Shown here: positions 1 through 64,000 of the stretch, piece by piece
Numbering within the stretch: position 1 is the first letter of the stretch
Layout of the letters: each line of letters begins with the position of its first letter
From: Symbiodinium natans
Lineage: Eukaryota; Sar; Dinophyceae; Suessiales; Symbiodiniaceae
Length of the DNA stretch: 64,000 bases
Reading direction: 5' to 3'
Assembly: GCA_905221605.1 (NCBI GenBank)
Contig: CAJNDS010000768.1
Span: 332,359-396,358 of the forward strand
Program-made: the position numbers and the translations under genes
The notes under the pieces: generated by a model
Seen by the model: only the letters and a program-made list of their open reading frames with translations
Databases searched by the model: none
Told to the model about the DNA's origin: nothing

Positions 1-1900
1 GTGGGTCTCAACAACCCCACACCGAAGGTGGGGAACAATCGTACTACATGCTGCGATTTTAGATGCTTGGACTTCGGTTCGGCTTCACGGCCGTGGACTT
101 TAGTTTCATCTCAACCAAAGAATATCCTACAGAAGCCTGCAAAAGCATGATTCAGAACATTTCAGAACCTTCCGAGGCACTTCCGCAAGCCGTGCTTCCT
201 CACGTATTCCTCGGTCCAGAACTGCAGGCTCCAAGAGAACCGACTTCTAAAACCGGCCTACGCAGATTACAGCCTTGAGCCCTGCCCGAACCTGAAGAGT
301 TTTTTCCGCTGGGTTTAAGGGGCTTTAGGGTTTAAGGTTTTAGGGTTTAGGGTTTAGGGTTTTGGGCAGTCATTGAATCAAAGACCGGGGTTTCGGGTTC
401 AGGGGTTCAGCAACACAACGCACGCCACGAACACCGGCCACTGAAACGCCTGACAAGAAGCCCACCGACTTCTGAAGTTCCGCTTGCATCGGAAGTCTGC
501 AGAAGTCTGTGAGCCCCTGCCCTAAACAAGCGCACTCCATACCTAAAGCAGATTAAAGCAGTATAGTATCGCCGGGTTGCTGGGCCCGTGATGCAGAAAC
601 TTCTCTTCTTAATGGCTGGGGTTTAGGTTCCAGGCGCCGGGGCATGAGGGTGTAGTTAGATCGATTGGAGTTTAGCTATGTTTAGCTGCAAAACGAAGCA
701 CGGTAGCGCCCCGACAACGACCCTTATAAGCCCCAAATCTCCCAAGGCGTGTCAAGCTTTACTTCATCCAACGCAGACCGCGCATCGAACGACTTGCAGC
801 ATCCCGGCTTTGTGGAATTCCAGGGATACCTGCCAGAGCAGCCAGGGATGGGCACTCGAACCCCTCAGGATTTGAACCCATTCAGATGTTTCCAAAGCCA
901 TCGATGTAGTTGCGTGATGCTTCGATTCTGTGTAGGGCTGAAAGGTCTGGGTTCCAGGGCCCTGGAAAACTGCAAACTCTAGAAGCAACAGTCGTCCTAA
1001 TAACCGTGACAACCGTGAACACCGCACAATCATCGCAATCACCATCATCATCGTCGTAATCGGAAATCATCTCAGTACCAAAAGCACTTGTATACGCTTG
1101 TAGTAGAAACGATACGAAAACAGCCGTATCAGTAGACCTTGCCGGCGAACCAGTCGCACAACTGTTACAAAGTCCAACAAGATCCTCAGACCCGGCCATC
1201 CTGCGAACAGCCGTAGCCACTTGTCGTTGAGGGTTTGCTCAGATTGTGGTGGCAGACCTTCCACTCAAGGAAACCGGTGCCTCTGCAAGAGAACGGATAA
1301 GAAGATCACACCTGTGCTGGCCGTTTTTGGAGTTCATGCTTCACGGTTTGCTGAACTTTGGATGCTGCGGTCTATGCTGAGCTCCTGAGAAAAGAAGCTT
1401 GCCGGATTCTCGTCATGCCAGTACAAGAGCCCTAACCCACGGCTGCGTTTTCTGAACCCCTCCAGCTTGCAACCAAGAGCCAAAATCAGCCCATTTGAAG
1501 CTTCACTTTGCAGGATCAGGCGTCTACCGGCATATGATGATAGAAGTCAACTCCGAAGCAATACTTGAAGCCTGGGGTTAGCTTTTCGGCCTCTAGACTG
1601 CGCTCAATGGGTTTAGGGCACTTACGTATTGGGTCAGCCCTTGGGCCATGGGCAGAGTCAGGCAACATCACACACAAGCATTGCGTGCTCAGAAAGCCTT
1701 ACACCACATCAAGGCAAGATCCAAAGACCCTCAGCCAGAGTTCCGAGCAAAGACCTTTAAGAATAGATCAACATATCAATACAACAGTACAATAGTAATG
1801 ATATGATACTTATATGTCACGATGATAGTATAACCATACATACAAAGCCACGAAGAATACTTGGTTCCGTCTCCAAGGTGCCGAGAGCAAAGGTGTCCTT
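1..1900. other. No gene recognised
   Basis: Mixed unique sequence with a short TTTAGGG array at 313-361. A minus-strand piece ending at a GTAAGT donor near 1618 is followed at once by CCCTAAACCC. It could be a small exon but has no partner I can join to it. Confidence 0.5.
313..361 (+). repeat. TTTAGGG telomere-like array
   Basis: About six TTTAGGG units and variants on the G-rich strand. Confidence 0.8.
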
Positions 1901-1926
1901 AGAAACACCGGATCTCCGCTCGTTGG

Positions 1927-1944
1927 GGCGGGGGGGGGGGGGGG
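1927..1944 (+). repeat. Poly-G run
   Basis: GGGGCGGGG followed by about fourteen G. It lies just upstream of the AT-rich microsatellite. Confidence 0.8.
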
Positions 1945-1999
1945 ACTGGACTGGCATTCAACTCTGAACACTTATAAAATATAAGACTAATATATCTGA

Positions 2000-2075
2000 T
2001 ATGATATGAAATGATATGATATGATATGATATATATATATATATGTGTGTTGATACGTATACATATACGTATACG

Positions 2076-2121
<46 letters not shown>

Positions 2122-2172
2122 TATATATATGTATATGCCTATAGATATATATATATATATATATATATATAC

Positions 2173-2211
<39 letters not shown>

Positions 2212-2300
2212 TGTGCATCTACATATATATATACATATATATTTATATACATTGTTATATATACACATATTTACATATATATATCTATATAGATTTACCA
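2000..2300. repeat. TA/TACATA microsatellite block
   Basis: Alternating TA with interspersed ATGATATG, TACATA and TACGTA words over about 300 bp. All frames give Tyr/Ile/His repeats, which are not genes. Confidence 0.9.
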
Positions 2301-2965
2301 AATGCTATTACTATAGACAAAATATTGTGTAATGCGTCAAAATCTACCACTCGATGGAGACGCCCTACGAAGTGCAGAGCCGGAGTCCGATAGGAAAGAG
2401 TCGAATGTTCCACCGCTGTGGACCTCCGGAGCGACGTACATGTCTTTGCCACGCGAGCCGCTGGAAAATCCTTGGTTCATGGGTTCATGGGGGTTTCCAA
2501 AATTAGGGGTACCCTTCTTGGGGGTCCTGATAATACAGTAAACCCCAAAAAGTTGGAAACCTTTTTAAGGACAAATTGTGCCGGGATTCCCTATACTTTA
2601 CTCTTCGGGATTGAGGGTATTGAATTTCCAACTTTGTGGCTTCCACTATAAGGGATCCTACTATCCGGGGACCTAGATTCGGGGTCCCTGTTTTCGTAGC
2701 TCCCCGTGCAGGGGCCTGAGTTTGAGTGCCTGGGGCTTCGACGCCTTCCCCACCGTGGGGTGAGGTCTTGGTGTTGCGCAGTTCAGACTTCGCCGTGAAG
2801 GGGAATGTTTGAAAAGGTGTAGGGTTCAGGTCTAGGTTGGTGTAGCATAGGAGAAACTTAGGTCTAGGGGCTTCGTTTAGGACTGATGCTGGAGGTTTAG
2901 CTTGTTAGGGTTTGAGCTGTTTGCTTAGGGCTTTTGCGCTTCACAGTTTTAAGTGCGAGTTGTGT

Positions 2966-3042
2966 GGAGTGGGGGGGGTGTGAGGGGGGCGGGGGAGTAT
3001 GGGGGGGGGGGGGGGGGGGGGCATGGGGGGTATGGGGGGGGA
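2966..3042. repeat. G-rich tract outside the left end of the MULE
   Basis: Long G runs broken by AT and TAT (…ATGGGGGGTATGGGGGGGG). A similar tract in the same orientation lies just outside the right end at 7409-7470. It could be a preferred insertion target, an expanded target duplication or a shared simple repeat. Confidence 0.6.
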
Positions 3043-3048
3043 GATTAA

Positions 3049-3174
3049 CCCATTTTACAACCAGAATCCCCAATTTACAACCAGAACCCCCTTTTTACAA
3101 CCAGACATGGCGTTCTGAGCATGAGAACGCCCATTTTGCAACTGGACAACATCAGAACCACCATTTTGCAACCG
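3049..3174 (+). repeat. Left terminal inverted repeat of the MULE
   Basis: The end starts CCCATTTTACAACCAGAA and repeats a 19-base unit of this kind three times with small changes. It continues into GAGAACGCCCATTTTGCAAC and a further CCATTTTGCAACC copy. It aligns along nearly its whole length with the reverse complement of 7308-7399. Repeated short units in a terminal end are typical of transposase-binding sites, but that role is inferred. Confidence 0.8.
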
Positions 3175-3179
3175 GTCTC

Positions 3180-3363
3180 TGTCTATCTATCTGTCTATAT
3201 ATATGTATATTCACATATATATATATATGTATGTATATATATATATGTATATTCACATATATATATATATGTATATGTATATATATATATGTATATATAG
3301 GTATATTCACATATATATATATGTATATATATATATGTATATATATATGTATATATATATATG

Positions 3364-3394
<31 letters not shown>

Positions 3395-3445
3395 GTATAT
3401 ATATGTATATATATATATATATATATTCACACATATACAGATTGA
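3180..3445. repeat. TATATG microsatellite between the MULE left end and its gene
   Basis: Runs of TATATATATG with a recurring TATTCACA word. It lies inside the transposon, in its 5' leader region. Confidence 0.9.
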
Positions 3446-3637
3446 TATACATGTAGAGAGAGATATACCTATATATATATATGTATATTTCTCTCCCTCG
3501 GTGCCTATTTAGGCTCCGCGAAAGTTTAATAGTGACCTTGGGGTTAACTTGGTGCTCTGAGCCCTCAGTACTAAACGCAAGATACGACAACAGCAGAACA
3601 AACTTTGCCACTTTCAGATACTAGTAACATAGTTAGC

Positions 3638-6600
3638 ATGAAGCGGCCAGCTGCACATGGAACTCCTGGAGCAGCGACTTTCGTGGCTTCAGAGTACACT
3701 GTGTGGAAACAGACCTATTCCTCGAAGTCTGCCTGTTATGATGATCTTGGTTGCGGCAAGTTCTGCAGAGGCCATGCTGCCCGTGCGGTCAAGTCATCAG
3801 GCAAAGTCACATTTCTCAGGTGCCGATTGCGATCTTCCAAACCACCATGCCACTGGTCTGCCATGATACGGGTGGCTTCGGATGACTCAGTCGAGCTCTT
3901 GCAACTTGACGACCCGAAGTTTGCTGAGCACAACTCCAAGAGTGTTCTGCAAGGCAAAAGGGGATGGGAGGACTTCCAGGAGCGCAAAACAGTAAGCAAG
4001 CTGCTGACCGACTGTGCCACCAGCAGACCACAAAGAGCCTTGCGATCTGCTCGTTTGCTGGATGTTGGTCCTGTGAAAAAAGTCCAGCTCAAGCAGGTGC
4101 AGAAGCTGAAAGAGAATCTTGTAAAGAAAGTGTATGGGTGCCGCGAAATTGGACAGCTCAGGGAAGCTATCAACAAGCGCAAAGCTCTGCCAGCAGCCCG
4201 CGACCGTGGCTACTTTTGCTACAGCTCTGTCTCCACTGATGGCAAAAAAAACAAAGTAGCCATGGTTGCCACAACACGGCTTTTGCAGGAAAGATGGGTC
4301 AATCAGCCTTCATGTGTTGCTTCAATGGACGGTGGCTTCAAATTCAACTTGCTGGGCTGGCCACTTCATGTGTTGGGCCATGTCAATGAGGCAGGTCAAT
4401 TTGGACTTTGTGCGCTGGGGCTATCGTCAAATCTGGAGCAAAAGACTGTTCAGAGCATGCTTGAGGGATTTCGCGATAGCACTGCGCGTGTGACGCGGAG
4501 CAACACAAGGAAGAAACTGGCAATGTCTGACGCAGAGGCTGCTTATCGCAAGTCACTACGTGAGGCCTGCTGTCGAAAGATCTAACCAATGATGTAAACC
4601 TATTGGATTTGGCATGTTTGGGATCTAAACGTTACTAAGTTGACGGTTCTTGGAAAATTAGAGTTAGCTGGGTTAGCTAAGACCCCACATATGCCTAACC
4701 CTAAACCCCAGGCCCACCCAGGACAGCCTCTTGGAGGGTTTTTTTGTCTGGGGCCTGGGTTTAGTGTTAGCTACATATGCCCTAAACCCTAACCCTAAAC
4801 CCCGGGCCCACCCAGGACAGCCTCTTGGAGGGTTTTTTGTCTGGGGCCTGGGGTTTAGGGTTAGCTAAGACCCTACCTTCGCCCTAAACCCTAACCCTAA
4901 ACCCCAGGCCCAGGGTTTTTTTTGGTCTGGGGCCTGGGGTTTAGTGTTAGCTACATATGCCCTAAACCCTAACCCTAAACCCCGGGCCCACCCAGGACAG
5001 CCTCTTGGAGGGTTTTTTGTCTGGGGCCTGGGGTTTAGGGTTAGCTAAGACCCTACCTTTGCCCTAGACCCTAACCCTAAACCCCAGGCCCACCCAGGAC
5101 AGCCTCTTGGAGGGTTTTTTGTCTGGGGCCTGGGGTTTAGTGTTAGCTTATAGACCGGGGCTTTGTTGTCTGTGGCAGGGGTTTAGGGTTAGCTGAGACC
5201 ATGCGTATGAGGGTTTGCGTCATAGGGTCTTATGGTTGTGCTTCTTCAAACAAAACGGTGAAGAGCGGAGGTGTTTGGCGCCTCCAATCTCATGTGCTAC
5301 TTCCACGTGAAGCAAGCCTGCAAGGACTATATTGTCAAGCATGGGCATGGTTCGGCCGAACAGAGGAATGAGATTTGGGACCTGGTCTCTGACGACATCG
5401 ATGTGTTGCGAGGTGCACAGACTCTCGCGGACTTCCAGTCAAGGACGGGGTAATCCGAGACTAGCTATTAGTACACGTAGTCGCAGCGAAGGTCCTGCTG
5501 TTCTTGCGGTTGTTTCCCTTCCTGCAACCTAGCCTGAAGGTGCGCGGCAATCAAAGCTCAATGGGATGCGGGCATTGTCTCAGAGCGCACTGCTTGGCTG
5601 GACAAAGGCAAAGAGGAACGCAACTTCCCGGAATATTTCGCGCGGCAGTGGGGCACACAGGTGCCAGACTGGTACATAGGGGCGTCCAATGCAGCCATCG
5701 CCCCAAGCACCAACAATGCCGCAGAGGCTTGCATCAAGAACACACGCCTCGACGCTGGCAATGTGGTCGCCGGCATCGGGGAAATCGTGGCTTTTCTCTT
5801 ATCTCAAGTCGAAGCTGTTTCACGCAACAACTTCGATGCAGCAGCAGCTCGCGTGACTCCGCGGCCTGTTTGGCGGCGGGCCGCCGCCTTCAGCACACAC
5901 ATTGGCACCCAACTTGTGCGCAAAGTTGAGCAGGATGGACAGGCTTGGTATGTTTGCAGCCCGCGAGAAGACCCGAGCGATGAAGACGTCGGTGCCCGCA
6001 AAGTCTTGAGCACGGTCTCTGCAACAGCCCTTGTCAAAGCCTTCTGCGCTCAGCGGCAAGGCAAGTGCTGTAAAACCCTAAACCCTAAACCCCAAACCCC
6101 AAACCCTAATCCCTAAACCCTAAACCCTAAAACCCTAAACCCTAAACCCTAAACTCTTTGTCGTTGTGTGCCTCGAGGCAAAGCCACCACTGCCACGCAG
6201 CTTGCAAAGTTCACTGGATCCGACGGTTGTCGGGTGTTTGGTATCCTCAATCAGGTCGCATTTTGCACTTGTCCTGCATTCTACCATCCTCGCCGGTGCA
6301 TTCACACTTTGGGCTTGGAAGTTTACTTGGGCAAAGTGAAGCTGCCAGAAGAGCTGGACACCACGCCGGTGGGCATGGCAGTGCGTGGCAACAAGCCCAA
6401 GGCTCCGGGCCGCTATGCTGTGCCTCTCCGAAGCGACGCCAAGGATTTACGCATAGCGCACTTGGAGGCTGAAGTACGTAAGCTTCGCAAGCAAGATGCT
6501 AAGCTTCCACCTGCAGCAGACCCAGATGATATCACTGGCGCAAGCTGCTCCAAGCCTGCGCGGCGCATCAGGGGCAAGACTGCCGACCAGGCGGTTGCAC

Positions 6601-6878
6601 GGCTTCCAGACACACTCGGAGGTCCTCTGAACCACGTCCCTGCAGATTTGCATGAGACCTGTTGCGCTGCGGCTGACAAGGGTCAGTTTCCCATCACGTC
6701 CCCTGCGCAAAGAGCGCAGTTCATCCAGGGCGAGCCTTGGAAAGTTTGCATTGTCCCCCAATCATTGATGGAGGCTTTGCGATGGGGATATGTGCACCCA
6801 GACGCGGCTGCGCCGGCCGGATTAGTGTGGGAGCAAGCGGCTTCCGGACACCTCGTTTTGTCCGCAAGAGGTGGCTAG
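3638..6878 (+). CDS. MULE transposase with SWIM zinc finger (four exons)
   Basis: The product would cut and move the surrounding element by DDE chemistry in the nucleus. I read exons 3638-4571, 5266-5449, 5540-6069 and 6178-6878. All introns are GT-AG, the phases agree, and the total is 2349 nt or 782 residues. The start is the first ATG in the frame, 24 bases after a CTTTCAG that could be a trans-splice acceptor. Residues 20-105 hold a Cys/His-rich segment of the WRKY/FLYWCH type seen in MULEs. D231 (SMDGG) and D298 (MSDAEAAY) are the likely first catalytic residues. MCYFH at C322/H325 is the MULE C-x2-H motif. E435 in STNNAAEA is a good candidate for the third acidic residue. The SWIM finger is C579-x-C581-x8-C590-x-H592. 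A charged helical stretch follows (AHLEAEVRKLRKQ). No stop or frameshift interrupts the exons. Splice sites are inferred from sequence only. Confidence 0.85.
4572..5265 (+). other. Intron 1 of the MULE transposase
   Basis: Begins GTCGAAAG and ends GAGAG-type AG at 5264-5265. It joins a phase-1 exon end to a phase-1 start, restoring the ordinary MULE spacing between the second Asp and the C-x2-H motif (junction reads REACSEVFGASNLMCYFH). Stops in all relevant frames rule out read-through. Most of the intron is the repeat array described separately. A donor four bases upstream (GC) is an alternative. Confidence 0.65.
4660..5190. repeat. Tandem array of about 95-bp fold-back units inside intron 1
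   Basis: The block CACCCAGGACAGCCTCTTGG recurs at about 4714, 4809, 4989 and 5091, and a shortened copy lacking it sits near 4904. The spacing is roughly 85-102 bp. Spacers alternate between GCTACATATGCCC and GCTAAGACCCTACC, so the higher-order unit is about 180 bp. Each unit is a hairpin: CCTAACCCTAAACCCCAGGC on one arm pairs with GCCTGGGGTTTAGGGTTAG on the other. The arms are built from telomere-like CCCTAAA/CCCTAA words. Confidence 0.8.
5450..5539 (+). other. Intron 2 of the MULE transposase (90 bp)
   Basis: Begins GTAATCCG and ends CTGAAG. It joins a phase-2 end (SRT) to the exon encoding AIKAQWDAGIVSERTAW. Read-through would hit the TAA at 5451 and the downstream frame has a TGA at 5535, so removal is needed. 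It contains no telomere-like repeat. Confidence 0.6.
6070..6177 (+). other. Intron 3 of the MULE transposase, almost pure telomere-like repeat
   Basis: Begins GTAAAACCCTAAACCC and ends GCCTCGAG. About 80 of its 108 bases are CCCTAAA units or one-base variants. It joins phase-1 exons and leads directly into the SWIM-finger exon. Confidence 0.65.
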
Positions 6879-7307
6879 GCGGGTGAGCTTCGCAGTGTCT
6901 GGCTGCTGGTGCAGGAAACACCTGGTCCGAAACCTATTACTCCCCAACCCTGATCCTAAGCCCTATTACTCCCTAAACCCTAAACCCTAAGGCCCTAAAC
7001 CCTACTACTCCCCAAACTTGGTCCAACACTTCATGACTCCCCAACCCTGGTCCATGTTAAGCTAAAGAAGAATAACCGCTTTCTTGGATAGGGTTGGCTT
7101 ACAGTAAATTCCAGACAGTTGAAGCATGGTTTAAGGACTTTTTGGGGTTATGGAGACAAGAATGTTCCAACTTTCAGGAGTTTACAGTAAGAACGCCCAA
7201 TTTGCAACCAGGCTCACTTTCAAATCTGCATGGTTGCTCTAAGGGATGTTGTTGGAGGATTGAGGTTTTTGCGTTCTAAGTCAATAGGCTTGTCAAGAGG
7301 CTTATGC

Positions 7308-7399
7308 ACCTGGTTGCAATTTGGGCGTTCTCGAAACGCTTGCAGGTTGTAAAATAGGGGTTCTGGTTGTAAAATGGGGGTTCTGGTTGTAAAATGGGG
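7308..7399 (-). repeat. Right terminal inverted repeat of the MULE
   Basis: Read on the minus strand this end starts CCCCATTTTACAACCAGAA, carries three 19-base units, then GAGAACGCCCAAATTGCAAC, matching the left end in order. A further copy of AACGCCCAATTTGCAACC lies inside at 7188-7211 in the opposite orientation to this end. The two can pair as a roughly 20-bp hairpin around a 95-base loop. Confidence 0.8.
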
Positions 7400-7408
7400 T
7401 ACACGCTT

Positions 7409-7430
7409 GGGGGGGGATGGGGGGGGGTAT

Positions 7431-7470
<40 letters not shown>
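7409..7470. repeat. G-rich tract outside the right end of the MULE
   Basis: ATGGGGGGGGGTATGGGG followed by about 35 consecutive G. On the minus strand it encodes only poly-proline, which is not a gene. Confidence 0.7.
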
Positions 7471-7599
7471 GGCGGTACGAGCTGGGGGGTCGTCTAGACG
7501 GAAATGCACAACAAAAGTCAAGAGCAATCTGACAGGTCGAGTTAATGTCGCCGTCAAAAATCTGCTTGTAGAACGAATTCAGAGAAACCTCTTTCACAT

Positions 7600-9700
7600 G
7601 GCTGAGATATCAAGGATTCTCGGTTCTTGCCGCCCATTCAGGGTCCAAGGGCATTGCCCACAGGACCGTGCAGCACCATAGCGCTACGGCAACAACTTGA
7701 AATCCGGATGTCGCGACAAGCCTGGTGGAAAACGCATCACCGACCAAGTTCGTGCACGCAAGCGGGATTACAAGGCGCTGGGTTAACTCACATCTTTGCG
7801 TGTGAAGTCACATCTCTCCACTCACACGCGGCTGCGAGCGAAGTCACATCACCCGACGTAAAGTCGCATCACAGAGACATATGTTGAAGCCTCTCCCCCA
7901 ATGTGCACGCGCCGCACTCGCATGTTCTCGACACACATGCAATATACGCACTTGTCACCCCACGCCTGGGAGGGGTGTACATTTTTGTCAGCGTGAATGA
8001 GGTTTAGGGGTGCAAGTGGTTTGGACTTCGCGAATCCCCAGTGTGCTCGCGCCCGAGATACGACTTTACGCAAAAAGATACGACTTAACCTACCCACTTG
8101 CATCGGGTCTGAGCATTAGAACCAAGTCCGGGAACGTTGCCAGGAGGCCTTTCAGTAGCAATGTTTCAAGTAATCACGGAACATCAGCTCAACGTTGCAC
8201 GTCCCATAGAAGGACGTTGGCATGGGCGACCAAAACAAGCGGCAGGCTAAGTGCGTGCAAAGGAAGCTTACGGCGGCCGTGAACGCGGGGGGCTTTTGCT
8301 CATGGGGACGCTATCAAAGCTAAGCTGGTTGTATCAGGTTGGGGCTGCTTGAACGACATCCCACAACGCCTGCATGAAGCATGAGCTGATGACGATTCCC
8401 GCCAGAGAAGTGGTTTGCTTTAGAAGGCCTATGCCAAGAACACCATTGGTGTAGGTTTCCTCACGTTCTTCGACATTAAAGGCTTTGATGACCACCCATC
8501 AGGTAGAAACAATGCCTCACTGGGACTTTGTTCGTGGAAGACGCATGCTTTTTCGGCACGGAGAATCAGGAATTCTCGGTTATGCTGTTTTCACTGGCAT
8601 TTTCTTCGGTTGGTGCAGGATACTTTTTTTGCACAGGGGCACTTGCCGCTTTCAGGCTGCTGTCCTTACAAGTCTACTACCATCCATGCTGGAAATTGTA
8701 GATGCCAATCGGCTTGCCAACCCTGTGTGGATGATGGTTAGGCATGCAAGCACCCGAGCACCAGCCGAAGCCCCTGGCTCAGAACAACATCAGGTTTCAA
8801 GCCAAGAACTCCAACACCCTGCACGCCCCAAGCAGCCATAATCCATCACCAAACCTAAAGCCCACAGCCCCAACCACAACCACAGCCAAAGCCCAGATCT
8901 GCAAGACAAGGTCACCTTTCGGGACATGTGTACATCGAGCACCTAATACTGGGCGAGAAGCGTGATCCACAGGAGGCAGCGAAATCTATGACACGAACTT
9001 CGAGCGTGTCGTCTACCTGCGCGGGAACCCGAGAGGCCCTAAACCTTGGCAGATGTTGACCCCTTTCCTAGCTGAGGACTAGCCACGTGGAAAGCGGACT
9101 CTGCAGTAACTCACGGCCTTGGCCAGGCCTACGTGAATTACCAGACCTTCCTCCCAAAGCCCCAACTAAGAAGTCAGATTTACCAACTGCCCCCCCCCCC
9201 CCCCCCCCCCCCCCAACAAGAAACAAAGTCATAAATCGAAAAATGGCTTCGATGTTCAACTCGGTGCAGCAATGATGAGTAAGTCTAGGGGCCATGAAAC
9301 ATCTAGGTTGTAAGGTGTTGGGGGTTACTAAATTTACTACTTATCCGGCTGTTGTCACCCTGGCCTGAGTAACGAGGATGTTTTCGCAGGAAAGATCTCG
9401 GTGTGCTATGGACCTGAGATTGCGAAAAGCTGATTTCGTGGAGACGCTGTCAGGCAAGGCAAGCGGCGGAGATTTGCTGCGTAGGGAGAAAAAGGGGAAG
9501 GGGGGACACTTGATTTGACTCGCCCCTTACGACACAGGCCCCCTAGCTGGCCTTATCTTCTCCCTACACAAACTTTATCCCTGAACCTCAGATTTACCAC
9601 TCGGCTTTGAACGCAGAGGCACATCAGGGAACTTGCGCATTGCAAGTGGTTGTTAGAGGCTTTGGCGTCTGATAGGGAATCCAACCCACAGCATGGGGCT
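7600..9700. other. No gene recognised
   Basis: Unique sequence with a poly-C run at 9190-9213 and a triple GAAGTCACATC-like direct repeat at 7803-7870. Open frames here are short and none carries a motif I know. Confidence 0.4.
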
Positions 9701-9719
9701 GGAGACCTTCGGATGTTAC

Positions 9720-9802
9720 GGAAGAACCCGAGACGAAGGCCAACTCAATTCCGAAGCCCCAAACGTCCACACCGGGGTTGAGAAGCGAAGGAGCTCGGGC
9801 AG
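9720..9802 (-). CDS. Protein-kinase-like exon fragment (APE-to-DVW segment)
   Basis: On the minus strand, 83 bases between a TCTAG acceptor and a GTAAC donor encode RAPSLLNPGVDVWGFGIELA. Protein kinases carry APE at the end of the activation segment followed 8-12 residues later by D-x-W-x-x-G. The spacing and the VDVWGFG match fit that. The APE glutamate is replaced by serine, and I found no HRD or DFG segment nearby, so this is either one exon of a split gene, a pseudokinase or chance. The next downstream frame does not extend the similarity. Confidence 0.3.
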
Positions 9803-10405
9803 CTAGAGCCGATGAGCATTGAAAGTGCACTTGCAAGTCTTCACTGCAGTAATCATGCCCACCCCGCCTGAATGAAAGCAATTCCATACGATTGGCACGA
9901 GAGCTACATGCTGAAATTCAAAACGAGTTTCGCATTGCAGCATACCCTAAAAAGACAAGTCCACAACATCGGCGTGCTAGCGGAGTGCTTTGGAGACACT
10001 CGTAGATCTCAGAGCCAAGGCACACATTTCAACTACTGTAAATCCGAAGGCAGCTGCCACAAAACTGAGGCACTCCTACTATGACCGGTGGAGTTTCCGC
10101 CTTCCAAAAGACCGCAAACCCTGGCAACAAAGGGAAGAGGCCCAAAAAGAGAGGCACAGAAGAAATCACAACATGTGACCAGAATTATCCTGGGGGGACT
10201 CCCGGGAGACTGACAAACGCCACCCCAACATTATCGGACTCCAGACAATGGCTCGTCCTTGTATAGGCTCCGCAAGGGAAAGAAAGAATCCTCTTCAAGA
10301 ATCCTCTTCAGTGGCCCGTCTGCACTTGCGAGTTGTATCCCTATCACTATCAGATGTCATGCATCAATTCCTACGACAGCTACCGCTCCAGGTAACTCCA
10401 ACAAG

Positions 10406-11051
10406 CACCTCTCATTGCCATCTACTCCGAGCCGCAGGTCATGGAGTTCCTGCACGGCCTTCAGCATCTGTACTGCCAGCGGCTGGACTGTAGCCTGACC
10501 GTTGCGGGTCAGGAGGAGTCTTTCGTGGTTTCAAAGGCGAGTGTGGCCCGGAAGGCGCAGGCATGTGTGCGTTGATGTAAGTGTATATCAGATGCTAGAG
10601 GGCCGACCTCACAACAAGCAGCCTAGCCAAGCTGATTCCAGGCCGGAGCATGCAGCCAATCAACCACCCAAAGCTACGCAACAGGCAAGCCGAGGCCAAC
10701 GAAAGCTGGCCCAAGTATGTGCGCCCGTTGCTGCTGTTGTACTTGCTTGTTGCGAGTGGAATCCGGATTGATCCGGCAACTATTGACAACCCAACCGCTC
10801 TCCCGGCACCCACGAACAAGACTGGTTACCATCAAACAATGTTTGCACTCCTCCGCAAAGAAGCTTCCCGAGGACCGCTCAATATTGCCCCCCCCCCCCA
10901 CTCATCCTATAAGACAGAGCCAAGACCAAGCTCAAGCCTAGCTCCGCTAGCTTTCCTGGCATGTGAGCATCTCAGAGGCAGAAGATGCCAAATTTGCACA
11001 CATGTGTACATCCAGGGCATTGTGCGTGTAAGGTTGCGCGCGTGTTGCTGA
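10406..11051 (+). CDS. Candidate two-exon gene segment, unknown product
   Basis: Exon 10406-10560 has strong C/G bias at third positions and reads AIYSEPQVMEFLHGLQHLYC and onward to SFVVSKASVARKAQ. It ends CAG before GCATGT, a GC-type donor. After a short 38-base intron ending GCTAG, the phase-0 frame 10599-11051 begins RADLTTSSLAKLIPGRSM, includes PKYVRPLLLLYLLVASG (a possible short membrane segment) and is open for 151 codons. The phases agree, but a 38-base intron is unusually short and read-through hits a TGA. No family recognised. Further in-frame pieces lie upstream at 10060-10178. Confidence 0.3.
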
Positions 11052-11707
11052 GGCACGTGTGTGAGCCTGACGTCGGGAGAGCCTCGAAGCTGTCAGGTCG
11101 CCAAGACATGCGAGAGAACAAAAAGATGCACCACGAACTTCCTGAGAAGATCGATGCAACATCGATGCATCAGGCTTCTACTGGTGCCTGCTAGGCATGG
11201 CCCTTCGTCTCGAAGCATCTCAACCATCAGAAGCTGCGCTGTATCTCTCAGGACTCAGGAGCATGCGATCTGGCAGGTGTGGGTGTCTCGCGGGCGCTTC
11301 GCAGTGAAATGTCAAGGCATTCCGTGCGTTGCAGAGCTACAGCTTCTAGAATTGCAAGTTCACACACTGAAAGTGCATCTGAAAAACAACACAAACAATA
11401 GGCCCAGCCTCTCGGGTTGGACCGGGCTCCAGCTGTAGACGGGAGCACCACAGAAAGAGATCACCATGCGAAGCTAAAGACGTCACCTGGGACATTGAGG
11501 ATATCAATCTGAACGCCTATTGGCTGAGAAATCTCAAGCATTCTCAAGCTACAGACAGACCGAATCAAGCAGAGCTGCGGTCGCATACTTGGGCCCTTGT
11601 ACAAACTTCGAGCCCCTAAAGCCCCTAAACCTCCTAAACCCTATCGGTGTCCGTGTCTCCTCGTAGCTGGGCGCCCCGCAATGTACGTGCTGGTGTCGTC
11701 ATGGTAG

Positions 11708-12169
11708 ACCCCCAAAAGGGAGCACGCCCAGCGATATCCAACCTCGCAGGGATCTCAGGCAAGCGTTCCATCACGAAGTGAGAGTACTTCCAAGAACGGC
11801 TCAGAGCTGTTGTGCCAGATGTTCATCCTATACGAGAGCAACCTGGTAACCGCACTGGCGATGAAATGTCGTTTTTCATGCAAAGTCGAAGCCAAGAACC
11901 TTTTGTATAACGCTCAGTGCTTTTCCGCATGCTCAATGCTCCACAGAATGTTTGGCTCAAATTGCTTCATTCCCAACTTGTTGCGAACCCATGATGCTGC
12001 CCTCAGCGACCAACATGCTCCACCCTGCTTCGAGTGGCGCCGCGATGTTTCACAGACAGAGCGAGAGAGCGAGAGCGATAGCCAGAGAGCGGCGCCCTTT
12101 GCTCATTTAAGACCTAAGGTTTGGGGCCACCGCGTGTGTTGTTGGGCTGTTAGCGCACAAGAAACGTGA
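11708..12169 (+). CDS. Candidate coding frame, unknown product
   Basis: Open for 153 codons from just after a TAG at 11705. The first half is Ser/Gln-rich and leads to NGSELLCQMFILYESNLVTA, which could end at a GTAACC donor near 11850. The second half is less convincing. It follows the candidate exons at 10.4-11.1 kb on the same strand and might belong to the same gene, but I could not join them. Confidence 0.22.
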   Translation, partial: TPKREHAQRYPTSQGSQASVPSRSESTSKNGSELLCQMFILYESNLVTALAMKCRFSCKVEAKNLLYNAQCFSACSMLHRMFGSNCFIPNLLRTHDAALSDQHAPPCFEWRRDVSQTERESESDSQRAAPFAHLRPKVWGHRVCCWAVSAQET

Positions 12170-13415
12170 AAGCGGCGCAGCATAGATGCATGGGTATATG
12201 GCAGGCATGTGTCCCCATGCGTTTCGTTTCGTCGATTCGGTCCGGTCTTGTCCTACCCTCAGTCTGAAGCAGAGACACATGCGAAAGTTCCCAAAAAGAG
12301 CTCCCAAGCTGCAGAACAGACTTTGGGTCGACAGCCGGATTTAAGGCAGCTTAACCTCAAAACCCTCACAACATGCTCCAGCCAGAAGGAGTCAGCCTGG
12401 TTGAGAAAGGCCATGTAGGCTACATCCATCCAAGGCCTCAGTGCTGGCGCACGGAATTTTTAACGCAGAGGCCTTTGGTCTCAATTCGACGTCCCGAGCC
12501 GTCAGCTTCAGCTTAGGCGCTCGGAACTCAGGTCGGGAATTAGGGATGTGCTGCATTTAATAGAGCCTGGGTTTTGGGTCGAGGTTGAGGTTGCAGAACA
12601 TGGAAAACCCAATCCTTCTCCTACGTCAGATGCCTTGTCTATTTTGCGGCTCTGTGTGTGTGTCTCTTTCTTCGCTCGCCGTTTGCCTCTCCCTTGCCTC
12701 GTGCTGTTCGTGGCCTCTCTTGACAATTTCAACCTACCAGCAGCAATCATGTGCTTCTTTGCTTTGGCCTGTCACTCCTTCTATGTTTCTAACCTGCTTG
12801 GTCTGCCTCGAGCACGACCTGGGATCCTCGTCAAAAATGCTCTACGCTGCTGGTCGACAGCCACGGCGCATTTCAGTCTCGCGCGGATAAGCTCGTCGAA
12901 ACTTGCTTTGGTTCTCCCGCATCCACCAACTTGGGACCTGCAGGGAGGCGGGGACCAGCGAAAGGGCATCAATTTCGGCGTTGGCCACCGTAGCACCTTC
13001 GAGCTAGGCTTTAGGAACCTAAGCTCTGACTATCTGGAGTTGTTGTTTGCGCCAATCTCAGAAATATTGCCGCATCTTCAGTTCACAGCAGGAATGCGCA
13101 GAATCTCGCTTTGGGACCACCAAGGTCCCCACAACTCCCTAGGCCCTGTAGAAAGATGCCTGTTTCACTGCCACCAGCATGGCAGTGGACGTGTCGCGCA
13201 TCAGCCTTAACTCCACGCGGCTTGGACTTAGGCTTCAATGCCTAGTTGCCATCTACCATTCGAAGCTCTGAAGTCTCTCATTGAGCCTGAACCTTGTTTG
13301 CGTGGGACTCCTGGGAATTGAGCGCATGGCTCCAACGCAGGAGCTGTTCAAGAATGTGCGGTTAGGAGTCATTTGTAGGTGCAATTTGTCATTGAGGGTT
13401 TCGCCTACAAACGCC

Positions 13416-13458
13416 CCCTAAACCCTAAACCCTAAATCCTAAACCCTAAACCCTAAAC
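13416..13458 (-). repeat. CCCTAAA telomere-like array
   Basis: About six units on the C-rich strand. Confidence 0.85.
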
Positions 13459-13572
13459 CAGTACATCCCAGTATGGCAGAGCCAGGCCGCAGCACACGAC
13501 CCTGGTTCCGTGGAGCATCTTCGAGCTTCCTGCAGTCCCGACGAAGCAGCAAATGGGTTTACGAGATTAGGT

Positions 13573-13636
13573 GCCCTAAACCCTAAACCCTAAACCCCAA
13601 ACCCTAAACCCTAAACCCTAAGCCCTAAACCCTGAA
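13573..13636 (-). repeat. CCCTAAA telomere-like array
   Basis: About nine units with a few CCCCAAA and GCCCTAA variants. Confidence 0.85.
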
Positions 13637-14815
13637 CTAAATTGTTGGGGTCCTACTACTTTGGGGTCGATTTTAGGGCACCACTCCGAATTTTGACCCC
13701 CCCAAGTAGTAAAATTCCCTTACATAAGGACCACAGTAAGGTACCCCGTATTTCGGAAGAAAAACCCTCATGGTGCTCTCCTGAGCATCTGGAAGCGCGA
13801 GGGATTCCACGGAGACCACTCTGAAGTTTCCTGGTTTTCGTGACATCAAGAAGACTTTTCGGGACATGGGTTTCAGTTTTCCACGACACTGTTCAACTCG
13901 GAGTTTAGGATTCAGTGTGCTGTGAATTTCGATGTCGATGTTAGGGTGGGAAACGGACCCTCGTGCCGCCAGCTGAGAGCGCAAGGGGTGGCTTCCCCCG
14001 TGCTCTAAGCCGATGCTTTCGTGCTTTGGCGTCGGTGGTAGCAAGCTTGGCAAACTGAGCCTCTTTGGGGCCTACATGTCACGACCCAACGGCTGTGTAC
14101 ATGCAAGTCGGCCGATTAGGCTCCAAGGAGCTAGCTTTCGAATAGTGTCCATCAACGTCCACCACTCCATGCTCGACCCCTTGTTTGAGCCCTACTCGAC
14201 CCCAAATTCGCTGCAGTCGTAAAGATGCCGAAACTGTGAGCCTACTCCTTGAATGCGATACCACTTGCCACAATACAACACTGAAGAAAAAAAAGGACTC
14301 CCTGAGAAGTATCTGGAAGCGCAACCTTCAACCTCACACTCCGACTTCTCGTGCCACGTTGCTGTCTCGGTTGCCATGAAAGCCGCTGTCCTTCTCCTTA
14401 GCAGCAGAGTTCTCGGAGCCTCCATGCTTCACAACTAGGTAGTTTCGGGTGATTGAGGCCTGCATTTGTCTCGCAGGATCGCAGTTTTTTTGGCGGGATG
14501 ATTTTATGGCCCGAGCTTGGTGTTACCAGCATCTTCCATGAAAGGGGAGACCGAATGGATGGACAACCTTCGTTTTGCCAACGCTTTCGACGAATCCGGG
14601 GGGCGGGGGGTGCCAAGCTTGTAGAAAACGTTCGTTTTGCCAATGAGGGAGCGGGAGAGGGCCGACAAAATCCCATCCCAAGCAAGCCACTTCCAATGTG
14701 GCATAGCACTCTGCCTACTCAGTAAGTATCCACACACTGAGTTTCTGAGGCCCGCAGTGCGCATCGGCAGGTGGAGGCGGGGGGGAGGGGTCGTCAAATT
14801 GAAACGAGCCACGAA

Positions 14816-15148
14816 CTATGGAGCTATCATACCATGAAGGTCCTTGCCTGATTTTCCCAAGAAAATGGCAAACAAGAACGGGCGAGCTCCCAAGGCGCTA
14901 GATTTCGTGTTATGCATGTCGCGCCGAGTGAGATCGAGCTCCTGCTCCTCGTGAAGTACAGAGCTGTCCTCGCTTTTGGCCCCGAGGGCCCTAGTCGTAA
15001 GTAGCGCTGGCGATGTGCCATCGTCGCTGGTCTTTTCTTGCGTTTGGGGTCGGCGCCGGCATATGCTGTTGGTGTTAGGGGTGTCCAGGTGAGTACAAGC
15101 TAGGATCAGAGCTGCAGGGCTCTCTGATAGGGCATTCAAGACAGTCAC
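14816..15148 (-). CDS. Candidate coding frame, unknown product
   Basis: The minus strand is open for 110 codons and reads SDDGTSPALLTTRALGAKSE and on through Glu/Asp-rich sequence to FAIFLGKSGKDLHGMIAP and a TAG. The acidic, serine-rich make-up looks more like protein than the opposite frames. Minus-strand frames at 15173-15621 may be neighbouring exons. No family recognised. Confidence 0.25.
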   Translation of the reverse strand: MTVLNALSESPAALILACTHLDTPNTNSICRRRPQTQEKTSDDGTSPALLTTRALGAKSEDSSVLHEEQELDLTRRDMHNTKSSALGARPFLFAIFLGKSGKDLHGMIAP

Positions 15149-15649
15149 AGCTATTGATCTTTGCTGCGTGTCTCAAACATGTACCAAGCAGCAGAGCTGG
15201 TGGGGTTGAAAAAGTGGATCAGCTCGGAGCTTTGAATTGTCTTCGATATCCCTGCCAGAGATCAAAAGATGAGCGTACAGGAGAGCTCGTGGCTTTCTGT
15301 TCTTCAGCCCGAAACAGCCGCTAAAAACGCCCATGATGCTTAGAGCTCGGACCCTAAAAGGGAGACCACACCCTGATGGCCAACCCCTGAAGCACAGCAC
15401 GAAAAAAGCTGCCATGCATTGTCTGGGTAAGGAGGCAGACAAGAGAGGAAGTCAGCAAAAGGTAGCCTTCTGCAGGGCCTGCACCAGATTCCAGCCCGGA
15501 CCAAGCTAGTGACCAACTGCGCAGACAACCTGTGGTGCTCAACCCTCTTACAAGAAGCGGGCGCCGCCTCCTTAAAGTCAAGTGTGGCAGCTTCAACCGG
15601 GACTGGCGACTTGAAAGTCACACAGGCCTTTTAGTCACAATCGATTGCC

Positions 15650-18600
15650 GCGCCTCGTCCCCCTAGGTCCGGAAGATCGCAGCCTCCACCTGCTGCGGGC
15701 AAGGGTGCTCGGCACAACACTCACCAGGCCGAATCGAAGGGCACACGCAATGCCGCTGCTGAACCATGCTGAACCCTAGAATGGGAGACCTGTAGTTTCT
15801 GTATCTAGCGATGCTGTGAAGCACGTGCAAGACGAGTCAAAAGGGGAAGGACAAGACATGACAGGACATGACAACTCGACGTTTCAACATCCCAGGGTCC
15901 TGCCTCTAGTCAGAAGCTGGCAATCGTGCTGGGCGGGGGGGACAAGCCTGTAAGCTCCCCGATGTGCTAAGCCTGCTGCTCGCCTTGTAACCTGCATCTA
16001 CATGCCAACTCAGAGAATGGTCGGAACTCTGCGGGGAAGCCGGTGACACGGCCTTCAAGTGACTCAGGCGTATGTTTAAAGCGAAAACAGAAAACCTTTC
16101 GGCTCTCCAAGCCCTCTCGATGGGCCCAAAGCCTGGAACGGAAACTCGAGCCAAAACGCGGCGCCGGTTGAGGGCTTTGCTGATCGAGGGAGAAAGGTCC
16201 AGGTGTTAAGGCGCTCCGTAGGCTGCCGCTATGATGCTGTCTCCTTCCGGAATCGGGCTGGAACAGGGAGGCAGAAGTCGCACAAGGGCGTGGATCCGCG
16301 AGGGAGACATACGTTGCCGTGAGGCGTTACAACTATTACTGGGACGGAGCCCATCTGAAATTCCTCAGTGCCACATGTGTTCTGACTAGCAGATAATGTA
16401 CTGACCCCCCAGTGCCTGAAAAGCTGATGCAATGGCCATACCCATCCATACCCCCTTTTTTCCCCTTGCACACTCCGGCACGTTGCTTGTGCCGCCCTCC
16501 GGCCTTTGGAAGTGAGCGCTGCAAGGAAGTGCTGGGGTGAGGTGTGAGGCTTGCTGCAGTACTGCGTGATGTAGCTCATAGAGTCCCAGAGAGTAAGAGT
16601 TCTACTGTTCTACTGACTTAGGATGATGTCACACTTAGGGACCGCTGCCTGGCAGCATCGAGCAGAAAGCTCCCACGGATAGAATGCCCCCAAAACAAGG
16701 CATTCGCTCGGGGTTCAGAGCGGAGTCTGGACTGTGGGACCCAGACTTTAGAAGGCTCGCCGACACCCACATGACCAAGTATCAGCCACCACCTGTCAGC
16801 CCCAAGATACCCAATTCCTGAAAGGAAGGCTAGGCCAACCGTCGAAGAACAACTCAGCCTCGTGGGTCTCTCTCTCACCCACATTCTGCCTTAGCACCCT
16901 GAGAGGCTTAGCCTTCACAAGGGCGCCAAAGGGGCCATGAGAGGGTCTCTTGAGAAGCTTGGGGAGGCTTAGGCTTGGCGATTGTGCAGGGCTTTACATG
17001 GCTTACCGCCGCCCTGACAGCTTAAATAGGTCAAGGGACGATGTTCAGAAACCCCCCACCTGGCAGACGACTACATGGCGGATCCTGGCGGTCCGCGCTC
17101 CATGCCACTGAAACCCGAAAGCCCGGTGCACCCCTCACACATGGGACGCCAGCGCCTTGCAAATTGGGGTGGACGACCTGAGGAAGCCATGTGCTTGACT
17201 CGGCCCTCGTTTTGTGCCATGCTCACAAAGGTTCAGAATGTGACCTGGTTCGGGATGAACCAGTCGGACTTCAGGACTTCAGAAGGAGAGATGGCCTTTT
17301 TGCTCGAAGAGCATCCAGTGTCGGCTTGGAAGGCGAGATGAGCTACCGACAGCTTGCTCACTTTCCTAAGTTTGCCCTACTTGCAAGATGGATGTGGATG
17401 GACATTTCGGAACTCAACACCTGCCCTACGCGTGCCCTAAACATCCCTGAGCCCTCCACCGCCGCTGCAGCATCCTCACCCACGCGCCGCCTGGTGAAAG
17501 CTGCAAGGGGGGCTTGACGGCTTCATCACCCGGGGGGGTTTCCGAAATTCAGGGGTACCTTATTTTGAGCTAGGCCTTTGCGTGGGATCTACACGAGGTT
17601 TCATAGGGCCTAGCGCCTGGTCTAGGCCTCATAAGAGGCCTAATTCGCCACGTCTGGTCTATAGCCTTTGAATAAGTCGCTGTGGATTTGAGAGGTCTCA
17701 CATGAGTTCCTGGCCCCCAACCCTTTTTTCAATCTGCACATACCTGACGGGTAGAGTCGGCAGGGGGGGCTCAGCGTCCGAGTGCAATGGTAGATTGGTC
17801 TTGGCTGAAAGGTTCGAAGCATGTCTCCCGTTCAGCTTGTCAACATTGGGCGCTGATGCAACAAGACATGACCAGCATTTGGAAGGTGTGAGTAGCACTG
17901 AGACACGCCTGGGATCTCCAGGCACTGCGTGGCTGGGCACTTGTAGCCCGCAACCACAGCAGACGAGGCTGTAAGACTCTGTGACAACTGCGCGCGCGAT
18001 CCGCTCAGCGGAAGCAAGAACAGGCAAGGCACCTTCACTGCAGGCGGCTTCAAAAAAGCCGGAACGATGAACTGTGAGGGAAGTGTGCTTTCGTGGTTTA
18101 GTTTGGTCTTCAGGTGTTTTCAGCTCAGCACATCGCATTCTTTTTGTGAACAGTGCGCTCAGACCTGGTCAAAAACCAGAAAAGAGGCCATGGTGAACTT
18201 CCAACATCTGTACCAGCTGCCAGGCTTGGCGACATCAACCAGTGGACTAGAGCACACTAGCTGCTGCACGACCACTGAGCTCAAATACTAGCCTCTTGCT
18301 TGAAACAGCAAGCCAACAGCCCAACCTACGCTGAATATAAACCCAGTCGGGCCTGGGAATCAAGACCGAACAACTATTTCAACGAAGCAGCGCTAGTGGA
18401 TGAAACACTGAAGCTATCTGATACGTAGGCCCGAAATCTGCCAGGTAACATCGTCGTAGCTAGCTCGGTCCAAGCAAAACGGAGTCAACAAAGATGCCAT
18501 CAAGCCAGTGCTGGTGTCGAGGAATATGGAAGCTCATCTGCTGACAGCCCTAAACTCCTTCATCACCTGCTCCATCTCTCAGGGTACGGTTAGCGGGTTA

Positions 18601-18700
18601 GTCACGTCCCTCAGCCGTTTATAATCCTTAACACATCATCCACAAGAGGCATGCACTTCCCACCAAGCTCATGGACTCATATGGACAACCCTGAAAGGGG
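15650..18700. other. No gene recognised
   Basis: Unique sequence with several open frames of 80-146 codons on both strands (for example 16229-16579 and 17698-18138 minus, 17075-17341 plus). None has a motif or a clear splice pattern that favours one strand. Confidence 0.4.
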
Positions 18701-18730
18701 TGCTCAGGAAGCTTCAAGGCACTTGGAGTT

Positions 18731-18940
18731 TTGGGGTCTGAGGAGTTTGGGGTTCACTGCAAGGTGCTGAAGTCCCTTTTGGCCTGGCTTCAACTTGCCT
18801 TGGAGTTTAAGAGCAACTCAGATCTCGTTGCAAGTAAGGAAAATGCGTCCGATGCGATGGAGTGGGGCTTAAGGACTGAGGCGAATGCACGGGGCTCACC
18901 AGACTCTCAGGCCATCGTCCTTGGCTTAGGATGGAGTTGA
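18731..18940 (+). CDS. Candidate terminal exon, unknown product
   Basis: Sixty-nine codons ending in TGA, reading LQLALEFKSNSDLVASKENA and on to PDSQAIVLGLGWS. Amphipathic leucine-rich start and Glu/Asn/Ser-rich middle. A GTAAGG at 18829 offers an alternative donor. No family recognised. Confidence 0.22.
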   Translation: MGSEEFGVHCKVLKSLLAWLQLALEFKSNSDLVASKENASDAMEWGLRTEANARGSPDSQAIVLGLGWS

Positions 18941-19073
18941 TGCTTTTCTTTCGGCGGGGCTCACCCTCAAAAGCAAATCCAACAGCTTGACACTGCCCGA
19001 ACTACCTGTGTGTGGTGCAAAAAGGGGGCTTGGCTCAATCGAGTTCAAAAACAATCCCACGACATCCAGGTCA

Positions 19074-19207
19074 ACCCTAAACCCTGAACCCTTAAACCCC
19101 TAAACCCCTAAACCCCTAAACCCCTAAACCCCTCAACCCCTCAACCCCTCAACCCCCAAACCCCCAAACCCTAAACCCCAAACCCTAAACCCTAAACCCT
19201 AAACCTC
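19074..19207 (-). repeat. CCCTAAA / CCCCTAAA array facing 19316-19436
   Basis: Starts as CCCTAAA, shifts to an 8-base CCCCTAAA form, then CCCCTCAA, then returns to CCCTAAA. Together with the G-strand array 110 bp away it forms a large inverted repeat. Confidence 0.9.
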
Positions 19208-19315
19208 GAATGCGAGACTTGACCATTGCACCGACTGCAGGCTCCGGATCGCTGTCGGAATCGTTTTCAAAGGCCCGGCTTCGGGTCATGGTCTGGACCT
19301 TCGGGAACCCCGACG

Positions 19316-19436
19316 GTTTAGGGTTTAGGTTTAGGGTTTAGGGTTTAGGGTTTAGGGTTTAGGGTTTAGGGTCTAGGGTCTAGGGTCTAGGGTCTAGGGT
19401 CTAGGGTTTAGGGTTTAGGGTTTAGGGTTTAGGGAC
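19316..19436 (+). repeat. TTTAGGG array with an internal block of TCTAGGG variants
   Basis: About seventeen units. A central run of about five or six carries TCTAGGG instead of TTTAGGG (19371-19405), as if one variant unit had been amplified locally. On the minus strand the array directly follows a candidate GTGAGT donor at 19434-19439. Confidence 0.9.
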
Positions 19437-20187
19437 TCACCCAGTTGCGTCCGGCTTCAATAAGGGTTTGTGATGCATGCTGGGGGTTGGACTCAGAGAC
19501 TAAAGCTGGCCTAGGTTCCGAATGCCAAGGAAGTTTTAAGAGCGCCCGTGGCGGACCCTCAGGGAGTGAGACCTCTGTTGTGCCCAAGGAACGGTAGAGA
19601 GGTTGCCATCCACCACCTTCCCCATGACCTGGCAGGTGTGTGTTGGAGTTTGGTCTGGCTTGTGGTCGTCCCTCTCTTGGGGCGCAGTAGGTGTGGCGGT
19701 GTACTCGCGGCTAATTTGCGGTTGCGGCTGACCCCCGCTCCCTCGAATGGAACTTCGGGTGGGGTGAGGGGCCAGGAGAAGCAGCGGGCACAGAGTGAGC
19801 AGCAGCCGATACTGCCGACACTCAGCAAGAAAGGAACCATGTGCCGAAGCAGACAATCTGCGCAGATGATTAGCCGAGATCTTTGCAGGCGGAAGATTAA
19901 GAACACGCATTGTTTTTTTCCTTCAAGCACACTGCAGGTCATCACGTTCGCCATCACGCTCAAAGCATACCGCAATTACGAACACATCCACTTCTCGCAC
20001 TCTTTCCCAACCCCTTAGTCGGAGGAGCCACACTTCACCTGCTTATGCTTGCAGTCGACTAGGGGAGCCCTACAGTGACGTGTTGCGTGCCTTGCCTTGG
20101 GCATGGACTCCATGTTCCGCGCGCCACGAGGTGCGACAAAGCGATGCAGGAAGAGAGCTCCGCAGAGGCAGGACAGGCAGACCTTTC

Positions 20188-20226
20188 ATGGTTTAGGGTT
20201 TAGGGTTTAGGGTTTAGGGCTTAGGG
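20188..20226 (+). repeat. TTTAGGG telomere-like array
   Basis: About five units on the G-rich strand. Confidence 0.85.
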
Positions 20227-20920
20227 ATTTGGTCTGCGGCCTCTCGGGTTTAAGACTATACAGGCCTTCCTGTCATGTGGAGACCCTGGGAACGCATCTG
20301 TCGAAGATCAACACCGACATCCCAAAACCTCCAACCGCGAAGGCCTCGCACGGAACTGGGAGCAAAAAACCGCCCTTAACCTCGTGAGAGGTTGAGGTTC
20401 TGGACCCGCTTGTTGGAAACCACTGAAACGCGGCAGAAAAAAAGACCCCAAAGAAGCCTCTTTACGCCCCTTTCTCCGGATCTTTCACAGAACTTTTCGG
20501 CGGGCCACGAAGAGTGCCCCGGCCACCAGCATCCTAAAGCCTCGAGAGCAGCTTTCAGCAGAATGCATCTACAAGTCTACGATGCTTCACGAGATGGTTT
20601 GAATGCTCACATGTTTCTGGGAGGGGGAGGTGTCTGAGATTTCTTGAGTGGCTACAGGATTTCACATCCCAAAACTATTGAGTTCTTGACGCTGAACGCC
20701 CGAAAGTTCGTGCACGTCGTGGCAGCAGATCTCAAAAAAATCACACGACGTCAGCCGGGCGTCCGTGGCCAGTGGAGGGATCCGCGAAACTGCGGAGGCT
20801 GGTCTGAGGCTCGGCCTCGCCAAGCAGGTCTCGGCTCAAGGACGTTAGGGCCGTGGCCTTTGGGCTTCTACCGCTTCCTGGCTGTTCATTGGCTTGGTCC
20901 TAAAACCCTAAACCCTAAAG

Positions 20921-20982
20921 CCGGCCTTGACGCAGAGGTAGTTGCCCTGTCTGGACACCTGGGGGCAGCCGGTGTTTTCCAG
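20921..20982 (+). CDS. Candidate exon next to telomere-like repeat
   Basis: Sixty-two bases between CCCTAAAG and GTAAGG encode GLDAEVVALSGHLGAAGVFQ. The acceptor would be the end of a CCCTAAA array. The minus strand has its own weaker reading (VSRQGNYLCVK before GCCGG), so strand is uncertain. No family recognised. Confidence 0.25.
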
Positions 20983-21074
20983 GTAAGGCCAAGGATTGAA
21001 GAACTGGAATGGAGGCTGGTCGAATCACTCACAAGGACCCCAAACTGTGGCTTGGAGGAGCGCGGGATACTCAC

Positions 21075-21163
21075 CGGGTGGTCTAGTGGTCTTCCGTTCC
21101 GACGCACCAGTCTCGCTACAGCCAGGGCCTCCCTGGCAACAGCCGAACTGTATCTACGCCACC
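21075..21163 (-). CDS. Candidate internal exon, unknown product
   Basis: Eighty-nine bases between a GTTGTAG acceptor and a consensus GTGAGT donor. It encodes WRRYSSAVAREALAVARLVR followed by RNGRPLDHP. The Ala/Arg-rich helix-like composition and the good donor support an exon. It lies just downstream, on the same strand, of the candidate frames at 21241-22179. Confidence 0.33.
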
Positions 21164-21240
21164 CTACAACACACCACATCCTAGAACATACTGTTACGAA
21201 GAGTGACACGTACCAGTACTAGAAAAAACGCTTCAACGCT

Positions 21241-22179
21241 TCAGAGATGCGCCTGGCAAGCACTGCCCCCTTTGCAAGGGTTGGAGCTTGGATGGCACTC
21301 GTCCAGGGCCTCCGGTGGCTGCTGCACCATGGCCTGCTGACTGGCCTCTTGGTGTCTCATGCCCTCTTGGTGCGGCATGCCTTGGTGCGGCACGCCTTGG
21401 TGCGGCATGTTGTGGGTAGCGCTGCGCATGTGCTGCCCACCTTCGTGCATACCTGCACCAGCACCTCTCATCATGTGCCCGCCCTGACCGGGTTGGTGAT
21501 CCGGGCGTGGCCCGGTAGTACCTGGGGTTCCCAGCGATGAGGGAGGTGAAGCTACGTCCTTCTCTGTGCGGCGGCACGTGCTGTGTCTCAGCACCCCTGC
21601 CCGGCAGGACAGGCTTTCGGGGCCATGATTGTTCCCGTTGTACTCCGCCAGCGTGGCCTGCATGAAGAAGCTGTCTCCCACTCCACCCAGTAGCTCCTCG
21701 TCAGTTCCTTTGTTGCCCTGCTCAAACAGCTCAAACTGTAGAACATCGCAAAACTCCCTTAAGAGCCTACAGCGCGGTGCCCTAGAGTGCCTTGCAGCAA
21801 AAACTTAAGTGTCCCAGCTTTCTGGTCGCACCAGGGCACGGAGCTCCAGGACCCCACCCTTTCGGGCACCTGCCTTTGGCAGGACGAAGTGCTTTGTCTG
21901 CCCCACCTGGAGGACAAGGGGCTTGCAACTTGAGGATTTGTTGTGTGGTCTCCAAAACCTCAAAGCCAAGCAAAAAAAAAAAAAACAAAGCCCCCGTCCT
22001 AACTCGAAGCCCCCCTCCCAAAGCCAGCCCACCTCGCGCCCAACCAACAGTTCCACGGACTCAGTGGAGGAGGCGGCCACGTCGCCGCCCAGAAGCTCCA
22101 ACAAGACCCTGTAGCCCTCCTCGGGACCATGAATGTTGGGTTCAGGGCTCAAGGCAAAGTGGGTGGGTAAGGGCTCCAA
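21241..22179 (-). CDS. Candidate coding region with His/Gln/Met-rich end, one in-frame stop
   Basis: One minus-strand frame is open from 22179 to 21244 except for a single TAA at 21805. It includes GPEEGYRVLLELLGGDVAAS, a T-tract that is probably intronic, VGQTKHFVLPKAGARKGG, then LLREFCDVLQFELFEQGNKG. It ends in a low-complexity tail of MPHQ/VPHQ repeats. CCTCCAG before VGQTK and CTCTAG after the TAA could be splice acceptors, so the stop may lie in an intron. Otherwise it is a broken gene. No family recognised. Confidence 0.33.
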
Positions 22180-23035
22180 AATGTGAGATTCGGATGGAGG
22201 CGTCTAGAATCCGAGCCATTAACCATGTGTCGGGCCTAAGACTGCCTGTGCAGAGTTGCTCAGGTGGTTGTTCTTCGGGGAAGTCCGGAAGTTGATGTTG
22301 ACTTGCTCAGCCCAACCTGACCCCTGGCACCTTCGAAAAAAAGCCAGTCATGACCCTCTAAGCAAGACAACACACAAATGCACATGGCAAATCCTCGGTC
22401 TTCTCCACATCGACGGAGCCGATCCAGGGTCCCAAATCCTCCAGGTCAGTCGAGGCTGACAGGTCTGAGAAATTTTGGCTCCCGGACTAACAGAAGGCCC
22501 TTGCAGTTCAGGGGTGCGCGCCTGTCAGGCTCTTTGCAATGTTTTCCACTCCCTCCCCCTCTGCCCCCCTCCACCCCTTTTCCCCTCCTGAGGCTCTTTA
22601 GGCTTGAACATTAGTGCATTCGCCAATCTTAAACCCGAAAATCTTGAACCTGCCTTGACCTGCTCGTTGCAGCCGCTTCCCCCCAGGGCTGCGTCCAAGA
22701 GCCACGCCAGCGCCAATGAACGCAATGCCATGGCCATGGCGCTTGCAGAGCGTGGCAGGGGCTTAGAACAAATCAAACGACTCAATTCTAACACGTGAAA
22801 TGCTCCCGTTGTCAATTTTTCATGCCAGATGGGTTCGGACAACAACCAGACTTGTGGGCATGCTATGCGATCTCGGGGTCACGGTCCGTCCGCACGTACT
22901 CGGTACACGGAAGACTTGTGGTGCTTCGGACGTCTAGACGAGATCCCAACTCCTGCAAAGGCTGTGGACCATCACTATGAGACTCTGCATGACTCTGCGT
23001 AGGCGTCTGTGCAGGCTGCTGGGAGGTGATCGGGA

Positions 23036-23509
23036 TTAAGCAGGTCGGGGTGCGACACCCGGCCCGCAAAGCGGCCCGGCAAACCTTTTCCCTCGTCGCC
23101 ATTTAAGATGTCTGTGGCATGAGATCTCCTCGAGCTCCTCGGGCGTTGGGAACAACAAACCAAAAGGGTCCGTCCTTGGGGCGGGGCCCTTTTGGTGATG
23201 AAAATTGGCAGGCTGCATATGGGGTGTGGGCGTTGGGTGTCGGTTTGGGGATGCTTGAGGCTTTGATAAACTTTGGGCTGGACCCATGCTGAATTTTTTT
23301 TTCAGGAGATGCTCAGAAGTGCTGTGCATGTGGCTTGTTGGAGCAGCCCGCCAACAAGACGACGCGGCCGGATTCCCTTTAGGGAGCGCAAGAGATAATT
23401 CGTCGTCCATCGGTCGGAGCTGAAGGCTCTGCCAACTCTTGCTTAGAGTGTCGGACAGTGAAGGAGTTCTAGCGACAGGGCTCGACTCCGGTCTGGTAAT
23501 GCTTGCCAC
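23036..23509 (-). CDS. Candidate coding frame, Pro/Ser-rich, unknown product
   Basis: Open for 157 codons, reading TPSLSDTLSKSWQSLQLRPM and DDELSLALPKGNPA, then a His/Pro-rich linker and GLLFPTPEELEEISCHRHLK. Composition suggests a disordered regulatory region. It is upstream on the same strand of the candidate exons at 21.1-22.2 kb and may belong to the same gene. No family recognised. Confidence 0.28.
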   Translation of the reverse strand: MASITRPESSPVARTPSLSDTLSKSWQSLQLRPMDDELSLALPKGNPAASSCWRAAPTSHMHSTSEHLLKKKFSMGPAQSLSKPQASPNRHPTPTPHMQPANFHHQKGPAPRTDPFGLLFPTPEELEEISCHRHLKWRRGKRFAGPLCGPGVAPRPA

Positions 23510-23762
23510 GAGCCCTCATACCAACTCTGGGAGACGAAACACATGGCGGTGTTTTAGACAGCCTGGCTTGTGCCGGAGGCCTGACAGCACCATGGGAGAT
23601 AAAGTTCACGGGCTGAATGACTCAGAAGCTTTCCAGGGTTCTGGCCGGGACCGACAGAATAAGGGGGGTTGTGAGAACACCCTCTCAGCGGCCGTGAGCT
23701 TTCGCATATACAGAGGATCGCAGAGGGGATTCCAAACACTGGGACCCCTTGCACCACCCCCA

Positions 23763-23836
23763 GGGTTTAGGGTTTAGGGTTTGGGGTTTAGGGTTCAGGG
23801 TTTAGGGTTTAGGGTTTAGGGTTTAGGGTTTAGGGC
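23763..23836 (+). repeat. TTTAGGG telomere-like array
   Basis: About ten units with single TTTGGGG and TTCAGGG variants. Confidence 0.9.
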
Positions 23837-24476
23837 AGGTTTAGGATGCAAGGGTTCGTGGAGATTGCGAGGCCCCGAGTTTTGCCGGACCTTCGCCAGA
23901 CTCCACATCGATGCCTCCTGAAAACGCATAGACATAGACTGCCATCAGCAACCACAAGAAGGCTAGTGCCGTCAATCGGCGCACCACGACAACCATGCTG
24001 TGGATTCTGGATCGTTTACACCCGGGGGCCCTTCCAGATCAGACACAGCCGACTCTGTGGGCCCTTCTGGTTACCCGAGTGGCGGAAGGCTCCGCGATTC
24101 AGAAGGGCCTCGCATCCGCAAATATGGGATCCGGGGCTTGCTGCTGTGGGAGTTTGTGAGTTGTTTGGGAGCCTGAGATACAGCTGCGGACCTGGAGAAG
24201 CTTTGAGTCTTTGAGAGGCCTGGGGCGGATTTGAGGGTCTTGAGATTGTCTGGCTTTGCACATTTGGGGCTGAAGGCTAGGCATCCCCCTCAATGTTGCC
24301 GCCGATGGATTTCCCAAAAACACCCCCGGAACACCCGGAACCCCAAACCCCCAGATTGGAAACCCCACACTGACACCCTTGGACCTTGAACCATGGGTGT
24401 GTCTCGCTTTTCTGCGGAACCCAGGCACTGCCCCAAACCCTGCCAGGGCACTGAAAGAGGGGCACTCCAAGGGCAC

Positions 24477-24813
24477 TCAGCCCTCGAGCGCGCGCAGCAC
24501 CGCGTGCGCATCGAGGTCGCTTTGCTCCAGGAAGGCGCAGAAGGTCTTGAAAGTGATGCCATCAGCCTGGCATCCATGGTGTTTAGGGACTTAGGGTCTT
24601 GAATTCAGGGTACTTCAAAGCAACCTTCCCGGGTACTTTTGTACTTTGTCGAACAGCTCTGGACCTAAGCTTTCGGGATCCTCCCCTCCCCCCTGTGGGC
24701 CTCGAGTCTTTCGAGTCAGAAGCTGGCAAACCCAGGGCCGAAAAGTCTAACGCATCGGGAGCAAGCCCCCGGCCTTCGTGTCGACTGCCTCCACCAGGGC
24801 ATCGATTTGATTC
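24477..24813 (-). CDS. Two candidate 3'-terminal exons, weakly EF-hand-like
   Basis: Exon 24774-24813 reads NQIDALVEAVDTK and ends AAG before GCCGGG, a GC-type donor. Exon 24477-24566 follows in the same phase after GCCAG and reads ADGITFKTFCAFLEQSDLDA then HAVLRALEG and a TGA. Joined, VDTKADGITFKTF sits where an EF-hand loop and its exiting helix would be, with flanking amphipathic helices. The loop lacks most of the usual Asp ligands, so calcium binding is doubtful. Strong C/G third positions support coding. Upstream exons were not found. Confidence 0.33.
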
Positions 24814-25765
24814 CTGCCCAGCGTGTTTTGAACCGTTTAGCCTTTTAGCCCTTTAGCCTTTTCGCCTTTTCGCCTTCTAGGGAGTCTCTCAAGCTTCCGC
24901 AGGGCAGCACCTTTGGTGGCATCTCCATGCAATGTTGCAAGACTGGGTTATAGCGGCTTGGAGATGGAATCCGCCGAGTCTACCGTGCAGTGCAACCATG
25001 CGCGGCTTAGTCTGCTTTCAAAGCTTTCAATAGGGCTCTGGGCCCCCCCCCTCTTCGTTTCACTCCTCAGGGCTATATACACAATTTATACTCTATTATG
25101 TTATACTGAGTTTTCTTCTCTTTTGTTACATTTTATTATAGTATACCAGCTTGGGGTCCATTCCCCTCTCCTTTGGGGCTTAATCATTTGCATGACTCAT
25201 CCTTTGCCACAGAACACACAGCGCTGCAGCTCTGCAAATCTGCTTCCCCACTACAATCTACCATGCCTCGTGCATACTAGACCGCGGTGCAACGCACCTG
25301 CGAAGTCTGCAACAAATCTCGGACCATACAACAGGTCGTCAGAGTGCTCTCGCCCCCTAGTCCTGATACCACAGAGCCCCAACAACCATGGGTGCATTGG
25401 GAGGGCAGAGTCGGAGCTTCTATCGCTACCACCCAAAACTGACTCGTTGCGTCCGGAAACATGAAAGCCCGACGATCCTTGAACTTTGTGAGCGCTTCGA
25501 GACCGAGAACGATGGTTATACACTGAACTGAACCCTTGCCGGTCGATCAAGGCACGAGCTCCCAACACTGCCAGTTCATCTTCCAATTCAGAATGGTTTC
25601 CCCTGAAGACTAAAAGCTCGATGACTGGTAAACCCCGCATGTTTCCGTGTTTGAAATTCATGACACGCACACGCCTCAACCACGAACCCTCCGGGAGCAC
25701 CTGTTGAGGTCGCAGTCTGTCTGGGCGAGGAGAAGCACCAGCTCCTCTGTCTGGACCACGCCTCA

Positions 25766-25865
25766 NNNNNNNNNNNNNNNNNNNNNNNNNNNNNNNNNNN
25801 NNNNNNNNNNNNNNNNNNNNNNNNNNNNNNNNNNNNNNNNNNNNNNNNNNNNNNNNNNNNNNNNN
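25766..25865. other. Assembly gap (100 N)
   Basis: Exactly 100 N, the usual placeholder for a gap of unknown size. Any feature spanning it is unreliable. Confidence 0.99.
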
Positions 25866-25906
25866 GGGCTCTCGACGGCGGACGATCCTTCAAAGCATGG
25901 CGCAAG

Positions 25907-26000
25907 CCCTAAACCCTTTAGGGAACCCTAAACCCTAAACCCTAAACCCTAAGCCCTAAACACTAAAGGGTTTAGGGTTTAGGGTTTAGGGGTTTTAGGG
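25907..26000. repeat. Head-to-head telomere-like arrays
   Basis: CCCTAAA units run to about 25965 and switch directly to TTTAGGG units, making an almost uninterrupted palindrome. Confidence 0.9.
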
Positions 26001-26314
26001 GGCACTTGAGGGCCTCGGGAGTTCGGGAGTCTTAGGACTTGGAAGCCAAGTTGGTATAAAGGGCTGGAGGTGGCAGAGTGCTTGGATGGAAGGCACGCAT
26101 AGGGGGGCCTTCAGAGCTTTGCTAGGAATGGGCTTCGGGGGATGCCTGACAGTTGAAGCTACAGGCACACCCTCGTCCCGGTTTTGGGGGTGATTTGGGG
26201 TTGCAAACCTGAGCGCCCCATGGTCACTGAATTCAGATGAGAAGCTGCTCCGCTTTGTCCCAATAGCGGGTGGTGGCGTCGACGCCTTCTGCCTCAGTAT
26301 CCATTGCCCCTTGC

Positions 26315-26407
26315 GATGTTCCCCCTTATACTCACACTCCCTAAGAGGGATTCTGGCACCCCCGATTGTACTGCCTATTAAAGGCTGCTAGTATAAGGGG
26401 GAACATC
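26315..26407. mobile_element. MITE family A, copy 1
   Basis: Ends GATGTTCCCCCTTATAC and its reverse complement, about 93 bp, no coding capacity. Related copies lie at 40727-40828 and 60135-60229. Confidence 0.75.
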
Positions 26408-26526
26408 CCAAGTTGCCCGCCCACTACTTGGCACGAAGGCAGCAAACGTTCAAGGGCACTTGCGGAAGCTCGGCTCGCGCCCCCCAACTTCCGAGGTCTC
26501 CAAGGTGCCACTGGTCCCCCTACTGT

Positions 26527-26650
26527 GGGGATCGGAACAATTACTAATAGTATTCCGTTTTGGTCCCTATATAGTTACCTATATAGTTATACCATCAACC
26601 CCCCCCCCCCCCCCCCCAAAAAAAAAAAACTACTCTAATCATTAAGGTCC
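26527..26650. mobile_element. MITE family B, reversed copy carrying a poly-C/poly-A insertion
   Basis: Read on the minus strand it shows the family B features: an end with GGGG and ATTAGAGTAG, then GGGACCAAAACGGAATACTA, then TAATTGTTCCGATCCCC. A run of about 19 C followed by 12 A interrupts it at 26598-26629. Confidence 0.6.
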
Positions 26651-27759
26651 CCCTACCCAGCGGTGTTGCAACCTGGCGTCCACGTGCTGCACGCCATGCA
26701 TCAGCCCGCTGACCGGCTTGGCCACGAGCCTTGAGAGGTGATGGAAGAGGTCTGTCTGGGGTGGAGTTTAGATTGTGTCTTTTGAACTTTTCTACCTGGC
26801 GCTCTTTTGTTTTGTTTTTTTTCCCTTTTCCGCAGGCAGGGCTTCTAGCGCCCTAATGATGTTCTGGGAGTCCTATGAGAAGAGCAGTCTGTGACGTCGA
26901 GGCTCCCCGCCGCACCCTTCAGCATACCGGTGGCCAGGCCAACCATTCCTGCGGCTTGGAAGAAGTTGGGCCTATGAGGCTGTAGAAGACCGGAAGCTTG
27001 GCGAAGCCCTCAATAACATCTCAATAACTCTTGATTCGAAGCAACCAGCCGGGAGGCACGGCTACTCTTCCTGATCACCACACCAGTAGTTACCCTTGCG
27101 TTTAGACTTATGCCCGAAGTCGGCACCTTCTCAACTGAATGTTGCAAACCGCATGTCGGATCTGACATCCAGGGTCCTTTGCGTTGGAAGCCTTGCACAG
27201 GGGCCTGCACGAGGCCGGCGATTCCAGAAGTGGCGCCATGCAAGAAGACCTGACGGTGAGAAGTCATGTCAAAGGCTTGCTGCGAGGGCCTCTTGCCATC
27301 TCCAAACCCGAGGAGTCTAGATCACGCTGCCGCAGTACGGCGGCATTTGATGGCATTTGCATCTGTTCGACTCCTAGCCTCTCTATGATATCCCAAGTCA
27401 CTCAGTCCAAGCCACTCAGTGTCATGTACATTCGAGGGAATCTTGGCCTATGTAAAATGATCAGAGTCGAACACGTGAACGAATGCTGACAAAATGACAC
27501 ATGTCTGTGTCTAGTGGAGGACATTCGTCTTTGCACTTCAGCTCAGGAAACCAACCCCGACCTTGCTACTTTTTGCTACTGACCTTAGATGACTACTACC
27601 GCCAGGTACGTCCGGCTTCGAGTGGCTCCCAAGACCCACAGACAGGTTCTTAGGACAGTGTCTGAGGATCAGATCCGATCCCTGGCCTGCGCACCGGCGC
27701 TCAGACCATCACCAACATGATTCATGGTGCCAGGCCTCGGCGCGCGAACCCCTGAATAG

Positions 27760-27852
27760 CAAACTGGGTGGCTTAGCACTTGGCGGAGGGCACAAGACGA
27801 GGCTGCGCAAGTTCAAGTTTGCCGGGCGCAAGCGCAATCCTGCCAAGACCAG
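27760..27852 (+). CDS. Candidate basic exon, unknown product
   Basis: Ninety-three bases between CTGAATAG and GTGTGG encode KLGGLALGGGHKTRLRKFKF then AGRKRNPAKT. Lysine is always AAG and third positions are C/G-rich, both suggesting plus-strand coding. The basic run could be a nucleic-acid-binding or nuclear-localisation segment. The minus strand also gives a plausible short frame. Confidence 0.27.
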
Positions 27853-28053
27853 GTGTGGACAAAAGCCGAGTTCAGATTGCCACACCTTTGGAGTTCTGGC
27901 CGAAAGCCATGCGCACCAAAACGTTCTAGCTCGCAGTTCTCTTCAGTTCGCCCAAGGCTCAGACAACCCCTAAAGACTTTTGAAACCGGACTTGATGACT
28001 GCCAGCAACCCCTAAATCCTAAGCCCCGAACCCTAAATATGGCATGTACTCAC

Positions 28054-28116
28054 CAAGTGGCTGGTAATGGCGATTTTGGTCTCCACCAGTTTGGGCCAGC
28101 GCATCAACTGTATCGC
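28054..28116 (-). CDS. Candidate 21-codon internal exon, unknown product
   Basis: Sixty-three bases between TTCTGGTTGCAG, a good pyrimidine-rich acceptor, and a GTGAGT donor. It encodes AIQLMRWPKLVETKIAITSH then L, phase 0 at both ends. The following intron starts with sequence that soon becomes telomere-like (ATTTAGGGTT). Confidence 0.33.
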
Positions 28117-28568
28117 CTGCAACCAGAAGGCCACAGAAAGTAACACAAGCTGCTTCAATACCAAGGGTTTAGGGTTGAAGTTTAGGGTAAAGGGCTACCA
28201 GAGGGGAGGGCCTTGAAGGCAGGGAGCACTTTGAGTGGGCTTGAGAAGGAGCCCTCACAATCAAAGACACCTCCCAGCTATTTCGAATGGGCCTAGAGCT
28301 CCAAAGAACTTTCCGGCAGTGGCAGCAGTGCCACCAACCACTCCTGCCGGGTCTCTGAAGCATCTTTAGGGTCTATTTTAGGGTATAGGGGAATTCGGAA
28401 CTGCATAACTCACGAAGTGGGATGAAGTCTTGGTGTACAAGCTCGGATGAGGAGCAGCTTAGCTCGCAGGTGACACACCGGGATAAGAAACTGTCCTCCC
28501 CCCCCGCCCCCCAATCTCCAATCTGGGGCCACCTGCGCAGCATCAAGCATCTTACAATCTCTCGGGTT

Positions 28569-28657
28569 CCAGGATGGGCTATTATTCCCTATAATCCCTT
28601 AAAAGGCCCTTTTTAGGGTTCATTATGAGGATTTTAAGGCCTAATAGCCCATCCTGG
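28569..28657. mobile_element. Short palindromic element (MITE-like, single copy)
   Basis: Perfect 16-bp ends, CCAGGATGGGCTATTA and its reverse complement, with a partly self-complementary middle. About 89 bp. No second copy seen in the window. Confidence 0.65.
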
Positions 28658-28761
28658 CTGCTAAGCATTCCTGATAATGAGGGGTGTCTCCGCTAATTAC
28701 AGCACAGGCTTGACGACTCAAGGCTCGCTCAACAAGGACGTGCCATGTTGATGCGCTCCCT

Positions 28762-28802
28762 GCCCTAAACCCTAAACCCTAAACCCTAAACCCTAAACCC
28801 TA
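28762..28802 (-). repeat. CCCTAAA telomere-like array
   Basis: About six units. Confidence 0.9.
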
Positions 28803-31800
28803 TGCAAGTCCTTGGGCAAGGCTGAGGAGACCCTCCCCCTTCAGATCGCCGGCAATGACCTGCGCTGGAGAAGTCATCTTGTCATTGCGACTCTGCTGCA
28901 ACATGCACCAAAGGAAGAGCATGAAGTTTGACTCCAGCACAGACCAAACGTCTTTGTGAGAGTAGAAAGTGCAAAGCTGGTTGCGAATTGTGGAGGATTC
29001 AGCTCGACAGTTCAGGGAAACATCGGAATGCTTTATCGCATTCTTCTATGCCGCTGCCTTTCAATGGACACTAGTGGCCTTGTTGTAAGCAAACAGTGTA
29101 ACGGCAAATCCTGCCGTAATGGGTTGTACAACCCGTCCCTACACCCACACGACCCTCCAACGCATCGAGGATGATGGCTCCAAGATGGTACCCTAACCTC
29201 TGCAACAACAAGCATCTCAGCACCCACAGCTGACAGTGTAGCCTTACGAGAACTGTATGTGCACCATGCAATCTTAACCCAAACGGCCCGAAGCACGAAA
29301 CAAGAAGTTTCTGGAGTCACCTCGCTGCCCGTCTTTCTGAAGAACTTCATCACGCCGCCTGGAAGGCGGTGGTTCAGTATCAGGCTAGGGTTCTGTGTGA
29401 TGGCCGCTGCTTGCCCAACCACCTGTGACGGAGGTCGTCAGGCCAACAGGATCACCCAGCAGGTTGATGCTGAACAGGACCTTCCAGAACTGATACCTCA
29501 GCAGCTAAACCCGAAAACCCTAAAAACCTAAACCCTAAACCCTAAGGTCCAACCACGTTACTGTCAATCGAGCATGGAGTCGCCAGTACCTCAACCGCGG
29601 CCCCACTCAAAACCACTTGAATCGCATACCAACCTTTTTGACTCCTGAGCTTAAACCTAACAAATGCCCAATGACTCTTATGTAGGCCCTCAACCCCCAA
29701 ATCCCAATCCTCATCCTCAACGTCCCCGACCCTGGACCCTCAATCACTCAGCCCGATCTTGCCTGAAGCCCGATGACCTAAATGTGGGTGAAATCTCTTT
29801 TCCCCCATCTTGAGTACTAAATCAACTGCTCGCCCTCCGCTTCTCTAACTCAAGCCGCTTACAAGGCTTCTTGGCAGACAGAAACTGGCTTGGGGTTTTT
29901 GGCACCTAAGTACCTTTGGAGGGGGCCAGGTTCGTTTCTCCTGCGCCTACCTTAATTCCACATCCACCTGCCCTTTGAAACGTGACTGTCAGCATAGGCG
30001 TATTCCTGTATGCCCTGTCCAGGCACATGCCCGTCTTCACGTACTCGCGCACCAAGCTGGACCTCGCTATGCAACTATCAGGGCTTCTACGGCCCTAGAG
30101 GGTCTTGGTCTTTGGTGGACACAGTTCAGGACTGGGTGTTCTCTTGAAACGACATCCCCAAAGCTTGCATTTGGAGCCTGTATTTCCGCTGCATCCCTCA
30201 AGAAGTAGGTGTCTCGTTCCATCTCAACCCTGAAAGAACAAAACGTCAGCCCAGGAGCAAGAAAGGCATCAATTCTTCCAAGGTGTCTCTAAAGACCGTC
30301 CTCGGGATGGGTGGGATGTGCGCTTGATGTGCGCACGTGTGTCACATGCACATTGTTCTTTGACGTGGACTCGGCTTTCCATGTCCAGCATAACATGTGA
30401 CTGTCGTGTCAAGGGCTGCAAGGACCATGAGCTACCGGAGTGTCCAAACCATTCTCGAATGTCTTGCCTCCGCACCTGCTGGAGCAAGTCTTGAGCAGCC
30501 ATGCATCTCAGGGAAAGCAAATCGCGGCGTCATGTGCCCCACTCCAGACAGCACGCCGCTGCCTACCTTGCCGGACGATGTTGCGGGATAGGGGTCGTCG
30601 GTCGGGCAGTGTCATCGGGTGGAAGCTTTGGGTCGGTTGCCTTTCCCTTGCGTCTCTTCGCTCTGATTACCGGACCCTTGCAGACGGACGGATCTCAATG
30701 GCTGGTTCCTCCGATCCTGGCGGGGTGGGGCAGCAAATCATTTTCTCAACGCAACTACGGCTTCATGCCCTGCACATCCGAACCCGCAGCCCTCAGGGTG
30801 TAAGGGGTAAGACCAAAAGACGCTGGTGACCACGAAGAGCAGGCCCTTCTGTGCCACGATGAGCACCTTCCTCGGCCGCATGAATGTTAAGCCGGTCTGC
30901 TTCCAACGGCTTTTATGCGTGAATCGGCCGAAGCCTGTATTTTAATACACTGCAGCTGCTGCAAAAAGCAAGCTTTCGTGATTCGCGATTTGTTATGATT
31001 TACGCCTACCTTTTAAGTCGTTCAGCTTTGGCGCTAAGAACAGTGCAGCTGCCATGCTCCTACTGGTAGCCACGCTCGTGGTTCATTGCCTGTTGCCCAA
31101 AATCCAAGGTTCTTGACCAAGCCGTGTGATCGGTGGGTGAGCCGCGCCAGAACTCGAGACAGCCACATCGACCTGGTCGATGGTATGTGCTGTATGCAAT
31201 ATGGCGGCACCATTTCAATACCAGGCCCTCCACCAGTAGGGGAGGGGCGGGGGGGGGGGGTAGGTGGAGGGGTCGAGTCTCCACTCATGAAACCAAACTT
31301 CACTGTCGTCTTCGAATGGCCAGACCTTTTGAATGCGCAAAGCTGATGTTCACCCCCTAAAAAGAAGTAGCTAAGCCACTGAAGCATCTGCACGTCCTGC
31401 TCATCGTCCTCGTCCTTGTTACACTTACCACTTTGATAACTAATGGGTGTTGACATTGCTATTTCGAGAGCATTTCATCAGGTTCCGAATGTTGATGCAC
31501 ATGTTTTGATGATAATTACGGGCGATGATTCCCCCAACCAAGAAAGTCTCGGAACCCAGTTTTTTGATCAGCATCTTCGTCTATCCGACGACAAATTTTC
31601 ACAATATCCATGCCCTCCACAGGCGCCTTTTCAGGGATTGTTGTGATTTCCAGGGCTCTTGGTCGTTTCAGTTTTGCCCCCATTGACCCAATGCCAGTCC
31701 TCGAACATGGAAGCGGCGCCTCCCGAATTGGCCTGGCCACGAGCAAGCGGAAGCATCAACTCTCAGGGGGAACATTCTTTGGGGACCAGCATATACCTTC

Positions 31801-32871
31801 TACTTACATTCCGATGCATCCCCTGTTTTGAGAGCGCCCAAAAGAGAAAAGTCGCAACATGGGTCCGTCTTGGTTCAACTTCGACACCGCCCAGTGCCCT
31901 GCAGTATCCCTGAGATATCGGCACCGTCATCTCCGAAGCCGGTCTAGGGTTTAGGGTGTTATTGCGACGTCTTGTGAATCCGCAGAGCCTGCTTCTTTTT
32001 CAGAAGCTTGCTCTTCATGGGCATTAAGATCTCCACTTGCGCAATCAAGGCTCCTGGCCGGCGACCCTAAACCCGAAACCCCAATCCCTAAACTCGTGAT
32101 GTCATGCGGTTCACTTCTGAGTCATTTCTTAAGGCTGCCAAGTTGCAGGACCAAGCGTTTGGGTTTCGAATTCCCGACAGGAATCCGAGGGCATTCTTGA
32201 GACCTAAGCCCTCAACCGCTTCATGCATGGCCAACCGGGGGCAGGATGCGGCTCCTAAGCGGAAGCGCTCGAAGTACACGGGCTGGCGGGTTGTTGAACT
32301 GGACGGCACATCAATACCTCCGGTTTCGCGACATGTTTGCAAGGATTGGCAAGGATCCTAGCCAAAACATTGCTTGCGTCCGCACTGTCCCTTGCTTGCC
32401 TCCTTCACGGAGGAGAGAGACCTGCTTAGCCACGATCTCCCGATCCTCCGCGGAGCTACCTGAATCGCTCGCGGCACAGCTGTCGACTCTGACGTCCATG
32501 TTTCAACCAGCTTTGAGAACTTTGGTTCAAAGTGTCGAGACCCCTAAGGATGTCCCACGGGTTCCCTTTTCCATACTCCGAATGTGGCCCTTACATTCCC
32601 TTAGAGGATCTTTAAACAGGGTCCTCCAACCCAAAGGTACAACCTTAGGTCTTAGGCGAAAAGGTCCTAGGCGGCGTGCAATGGTCTCTCCCTGCCCCGG
32701 CAGCTGAAAAGAAACTCAGAAGCCACACCGCAGCAAATGCTTGCCTCAACACCCACACCAAGAAACCTTGGTGCTCCCGGCTTCGTGCAAGGCTAAGATA
32801 CATAACGTGGAACCCCCTAAGCCCTTTTTCTAAAGCGGACCCCCGAAAACCTAACGCCGCAACCCATTCCC

Positions 32872-32944
32872 CCCTAAACCCTAAACCCTAAACCCTAAAC
32901 CCTGAACCCTGAACCCTAAACCCTGAACCCTAAACCCTAAACCC
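32872..32944 (-). repeat. CCCTAAA telomere-like array
   Basis: About ten units with CCCTGAA variants. Confidence 0.9.
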
Positions 32945-33079
32945 GAGCCTGCGGCACTCGCGGCAGTGGCGTTGCTGTCCACAGTGGCCCAGTCGAAAAG
33001 CTGTTGGCCCACCTGCACCCAGAACCTCAGCTGGTGTCTGTGCAATGCAACCCCCTCCCCCTGACGTACATATACAGAT

Positions 33080-33130
33080 ATTTGCATATATATATATATA
33101 CATATATACATATATATATATATATTGCTA
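33080..33130. repeat. TA microsatellite
   Basis: TATATACATATA words for about 50 bp. Confidence 0.85.
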
Positions 33131-33305
33131 GATATATTATATAATATGTATTATGCCATTAACGCCTCTACCCTGGCCAATGTTTGGCTCAGCCAGAAGT
33201 GGGCTGGGCGCACGACTTGGGAGGCCTTGTCGGGACACCTCTTTGTAGGCCGAGGTATATGTATACGTATACGTATATGTATATGGCATTCTATGATATA
33301 TGTGT

Positions 33306-33358
33306 GCCGGTGTGTGTGTGTGTGTGTGTGCGCGTGTGCGTGCGCGTGCGCGTGCGAG
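33306..33358. repeat. TG/CG-alternating microsatellite
   Basis: TGTGTGTG passing into GCGTGTGCGTGCGCGTGC. Alternating purine-pyrimidine sequence of this kind can adopt Z-DNA. Confidence 0.85.
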
Positions 33359-34205
33359 GTACGTAAAAAGGCACGCGTCGTTTTTGCAACATGCCCGTGT
33401 CTGAGCAGGATTCCGCCACCAAGCAGCACCAAGTCTAAGCGCACGATGACCGGCTGAAGCAGCAGTTGGAGGTCCTGGAAGGCAGATGAAGCACACGAAG
33501 CACTCGCAACTCTTTAAGGCTGCTTTCGGTGTTTTTTGCCATCCGGCTAGCCGCGCACTGTACAGGGTTTCAGCCTAGGAAGAAAAACAAGTCACTGGTT
33601 GAGGGCTTAGGGTTTAGAGTTTCGCTTTCCTCACAGCTCCGCGTCTTTTTATTGCGCTTGCATGAAGCGGTCCTTGAAGTGGAGAATGCCGCTTGGCAAC
33701 TTCTCCATGCCTTGTCCCAAGCCAAAGGCAACGCTTCTGGTGACTCTAGATGACTCTAGCACACAGCGCAGAAACCAAAACTCTGACATTGAGGGGTGTT
33801 GTTAGAAGCAGTTGCCTACAGCTTGGTGATGTGGCCATCCAGCAAACCAAGCCACAGAAGTAGACGAAGGGGATGGTGTCCGCTGCCTTGTCACCACTGA
33901 TGCACCCACAACCCTCGAATCACTTTATAGCTCAGGGGCGGGGTTTTGACCAAGCCATGCGGTTCCAAAAACCCGCAAGACATCTCAACTCCAGAGCCTT
34001 GCAATAAGCGACAAGGTTGAGGGTTAGGGCCCTGAGGGGGCCTGCAACCTTAAACCCTTTAAGACTAAACCCTAAAATCCCTCCCAGAGCATGCAAAACC
34101 CGCCTCTTGCAACCCTCAAGCCTTAAGCTTACAGCCGAGTCTCCGAGCCGCCCTTGCGGCCCTTGTGGGGGCGATCCCGGCGGTCGCTGTGGTAGCCGCT
34201 GTCCT

Positions 34206-34350
34206 TCTTGTCTTCTTCTTCTTCTTCTGCTTTTTCTTCTCCTGCTTCTTCTTCTCTCTCTGATTCTGCTTTGCTGCTAGTGCTGGTGCTAGTGCTTGAC
34301 GCTGGTGCTGCAGTTCTTTCTCTTTGTTGCAGTTGTTGCAGTTGCTGCGA
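34206..34350. repeat. CTT/CTG-rich low-complexity tract
   Basis: CTTCTTCTTCTT and GCTGGTGCTAGTGCTT words. Both strands give only Ser/Leu or Lys/Glu low-complexity translations. Confidence 0.8.
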
Positions 34351-35611
34351 TATTCCACGCGGAAATTACTACTACTTCTTGTGGTTCATGCTGAGCTTAG
34401 GGGACCGCGCTCTCCCATCCGAGAAGCAGGGCAGGCACTTGGCATGTCTACTTCTACTTCCCCGCGAAGAGACAAAGGGGGTAGGGTTTAGGGTCTAGTG
34501 TTGCTGTTTGTAAGGATTTGTTCTGCCAAGGGCGGAAGCCTCTGGCTTCTGTTTCCGTCGTTCCTTTGCCCTGCATCCTGCGGCCTTTCCTTGTGAAGCT
34601 CTTCTCGTCCGAACCCAGATTCCAATCCATGATCCATCACCCTAAACCCTTAAACATCCACTTTTCGTAGACAGGCAACCTTCGAAGCACTAGAGCTCCG
34701 TCTTGCACATGGTTACTCCACGAATGAGCCCTGGGGCGCATGAACCAGACTATCATAACACATATTAAGATGACTTTAATTTTCCATATAGATTGTTTTG
34801 AACAGTTTCATGTACCATATTGCAATATCAGTCCCGTCGTCTTTCTTAGCTAGTCCTCCGGGCAGACAATGATCGGGCGCAGCTTGTCGGCCTCTCTCAT
34901 GTTGTCAATCCTGGGTCGCTTGGAGCTGTTGTCTTTGCGCATGCACAGGAGAAGTACATTACCCGGACGAACCGCAAACCCTAAAAACGCTAAACTGACT
35001 TTTCTCAAGCCTATTAACCCTACGTCTCCTTAGCATCGGGTGGCTTTCCTCTTATGTACTTGCTGCAATACTTGTTAGTATCCATGAACCTCCAAAAAAA
35101 GGGACACGGACCAGGCAGAGACCAGCGCAACTAATGTTTGAGCTCTGCTTCTGAAAGTGATGCACCAGGAACTGCACTTTCCGCTGGGCATTCCGCTTCA
35201 GAAACCTCGGGCGCATCCGCTCTTGCAATCTCTGGGTTGAACGAAGCCCAGGTTCTCTTGTTTGCCTTTGAAAAATTCAGGGTTTATACTGGGCTTCCGG
35301 GAGAGCATCTTTGGGACACTTCAACTTAAACGGCCCTCCTGCACGCACATGGCTGTGAGAGCGTGCAGGCCCAGGCGCTGGATGTGGTCCACTGTCAGAG
35401 CAAACTGCTCCTTTCAAGCACCGGCCACTGTGCAAAGCAGAGGTTTACAACCCTAAACCCTAGACCCCCCAAATACCCACAAATGAAGCAACGGAGCCGG
35501 GATCCCTGGTTAGTAGCTGATCCTGCTTGCAAAGGGGTGCAAGCAAGGTCTCCAAAACACTGGCTACAATGCAAAGCGCGTTCGTCTTAAAACAAAACAT
35601 TTTCGCGCGAC

Positions 35612-36427
35612 GTTTCAGATAGGCTCGTCCTCAACCCTTTTGTGTTTTTTTTTTACATCTGGCCTGCTGTGACTCTGCCCGGTAAAGGCAGGGGAAGTAT
35701 GTTCCACATACTTCCTTCTTAGCAGCATGCTTCGCACAACTGCAGGTCTCTGCCTATATACTGCTACGCAATCAGCAACCAACAAACCACCATCATCAGT
35801 TGACTGCAGGCGACGCGCTCTTTCAGCACGCTGTCTCTGTTTCAAAGCTAGTCTCTCAATCCTCTGCATCTCCCTGAATTTTCCAAGTGCGCATGCCCGT
35901 GCAAGTCCTCCTGCTGCTCAACGTCCCTAGCATACTTCACGAAAGGAGGCGCAGCATCTGCGGTTTGCACGTTTGTTGGTGGTGCCGTCACCGAGTGAAG
36001 AGCAAGAAAAGGCTTCCAAGATGTCGGCTTTGTACCCTGCGACATGTCTTCCAATCGAGCCAGGCGGTCATGCAAAGCACTGATAGAAATTCCATCTGCG
36101 CCGACACCTACTGCAGGACGCTCCTCGCACTCACCTCTGCTGACTACCTCAACGCCGTCTCACCGTGGAAGAGCTGACTGTCGCACCACAGTCATGCCCT
36201 GTACATCCAGGCTCAAACAGCAATGATTCAGCGAGGAGTATAGTGACCCTTTGATCTTCGTTTCCGCTGTCAGAAGAACGAACCGAGTCTTCCTGCGTCA
36301 AGTCCGTTGTCAGGCTATGCAAGGCAGCCTGAAGATGAAAGCCAACATCTGAGGAGAGCTTGAACCTTTTGGCCCATCTCACAGCGAAACCAATGCAGGA
36401 GGACAGTTTTCTTTCCGCGGACACCAT
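35612..36427 (-). CDS. Candidate multi-exon gene, unknown product
   Basis: Three same-strand frames follow one another. The first starts at an ATG (36427), reads MVSAERKLSSCIGFAVRWAK and continues to LLAESLLFEPGCTGHDC, before a GTGCGA donor. The second reads DGISISALHDRLARLEDMSQ after GCGCAG and runs to VEQQEDL. The third reads FREMQRIERLALKQRQRAER and ends HKRVEDEPI with TGA. The first junction is phase-compatible. The change between second and third frames needs a short intron or is a frameshift. Codon use is more A/T at third positions than in other candidates and closer to the MULE gene, so a transposon-borne gene is possible. The basic, coiled-coil-like end has no family I recognise. Confidence 0.42.
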
Positions 36428-36465
36428 GGCACAATAACCCTTTTTGCATCGGCACAATAACCCTA
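36428..36465. repeat. Short direct duplication upstream of the 36.4 kb gene start
   Basis: GGCACAATAACCCT occurs twice, about 22 bases apart, immediately upstream of the minus-strand ATG at 36427. Confidence 0.7.
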
Positions 36466-36730
36466 AATTCTAAATCCTAAACCCTACGTTTCGTCGCGAC
36501 CCGGAAGCTAAAGCACCCGAAGCCCTCGCACTGAAGAATGCCCAGCCTAATGAGCCTAACTAAGAACGTCTAAGAATGTCTAAGACATCTACTAAGACGT
36601 CTACACATCTACCCTTGTAAATTAGAACCCTAAACCCTAAACCCTAGAGGCGTCTGAAACCCCAGTGGGGCTCCTCGTCAGTGAGCAGATCGTTCACCTT
36701 GGTCGCCCAGCAACCATCTTTAGGGAAACA

Positions 36731-36807
36731 TAGGGGCCTGAATAGTTAGAATAGGGTTTTCGGAGCCATAAGGGGGAACACTATTCGTAATTATTCCGAC
36801 CCCTATA
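36731..36807. mobile_element. MITE family B copy
   Basis: Ends TAGGGGCCTGAATAGTTAG and, on the other strand, TATAGGGGTCGGAATAATTA, with an inner CCATAAGGGGGAACA. About 77 bp. Confidence 0.7.
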
Positions 36808-36946
36808 TTACCCTTTTTGGGTCGCTTACTTTAAAGGGGGAACCCAGAACTTAAAAAAAAAGGTAAAGGGTACCACTGGGCTGCCAAGTCACATCCCCAC
36901 CTGTGCCGAGTACGTGGGGCCGCACTTGGAACCTCTGCCGGAAGCG

Positions 36947-37010
36947 CCCTAAACCCTAAACCCTAAACCCTAAACCCGAAACCCTAAACCCTAAACCCTA
37001 AACCCTAAAC
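36947..37010 (-). repeat. CCCTAAA telomere-like array
   Basis: About nine units. Confidence 0.9.
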
Positions 37011-37077
37011 GCGCAACTGCTGGGCTGTTCCAAGCTCAGGACCGGGGGTTTGTTTTGTCGGCAAGAGCCCAGAGAGC

Positions 37078-37171
37078 CCAATACCCCCCTAAGTAAGGAA
37101 TATACCTTAAATCACTTAAATCATATTAAGGATCCCCATATTACTTTAAGGTATATTCCTGAGGGTATTGG
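37078..37171. mobile_element. MITE family C, intact copy
   Basis: About 94 bp with ends CCAATACCCCCCTAAGTAAG and CCAATACCCTCAGGAATATA (minus strand) and a TTTAAGGTATATTCC inner arm. The interrupted relative is at 41532-41728. Confidence 0.75.
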
Positions 37172-37866
37172 TCCTTTTTGGGAGGGTTTAGGGCTACCAA
37201 ATCAAACTGCCAACGTCTGGTCTCGGATGGCTTTGCCCTGCTCCGTGGCCTCCTGCCCGTGTAGATCTGGGACCCCGGCACAAAGTTGATATGTGCTCCA
37301 GATAGCTGCACGTCAATGTCCCAGCCTGAATCTAAAACTTCAGACGATTCTAGGCGTCTACAAGGAAAGGCGGGCAAAAGCAAGCCTGGACATGGACCTG
37401 ACTTGCGAACACCAGTGTGGCACAATGGGTGCAGAGTCAGCAGTTGGGCTAAAAGCTCGATGTTCGCAACTTGGACTACTAGTGATCCTCCCACTTCTTG
37501 ATGTCTGTGAGGGTGAGGCTGATCAACGCCCACCCAGGGCCGCGCCGCCCTAAACCCTTTTCTTGTAGCACTGAGCATTCCCACATCATCGTCATATACG
37601 AGCACGGGTATGTATTTTATAAATGGGTGGGGGAGGGGGCGGTTGGAGGTTTGGTCACTCCACTGTTGAAAGAGAATATTCGCCTTCCTTTCTTTTCCCT
37701 GTGCTCTCTGGTACCAGTCTTGAGCTCTGGCTCTGACATCTGTATTTCCACCCAACGTACCCGCACCCGCACGTCCTGAATAGGGGGACCTTACAGGTAC
37801 GCGGTAAACGTAGAGGTAAACGTATGATACACACATGCATGTGTATCTGCATACATTGTCATACAC
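37141..37866 (-). CDS. Long open frame, coding status uncertain
   Basis: At 241 codons this is among the longest non-repetitive frames outside the MULE. The middle reads EVGGSLVVQVANIELLAQLL and later SGWDIDVQLSGAHINFVPGS. The N-terminal part runs into Tyr/Val-rich microsatellite translation and is not credible. The last ten or so codons and the stop lie inside the family C MITE. If real, only about 37180-37700 is ancestral coding sequence. No family recognised. Confidence 0.25.
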   Translation of the reverse strand: MYDNVCRYTCMCVSYVYLYVYRVPVRSPYSGRAGAGTLGGNTDVRARAQDWYQRAQGKERKANILFQQWSDQTSNRPLPHPFIKYIPVLVYDDDVGMLSATRKGFRAARPWVGVDQPHPHRHQEVGGSLVVQVANIELLAQLLTLHPLCHTGVRKSGPCPGLLLPAFPCRRLESSEVLDSGWDIDVQLSGAHINFVPGSQIYTGRRPRSRAKPSETRRWQFDLVALNPPKKDQYPQEYTLK

Positions 37867-37867
37867 C

Positions 37868-37869
37868 TA

Positions 37870-37905
<36 letters not shown>
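37868..37905. repeat. TA microsatellite
   Basis: About 16 TA repeats. Confidence 0.9.
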
Positions 37906-37908
<3 letters not shown>

Positions 37909-38229
37909 TAGTATAATACATATGTTTATTTGTGCCGATTTGGGGGATGCTTTGAGGGCTCGACCTGAGGCACCCCTGATCCGGTGTCTGCCGAGTGGCA
38001 CTCGAATGCCGCGTAGGAGCTTCTGCTGTCAGCGCCGGATGCGATGAGGTGGTGACGACTTTCCCTTGTTACATGGCCACTTCTCTTGGGACGGTTCTGT
38101 TTTGGGGTCTGTCGTAATACCTCCTTTGCAAGTTAGAGAACTGACGAGGTAGTCTCGAATGTGTCCCTCGCTTGGTGCTTGGGGAACAGCTTTACCACAT
38201 TCTCACGTGAAAAACGAGCAAGGAGTTAC

Positions 38230-38875
38230 TTGAAGCTTCGAGTTTTGGGACGGTGGCCGAGCGAAAGTCAACCTGAGCCTTGTGTGGTCGAAGGCCATGG
38301 GTTTTAAGGTTTAGGGTCGTTCTAGGCAGGGGTCGTGTACATAAAGGGCCCTCCGACGCCTGTCCGGACTTGAATGCCACTTGCATCCGGCCCTCTGCTG
38401 GGTACGGGCTGTAGGGGCTACAGCTGGAGATTCGCACGGACATTCTAGGTGCCGGAATTTTCGGAGGATCCTGTCAGGGGAAGACGACAAAGCAGATCTG
38501 GCCTCACCGAGAAAACCTTGGACGCGCCATCGAACCAGCGGTCGACGAACAGCTTGCCCTGCGAAGCTTTCCTCAGCACGGGCATGGGTGGAGTCGACCG
38601 GCTAAAGCCCGAATTCAACAGTTCAGTCAGCTGGACCTAAACCTCATGATCACTAGGTTTTGGGGTGCAGGCCTGTCAGCCCTTCGCATGGTTCTTGGGA
38701 ACCACCAAGTTCATCCAACTCTCATCTCGCCCGAGGTGCCGGAAGCGGGCCCAGCCGGGGCTTCGCAGCAATGCCTCGTGCAAGGCCACGAAGCTCTGTG
38801 GCTGGCCTGGAACAGAAGCGTTTCGCGCAGCTTCTGCACGTGGGGGTGGGATCTTGTGGTGTAGAAGCCAATCAT
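38230..38875 (-). CDS. Candidate multi-exon gene with an apparent frameshift, unknown product
   Basis: Four same-strand pieces look coding. They are 38807-38875 (MIGFYTTRSHPHVQKLRETL LFQ), 38706-38795 (SFVALHEALLRSPGWARFRH then LGRDESWMNL before GTGGTT), 38508-38601 (MPVLRKASQGKLFVDRWFDG then ASKVFS before GTGAGG) and 38230-38298 (MAFDHTRLRLTFARPPSQNS KLQ before GTAACT). The first two are separated by only 11 bases and differ in frame, too short for an intron, so a small indel is likely. The second ends in phase 0, and GGCAAG after TTCGCAG offers a phase-0 start for the third. Strong C/G third positions. No family recognised. Confidence 0.4.
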
Positions 38876-39459
38876 CCGGTGCTGCCGTTTCTTAGGCAGT
38901 GGCCTAGCCCCAAGTGGAACATCCGGAAGCCTAAGCAAACCACAGCGCTTTCTCGGGAGCTCGGCCTAGCTCTCCGCTGAAGCACTGTGCAAAGTCCAGC
39001 AGGCCTGCAAGCGAGGATTGAACGCTTAGGTCTCGAACTTGAACCGACGAGCCCCCCCTGGTTGCTTGAAGCCTGATGTTCACCATCGACCTTCCCTAGG
39101 ACACGGGTTCTGGACAATTTCCAGCTTCGAAACCCGGGCCTGGGGGTGTTAGAGGGACTGGCGATTTAGGCATCCTCTAACTACATGGAGCTACATACTC
39201 TTTGCATATTGGGGTCCTTCTTGTAAGGGAATCTTACCATTTGGGGCTGTCTATTTTAGGGGTCCCCAATTTTCGTAAACGCCCATATCTGGGTATGCCA
39301 GATGCCCGCCTGCCGGGTTGATGACCTCGCCGCCCTCCTCTGCAAGGAGCCGGCGGACGAAGGCCTCGGCACGGGAGATGCACGCGCGGAAGACTTTCTG
39401 GCCTCGAACGGAACGCACGTGCTCTTTCTTGAAAGAGCAACCAAGTAGAAGTTATATAT

Positions 39460-39460
39460 G

Positions 39461-39498
<38 letters not shown>

Positions 39499-39510
39499 TA
39501 TATATATAAA
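39460..39510. repeat. TA microsatellite
   Basis: About 50 bp of TA with one TTCA break. Confidence 0.9.
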
Positions 39511-40313
39511 GTTGTTTATGGTTATAGTTGATTGCTTCTCGTGTGAATGCCCAGCTACGCCGATGAAGACATGCCAAAACAATCCAAGCCGACCTTTCCC
39601 TTGCGATCAACCCCGTCCCTAAGCCCTAAAGTCTGAACCCTTTTGAACCAGGAGCTTGGCGTATGCCTGGAAGTCTGAACCCTAAACCCTAAACCCTAAA
39701 CCCTAAACTGTTAGGGGTGCTTCTGGGGGGGTTTGCGGGGGAAATGCGGTCCCAGCTGCTGCCATGGCCTGCCCACTTCGAAGGGAGGCCACAGCCTGGT
39801 AACCCTCCTGTGATTCAGGGTCTCAGGGAGCACCTTCTCTTCCCTCAAAAAAAAATGCGACGATGTGATAGTATAGTGTAATATAGTAAACTAAGAATCG
39901 ATGTGACCACAGCCTGGCTGGGCCCAAGGCGCTTGGAATCCTTGGCTCCCTCAACTCCAGAAACTGCACTTCTATCGCTGAGCCAACCGAAGCCAGATGT
40001 CTTCCCGCCCCTCCTCCGTCAAAGGCTCGCTCATGCCAACAGTAACATCCTGCCGAAGCAGCGAGACCCGAGACGAATAGGAACCCTGTATCAGCTTTGC
40101 GCTGCAAGTTGAAGATTTCGTCAGGCAGTTCGGGGTCTGCGCTGCAGCTTGAGGATTTCCTGAGGCAGTCTGGAGTTTCGGAGTCTTTGGACAGCGGAAA
40201 CTCGCCCCCAAACCCGAAGCCCTCTATCCCCAAACCCGTTTATCCCTGAAAGCAGAACCTCGGAGATGGACGAGGTGGAGAAAGAAGCATCCTGGGATTC
40301 GCGGGGGTGCAGA

Positions 40314-40432
40314 AACTACTATTTGCTTAAGAACCCTTTTCAAGAAAATATGAAATACCAATCCCCTAAAATTACCCTTATAAGGAAGAATATTATTCAT
40401 TTTTCTTGGGGGGGTCTGAAGCAATTGGTAGG
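40314..40432. mobile_element. MITE family D copy
   Basis: Starts CTACTATTTGCTTAAGAACC and ends CTGAAGCAATTGGTAG, with an inner TTACCCTTATAAGGAAGAAT. Other copies: 41573-41680 (inverted, nested), 63174-63282 and 63456-63576. Confidence 0.7.
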
Positions 40433-40726
40433 AAAGCAGGATTTCGGTTTTTCTTGGGCTCCAGGGCTGCCAGGAACCTAGGAGGTAAGAACATTATCAC
40501 ATTGTCATATTCTTAGATTTGGCTAATGGAGTCATAATTTACTTTATGACTACACTCGTTTACTCTTCATATGATTAGTATGTCATTACGTAGTGTTGTT
40601 AGTGTTTGTGTTATGAAATTGGTGTTATTCGGGAAGAAGGGCGCGCCCAGGCTCCCAAGGTCCGGGAGGCCTGCGCCAAAACTGCGAATCACCGCAAGCC
40701 TTGTTGGGGTTAGGGCTTCTAGGCTG

Positions 40727-40828
40727 GGATGTTCCCCCTGAAACAAACAGTCCTGAACAGGATCTAGTACCCCTATTATCATCCCTCTCAAGGACTGTTA
40801 GTGACTGTTAGTGCAAGGGAGAACATCC
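40727..40828. mobile_element. MITE family A, copy 2
   Basis: GGATGTTCCCCCTGAAACAA at the left and a matching GAGAACATCC at the right. AACAGTCCTGAA and CAAGGACTGTT form the inner arms, with a small local duplication (GTGACTGTTAGTG). About 102 bp. Confidence 0.75.
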
Positions 40829-41174
40829 CAATTTATCGGGTTCAGGGTTTAGGCTTTACAGGGTTTAAGTTTAGGTTTAGGAGGGTGTGACGCCATCTAA
40901 CCCTTAAAGGCAACAACCACGGCGGATCAAGCCATGGCCCCTTCTTCACAGCCCCTGGACCCAAGAGAAACCTAGAATAAGCAGGGTACCCTTTTTGGTT
41001 TTACAAGGGGCTTGGAAGGGACCCTAAACCCTGATGCCCACGAACGCTCCACCGACCTAAGGCCGAGTCCGCATGCTTCGGATGCCCGGCCCTGGGCCTT
41101 TTCAGGCATCCGGGCTTAAGGCTCTGACCCCCAAAGCCCTTTGTCTTCCTGAGGAGGGTTGAGGGTTTAGGGTA

Positions 41175-41215
41175 CCCCTAAACCCTAAACCCTAAACCCT
41201 AAACCCTAAACACCC
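41175..41215 (-). repeat. CCCTAAA telomere-like array
   Basis: About six units. Confidence 0.9.
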
Positions 41216-41531
41216 AACCCTATGCCCCCCCTAACGACCTGAAGGCCCAGCCGCGCTCTTCTTCTCCTGTCCCTGGCTTGGGGGCGCCTCTGTCTCCTGA
41301 TCATCCTGAAGGGGTGGTGGGGCTTCGGGTCTAGGCTCCTTTTTTGCCATCCTGAACCCTAAGCCCTAAAGCCTAAACCCTAAACCCTGAACCCTAGACC
41401 CTAAACCCCTCAGCAGGCTTTCGGGTTCCGAGGGCAGGCAATGCAAGACACACTTCCGACCCATGGGGCTTTTTGGAGCCTTGGAGCCTGAGTTCAGGAC
41501 GTGGCTGATTTTCTGCAGCTCACAGATGAGC

Positions 41532-41728
41532 CCAATACCCCCTTAAAATAAGGGATTCACCTTCAACCATAGTCTACCAACTGCTTAAGAACCCAAAAAC
41601 TATTCTTCCTGATAAGGGTAATATAGTGATTATTATGTTTTATTTTAGTTTCTTGGGGGTTCTCAAGCAAATACTAGTAGTAAGGATCCCTATATAATTT
41701 CAGGTGTATTCCTCAATTCGGGTATTGG
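41532..41728. mobile_element. MITE family C copy interrupted by a family D element
   Basis: The ends CCAATACCCCCTTAAAATAA and GTATTCC...GGGTATTGG match the intact copy at 37078-37171. The centre is displaced by about 108 bp of family D. The right half resumes at TAAGGATCCC, the same point as in the intact copy. Confidence 0.75.
41573..41680 (-). mobile_element. MITE family D copy nested in family C
   Basis: Inverted relative to the 40.3 kb copy: CTACCAACTGCTTAAGAACC at the left, GGTTCTCAAGCAAATACTAG at the right. It is flanked by TAG on both sides, a possible TA or TAG target duplication. Confidence 0.7.
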
Positions 41729-41904
41729 GCTTTCTGGGTCATGGGCTTGTAGTATTATAGGCTTCCGTAAGGAACGGAGGGGGGGTGTGGGATGGCTTTG
41801 TTTGGGCTCTTTCATAATGGCCCCTGCCCTTGCCCGGCTCTGACCTGGACATAATCCCCCCCCCCCTCCAAAAAAAATAAATACTCCCCATGCACTAATA
41901 TATA

Positions 41905-41990
41905 GAAATATATACATATATATATATATATATCAATATATATATATATATGTGTATAAATATATACATATATATATATATATACATTGA
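41905..41990. repeat. TA microsatellite
   Basis: TATACATATATA-type repeats for about 85 bp. Confidence 0.9.
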
Positions 41991-42441
41991 TAATATTGGG
42001 AGTATTTCATATTTGGGGGTAGGGGGTTCTGAACCCTAAACCCTAAGCCGGGACGGGACAAACAAGCAGTCACTGAAGTCCCATACCGCTCCTCAGATCC
42101 AGGGGCCTCATCGTCGCTGACCTCCATTCTTTCTGGCACATGGGTCAGCTGATGGTCCCCTGACCAAATTTTATTGTAGAGAAATGACCCACGCATTGAA
42201 ACTTGAAATTACCTTCTGCCCAGGGACCTGCCGTACACAAGCAGTATTCTCAGCATCGTGCCACTGACGTCAAGCACGGGCGAGCTACAGATCTGCAATA
42301 GCCGATCGTTTTCTATAGAAACCGGACCTGCCCATCCTCAATACCCAACCTGCAACCACAATGCCGCAAAACGACCCAAATTCTGAAACCCTGCAGCCGG
42401 CAAAGCTTTGCAAAGCTCCTTGACCTCTTGACCCCAAGTAC

Positions 42442-42650
42442 CTGCACCGAGTCTGCAGTCTCCGCCCGCTGCCGCGGCTGCTGTTCCGGCGGGAGGAAGC
42501 GCCGCATTGCCTGGATGAGAGCCGAATGGACCGGTGTGCGATGAACGCACACTGCGTGAGCAGTTCGTAGAGGTGCTGTACGCCTGCTTTGGCTGGCTTT
42601 TGGACAAACCTACGCGGGCCGTTGGAGTGAAAGTTCCCGCAGCTGCCAAA
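42442..42650 (-). CDS. Candidate exon with a frame change, unknown product
   Basis: Two overlapping minus-strand frames look coding. One reads FVQKPAKAGVQHLYELLTQ. The other, shifted, reads HSALIQAMRRFLPPEQQPRQ then RAETADSVQ before a GTACTTGG donor at 42441. The switch falls near 42550 with no room for an intron, so an indel is likely. Glutamine- and arginine-rich. No family recognised. Confidence 0.27.
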
Positions 42651-42986
42651 ACCCAGCTTCGGGTATACCATCGCGCAAAACCACAAACTCGATGAGCGCA
42701 TGGCCGCAAGGCACAGCTCGATGCGGAGCAGTCTAATTCACTGACTCAGAAAGCTAACACATCACTAATTAATCGCATTCCCTCATAATGACTATATACT
42801 TGTAATATGCACTGGCCAACGTACAAGTTCAAGTTAATCGGCCTCTATATTACATTCGGATATCTCACAAGCCAAGGTAGTTAGGTCTGTTGGAATGGAT
42901 ATCGGAAGTGCCATCCAAGATCTTTTGGCATGGCTTTGCGAAAGTCGAGCCTGTGCCCATCAGGGTGTCGTAGCCTTATTTCGAAC

Positions 42987-43024
42987 CTAAACCCTAAACC
43001 CTAAACCCTGAACCCTAAACCCTA
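42987..43024 (-). repeat. CCCTAAA telomere-like array
   Basis: About five units with one CCCTGAA. Confidence 0.9.
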
Positions 43025-43135
43025 CTTTTCACTGGCTTGGTGTGATTGGTTATGACACTGTGCCCGCGCACCTGCTCAGAAAGCTCGGCCCATGTCCTGC
43101 GATATAGGGATTCTACGACCCAGGAGCGATTAAGG

Positions 43136-43184
43136 CCCCTAAACCCTAAACCCTAAAAGGCCCTAAATCCTAAACCCTAAACTA
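43136..43184 (-). repeat. CCCTAAA telomere-like array, interrupted
   Basis: Two short runs separated by AGGC. Confidence 0.85.
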
Positions 43185-43349
43185 GGCGCAATGCGGAGTC
43201 CCAAGCGGTAGGCCCGAGGTATGCAGGACGAAGCTTACAGGGATCTGGGTTAAAGATTCCTCCATGGGCACTCGCTAAAGAAGAGGCGTTGCCCCTCAAG
43301 ATGAGCTAACCGTCTAAGACTTGTAGCAACCCCCGCAACGCTCCACCCT

Positions 43350-43645
43350 AAACCTTAAACCCTCAACCTCCACCCTCCACCCTCAACCCTAAACCCTGCC
43401 CCCCCCCCCCCCCCCCCAAAGAAGTCCTGTAGCCCTGGCCGGCGCGGAGCTCACGCGCAAGCGTTTTGGAGGCACTCCGGAGGTCGAGGCTGGGGGACCT
43501 GGGGGCTTGAGGCTTTTCTTTTTCGGGGTGGAGTTTAGGGTTTAGGCAGGGTTTAGGGTTTAGGGTTTGGGGATGTTTGGGGTTTAGGAGGGTTTTCAGG
43601 GTTTGAGGGTTGCTGAGAACCCTAAACCCCAAACCCTAAATTTGC
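43350..43645. repeat. Cluster of opposed telomere-like arrays and a poly-C run
   Basis: CCCTAAA/CCCTCAA/CCCTCCA at 43350-43399, poly-C at 43400-43417, TTTAGGG at 43526-43595, and CCCTAAA again at 43619-43640. Confidence 0.85.
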
Positions 43646-43887
43646 ATCCTGGGGCTTAGGCTGCAGCTGCTTGGCCGACCTTGCAACACAGGGACCGGAA
43701 TTCGGTTCGAGGCGATGCGGCGACAAGAAGTGATGCTGCTGGTTTTCTAACCATCATGCGAAGGTCAGGTGAGAAAGGATTGCGACACATCTTCGGGGGT
43801 TGAATGTTCATGCTTCCCTAAACCCTAAGCCCTAAACCCTCATCAGCACTGGGCCTCAACCCGTCTTTGTCTCCTGAGCCTTGCCGC

Positions 43888-43926
43888 CCTAAACCCTAAA
43901 CCCTAAACCCTAAACCCTATACCCTA
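43888..43926 (-). repeat. CCCTAAA telomere-like array
   Basis: About five units. Confidence 0.9.
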
Positions 43927-44892
43927 GGGGGGCCCTCTGAGCTCGCGTCTTGGGCTGCTGCTTCTCTTGCTGCAGAAGGGCCCTCCTGCGAACGGCGCGC
44001 GCCTCTTACGTCGGGGGGCCTCGAGGTCATTCTTTGGTTCAAGCGAAGGGTATAGGCGCATGCACCTCCCATAACCTCCCGAGCCCCTGTATTCGGTCTC
44101 AGCTTGTGAGTTCAGAGTTTAACGGCCAAGTGCAAGCACTTTCCACACTAGCAAGGGGATTTAGCGTTTAGAGTTTAGGGTTGTCCTGAGGCACAGGTGC
44201 AGGACGGTCGCAGTCTCATCGACGTCTTCGCGCTGGCCAAGCAAAGCCTCCGGCGAAAGGACTTTGGACACACTCTCAAAGGCTCAGCAGAGAAGAATTC
44301 AAGGGAAGCAGCAACTTGAAGATGGGTTGCTGGGCTGTTCTGAATACTTGTATTGACGCGCAACTTATGTGGACTTGCGGTCGATTTGGAATGGCTTAGA
44401 CATGGTCCGGGGTTAGGGTCTGTCGGCGTACGCTTGGGGTTTCGACTCTCCCTGTCGCGTGGGGAAGGCCAGGCACATGCTTCATGCTCCACGCATCGCA
44501 ATGCTGCTATGCTGCACCAACATCTTGACTGCTTTCCAAGCAGCGCGACTGCATGCCAAACCCTAATCCCTCAAACAACCAGCTGGGTTTCGCCAGCTCG
44601 CGTTGCTTCAAGGTGTATCCTTGCGTAGAGTTGCTCCATGCACCCCTTGGCAAGCAAAAACCCAGTTAGCACTTTCCGCTTGCAAGTGTATTCCCGCTAC
44701 GAGTCTAGGTTTATCTCTTTCATAAACCATCATAAGCCCCCACCCCTAGTCAGGTCCAAGCGGCCTCATAGACGAGCTCCAAAGGTCGCTGTGCCTAACA
44801 GAGTGAACAGGCAGACAAGAAAGTCCTGCAGTCCAAAAACCTCGAATTCCTGGCGGGTAGATGTTAGTTGTGCTAGTCCCACATTGCTTCTT

Positions 44893-45008
44893 GGAGGTTC
44901 GTGGGTAGTTCTGAGTAGGGTTCTAAGTAGGGTGGCTACCCTTACAGCTATACTTATGACCTTACTTGTGGTACGTTTAACCCTACTTAGAACTACCCAT
45001 GAAGCTCC
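44893..45008. mobile_element. MITE family E, copy 1
   Basis: About 116 bp with ends GGAGGTTCGTGGGTAGTTCT and, from the other strand, GGAGCTTCATGGGTAGTTCT, and AGTAGGGTT inner arms. Confidence 0.75.
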
Positions 45009-45303
45009 AGGTACTTATGCCTCTGCGGATCTACGGTCGATAGCCCGAACCCTGCACGGACCTCGACCCAGGACAGCTTTGGCAACTCGTCCAGCAGATG
45101 ATGTAGGCTAGGTAGGCGGACACAGCCAGCCACCTCTGATACAGGGGTTGTGCTGGAGATTTAAGTGGAGTTTATACCTAGAACTACAAGTCTGGCTGTT
45201 GACTCAAGCTTGGGGAGCCCCTATTTGCTGTGAGTGAGCACCTCGTCGGTTAGACTACACGCGCCTTGGTGGTGCCATGCAGCCAAGCTCGAAAGGCTCT
45301 TAC

Positions 45304-45482
45304 CATGTGCAGAGATGAGGCCGTGCCCGTGCAGCTCCTGTTTTCACAGCACAAAGTCTGAATTCCCGGCGCAAAGCCACGTAGTCGGAAATGTCGGCAT
45401 CCGTGGCCGCAAGTCCGCCAGCGCTCAACCTTCGGTGGCAAGGGATCTCCATCGAATTGGTTACATGTTCCATCACTCGCAC
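45304..45482 (-). CDS. Candidate exon, unknown product
   Basis: Reads MEIPCHRRLSAGGLAATDAD then ISDYVALRREFRLCAVKTGA and ARARPHLC, ending at a GTAAGAG donor (45298-45303). Good donor and C/G-rich third positions. The upstream limit is unclear, and the ATG at 45452 could be the start or an internal Met. No family recognised. Confidence 0.35.
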
Positions 45483-45865
45483 TGCTCGAGGAAGACAGGA
45501 GTAAGAACAATAATAATAAGAGAATAATAATCAAAATCGTACTCATAATAATAATCAGAATAGTAAGGGCTGCCAAGGATCAAGGCTTTCAAGAAGGAGA
45601 CCATCGTGAGCGGACCTTGGGCCGGTACAGAGAGATCACAGTTCAAGTCTGGCTCGGTGCCTGCCACGCAGCATGACACAGGGGCACCCCTAAACCCTAA
45701 ACCCGAAACCCTAAGCCCGGAACTCTAAACCCTGATTGCTTGGCCGAAGTGCAGATGGAAGCTTGCTGCCGCCCTTCATTGGTGAGGACCGGCTTCGGCT
45801 CCGGCACGATGTCTCGGATGCGCTGGGAAGGTTTCGGATCCGAGAGTTTCGAGTTTCGAGTTTGG

Positions 45866-45911
45866 GTTTAGGGCTTAGGGCTTAGGGTTTAGGGTTTAGG
45901 GTCTAGGGTCT
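45866..45911 (+). repeat. TTTAGGG telomere-like array
   Basis: About six units including GCTTAGG and GTCTAGG variants. Confidence 0.85.
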
Positions 45912-46805
45912 ACCGCCACCCCCAACTGCAAAGCTCCCGTGCGCTCTGCTACTTGGCAGCAGACCGCCAGCTTCGCCAGTGCAGCACCCGCGGACACTTG
46001 GACAGTGAGGTTTGCAGAAGCAAGGTCATTTTAATATTGCAACAATAATGAAAATATGGTTTATAATAATTGTATCAAATTCATTAGTAAAATGGGTAAT
46101 AAAAAAAGCAAATATTGCAATCATTAGGCCGTGAGAGCCTCAAGCTTGAAGAAACTGCGATCAGGGAAAACTCGTAGTCTTGGCAAGGATAGCCGTCACA
46201 AACCTGGCAGCCTTGTGCCGAGTCAGTTGAATCTATTTAGCCTAAGCTCCCCCCATGCCATCCTACCGCTCCAGCACTTCAAGCCCAATCAACGCCGACA
46301 AGGCTCGCTTCATTATCAGGGCTTGGCGAAGCAGCCGCAGGTCTGCCGAGCATGAAGCAGTGGATTTCTTCTGTGCTGCAATCCCCACAACACTGAAGCC
46401 TCTGCACAGGACCCCTCCCAAAAGTACCTCCAGTGTGGATCTCCGCTATTCTCACATCCCCGCATTCCCCTTAAGCCGGCCACACCAGTCTCCTGCATTC
46501 ACACGCAAACGTGGGCCTGGCCTTCCCAGCCTTGGCGACAAGCGTGGATTGTTTAGGAATGCCCCAACCCGCCTTGAAAGCCCCCAATCAAACCCAAAGT
46601 TACACATGAACTGCTACACTCTACCTAAACCCCCAAAGTGTGCAAAATTATTGCCCTTTTATGGTTTTGGGCTATTTACATACTTTGGGGATCGGGTAGA
46701 CCTTAGACAGCTGCTTTTCAAGACACCATCCCCCCCACCCACCCCGCCCCCCCCTTGGAGGGGACCCTCAAACAGGTTTAGAGGATGCTTAGGGTTTAGG
46801 GGCTT

Positions 46806-47048
46806 CTAATTCCTGAGGTCACGGTAGCCCTCGGAACCAGAGGCATATCCAAAGCGGGATCGACCAAGCTGGGCTGACCCTGGTGCCACATACTTGCCAA
46901 CGAAACACCTCGCCCGCCCACCCACCCATCTCAGGGCACGACCGAAGTGCTTGAGAAACTCCTCCAGGGCAGACTCGTTTGGAAAGCTTCCATTCCTTGG
47001 CAGAATTTGGGAAGCAAAGCCAGGAAAAGCAAAAAACAAAGTGTGCAT
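46806..47048 (-). CDS. Candidate terminal exon, unknown product
   Basis: Reads SFPNESALEEFLKHFGRALR then WVGGRARCFVGKYVAPGSAQ and ends YASGSEGYRDLRN with TAG. Mixed helical and Gly/Arg-rich sequence. An overlapping frame (to 47226) is also open but richer in Trp/Cys and less protein-like. It lies downstream, on the same strand, of 47493-48013. No family recognised. Confidence 0.3.
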   Translation of the reverse strand: MHTLFFAFPGFASQILPRNGSFPNESALEEFLKHFGRALRWVGGRARCFVGKYVAPGSAQLGRSRFGYASGSEGYRDLRN

Positions 47049-47378
47049 GGCAGCTCAAGTCTCTAAGTCCTGGGGAAGGGGACTCCATGGCAGCCAAGGC
47101 GCATGTCTGCAGCCACTCGCTTGACAAAAGTCTCCATCTCTTTGGTGTCCTAGCCGGCGCGTGATAACGGCCAGTTGCATTCAGGCCTAAGTGCCCTGCC
47201 GCGCTTCTGTACATGGAAGTCCCCATGTCTCCTGCAGCACCACGACTTCGTGGTATCCTGGGGCTACGTTTGACAGATCCGGAAATAATTCATTGCGGTG
47301 ACCATAGGGGCCCGAGCCATGTACCCTGCTGACTATGAGGCTCTGATTTTGCACCCCGAACCCAACCAAGACCTGCTT

Positions 47379-47470
47379 GGAGGTTCATGGGTAGTGAACA
47401 GTAGGGTTAGAAGTATGGTTCTACTATTAACCCCCCATGTAGGGTACTTACAGCTACCAAATGAACCTCC
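47379..47470. mobile_element. MITE family E, copy 2
   Basis: About 92 bp with ends GGAGGTTCATGGGTAGT and GGAGGTTCATTTGGTAGCT (minus strand), matching the ends at 44893-45008. The middles differ. Confidence 0.75.
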
Positions 47471-47492
47471 AAGTATGGGTCCCACGCGACGT

Positions 47493-48013
47493 TCAAGCAG
47501 AGGCACCCTCTTCGGACAGGGGAGCTGACTTGCCATCCACCTCTTGGCCTCCCACGTCCGAGGGAGGTTCGTAAGGTAGCGTTGTGGGTTTCTGCGCACC
47601 ATCTCCGAAGAGCGAACATTGGGCGCCAGCGTGAAACAACACACAGCACTGCAAGGCCAGGACACCATCACGGCAAAACCCCAACACCCAAACCCCGTTT
47701 AGGGCTCAGGTTTTCCGTCTGTGCGTGTCTGGAGCAGAAGTTCATGGCTTATCATCGGGGAGTCTTCAGCCTTCGGGATAGCTGGCTCGTTAACAATGTT
47801 GAAGCCATTGGGGTGCTGCCCAACCTGCGAAGAATCAACTCCTGGACCCAGATATTCTTCTCTCCAGCCTTCGTCCAGCTTCAGGGGACGCCCCGATGGG
47901 CCAACTCGCTCCGCCTGCGAGGGAGGAGGGGGGCGTGGTTTGGGGTGGGTACCGAAATGCGGCTGAAACCTCAACGCCACATTTTCAGGTCCCCAAGCTT
48001 GCTCCCGCCTCAC
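47493..48013 (-). CDS. Candidate coding region, unknown product
   Basis: The first frame (48013-47699) reads RPLKLDEGWREEYLGPGVDS then GQHPNGFNIVNEPAIPKAED and DSPMISHELLLQTRTDGKPE P, ending in TAA. The next (47687-47493) reads GDGAQKPTTLPYEPPSDVGG then QEVDGKSAPLSEEGASA and TGA. Both are acidic and proline-rich and look like disordered protein. They could be alternative ends or exons of one gene. A family B MITE lies just upstream (48018-48072) and a family E MITE just downstream. No family recognised. Confidence 0.35.
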
Positions 48014-48017
48014 TTCT

Positions 48018-48072
48018 GTATTCCCTTATGGTTCCCACATCACAATACGATTCTAACTATTCAGGCCCCATG
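48018..48072 (-). mobile_element. MITE family B, truncated reversed copy
   Basis: On the minus strand GGGGCCTGAATAGTTAGAAT and ACCATAAGGGAATA match the 36.7 kb copy. The far end is missing. Confidence 0.6.
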
Positions 48073-48159
48073 TTAGAATGCTCTGGCGCGCCTCGTACAT
48101 CTCCTTGCGGTGTGTGGCGAGGTCCTCTTGCTTGTCAGCATTCTTACGGGCCTCCTAAA

Positions 48160-48382
48160 CCCAAAACCCAAAACCCTAAACCCTAAACCCCTTTTTCGCC
48201 CCCGACGGGCCCAAGGTTCCAAAAGTTCCTTCTACAGTAAGGGCACCCCTTTTGACCCTAAACCCTAAACACTAACCCTAAACCCTATGTTTTTTTTCTC
48301 CCAATTTGGTCTGGGTGGGGGATGCCCAAACCCTAAGCCCTAAACTGCCCTAAACCCTCAACCCTAAACCCTTTTTTATAAA

Positions 48383-48441
<59 letters not shown>

Positions 48442-49150
48442 GCTTAATTAAAACCCTAAACCCTAAACCCTAAACCCTAAACCCTAAACCCTAAACCCTA
48501 AAAATGATGAACGTCCCCAAAGCATCTCCAAAAGCCCAGGGCTCCTGCAGCACCAGCCGGCGGTCCCGGTCTGAGCCAGAGTGTGAGGGCCAATCGAAGG
48601 CGCACCACGTGAGGGGCCTCTTTGGGGGTGGGGGGGGGGGGTTTAGGGTTTAGGGTTTAGGGTTTAGGGGTTAGGGTTTAGGGTTTAGGGTTTAGGGTTT
48701 AGAGTTTAGGGCTTAGGGTTTAGGGGTTCGGGGGGATCGGTTTCGGCCCCCTTGTCTCCAAGAGACAAACGGGATTTTGGGGGTTCATAGGTGGAGGCGC
48801 GGAGGAGTTGGGGGCGTCGAAGGCTCTTGCGCCTGGGGATTTGGGGCTTAGGTGTTCAACATGGTTTGGGGCCAGCAACTCCCACTTTACAAGCCTTAAA
48901 CCCCGTGTTGTCTCCGCAATCCTTGATTGTGCGTGGGACTTCCGTCGTCCCTGAAGCCCTAAACCCTAAACCCTAAACCCCAAACCCTAAACCCTAAACC
49001 CTAAACCGAAAACGAGCCCGGAGCCCAGTGCGCAGCCAAGGCTCGGCAACACTTCGCAAGCGTGGCTGCCTGCAAGATTTCTGCAACATGGCGCGCATGT
49101 TTGTCTCGACTTTATGAAGTATGGTTTAGGGTTTAGGGTTTAGGGTTTGT
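48160..49150. repeat. Cluster of telomere-like arrays in alternating orientation
   Basis: C-strand arrays at 48160-48190, 48255-48290, 48448-48503 and 48956-49007 alternate with G-strand arrays at 48639-48728 and 49123-49150. A CT repeat (48387-48440) and a G run (48629-48641) lie among them. This is the densest such cluster in the window. Confidence 0.9.
48387..48440. repeat. CT microsatellite
   Basis: About 26 CT repeats. Confidence 0.95.
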
Positions 49151-49837
49151 CTATATTTCTTGTACCCCCAAAAGGACACCCAAGGTATACACTCACCAAC
49201 ATGAAAGAGGAACCTTATATACACTCACCAAAAACAGTAATATAAACCCTGCTGCGACATGTTCTGCGGACTCAAGCCTTACACCCAGACGGTTCTTGTC
49301 CGCAACTTCGGGCATTATAGAGTGCTCTCCAGGTCACTTGCCACAGCTCATGTAATCTAGTCAACGCCGTTTGATGCTACGAGGCCTCGGCACTTGATTC
49401 TTGCGACCCTGCTTTAACTGAGCTTCAGATCAAACAGAATCCCAGTTCCCAAAGGCTAAAACTGCCCTAGCCTCACAATTCATAGAGCCTCCCTGGTCGC
49501 GGGCCTCGGAATTTTACCGCCAGAGTCCGTGTCGGCGACCAGTTCTCCACGCGGTATGGTGGCGGTTCGTCCTGGGAGGTACAAGCAAGGGACACTGGGC
49601 GTGCTGGGTTTACAAAGGACCTGCCTTAGAATTCTAAGGTGTAATAAGACCTAAGACCTAAACCAACCACCCTGGATTTTAATGTCCCTAAAGCCACATC
49701 CGTTAGCCTTGAACCAACTTCAGTCAATACAATACAAGAGCACCCTGTGCCCCAAGACATCATGATGCCATCAAGGCAGCAGCGGATGGCAGGAGGGCGT
49801 GCCTGCGCGTCGTCAAGCCTGAAGCAGCCAAGGCGCG

Positions 49838-50885
49838 CTAAGCATCATGAAGGCTGTGCTGTTCAGCACCTGGGCTGCTGTGGAGTGCTTTGAAAAAAAA
49901 ACTGTCCAAGCCGGAATGTTCTTTCACAGGGGACTCCTGCTCATTCCACTCGCAAGGCTCCCGACAGCTCTGCAGGGCACTTGCACAAAGCTTCTTGCTG
50001 AAAGCAAGGACAGGCTCTTCCCTTTTCCGCGCCACATGGCTGCATTGTTGCTCAGAGTCTTCATCAGCAGCACTCATAATTTCGGAGACCCCGGTGTCAA
50101 GACCCTAACCGTTGGGCCCTAACCCGTGCGCCTGCACGGAGCAGCGAAGGAAGTTCACCTGGCCAGAGCTACTACTCAGGCAATTGGGCGCTGTTAACAT
50201 GCTTGTTCTTTCTTTTTTTCTTTCTTTCTTTGTTTCTTTCGTGTTTGTCTTCTCTGTCTCTCTGTCTCTCTTTCCGGTGGTGCGCGGACCTTGACATCCA
50301 GCTTCAATGATCCTTCTGAATGCTGCATGTTTAGAAGTTAACCCGTAGCCTTTGCCAGCAAGCTGGCAATCAAAGCCTAAACGCCTACTTGTTCTGAGGT
50401 TCAGGCGCTTTTGGCATGATGCTTCATATCCGTGATCCTTCGCTGGAACTTTATGAGGTAGACAAAAGCAATGCCCTTTCTCAACCATTTCCCAACCCCT
50501 CCCGACAAAACGAGCCCAGTGCGACGCAGGACTCGTCCCCAGCGACCGGGGAGCGGAGGGAGATCACGGACTCGCAGGCGGAGTTCAGGCTAAGCCAGCC
50601 TTAGAGGGCAACGAGAGAGGCGAGGGGGGGGGGTTTTTCAACTCAGGGTTCAAGGGTTGCAGTGCCCGGAATCCGCTTCAAGCAAGGAAGCCATCATGTT
50701 TCGACCCGTAGTTCCGGGAGTTCTTGCAAACTTCTTTGCTGCAAACCGCCCCCACAAGAGCACACACACACACAACTTGACTGCCTGAAGCCACACCTGC
50801 TAGACGTGGAAGAACAGTGGCAATTTGCTCCCACACTTCACTGGCTTTCTTCATGCATCCCTCTTTGCGGGGCTCGAAAAGCTGA
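49838..50885 (-). CDS. Three candidate exons of one gene, unknown product
   Basis: Exon 50797-50885, between AAACCAG and GTGTGG, reads QLFEPRKEGCMKKASEVWEQ then IATVLPRLA. A second piece near 50300-50400 reads RRLGFDCQLAGKGYGLTSKH then AAFRRIIEAGCQ before GTCCGC. A third starts at an ATG (50077), reads MSAADEDSEQQCSHVARKRE then EPVLAFSKKLCASALQSCRE, and may stop at a GTGAAAG donor near 49921. All have charged helical character and lie in order on the minus strand. I could not prove the joins. No family recognised. Confidence 0.33.
50205..50275. repeat. TTTC/TCTC low-complexity tract
   Basis: TTTCTTTCTTTC followed by TCTCTGTCTCTC, probably intronic relative to the minus-strand candidate exons. 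Confidence 0.8.
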
Positions 50886-52124
50886 CTGGTTTTGATCGGG
50901 CAGCGGCTCCATGGTAAGCCGGCCGCCTGGCAACCCAAGCTCAAGGGGACTTTTCAAGGGTTCAGCATCGGATCATACAAAGGACGCCTTCCCCCAAATC
51001 ATTGCCTAGGGCTTGGAAGGATGAGTATCAGCTGTTCATGGCCCTGGCCCTCAAGTATCATGCAGTATCCTCCTAGTCATCTTCCCAACAGGAAAGCTGT
51101 CAGTCTACCAGACGAAGGTCAGCGCAAGGTCTGCAATCCCGACATCTACCAACCAGGTCCTACCTACAAGGGTGCCCTTTTCCGTATTTCTTCTGTTGAG
51201 TTTCATAAAGAGGAACCCAGAGCCCCAAGAAGGGTAAAAAGGGCACCACTGGGCATCCTCGACATGAAAGGGACCCTAAACCCTAAATCCTAAACCCGTT
51301 TTTGCAACTGGGACTTGGTGACTGCCAGAAAGGAATCCCCTCTTCATACGCCCTAAACCCAAAACCCTAAACCCTAAACCCTGAACCCTGAACCTTAAAC
51401 CTCAACCCGGTCCCCAATTTCGGGCCGGAGCCTCTCCCAGCTCGGCCATCTCATTGGCAGGATCCTCACTCTTGCCTTGGCGGTCCATAATCACAATGAA
51501 AAATCATATAATTGTAGTATATATATATAATATAATATAACACCTATTTCAAACCCACATATTATATACTTCTCATATACATACCATGTAATTGTAATAA
51601 TCGTGTAATAATACTGAATGGGGGCGACCCCCCCCAAAGGCCATCTGCACCGGGACTGAGGGAGCATTCGAGCTACTGCGTTCTACGACCTGGAGCTTCT
51701 GCAAATTTCCGGCACGTGCGTCGTTCACCCTTGTATCCCGCAAAGCTTGGGGTACTGTGCTTCTTCCTGGAACCTGAACCACCAGCCTCGAAGTGCAGAC
51801 CCTAGGGTCCTGGGAGTTCGACATGCCAGCCCAGGCACTCCTTGCCAAGAAGACCACGCAGCCAACGCCGGCGCCGTTCAAGTTCAACTTGCCAGCCTAT
51901 GAGTTGGAGTGATGTTTACCCTACACCCTAAACCCTAACCCTAAACCCCACTATGCTTAGGATTGAAAAAGTGCAGGCTTGAATGCGTTTGGGATCCTGA
52001 AGCCTCGAAACCTCGATATCATCCTGGACCTGGGAGCGAGCAACAAGGGCCTGGAAAGGGCAGCGAACAGTGTCATCGAAGGATCATCGACGACGACTAC
52101 TAATTATTTCTAGATCTGCTACTC

Positions 52125-52173
52125 TACTTCTACTTCTGCTACTTCTACTACTTTGCTACTTCTAGTACTTCTG

Positions 52174-52206
<33 letters not shown>

Positions 52207-52215
52207 CTCCTACTA
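52125..52215. repeat. CTA/CTT trinucleotide repeat
   Basis: Imperfect CTACTTCTGCTA passing into a pure CTA run. Confidence 0.9.
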
Positions 52216-52708
52216 CTCCTACTGCGACTCTACCACTACGATTACGACTTCTTCTCCTCCTGCTGATGATGACCAGCGCTCGATGGTTTGGTTTGGGGGT
52301 GAGAATGCCCTGACTCGCTCCCTCCGCATCTGGCCTCCGCGTGCCGCCAGAAAATCCTTAGCTTCCCGGCTACCCAAAGTTCCTTAATTAAGGGTACTGG
52401 GAGCTCTTCTTCTACAGCTTCTGTTTCGGTCGCTTTCCGGCCTACAGTCGTGCCATGGGCGAACCATACATTCCCTTATGTTCCCCCCCGCCACCTCCCA
52501 CCAACAGCCGGCAAGCGTCTGCATCGACACTTCGGTCCGCTGCCGCTTTCGCAGGTCCACGCCCTGGCGCCCTAAGACCCTAAGGGACCCTAAGGGACCC
52601 TAAACCGTTCTAAGCCCAAAGTTTTCCAGCATGTCACCCCATCACTGGGAGCAACTGCACAGAGGCCTGGCAATGGGTAGGTTCCTGTGTTTCAGTGTGT
52701 GCGATACT

Positions 52709-52938
52709 GTTGATGGAGGAAATCTTGCACCGCTTTATATGGCCAAGCAAAGTAGAGACCCCGCGCCCCCTTTTTAAAATTGATTGTTCTTCCTCGGAAG
52801 CGCCGTGGGTTCCGATGACAAAAATCTTGCACCACCTCAGTGTCCATCATCGTCAATATTAAAAAGGGGGTGCGGGGTCATGCTCATGTGTCGTGTCACT
52901 TGTTATTCAATAAGTGGTGCAAGATTTCCTCCATCAAC
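52709..52938. mobile_element. Fold-back element with 23-bp perfect ends and inner arms
   Basis: Positions 52709-52731 and 52916-52938 are perfect reverse complements (GTTGATGGAGGAAATCTTGC plus ACC). Inside, 52757-52783 and 52853-52879 are a second pair of 27-bp arms with two mismatches (GACCCCGC...CCCCCTTTTT). A third copy of the end motif AAATCTTGCACCA lies in the centre at 52822-52834. No coding capacity. Confidence 0.8.
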
Positions 52939-53777
52939 CGTATGTCTCTGACTCAGATACCCGTTGTGAAATATACGGGGCTAGACGGTCAGTTAAAACG
53001 AATAGTTTCTGTACTTTGTGTTGTCATTTCAAGTAAACGTCGGGATTCTGAGGGAATGATACAGTTCTTTAAAGCGCCTAGGCTGCAGGGTTGGTGGAAC
53101 CACGGGTGGTCCCCGCTCCCGAATCTCCCTGATCAGATCGGAACCAACTGTGACCTAGTGCCTCACCTGCACTCAGGTAAAGCTCAGCCTACCTCCACTC
53201 GACCTCTGCAATCCTGACTTCCGGCGCGGCCTGCGACAATTTCGTCCACGGCTCCTTCAACAGCCATTTTGCCGGCTCCACGGTGCCCGTGTTTGGAAGG
53301 CCTTACGGGTCACTGCAGGGACATACAGTATGTTTCAGGTTGAAGATTGACAGATTGTATGCTCGGCCTAGAGAGTCAAGTGACAGCCACGTACAGCGCA
53401 CAGCCCCAGCCTATTCAATCCTAGCAGGTCCTACAAATGCCCACGCACTAGGTTCGCCAGCAAACCTAGGAAGGTTTAAGGCAGCTTAACCCTCAGGACA
53501 TACAAGGCACCATGGGGGATCCTAGGCATCCGATGTCTTGCGTAAAACAAATCCGTGTATGCTGGCTCCAGGGGCCAATCCAGACTTCCGCTGGCCGGCT
53601 CAGCACCACCTCCCCGAAGTCGAAATCCTGGCATTGCCATGAAGGGCTCAGGGTTTTATTTTGCCACCCGCCCAGCACTCGCGGCTCAGGGGTTCAGGGT
53701 TGTAGCGTTTGGGGACATGACTGGTCTCAGAGAACAGAACTGTTCATGGTTGGGATAGTATTTCAAAAGGAAAATTT

Positions 53778-54212
53778 CTATTGCTTAGGGAGTTTAAGTA
53801 CCCTTAAAAATGTGAAATGTCCCACTATGACAAAGACAACAGTTCCAGTGCCACGCCGTGCCTTGAGGTACTCTCCGCGCAGGCACAGCAGCCGCCCCTC
53901 CTCGCTGGAGCCGAAAGAGGAGCCACACGTTGCTTCAAAACGTCTAATATAGGGGCCCTGAATTTGAATAGGGTTTTGGGGGCTACTATAGTATAGTAAT
54001 AAAGGGACCATAAGGGAATACTAGGAGTAACTATTCCGGCCCCTATAGTAGGTTCAGCACTGTCACTTTGTATTCGATCTTGGGATACGTGGCGGCGGCA
54101 ATCACTAGTGGCAGACATCGCCTTCGCAAGGATCCGCATGCTCTGCGGCAGTCGTCCGAGCTGCACCAGCTTATCCCTGTACGGAAGAAAGCCTCGAACA
54201 AGAAAAGCCATG
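53778..54212 (-). CDS. Two candidate coding pieces split by a MITE
   Basis: Piece 54052-54212 reads RGFLPYRDKLVQLGRLPQSM then RILAKAMSATSDCRRHVSQD. Piece 53778-53945 reads FEATCGSSFGSSEEGRLLCL then RGEYLKARRGTGTVVFVIVG and ends at a TAG. A family B MITE (53949-54048) separates them and another (54213-54285) flanks the first. They may be exons of one gene with a MITE in the intron, or unrelated frames. Confidence 0.25.
53949..54048. mobile_element. MITE family B copy
   Basis: TATAGGGGCCCTGAATTTGA at the left, and TATAGGGGCCGGAATAGTTA on the minus strand at the right. Inner TTTTGGGGGCTACTATAGTA and AAAGGGACCATAAGGGAATA. About 100 bp. Confidence 0.75.
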
Positions 54213-54285
54213 GGAATAGGGTTTTGGGGGTCATTATAGTACATTATCAAGGGACCATAAGGGCATACTATGAGTAATCCACCCC
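54213..54285. mobile_element. MITE family B, truncated copy in tandem orientation
   Basis: Shares GAATAGGGTTTTGGGGGT, ATTATAGTACATTATCAAGG and GGACCATAAGGGCATACTA with the copy 264 bp upstream, but lacks both outer ends. Confidence 0.65.
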
Positions 54286-54586
54286 TCCCCCCCCCGCCCC
54301 CGGAGTTGCAGTTGCTGACGCAGAGAAAGTAAAGTGTTGACATGGATGCCGCCTCCAGTCGACACACGGTCGAGGGCCAGAGGGTATTTGTACTTCACGG
54401 AGATCATCCTGTGTCGGAGAACACAGGTTCAGGACCACCTACAGCTTGTGACGTTCTTCTCTTGCAGTCGAACGACCATAAGTTTACGATGTGGGGCGTT
54501 CCAGGGTAAACCAAGGCCAGGCATCTTGAGGCCCAGACTGGCAAGGTCAACCCCGGGCCCTAAGCCCTTCTTTGTTGTATTTGTAT

Positions 54587-54652
54587 TTCACTAGTTTTGC
54601 TTAACCCCCCTAAACCCTTGAGCCTTTCCTGTTTCACTAGTTTTGTTTAACC
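54587..54652. repeat. Direct repeat of TTTCACTAGTTTTG
   Basis: TTTCACTAGTTTTGCTTAAC and the same with one C/T change recur 45 bases apart. Confidence 0.75.
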
Positions 54653-55020
54653 CAGGACTGCTGAGGCTCCGGGGCCCCAAACCCTCAACCCTAAGCTCAG
54701 CGCTCGGCTGGAGCAATGGCCGCCCTGGAAGGCGCAAAGCCACTGCCTGCGTTGGAAGCGGCCGTAGCATCGAGCTCCATTGTGAAACCTACAGCCTTTG
54801 ACGGATTTGTAGATGTTTCGAGTTTGAGTTCAGGGTTCTTTTGCTGCGCATTCCTCGGTACGCTTTATCGTCCGTAATAACACCACCTGCTTGGTAACGA
54901 ATGCCCCGTACTTGGTTGCACGATCATGCCTCTCTTGAGTTTGGCTTCTTGTGTGGAATGCCGGCTGCCCGCTTGCAGCTGGTAGAGGTGTCCGGCTTGG
55001 GGGCAGGAGGTGTAACCCGA

Positions 55021-55073
55021 AGCCCTAAACCCTAAACCCTAAACCCTAAACCCTAAACCCTAAACCCTAAACC
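55021..55073 (-). repeat. CCCTAAA telomere-like array facing 55165-55230
   Basis: About seven units. The opposed G-strand array lies 90 bp away. Confidence 0.9.
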
Positions 55074-55164
55074 AAAGCCAACAGGCCTGATCCCCCAACG
55101 CACGCAGCTCTCAAGTCCGGCCTTGGCACCCTTGCGCAGATCCGATGCCTTTTTCAGCTGATGG

Positions 55165-55230
55165 GTTTAGGGTTTGGGTTTAGGGTTTAGGGTTTAGGGT
55201 TTAGGGTTCAGGGTTCAGGGTTCAGAAGGA
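55165..55230 (+). repeat. TTTAGGG telomere-like array
   Basis: About nine units ending in TTCAGGG variants. Confidence 0.9.
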
Positions 55231-55331
55231 GCACTGGGGGTGGATGGGTGCCACTGAGGCGATTTGTGGGGGAAAGAGAGAAGAGCAGTAAATGTCTGGT
55301 AGTCGGGGTTGTGGTGTTCTGACCTGGAGGA

Positions 55332-55706
55332 TTGGAGATTTTGAAGTCCAGATGTTGGTTGCACCTAGTCCGTCATGACTCCGCCCTTTCCACCCGTGAC
55401 TTACCCGGAGCCTGGCAACGCGTTGGGAAGTGGAACAGCGCCAGGCCTCAGAGCCACAACGCTCTTTGGTGTCGAGGGCTTAAGCCCGCAGTGAATCGTG
55501 GCGAAGTGGCTTACGTCAGACGTGTTGATTCGATGCGGAACGGGGCCACCCCTAGGGTGAAGCACAAGAAGACCCCAGCTTCAGGCAAGAGACTTGCGCC
55601 AGGCGGCACCCAGATCGCCTGGATTAGGGTGCAGGGTCTAGCTCTTACAAGCTGGTTCCTCAAAGTACGGGCGGGGATCGTCGCAACCGAGATCTCTTTT
55701 GAAGAT
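55332..55706 (+). CDS. Candidate exon ending at GTAAGT, unknown product
   Basis: The last part reads SWFLKVRAGIVATEISFED and ends at a consensus GTAAGT (55707). The W-x5-AGI spacing is reminiscent of the N-terminal helix of glutathione S-transferases, but the following residues do not continue the match. The minus strand is open over the same bases, so strand is uncertain. Confidence 0.2.
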
Positions 55707-55872
55707 GTAAGTGGGAGTAAGCATGAGAGACAAACAAGTTGCAACCCAGATTCACGGGTGTTCAGGATATAGTGCTCAGAGCCTCACTTCTTCTGTTTCT
55801 CGAAAATTGTTCCCAGAGTTTGATCCATCAACCTCTTGCCGGCACCGCTCAAGAAAAAAAAACACACGCCGC

Positions 55873-56196
55873 CTTCGGGTCATTGAAGCCCCGGAACTCG
55901 CCCCACTCGGTTTTTGAACCCAGACTCTTTACGCTAAACACTAAAACCATACTAAACCCCAACACCTCCTTCTCGTCGTCTTGCGCGATGAAATCCGCGA
56001 TCGAGAGAATCCGACCTGGCCATGGGCTCCAGGCTTCTACCAAAACATATCTTGGGTTGTGCGAATCGACATAACACTTTTTGAAACTCTTGGTCACTAA
56101 CAACAAAGCAACCTCGCATCCGATACCGAGAGCTGATCTTTTGAGTATTTCTTCAATTTTTTCAACTTCCTGGGGCCCTACAGTAGCAGGTAGCAT
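55873..56196 (-). CDS. Candidate gene start with weakly PWWP-like segment
   Basis: Starts at ATG 56196 and reads MLPATVGPQEVEKIEEILKR then SALGIGCEVALLLVTKSFKK and VLVEAWSPWPGRILSIADFI followed by AQDDEKE. The frame stays open through 108 codons to TEWGEFRGFNDPK, which ends AAG before GCGGCG, a GC-type donor. A 39-base TTTAG-rich stretch (55937-55975) inside could be read through or be a tiny intron, and either keeps frame. WSPWPGRIL resembles the core of PWWP chromatin-reader domains, but the preceding strand differs and I give that little weight. Codons are more A/T-rich than in most candidates. Confidence 0.5.
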
Positions 56197-56655
56197 AAAC
56201 CTCCCTAGGGCTCATCTACCTGAATAGGGATTACGTAGTAGAAGGTATATGACCCCCAATTTTAGGGTTCATTTGGTCCCCAAGGCTACCTACCTTTCGG
56301 TTGCCGTGGGTTTACGTACCAAGCTTGCCAACATCAGGGTTGACGATCATCAAAGACCGCTAAGTATAGACCCCAAAATAGTAGGATCCCCCACAATAAG
56401 GCCCTATCAGGTACCCTCAATTTTTAACCCCCAAATCAGCGGCCGATGCTTTGACAGGGTTTTGGTTTAGGCATTCGGAAAAAGGTCGAAGCTGCACGAA
56501 AACCACGTGACATGATGTGAAATGCCTTGAAATCCCTCCGTGGCAAGCCGGTTTAGTAGGAACTCCATTTGGCCCGGGTTTCCACACTTCCATGCCTGCA
56601 CTGCTCCATGCAAATCTACATTGTACCTCGCTGGAACTGACCGCTTGTCCCTGAC

Positions 56656-57023
56656 ACGCCTGCGTGCTCCTCGACTATGTCAGCGCTGCGAGAAGGCACT
56701 TCAGGCCAGTTGGCATCATTCCTGGGACTGGTCTAGAAACCAATGAACCCCAAGCCCTTCAACATGTTCTGAAACAGCATGTCCTATCCACCCCCCCCAA
56801 CCCCGACAGGCTCGCTTGCACGACTCCCGAAGACGTTAGAGCAGATCTAAGCTCCCTGAGCCATGTCGCGGTGGGAGGAGCGCTGGTAACACCTGGACAT
56901 AGCTCGCAGAGGCATTTCCTGAGCACGCGGGCCGGGGTTGATGCGAGCACGGCACGATTTGTTCAACTTGCTATGCGGTTACAGTACGATAGCAGCAGCT
57001 GGCAGCTGGTGCTCGCACTATGA
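56656..57023 (+). CDS. Candidate terminal coding frame, unknown product
   Basis: Open for about 122 codons to a TGA. Reads RRHFRPVGIIPGTGLETNEP then QALQHVLKQHVLSTPPNPDR, TPEDVRADLSSLSHVAVGGA and GVDASTARFVQLAMRLQYDS. Composition and length look protein-like, and acceptors exist at 56681 (GTCAG) and 56702 (TTCAG). No family recognised. Confidence 0.35.
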
Positions 57024-57314
57024 AGTTTGCATCTTCCAGGAGACGTGATCAGGGTTAAAGGCGGAGTGGAAAAACCCTTCATGGAGGGTTCCGGTTGGTG
57101 TTTTATGCCTGCTGTCGAAGTAGTACATTCTTACTTGTGATGAACCAGCCCGGCATCACAGCCGTTACGCCAAGTGATATGTCGAAAGGCCCTTTGAATT
57201 GAGTCTCCAGTTTTGTGATGGATCTACACAGTGCATGCGCTAGTGGTGCGACAATTCCCGTTGTGGCATGACTAAACGCGTGTGGATTACATGTCAAATG
57301 TATGTGTGCATATA

Positions 57315-57535
57315 AATGTATGTATATACATGTTCTTGTACACAGATATCTATATATATATGTATATATGTATATATGTATATATGTATATATGTATATA
57401 TGTATATATGTATATATGTATATATGTATATATGTATATATGTATATATATATGTATATACGCATATACGCATATATGTATATATGTATATGTATACGTA
57501 TACATATATATATATATATGTACAGGTTATATGAT
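57315..57535. repeat. TATATATG tandem repeat
   Basis: An 8-base unit TGTATATA repeats at least ten times at 57360-57450, flanked by less regular TA/TACGTA sequence. Confidence 0.9.
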
Positions 57536-57688
57536 CTAGAACATAATGTGTGCTGTATATTCTGCTCCGAGTCCTGAACCCCAACCAAGCACTCAAGGGC
57601 AAGGCGCGGAGGACAAAGCGCGGCGTCACAGTGACACCTTTGGACTGCGTGAAGAGGCCCATCAAAGGATGAACCTGCCGGATGCCCC

Positions 57689-57765
57689 TTTAGGGTTTAG
57701 GGTTTGGGGTTTAGGGTTTAGGTTTTAGGGTTGAGGGCTGAGGGTTTAGGTTTTAGGGTTTCCTC
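57689..57765 (+). repeat. TTTAGGG telomere-like array
   Basis: About ten units, several with an extra T. Confidence 0.85.
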
Positions 57766-58255
57766 GGCGCTGTCCCTGTATCTGAGCACTTGAGCGCGAC
57801 TGCACTGTTTTGCACTGTGAACTGGCACATCATCGGTCTAGGGCCTAGGGTTTAGGGTATGTTTCCACCTGCCTGGCTGACACTCTCAATGCACTGCAGG
57901 GCCATAGTTTAAGGGTTTTGGGTTTTAGGGCTTTAGGGTTTACAGCGTCTCGGTCCCTTGGACGAAGAGCTGGCCTGAACGCCCAGGAACATGGCGAGCG
58001 GTGCTTGGGCCGTGCCAGCCGTAATGATGAACTCGCCTGCGACAGAGCTCCCGAACATCTCCCAGACGCCCTTTTGTCATGTTTTCCCTGTGGAAGCTTC
58101 CGAGTCTTTACTAATTGGCTTCTTCTTTCCACAAAGAACACATAAGCCTGCAAGAGTGAGCCCAATATACCCGATGTAGGGGGAAAAACCCAGGGCCCCA
58201 TTACATCCTCTAAGTACATGTCCACTGCGAGCTGCGAGCCATACCGCAAAGCACA

Positions 58256-58380
58256 CCTAGGGGATAGGATTAAGAGGACCCTTGGGGATATAGACCCTCT
58301 GAATAAGGTCCCTGTTTAAGAGAACCCGAAGAGGGTTAAGAACGGGTTCCCTTTTAAGGGTCCCCCTTATCCTACCTAGG
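58256..58380. mobile_element. Palindromic element, single copy
   Basis: Ends CCTAGGGGATAGGATTAAGA and, on the minus strand, CCTAGGTAGGATAAGGGGGA, followed on both sides by GACCCTT. About 125 bp. MITE-like. Confidence 0.65.
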
Positions 58381-60134
58381 ACACCTCCTTGGCAGCATGA
58401 AAACCGCCTTGTGGCCCTGAGCTCGACGTCCTCCAAGCCCTCACTAGACTCACGCAAACCGACCATTCAACGTTCCACGAGCACTTGAACAGCCAAAGAG
58501 GCTGGAAAACCCCGAGCCCTTATCAGCCTTGATCAGGAACTTGCACAGGGATGCCGTCCGAACACCAGGCATTGAATAAGCCGTCCTGAAGGCAGAGTTG
58601 TCCGAAAGTCGCTGAAAACCCGAGTTCAGGGTTTAGGGTTTTGGCTGAAGATCTTTTAGACTCAACAAGAGCCAGACTTCTTAGGGCTTCGAGGGATGTT
58701 CCACGAGGCTCAGCCGGATTCATGAAGCATGGTAGGCACACCCAGTCCATGAGTCCCGACATTCCGCTTTCAGGGCTCTTGTGGGCAAGAAAAATACCAA
58801 AGGCCGAAAACATCCAACCCCAGTTTTGCGGGCCAGACTCTGGGATGCGACCGCGTATGCACACCTCAGGGAAACTTCGGGGTGCAGAACTCAGCAGTTT
58901 TCAGGACTCGCGGTTAGCCGCTTGCTCCTCGACATGCATCACTACGCACCTGTTGCTGTGCTTGCGTGCCCCCTGCTGATTGTCCGAAGCCTTTTACCTT
59001 CTGCCTTCCGGGAACCCTTCAACTACCCAAAGAAAGGCAAACCTTTTCAACCCGATTCCCCATCCTAAACCCTCAGCCCCCCTGTCCCTAAAATCATAAA
59101 CTCAACACTTCAATCGCCCAAGCGCTCCGTGCGCATCATCCCAGCCAGCGGTGATGCTTGTCTCATCCTGAATATAGCGTCCCTAAACCCCTTACATGCT
59201 TGCCCAACTTCCGTGGGTCCAAGAGAAAGAACCAGTTGAGGGTGGTAAGGGCACAGGCACGTATGGTTTCGCTGAGGATTGCGTACAAAGGTTGTTTTGC
59301 CACGCGCATAGCTGCGCAAAGGGTGTAGAGCAGAGTGGCTGTCATTCATCCATGGGTGGCTTACAAGGCATGCCGATCGCCAACCAGACCTGAAACCATC
59401 CCCAAACTAAACACCAGATGATTATTAAAAATGTGTAAGATACAGTACATGATCCAATACGTCATGTGAAGCTACTCAGCCTCCCTTCCCCTCCCCCCCC
59501 AGAATCTATACTCTGTGCAGTCGCCTCCTGCTTGAGTGCCGCCACCGTCTCGCGAAGGCGGCTGAGCCAGTCGACCTGCTCTCGGGAGTTCTGGCTCTTG
59601 CACGTGCCGCCGGCTCCATCCAAGCCAAAAGTGCATGCAACCGCCATTGGACACACAGGACCCAGCCATGTTCTACTTTGGGCAGGGATCCTGAGCCCAA
59701 GAAGCTCTATCCCTCCACCCTTTTCCCAGACCTTGAACCTCCAATGTAAAACCGTACATCTGAGGTCTCAACCGCCCTAATACCCTTTAAAGCCCCAGCA
59801 TGACAGCACCTGCGCTTGTCGGCTGGGAGCTCGGAAGAGAAGAGGCTGACCTGTGTCTTCTACGGCTTGGCTTACAGGGGTTGGTGGTTAGGGGGGTCTA
59901 GGGCTTTCAGTGAAGGGTTGTAGGTTTCTGTGGGGGCCTGTGGGGGTTATGTCTGAGAAGGTCATGGATGACAAAGGCACCATGGGCTCGGCTAGCTGCA
60001 TGGTTAGAAGAACCACAGTCGAACCCCACCCCTGCCCATCTCGGGCAGACAGCATTTCTGGCAAGGCACCGCGCCCTGGATCTTCCAGCATGAAGCAGTC
60101 CTCCAGATGCCGGCAGGACAAAAGCCCCTAGTTG

Positions 60135-60229
60135 GGATGTTCGCCCTTATACTAACAGTCCTTAAATGCGAATATAGTACCCCCTTGTTATAATTCCATC
60201 AAGGACTGTTGGTATAAGGGGGAACATCC
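60135..60229. mobile_element. MITE family A, copy 3
   Basis: Best-preserved copy, 95 bp. GGATGTTCGCCCTTATACTA then ACAGTCCTT pairs with the right end with two mismatches over 29 bases. Confidence 0.8.
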
Positions 60230-61031
60230 AGGAACAGCCCCTGAAAGGCCATCGCAGACGGCAGCATCCTCCGACGGATCGGCCGGATACTTCCCATTGA
60301 TGGTGGGTGTCCCAAGCTAAGCAGCTAAACTGCCCAGAAACAGAGAAAATACACGCCCACCAGGAGTGGCGCCCATATAATTTTAAACCCCTTGCCTCTA
60401 TGCCTCGAATCCCAGCAATCCCAGCAAAGCGAGATCCGACGGCCCAAGACCCCGGCCGCAGCTCCTTCTGAATTTCAACAGGTGGAAGCATCTACTGGGA
60501 ACCCCTACCTAGGGGGACTTTCTCATTAGGGGCTTTCTTTGTGTCAGGATTCTATGCTATCTCCCTGTGCTCCTTCTCTCCGGCCGCCATGTGTGGCTCT
60601 GCAGCAGTGGCGGTACTGTGGGTGCTCAGCGGCCAAACAGCCTTGGCTGCGGAGGGAGGGGGGGGCGGTGTCCAGGCTTTGGCACTGCAAGCACTTCTGG
60701 GCTTTTGAGGCATATCGCAAACACGCCCATGTAGATAAAGATAGATTACAAACACATATATTTATGTGTATATATATATGTGTATATGTATACTGTATTT
60801 ATGATATCCTGCCGTGGATGCAGGCCCTGGTGCTCGGCTGTGCAAGATGTGTGCAATCAGGCTTCTGGGCCCCGCAATCTGTCCGAGCCATGGCTAGAAG
60901 GTGCTACACCCCGAAAGCCTTAGGAAACCCTAAACCCTAAACCGAACTCAGGAAACCCTAAGTTCAGCATCCCGAGGATTTGAAACAAAGAGCGGCGAGA
61001 CGCATGGTGCATTATTGCTGGTTGGAAAACT

Positions 61032-61086
61032 AGAACCCTAAACCCTAAACCCTAAACTCTAAGCCCTAAGCCCTAAACCCTAAACC
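61032..61086 (-). repeat. CCCTAAA telomere-like array
   Basis: About seven units. Confidence 0.9.
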
Positions 61087-61466
61087 GGCAGGCTTTCTCT
61101 GGCATCATGTTACTTGAAAGAAGTGTAGGACCCAATCGTTGCCCGCAGACCTTTCATAGGCAGGCAGAATAATCCCCTATGCGACCTGTGACACTCATGA
61201 AACCAATGCATGAATTACACTCAGCGACGCAAGGGGCAGAGCCATTCGGAAGGCCCAGGAGCCTCAGGAGGTGGCTTGACTTTAGGGTTTAGGATTACAG
61301 TCTGTCGAGTTCCAGGCTTGAGGGTGGTCTCATATGGATTCAAGGTCATGTGCCCGAGAGCCCTCGTTCTCGATGTGGTGAGTTCTGCTTAGGGCCTGGG
61401 GGCAGCTTGCTCTTAAGATCCGCAATGCTGCGGCACACCACTATGCCATGAAGCCGACCACCCAAT

Positions 61467-61608
61467 GTAGGGGCCGAGTAATTAGAATGGAGTCTTGGGG
61501 GTTATTATAGTACATATTTGTAAAGGGACCCTAGTTTTGGGGGGTTACTATAGTATAACTGTAAAGGGACCCTAAGAGAATAATATGAATAATTAGTCCG
61601 ACCCCTAC
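61467..61608. mobile_element. MITE family B copy with internal duplication
   Basis: GTAGGGGCCGAGTAATTAGA at the left and GTAGGGGTCGGACTAATTAT (minus strand) at the right. The inner block TTTGGGGGTTAC/TATAGTATA...GTAAAGGGACCCT occurs twice in tandem, making this copy about 40 bp longer than the others. Confidence 0.75.
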
Positions 61609-61615
61609 AACTCCC

Positions 61616-61801
61616 CTATATTAACCCCACAGAAACACTGTTGCCAGGCCGCAGCTTGCCATCCTTCAGCGTGACCGCATGCTCAACCCAGTTGAAGATC
61701 TTGCTGGTTTCGTTCACTGCAGCTGTGACCTGGGCCCACTGTTTCAGTATCGATGGGTCAGGGCAGGGTGCCTGCCTCAACAAGGACACAGGGCTGTGCA
61801 C
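61616..61801 (-). CDS. Candidate terminal exon, unknown product
   Basis: Reads APCPDPSILKQWAQVTAAVN then ETSKIFNWVEHAVTLKDGKL and RPGNSVSVGLI with TAG. The frame is strongly protein-like: amphipathic helix, Lys as AAG, C/G-rich third positions. A GTTGAG|GCAGGC boundary near 61775 may mark the true exon start. The stop codon lies a few bases from a family B MITE. No family recognised. Confidence 0.42.
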   Translation of the reverse strand: MHSPVSLLRQAPCPDPSILKQWAQVTAAVNETSKIFNWVEHAVTLKDGKLRPGNSVSVGLI

Positions 61802-62193
61802 TTAGTTGCGAAAGCCAGTGACTGGACGCGCTGGTGCTTCCTCAACGTTTGCAGTCTTAAAGCCCTACTACATAATTCGCTTGCTACTACAACTGCGAGT
61901 AGGGCAAGATGATGACAACACCCCCTTCACATCACCGTCCCCACTCCTTGACGTACCTGTGACGACTGCTGTTGGTACCATGACGACGACTGCGGCCAGT
62001 GCAACGACTACAGCTGTGGCAAATCCTAATCCCGACTCCAATCACAATTTACAATGTTTTGATTTTAAAAAAAGTGCACGCAATTCGACCTTTAGGGCTT
62101 AAGTTTGCGTTGTTCTTTACTTTTGCAGTTTTAGTTGGAGACGTATGGTGATTTAATATGTAATTTCGTTTCGATTTTTTACAAGTACCCGAC

Positions 62194-62532
62194 TTGGTAT
62201 GCCTTCATTTTCTGAAACAAGAACTTTATGGCCTTACTCTACGTTCTGTGCTCGCTCTGTCTTCTCCAAGCATTAGAAAAGCAGCGGCAAAAACAAAAGC
62301 AACAGCAACAGCACCAGCACCGGCACCACCCATAAACAACAACAGGAACAAGAACAAGGACGACAAGCAAACGACAAGGCCACCGACAACACTCGAAGGA
62401 AACTTGCGAGATCTGGCCACACAATTCAAAAGACTGGAAGGCAACCGGAAGCCGACGTCTCCTCCTACTACAACTTCTTCTGCGGCAAGTCCCACCACTA
62501 CCGACTACTGCAATTCCGCTACTAAGCCCTAA
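62194..62532 (+). CDS. Low-complexity Thr/Pro/Asn/Lys-rich frame
   Basis: Open for 112 codons: Ala/Thr/Lys repeats, NNNRNKNKDDK, then TTLEGNLRDLATQFKRLEGN and a Thr/Ser/Pro tail. The CAA/GCA/ACG-rich DNA could be a coding disordered region or a decayed trinucleotide repeat. Confidence 0.25.
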   Translation: MVCLHFLKQELYGLTLRSVLALSSPSIRKAAAKTKATATAPAPAPPINNNRNKNKDDKQTTRPPTTLEGNLRDLATQFKRLEGNRKPTSPPTTTSSAASPTTTDYCNSATKP

Positions 62533-62678
62533 ACCTTAAACCCTAAACCTAAACCCAAAACCCAAAACCCTTTTTAGGTGCCGGACACGACAATGAAGGG
62601 TTTCTGTGCACGAAGGAAGCGTCAGCTTGGACGATGGCGCCTCTGTAGCCTTGGACACAGGCTTGGCCAGTTCGCAAA

Positions 62679-62803
62679 ATGATCCCTATTTGGGTCGCTG
62701 TCAAAATTATGATCCCTTTTAGGGGACCCAAATCATTAGATGCCGTATGGCAATAGGGATCCAAAAAGGGACCATCATTTTGACAACCACCCATTTGGGT
62801 ACC
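62679..62803. mobile_element. Palindromic element, single copy
   Basis: TTTGGGTCGCTGTCAAAATT and the minus-strand ATGGGTGGTTGTCAAAATGA align over about 45 bases (ending GATCCCTTTT / GGTCCCTTTT). About 125 bp, MITE-like. Confidence 0.7.
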
Positions 62804-62881
62804 CTGAATATTGGGAGCCGCCTTACCATAGCAACCCCAAGAATTGGACCATCCTCTAGAGCAGTGGCCACTTAAGAGTTA

Positions 62882-63017
62882 AGGTTTAGGGTTTGGGGGG
62901 TAGGGTTTAGGGTTTAGGGTTTAGGGTTTAGGGTTTAGGGTTTAGGGTTTAGGGTTTAGGGTTTAGGGTTTAGGGTTTAGGGTTTAGGGTTTAGGGTTTA
63001 GGGTTTAGGGTTTAGGG
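62882..63017 (+). repeat. Longest TTTAGGG array in the window
   Basis: About sixteen consecutive perfect TTTAGGG units from 62906, with a degenerate start. Confidence 0.95.
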
Positions 63018-63173
63018 ATGAACGTTTCAGGGAGTAAGGGATGGAACCGTCAGCTGTTTCTGCCGGATGTGACATGTGATCCGAAGGTTGACGGCTTCTC
63101 AAAAGGCTTGCAGCTTTAGACCTGTATCTTGACGCAAAACGGCCTTCAACCCTCCAAGAACTGACAGGGATAC

Positions 63174-63282
63174 TGCTATTTGCCTAAGAACCCCCCAAAC
63201 ATGTAGGATAGCAATCGCTATATTGCCCTTGTAAGGAAGAAGATTTGTTTTGGGTGGCTCTTAATCAAAAATGTAGGAAAGG
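63174..63282. mobile_element. MITE family D copy
   Basis: CTGCTATTTGCCTAAGAACC to CTCTTAATCAAAAATGTAGG with inner TTGCCCTTGTAAGGAAGAAG. Confidence 0.7.
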
Positions 63283-63326
63283 GGAGGGGGATCCTGCCCG
63301 AAATTGCCCATCTTCGCAGGGCCCTC

Positions 63327-63376
63327 AACCCTAAACCCTAAACCCTAAACCCTAAGCCCTAAGCCCTAAACCCTAC
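63327..63376 (-). repeat. CCCTAAA telomere-like array
   Basis: About seven units with GCCCTAA variants. Confidence 0.9.
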
Positions 63377-63455
63377 CGACTCATTCCGCAGATCTGAGCG
63401 GCCTGGGCTCCACCGGTTCCAACACGAACTTCCACCTTTGCCGGTGGTGTAACCT

Positions 63456-63576
63456 ACTATTTGCTTAACAACTCCCCAAAACATAAAGAGTAGTAATCCC
63501 TAAATTGCCCTTATGAGGAAGAACATACTGTTTTTAAATTTTTTTTGGGGGGGGAGAATCTTAAGCAATTGGTAGA
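63456..63576. mobile_element. MITE family D copy
   Basis: CTACTATTTGCTTAACAACT to CTTAAGCAATTGGTAG with inner TTGCCCTTATGAGGAAGAAC. It lies 174 bp from the previous D copy, in the same orientation. Confidence 0.75.
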
Positions 63577-63738
63577 ATTGGGAATCTCTGTCTGTGGCAG
63601 GACTGATGAGGGTTTCTACATCACGTGGGCTTGCGAGACCCTCGTCCTCTGACCTTGTTGTGCATGCGCCTCGGGTTGCCTGTGCTTGGTGGTCGTCCCA
63701 GAGTACCCGAAACCAAGGCATGCAATCCCTCCTTGGTC

Positions 63739-63757
63739 CCCCCCCCCCCCCCCCCCG
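63739..63757. repeat. Poly-C run
   Basis: About 17 C followed by GCCCCCC. One of several long homopolymer C/G runs in the window (also near 9190, 26598 and 43400). Confidence 0.85.
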
Positions 63758-64000
63758 CCCCCCTCCTGCTGAAATGAAGTCCGGCGGTTGATGTTCATGT
63801 GGCTTGGCGGATGCTTCACGCCAGACTGTCAAAGTCTCACAGCGGGAAGAGGGGTCTGACTGACTGCACACCCTGAGACTCGACATGAATTTGGCACCCT
63901 TCCAGCGTGGACCCGCCTCTGCTCGGAGAACCGCGACCTTGCCAGGTGCCAGGATCCCAACCGGTGCCGTGGCCTCACCTGGGTGCCATTTGTCCAGGCT

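Follow-up and report, generated by a model that had tools for sequence, protein, structure and literature searches.

Target-specific DNA transposons are uncommon, and an element lying between two poly-G tracts in the genome of Symbiodinium natans raises the question of whether a family of Mutator-like elements (MULEs) can be located at, and perhaps directed to, G/C homopolymers. The element occupies part of a 64,000-nucleotide stretch of one contig, referred to here as the window. Our analysis suggests, with a probability of about 0.85, that it belongs, as a full-length DNA transposon, to a small dinoflagellate family of MULEs with poly(G)/poly(C) tracts as its insertion sites. Spliced-leader sequences identify the host as a dinoflagellate, with 205 exact copies in the assembly against none in the control, in accordance with the algal host assumed in a first-pass annotation of this DNA. 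No tRNA was found in the window, and neither the window nor 15 of the family loci gave an Rfam match at gathering score. A viral origin was also considered; a single scan of viral contigs, sensitive to close relatives only, confirmed no relative.

Anatomy of the element and its transposase gene

The left inverted end, GAGATTAACCCATTTTACAACCAGAA, starts at 3041, and the right one, GCGTGTACCCCATTTTACAACCAGAA on the other strand, starts at 7406. These termini are shared by the family copies, and the element therefore spans 3041-7406, approximately 7 bp longer on each side than the 3049-7399 first proposed, which had clipped both ends (Table 1). A 20-bp unit was detected by TRF at 3049-3105 and 7345-7400, and terminal inverted repeats, by which MULEs are recognized, thus bound the window element.

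Table 1. Coordinates of the element, its predicted gene and the adjoining tracts in the window
Feature	Position	Strand	Details
Left target tract, interrupted poly-G	2971..3040	.	TRF
Whole MULE element	3041..7406	+	4,366 bp; delimited by termini common to family copies
Left terminal inverted repeat	3041..3108	+	terminus GAGATTAAC and three tandem 20-bp units, core TTTACAACCAG
Two further, diverged left subterminal units	3120..3179	+	ATTTTGCAAC
TA-rich simple repeat	3196..3488	.	upstream of the transposase gene; TRF
Exon 1	3638..4559	+	N-terminal Cys/His region; first D aa 231 (codon from 4328); second D aa 298 (codon from 4529); Pfam MULE
Intron 1, GT-AG	4560..5265	+	predicted; holds tandem repeats of 102/180 bp at 4694-5148
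Exon 2	5266..5449	+	C-x2-H (CYFH), aa 318-321, C codon from 5295
Intron 2, GT-AG	5450..5539	+	predicted
Exon 3	5540..6069	+	catalytic E in NNAAEA, aa 431, codon from 5724
Intron 3, GT-AG	6070..6177	+	predicted; largely (AAACCCT)n
Exon 4	6178..6878	+	SWIM-like C-x-C...C-x-H, aa 575-588; C-terminus, stop
Right terminal inverted repeat	7345..7406	-	three 20-bp units, terminus GCGTGTACCCC
Right target tract, interrupted poly-G	7407..7475	.	G39 at 7431-7469; TRF

One gene of four exons and three GT-AG introns is predicted to encode 778 aa followed by a stop; internal stops are absent, as the first-pass annotation had stated. Leaving aside frames that cross the N gap, no stop-free frame of the window is longer than the one holding exon 1. 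The joined protein scored 31.4 bits against the Pfam MULE model PF10551 (cut-off 27.6, E 2.6e-7) and the exon-1 frame alone 21.1 bits, a gain that supports the exon 1-2 junction; the predicted introns are plausible. Together with the inverted ends and the open 778-aa frame, this match bears out the identification as a MULE, and on sequence grounds both the anatomy of the element and its family membership are established. Splicing of the three introns and catalysis by the transposase are probable.

MULE transposases have D, D, C-x2-H and E in this order, a SWIM zinc finger C-terminal to the DDE core and an N-terminal zinc finger. In the window protein, D, D, C-x2-H and E, followed by SWIM-like residues, were located in order, these sites being placed by motif and not by alignment; in the available text of one report, MuDR carries C/DxxH (PMC3706591). 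The first-pass annotation had listed the whole motif set and had suggested a profile search of the joined protein; the catalytic residues and the MULE match stood, whereas the two fingers did not reach Pfam cut-offs, with the SWIM-like residues scoring 13.1 and 13.9 bits under a cut-off of 19.6 and the N-terminal Cys/His region (FLRCRLRSSKPPCHW), recognised by eye, giving no Pfam match above cut-off. A search for relatives of solved structure returned just three matches (E 0.78-0.94).

Copies of the family in the assembly

Counting copies, another check that the first-pass annotation had suggested, located the exact left terminus at 25 places in the 759-Mb assembly (reversed control, 0). Genome-wide DNA searches, by which distant relatives are missed, gave 14 matches for exon 1, three of them full length, and three for exon 3, all 100% identical; full-length coding DNA was found at three places. 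The copies on contigs C82 and C446 are ~98.8% identical to the window element. In the C82 copy the stop and the right terminus are missing, and the coding region carries two deletions of 12 and 6 bp, both in frame; a further near-identical copy, on C347 (L011), has an internal deletion. Short derivatives, mostly of 1.0-1.3 kb, keep the ends, and six of them retain approximately the first 30 (~31) codons at 71-79%.

Termini and flanks were tabulated for 35 loci, four of which (L014, L035, L047 and L052) are without termini. The right end of L050, a misplaced fuzzy match, and the degenerate right end of L009 are kept in the counts from this table, and L053 stands for a place also covered by L012. 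Some loci are not independent: C768 (the window) and C446 have a common right flank, C1755 and C1315 the same flanks, and C47 and C1791 agree over the first 16 bp on the right. A broader set of families, defined by GAGATTAAC beside ten G/C, was tried and set aside: across the genome it picked up 10 places (control, 2), of which nine were already listed for the MULE family and one lies on C114.

A family that stopped lately, leaving a relic with a still open frame, would account for full-length coding DNA at so few places and for the damaged C82 copy; however, the ~98.8% identity among copies, the three identical exon 3 sequences and the presence of two open frames argue against such a relic, which we regard as unlikely. 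Recent activity, as proposed in the first-pass annotation, is plausible from the near-identical copies, but this claim is tempered by the three full-length places, the state of C82 and a possible join of the window and C446 copies, considered below.

Target tracts, duplications and a candidate mechanism

A G or C tract lies at most 30 bp from the left end at 23 of the 25 exact left termini, against 472 of 32,733 background 30-mers (1.4%). In the 35-locus table, 16-bp flanks made up to at least 75% of one of G/C were found at 24 of 29 ends on the left and 20 of 25 on the right (background, 600 of 98,289 16-mers), with 5 of 29 and 5 of 25 under this mark; at L054 on C1899, the left end is adjoined by GGGG only. 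The background k-mers come from the window together with stretches close to its own copy and to the C446 and C82 copies. This concentration of insertions in one simple-repeat type resembles the behaviour of MuTAnT, the repeat here being a G/C homopolymer and not (TA)n. Judged from the flanking letters, the family is located at poly(G)/poly(C) tracts, and the preference probably operates at the integration step. The tract location is absent from the first-pass annotation.

Exact interrupted duplications of 9-12 bp, such as ATGTACCCCC, GGGGGGGAAC and GGGCTGGGGG, were present in 9 of 22 true flank pairs (seven of 10 bp, two of 11 bp), whereas mismatched pairs showed them in 7 of 462 cases, the 22 pairs being the 23 loci having both ends minus L009, whose right terminus is lost. 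Comparison of flanks thus establishes 10-bp target duplications at the family level, within the 8-11 bp characteristic of MULEs. Among the 13 pairs without an interrupted 9-12-bp duplication, L017 and L039 have pure C on both sides and are hence uninformative, L042 has a duplication of 8 bp only, and flank-pair comparison found none at the window, L010, L011, L013, L015, L018, L036, L037, L038 or L056. The window flanks, ATGGGGGGG and TTGGGGGGG, agree at 8/9 bases, an exact duplication being absent.

An ordinary MULE without target preference might give a similar distribution if it survived only at harmless sites, or if slippage of a G-rich duplication lengthened the tracts once the element was in place. 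Slippage is expected in pure G/C flanks, several copies do have pure 16-bp G/C flanks, and poly-G/C runs are common, the 64-kb window holding 12 that reach 10 bp or more. However, a growing 10-bp duplication does not account for interrupted duplications within a longer interrupted tract (GGGTGGGGGG, GGGGGGAGGG, CTCCCCCCCC), nor why almost all targets are G/C-rich against a background of 1.4%, and we consider a MULE without target preference very improbable.

We propose that the 778-aa DDE transposase, made from a spliced mRNA, probably binds the 20-bp subterminal units, and that it would excise the element and integrate it within poly(G)/poly(C) tracts, creating the 10-bp target duplication; the short end-keeping derivatives were probably moved in trans. 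Tentatively, the transposase itself may recognise poly(dG)-poly(dC), by sequence or unusual shape, an ability that would have arisen in a dinoflagellate, separately from the (TA)n targeting of plant MULEs. Alternatively, a host protein binding G tracts could tether the transposase, as known for Tf1 and TRE5-A (PMC3706591), and SaTar MULEs have been suggested to use an ancillary targeting system (PMC5907723), both according to the available text; this is conceivable though short of probable, and insertion within or at the edge of the G/C tract itself speaks against it. An open autonomous copy, matching short derivatives and clean 10-bp duplications in G/C tracts make a compact system for studying how a DDE transposase, or a host partner, selects a homopolymer.

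The available text on AutoMuTAnT of Medicago truncatula describes a putative autonomous element of 4,873 bp with five exons and 833 aa, and MuTAnT targets (TA)n in this land plant, with 9-nt duplications at copies outside perfect repeats (PMC4486113). As here, a putative autonomous multi-exon MULE is accompanied by many short non-autonomous copies in a simple repeat, whereas the present dinoflagellate family sits in G/C homopolymer tracts, has an element of 4,366 bp whose four exons encode 778 aa, and shows 10-bp duplications inside the tracts. SaTar and the autonomous SaTar-MULEs of guayule and rice, including Micron, are likewise microsatellite-flanked autonomous and non-autonomous MULEs, some with 10-bp duplications; in the portion available, rice families were sought via (TA)n flanks, many microsatellite-sited copies are without duplications and the autonomous copies are called defective (PMC5907723), whereas here duplications lie inside tracts and frames are open. 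The pineapple Ac-mMITEs share the Mutator-like character and simple-repeat preference, with 9/10-bp duplications in a subset, but they occupy chiefly (TA)n and, in the text available, an autonomous element was not found for them (PMC8449440). Dada transposons are target-specific DDE DNA transposons distantly similar to MuDR, but with tRNA/snRNA gene targets and 6-7-bp duplications in the available account (PMC3706591). In the literature searched, as far as its available text goes, we found no MULE targeting a G/C homopolymer, the published MULE cases found being aimed mainly at (TA)n, in plants. Our family also prompts the question of whether MULEs evolved the use of simple repeats as a safe harbour on more than one occasion.

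The window copy and the copy on C446

The 3' end of the window copy and 18 kb of flank are common to C446, and the left flanks differ. From 7300 on, the two show no substitutions over 9.35 kb (28 gap positions in 4 gaps), and window 16728-25765 is 100% identical to C446 over 9,038 bp, an identity that extends as far as a 100-N gap; ~100 bp of C446 lying between the compared stretches fall outside these figures. Among the 40 scored of 482 candidates, the left flank was matched in full by the window alone, and no empty site was found there. At variant positions, the window agrees with C82 over the first 0.65 kb, except at 3619, is mixed in the middle and agrees with C446 at every difference after 6371.

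The unsubstituted right side, the left flank not in C446 and the switch in variants would all be expected if the window copy were an assembly join inside the element, fusing a left-locus insertion to the 3' portion of the C446 copy, a reading to which we give slightly less than even odds. However, the joined copy could equally be C446, and by eye the ATG-interrupted left tract of the window is more like its right tract than is the pure G tract of C446. Whichever copy was joined, both candidate 5' parts have open frames, and at least one real intact copy is therefore expected. The window and C446 coding regions differ by 4 silent and 4 replacement changes by codon, or 5 and 3 by site, too few for a selection test. 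At the window copy, the tract coincides with the point where two assembly contigs diverge, and such divergence at a tract matters for reading genomes of this kind.

Probable insertion into G/C tracts

Copies of the family are flanked, in most cases, by runs of G or C. A pattern of element letters only matched the left terminus at 25 places genome-wide, all of which were fetched, and a G/C tract (10 or more G, or 10 or more C, in a 12-mer) lay within 30 bp of the terminus in 23 of them, against a background of 472 of 32,733 30-mers. The two exceptions are a copy on contig C1335, where a C tract lies to the right and the duplication is ATGTACCCCC, and one on C1899, whose left side carries GGGG only. 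In a table of 35 loci, including four without recognisable termini, flanks were tract-like at 24 of 29 on the left and 20 of 25 on the right (background, 0.61% of 98,289 16-mers); G exceeded C in the left flank, read on the element plus strand, for 18 of 29, and both orientations are represented. Not all of these places are independent (the window copy, C768, with C446; C1755 with C1315; C47 with C1791).

Because homopolymers obscure target duplications, we counted only interrupted ones, which occurred in 9 of 22 true flank pairs (both flanks of one copy) and in 7 of 462 mismatched pairs. Their lengths, exactly 10 bp in seven pairs and 11 bp in two, fit the 8-11 bp given for MULE target duplications in PMC5907723. 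No interrupted duplication was found in the other 13 pairs, the window copy included, two of these being pure C and uninformative. At another family locus, L015, a second GAGATTAAC (GAGATTAACACCCTTATTGTGG) lies at locus positions 2074-2110, 5 bp past the right end of the family copy and in the same C tract, and is possibly another element in that tract.

MULEs that target simple repeats are already known: MuTAnT (PMC4486113), SaTar and Micron (PMC5907723) and the MULE-type Ac-mMITEs (PMC8449440) target mainly (TA)n in plants, whereas the present family lies mostly at G/C tracts in a dinoflagellate. Among the matches listed in open-licence PubMed Central (titles and abstract beginnings), we found neither a G/C-homopolymer MULE nor a report of such a dinoflagellate family, though other papers could hold one.

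Transposase, termini and proposed mechanism

Four predicted exons of the element, joined at GT-AG sites, encode 778 aa followed by a stop. The joined protein scores above the Pfam cut-off for the MULE transposase; the exon frames searched separately fall below it. The first-pass annotation had proposed a complete motif series from a Cys/His domain to SWIM, of which the two D residues, C-x2-H, E and the SWIM-like residues stand in order; the Pfam SWIM score is below cut-off, and the N-terminal region has no Pfam match above cut-off. That region is common to the element and a diverged relative, since a relic on C1776 retains aa 25-115 at 77%.

Coordinates of the element, its transposase motifs and other repeats
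Feature	Position
Whole MULE element	3041-7406
Transposase motifs, in order (residues)	D231, D298, C318-x2-H321, E431, SWIM-like C575-x-C...C586-x-H588
~118-bp repeat adjoining the element	2529-2660
Telomere-like repeats carried by the element (examples)	4694-5148, 6073-6154
~93-bp repeat	26315-26407

The left terminus is GAGATTAACCCATTTTACAACCAGAA and the right, read on the other strand, GCGTGTACCCCATTTTACAACCAGAA. Each end carries three tandem 20-bp units, with additional, diverged units further inside, and these units look like binding sites for the transposase.

The sequence itself shows the tract context and the duplications; the remaining steps, by analogy with the MULE family, are probably as follows. 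The spliced mRNA would yield a transposase that binds the subterminal units, its DDE core would cut the element out, the transposase complex would paste it into a G/C tract with a 10-bp stagger, and short derivatives would be mobilised in trans. The tract may be chosen either by the transposase reading it directly or by a host protein that brings the transposase there.

Full-length copies and short derivatives

In this assembly (759 Mb, 2,543 contigs; window, C768:332359-396358), a DNA search with exon 1 gave three complete matches, on C768, C446 and C82, and partial ones elsewhere (14 matches from 13 candidates, every candidate scored), and exon 3 was found at the same three, each at 100%; these are DNA-level counts, which distant relatives escape. 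The C446 reading frame is open over its full length, and its coding differences from the window (5 silent and 3 replacement by site, 4 and 4 by codon) do not suffice to test for selection. Compared with the window, the C82 coding region carries 8 substitutions, is shortened by in-frame deletions of 12 and 6 bp, and no longer has its stop. In the alignment of this locus (L009) to window 6876-6932, T-to-C and A-to-G differences cluster around the stop codon together with a gap of 11 bp, through either patchy consensus error or mutation.

From position 7300, the window and C446 show zero substitutions over 9.35 kb, an alignment with 4 gaps totalling 28 positions, and a further 9,038 bp (16728-25765) match at 100%, reaching a 100-N scaffold gap (25766-25865); the 18-kb block 7407-25865, compared over all but ~100 bp, is substitution-free. 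The left flank of the window copy is absent from the C446 copy and was matched in full by the window only (40 scored of 482 candidates). Within the element, the window agrees with C82 at variants near the 5' end, with 3619 the sole exception, variants in the middle are mixed or window-private, and beyond 6371 the window agrees with C446 at every difference. Either one of the two arrangements arose when the assembly joined two loci within the repeat, the block being redundant or misjoined, or the common block is a very recent duplication that ended inside the element. Under both readings, one or more complete copies with an open frame would be expected, because both candidate 5' parts are open.

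Twenty of the 22 two-ended copies are shorter (586-1,790 bp), 14 of these measuring 1.0-1.3 kb. The C347 copy, judged from its alignment to the window element (right 571 bp, 99.7% identical; a left 0.9-kb stretch, 96.7%), is an internal-deletion derivative. Six short copies retain the first ~30 codons at 71-79% and look like products of a diverged autonomous relative.

Other repeats

The 21-mer of the dinoflagellate spliced-leader exon has 205 exact copies in the genome (104 forward, 101 reverse), and its reversed control has 0, which marks the host as a dinoflagellate. The repeat adjoining the element recurs at 89-94% identity in all 39 of the further places scored (40 of 482 candidates were scored). 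The window has 288 occurrences of CCCTAAA/TTTAGGG, where ~8 would be expected, and the element accounts for 22 of the 288; such telomere-like repeats are dispersed over the window as well as carried by the transposon. The ~93-bp repeat, whose 18-bp ends are perfect inverted copies of each other (GATGTTCCCCCTTATACT / AGTATAAGGGGGAACATC), looks like a small MITE; with 40 of 1,834 candidates scored, it has 80-86% matches on over thirty contigs, in many cases on both strands.
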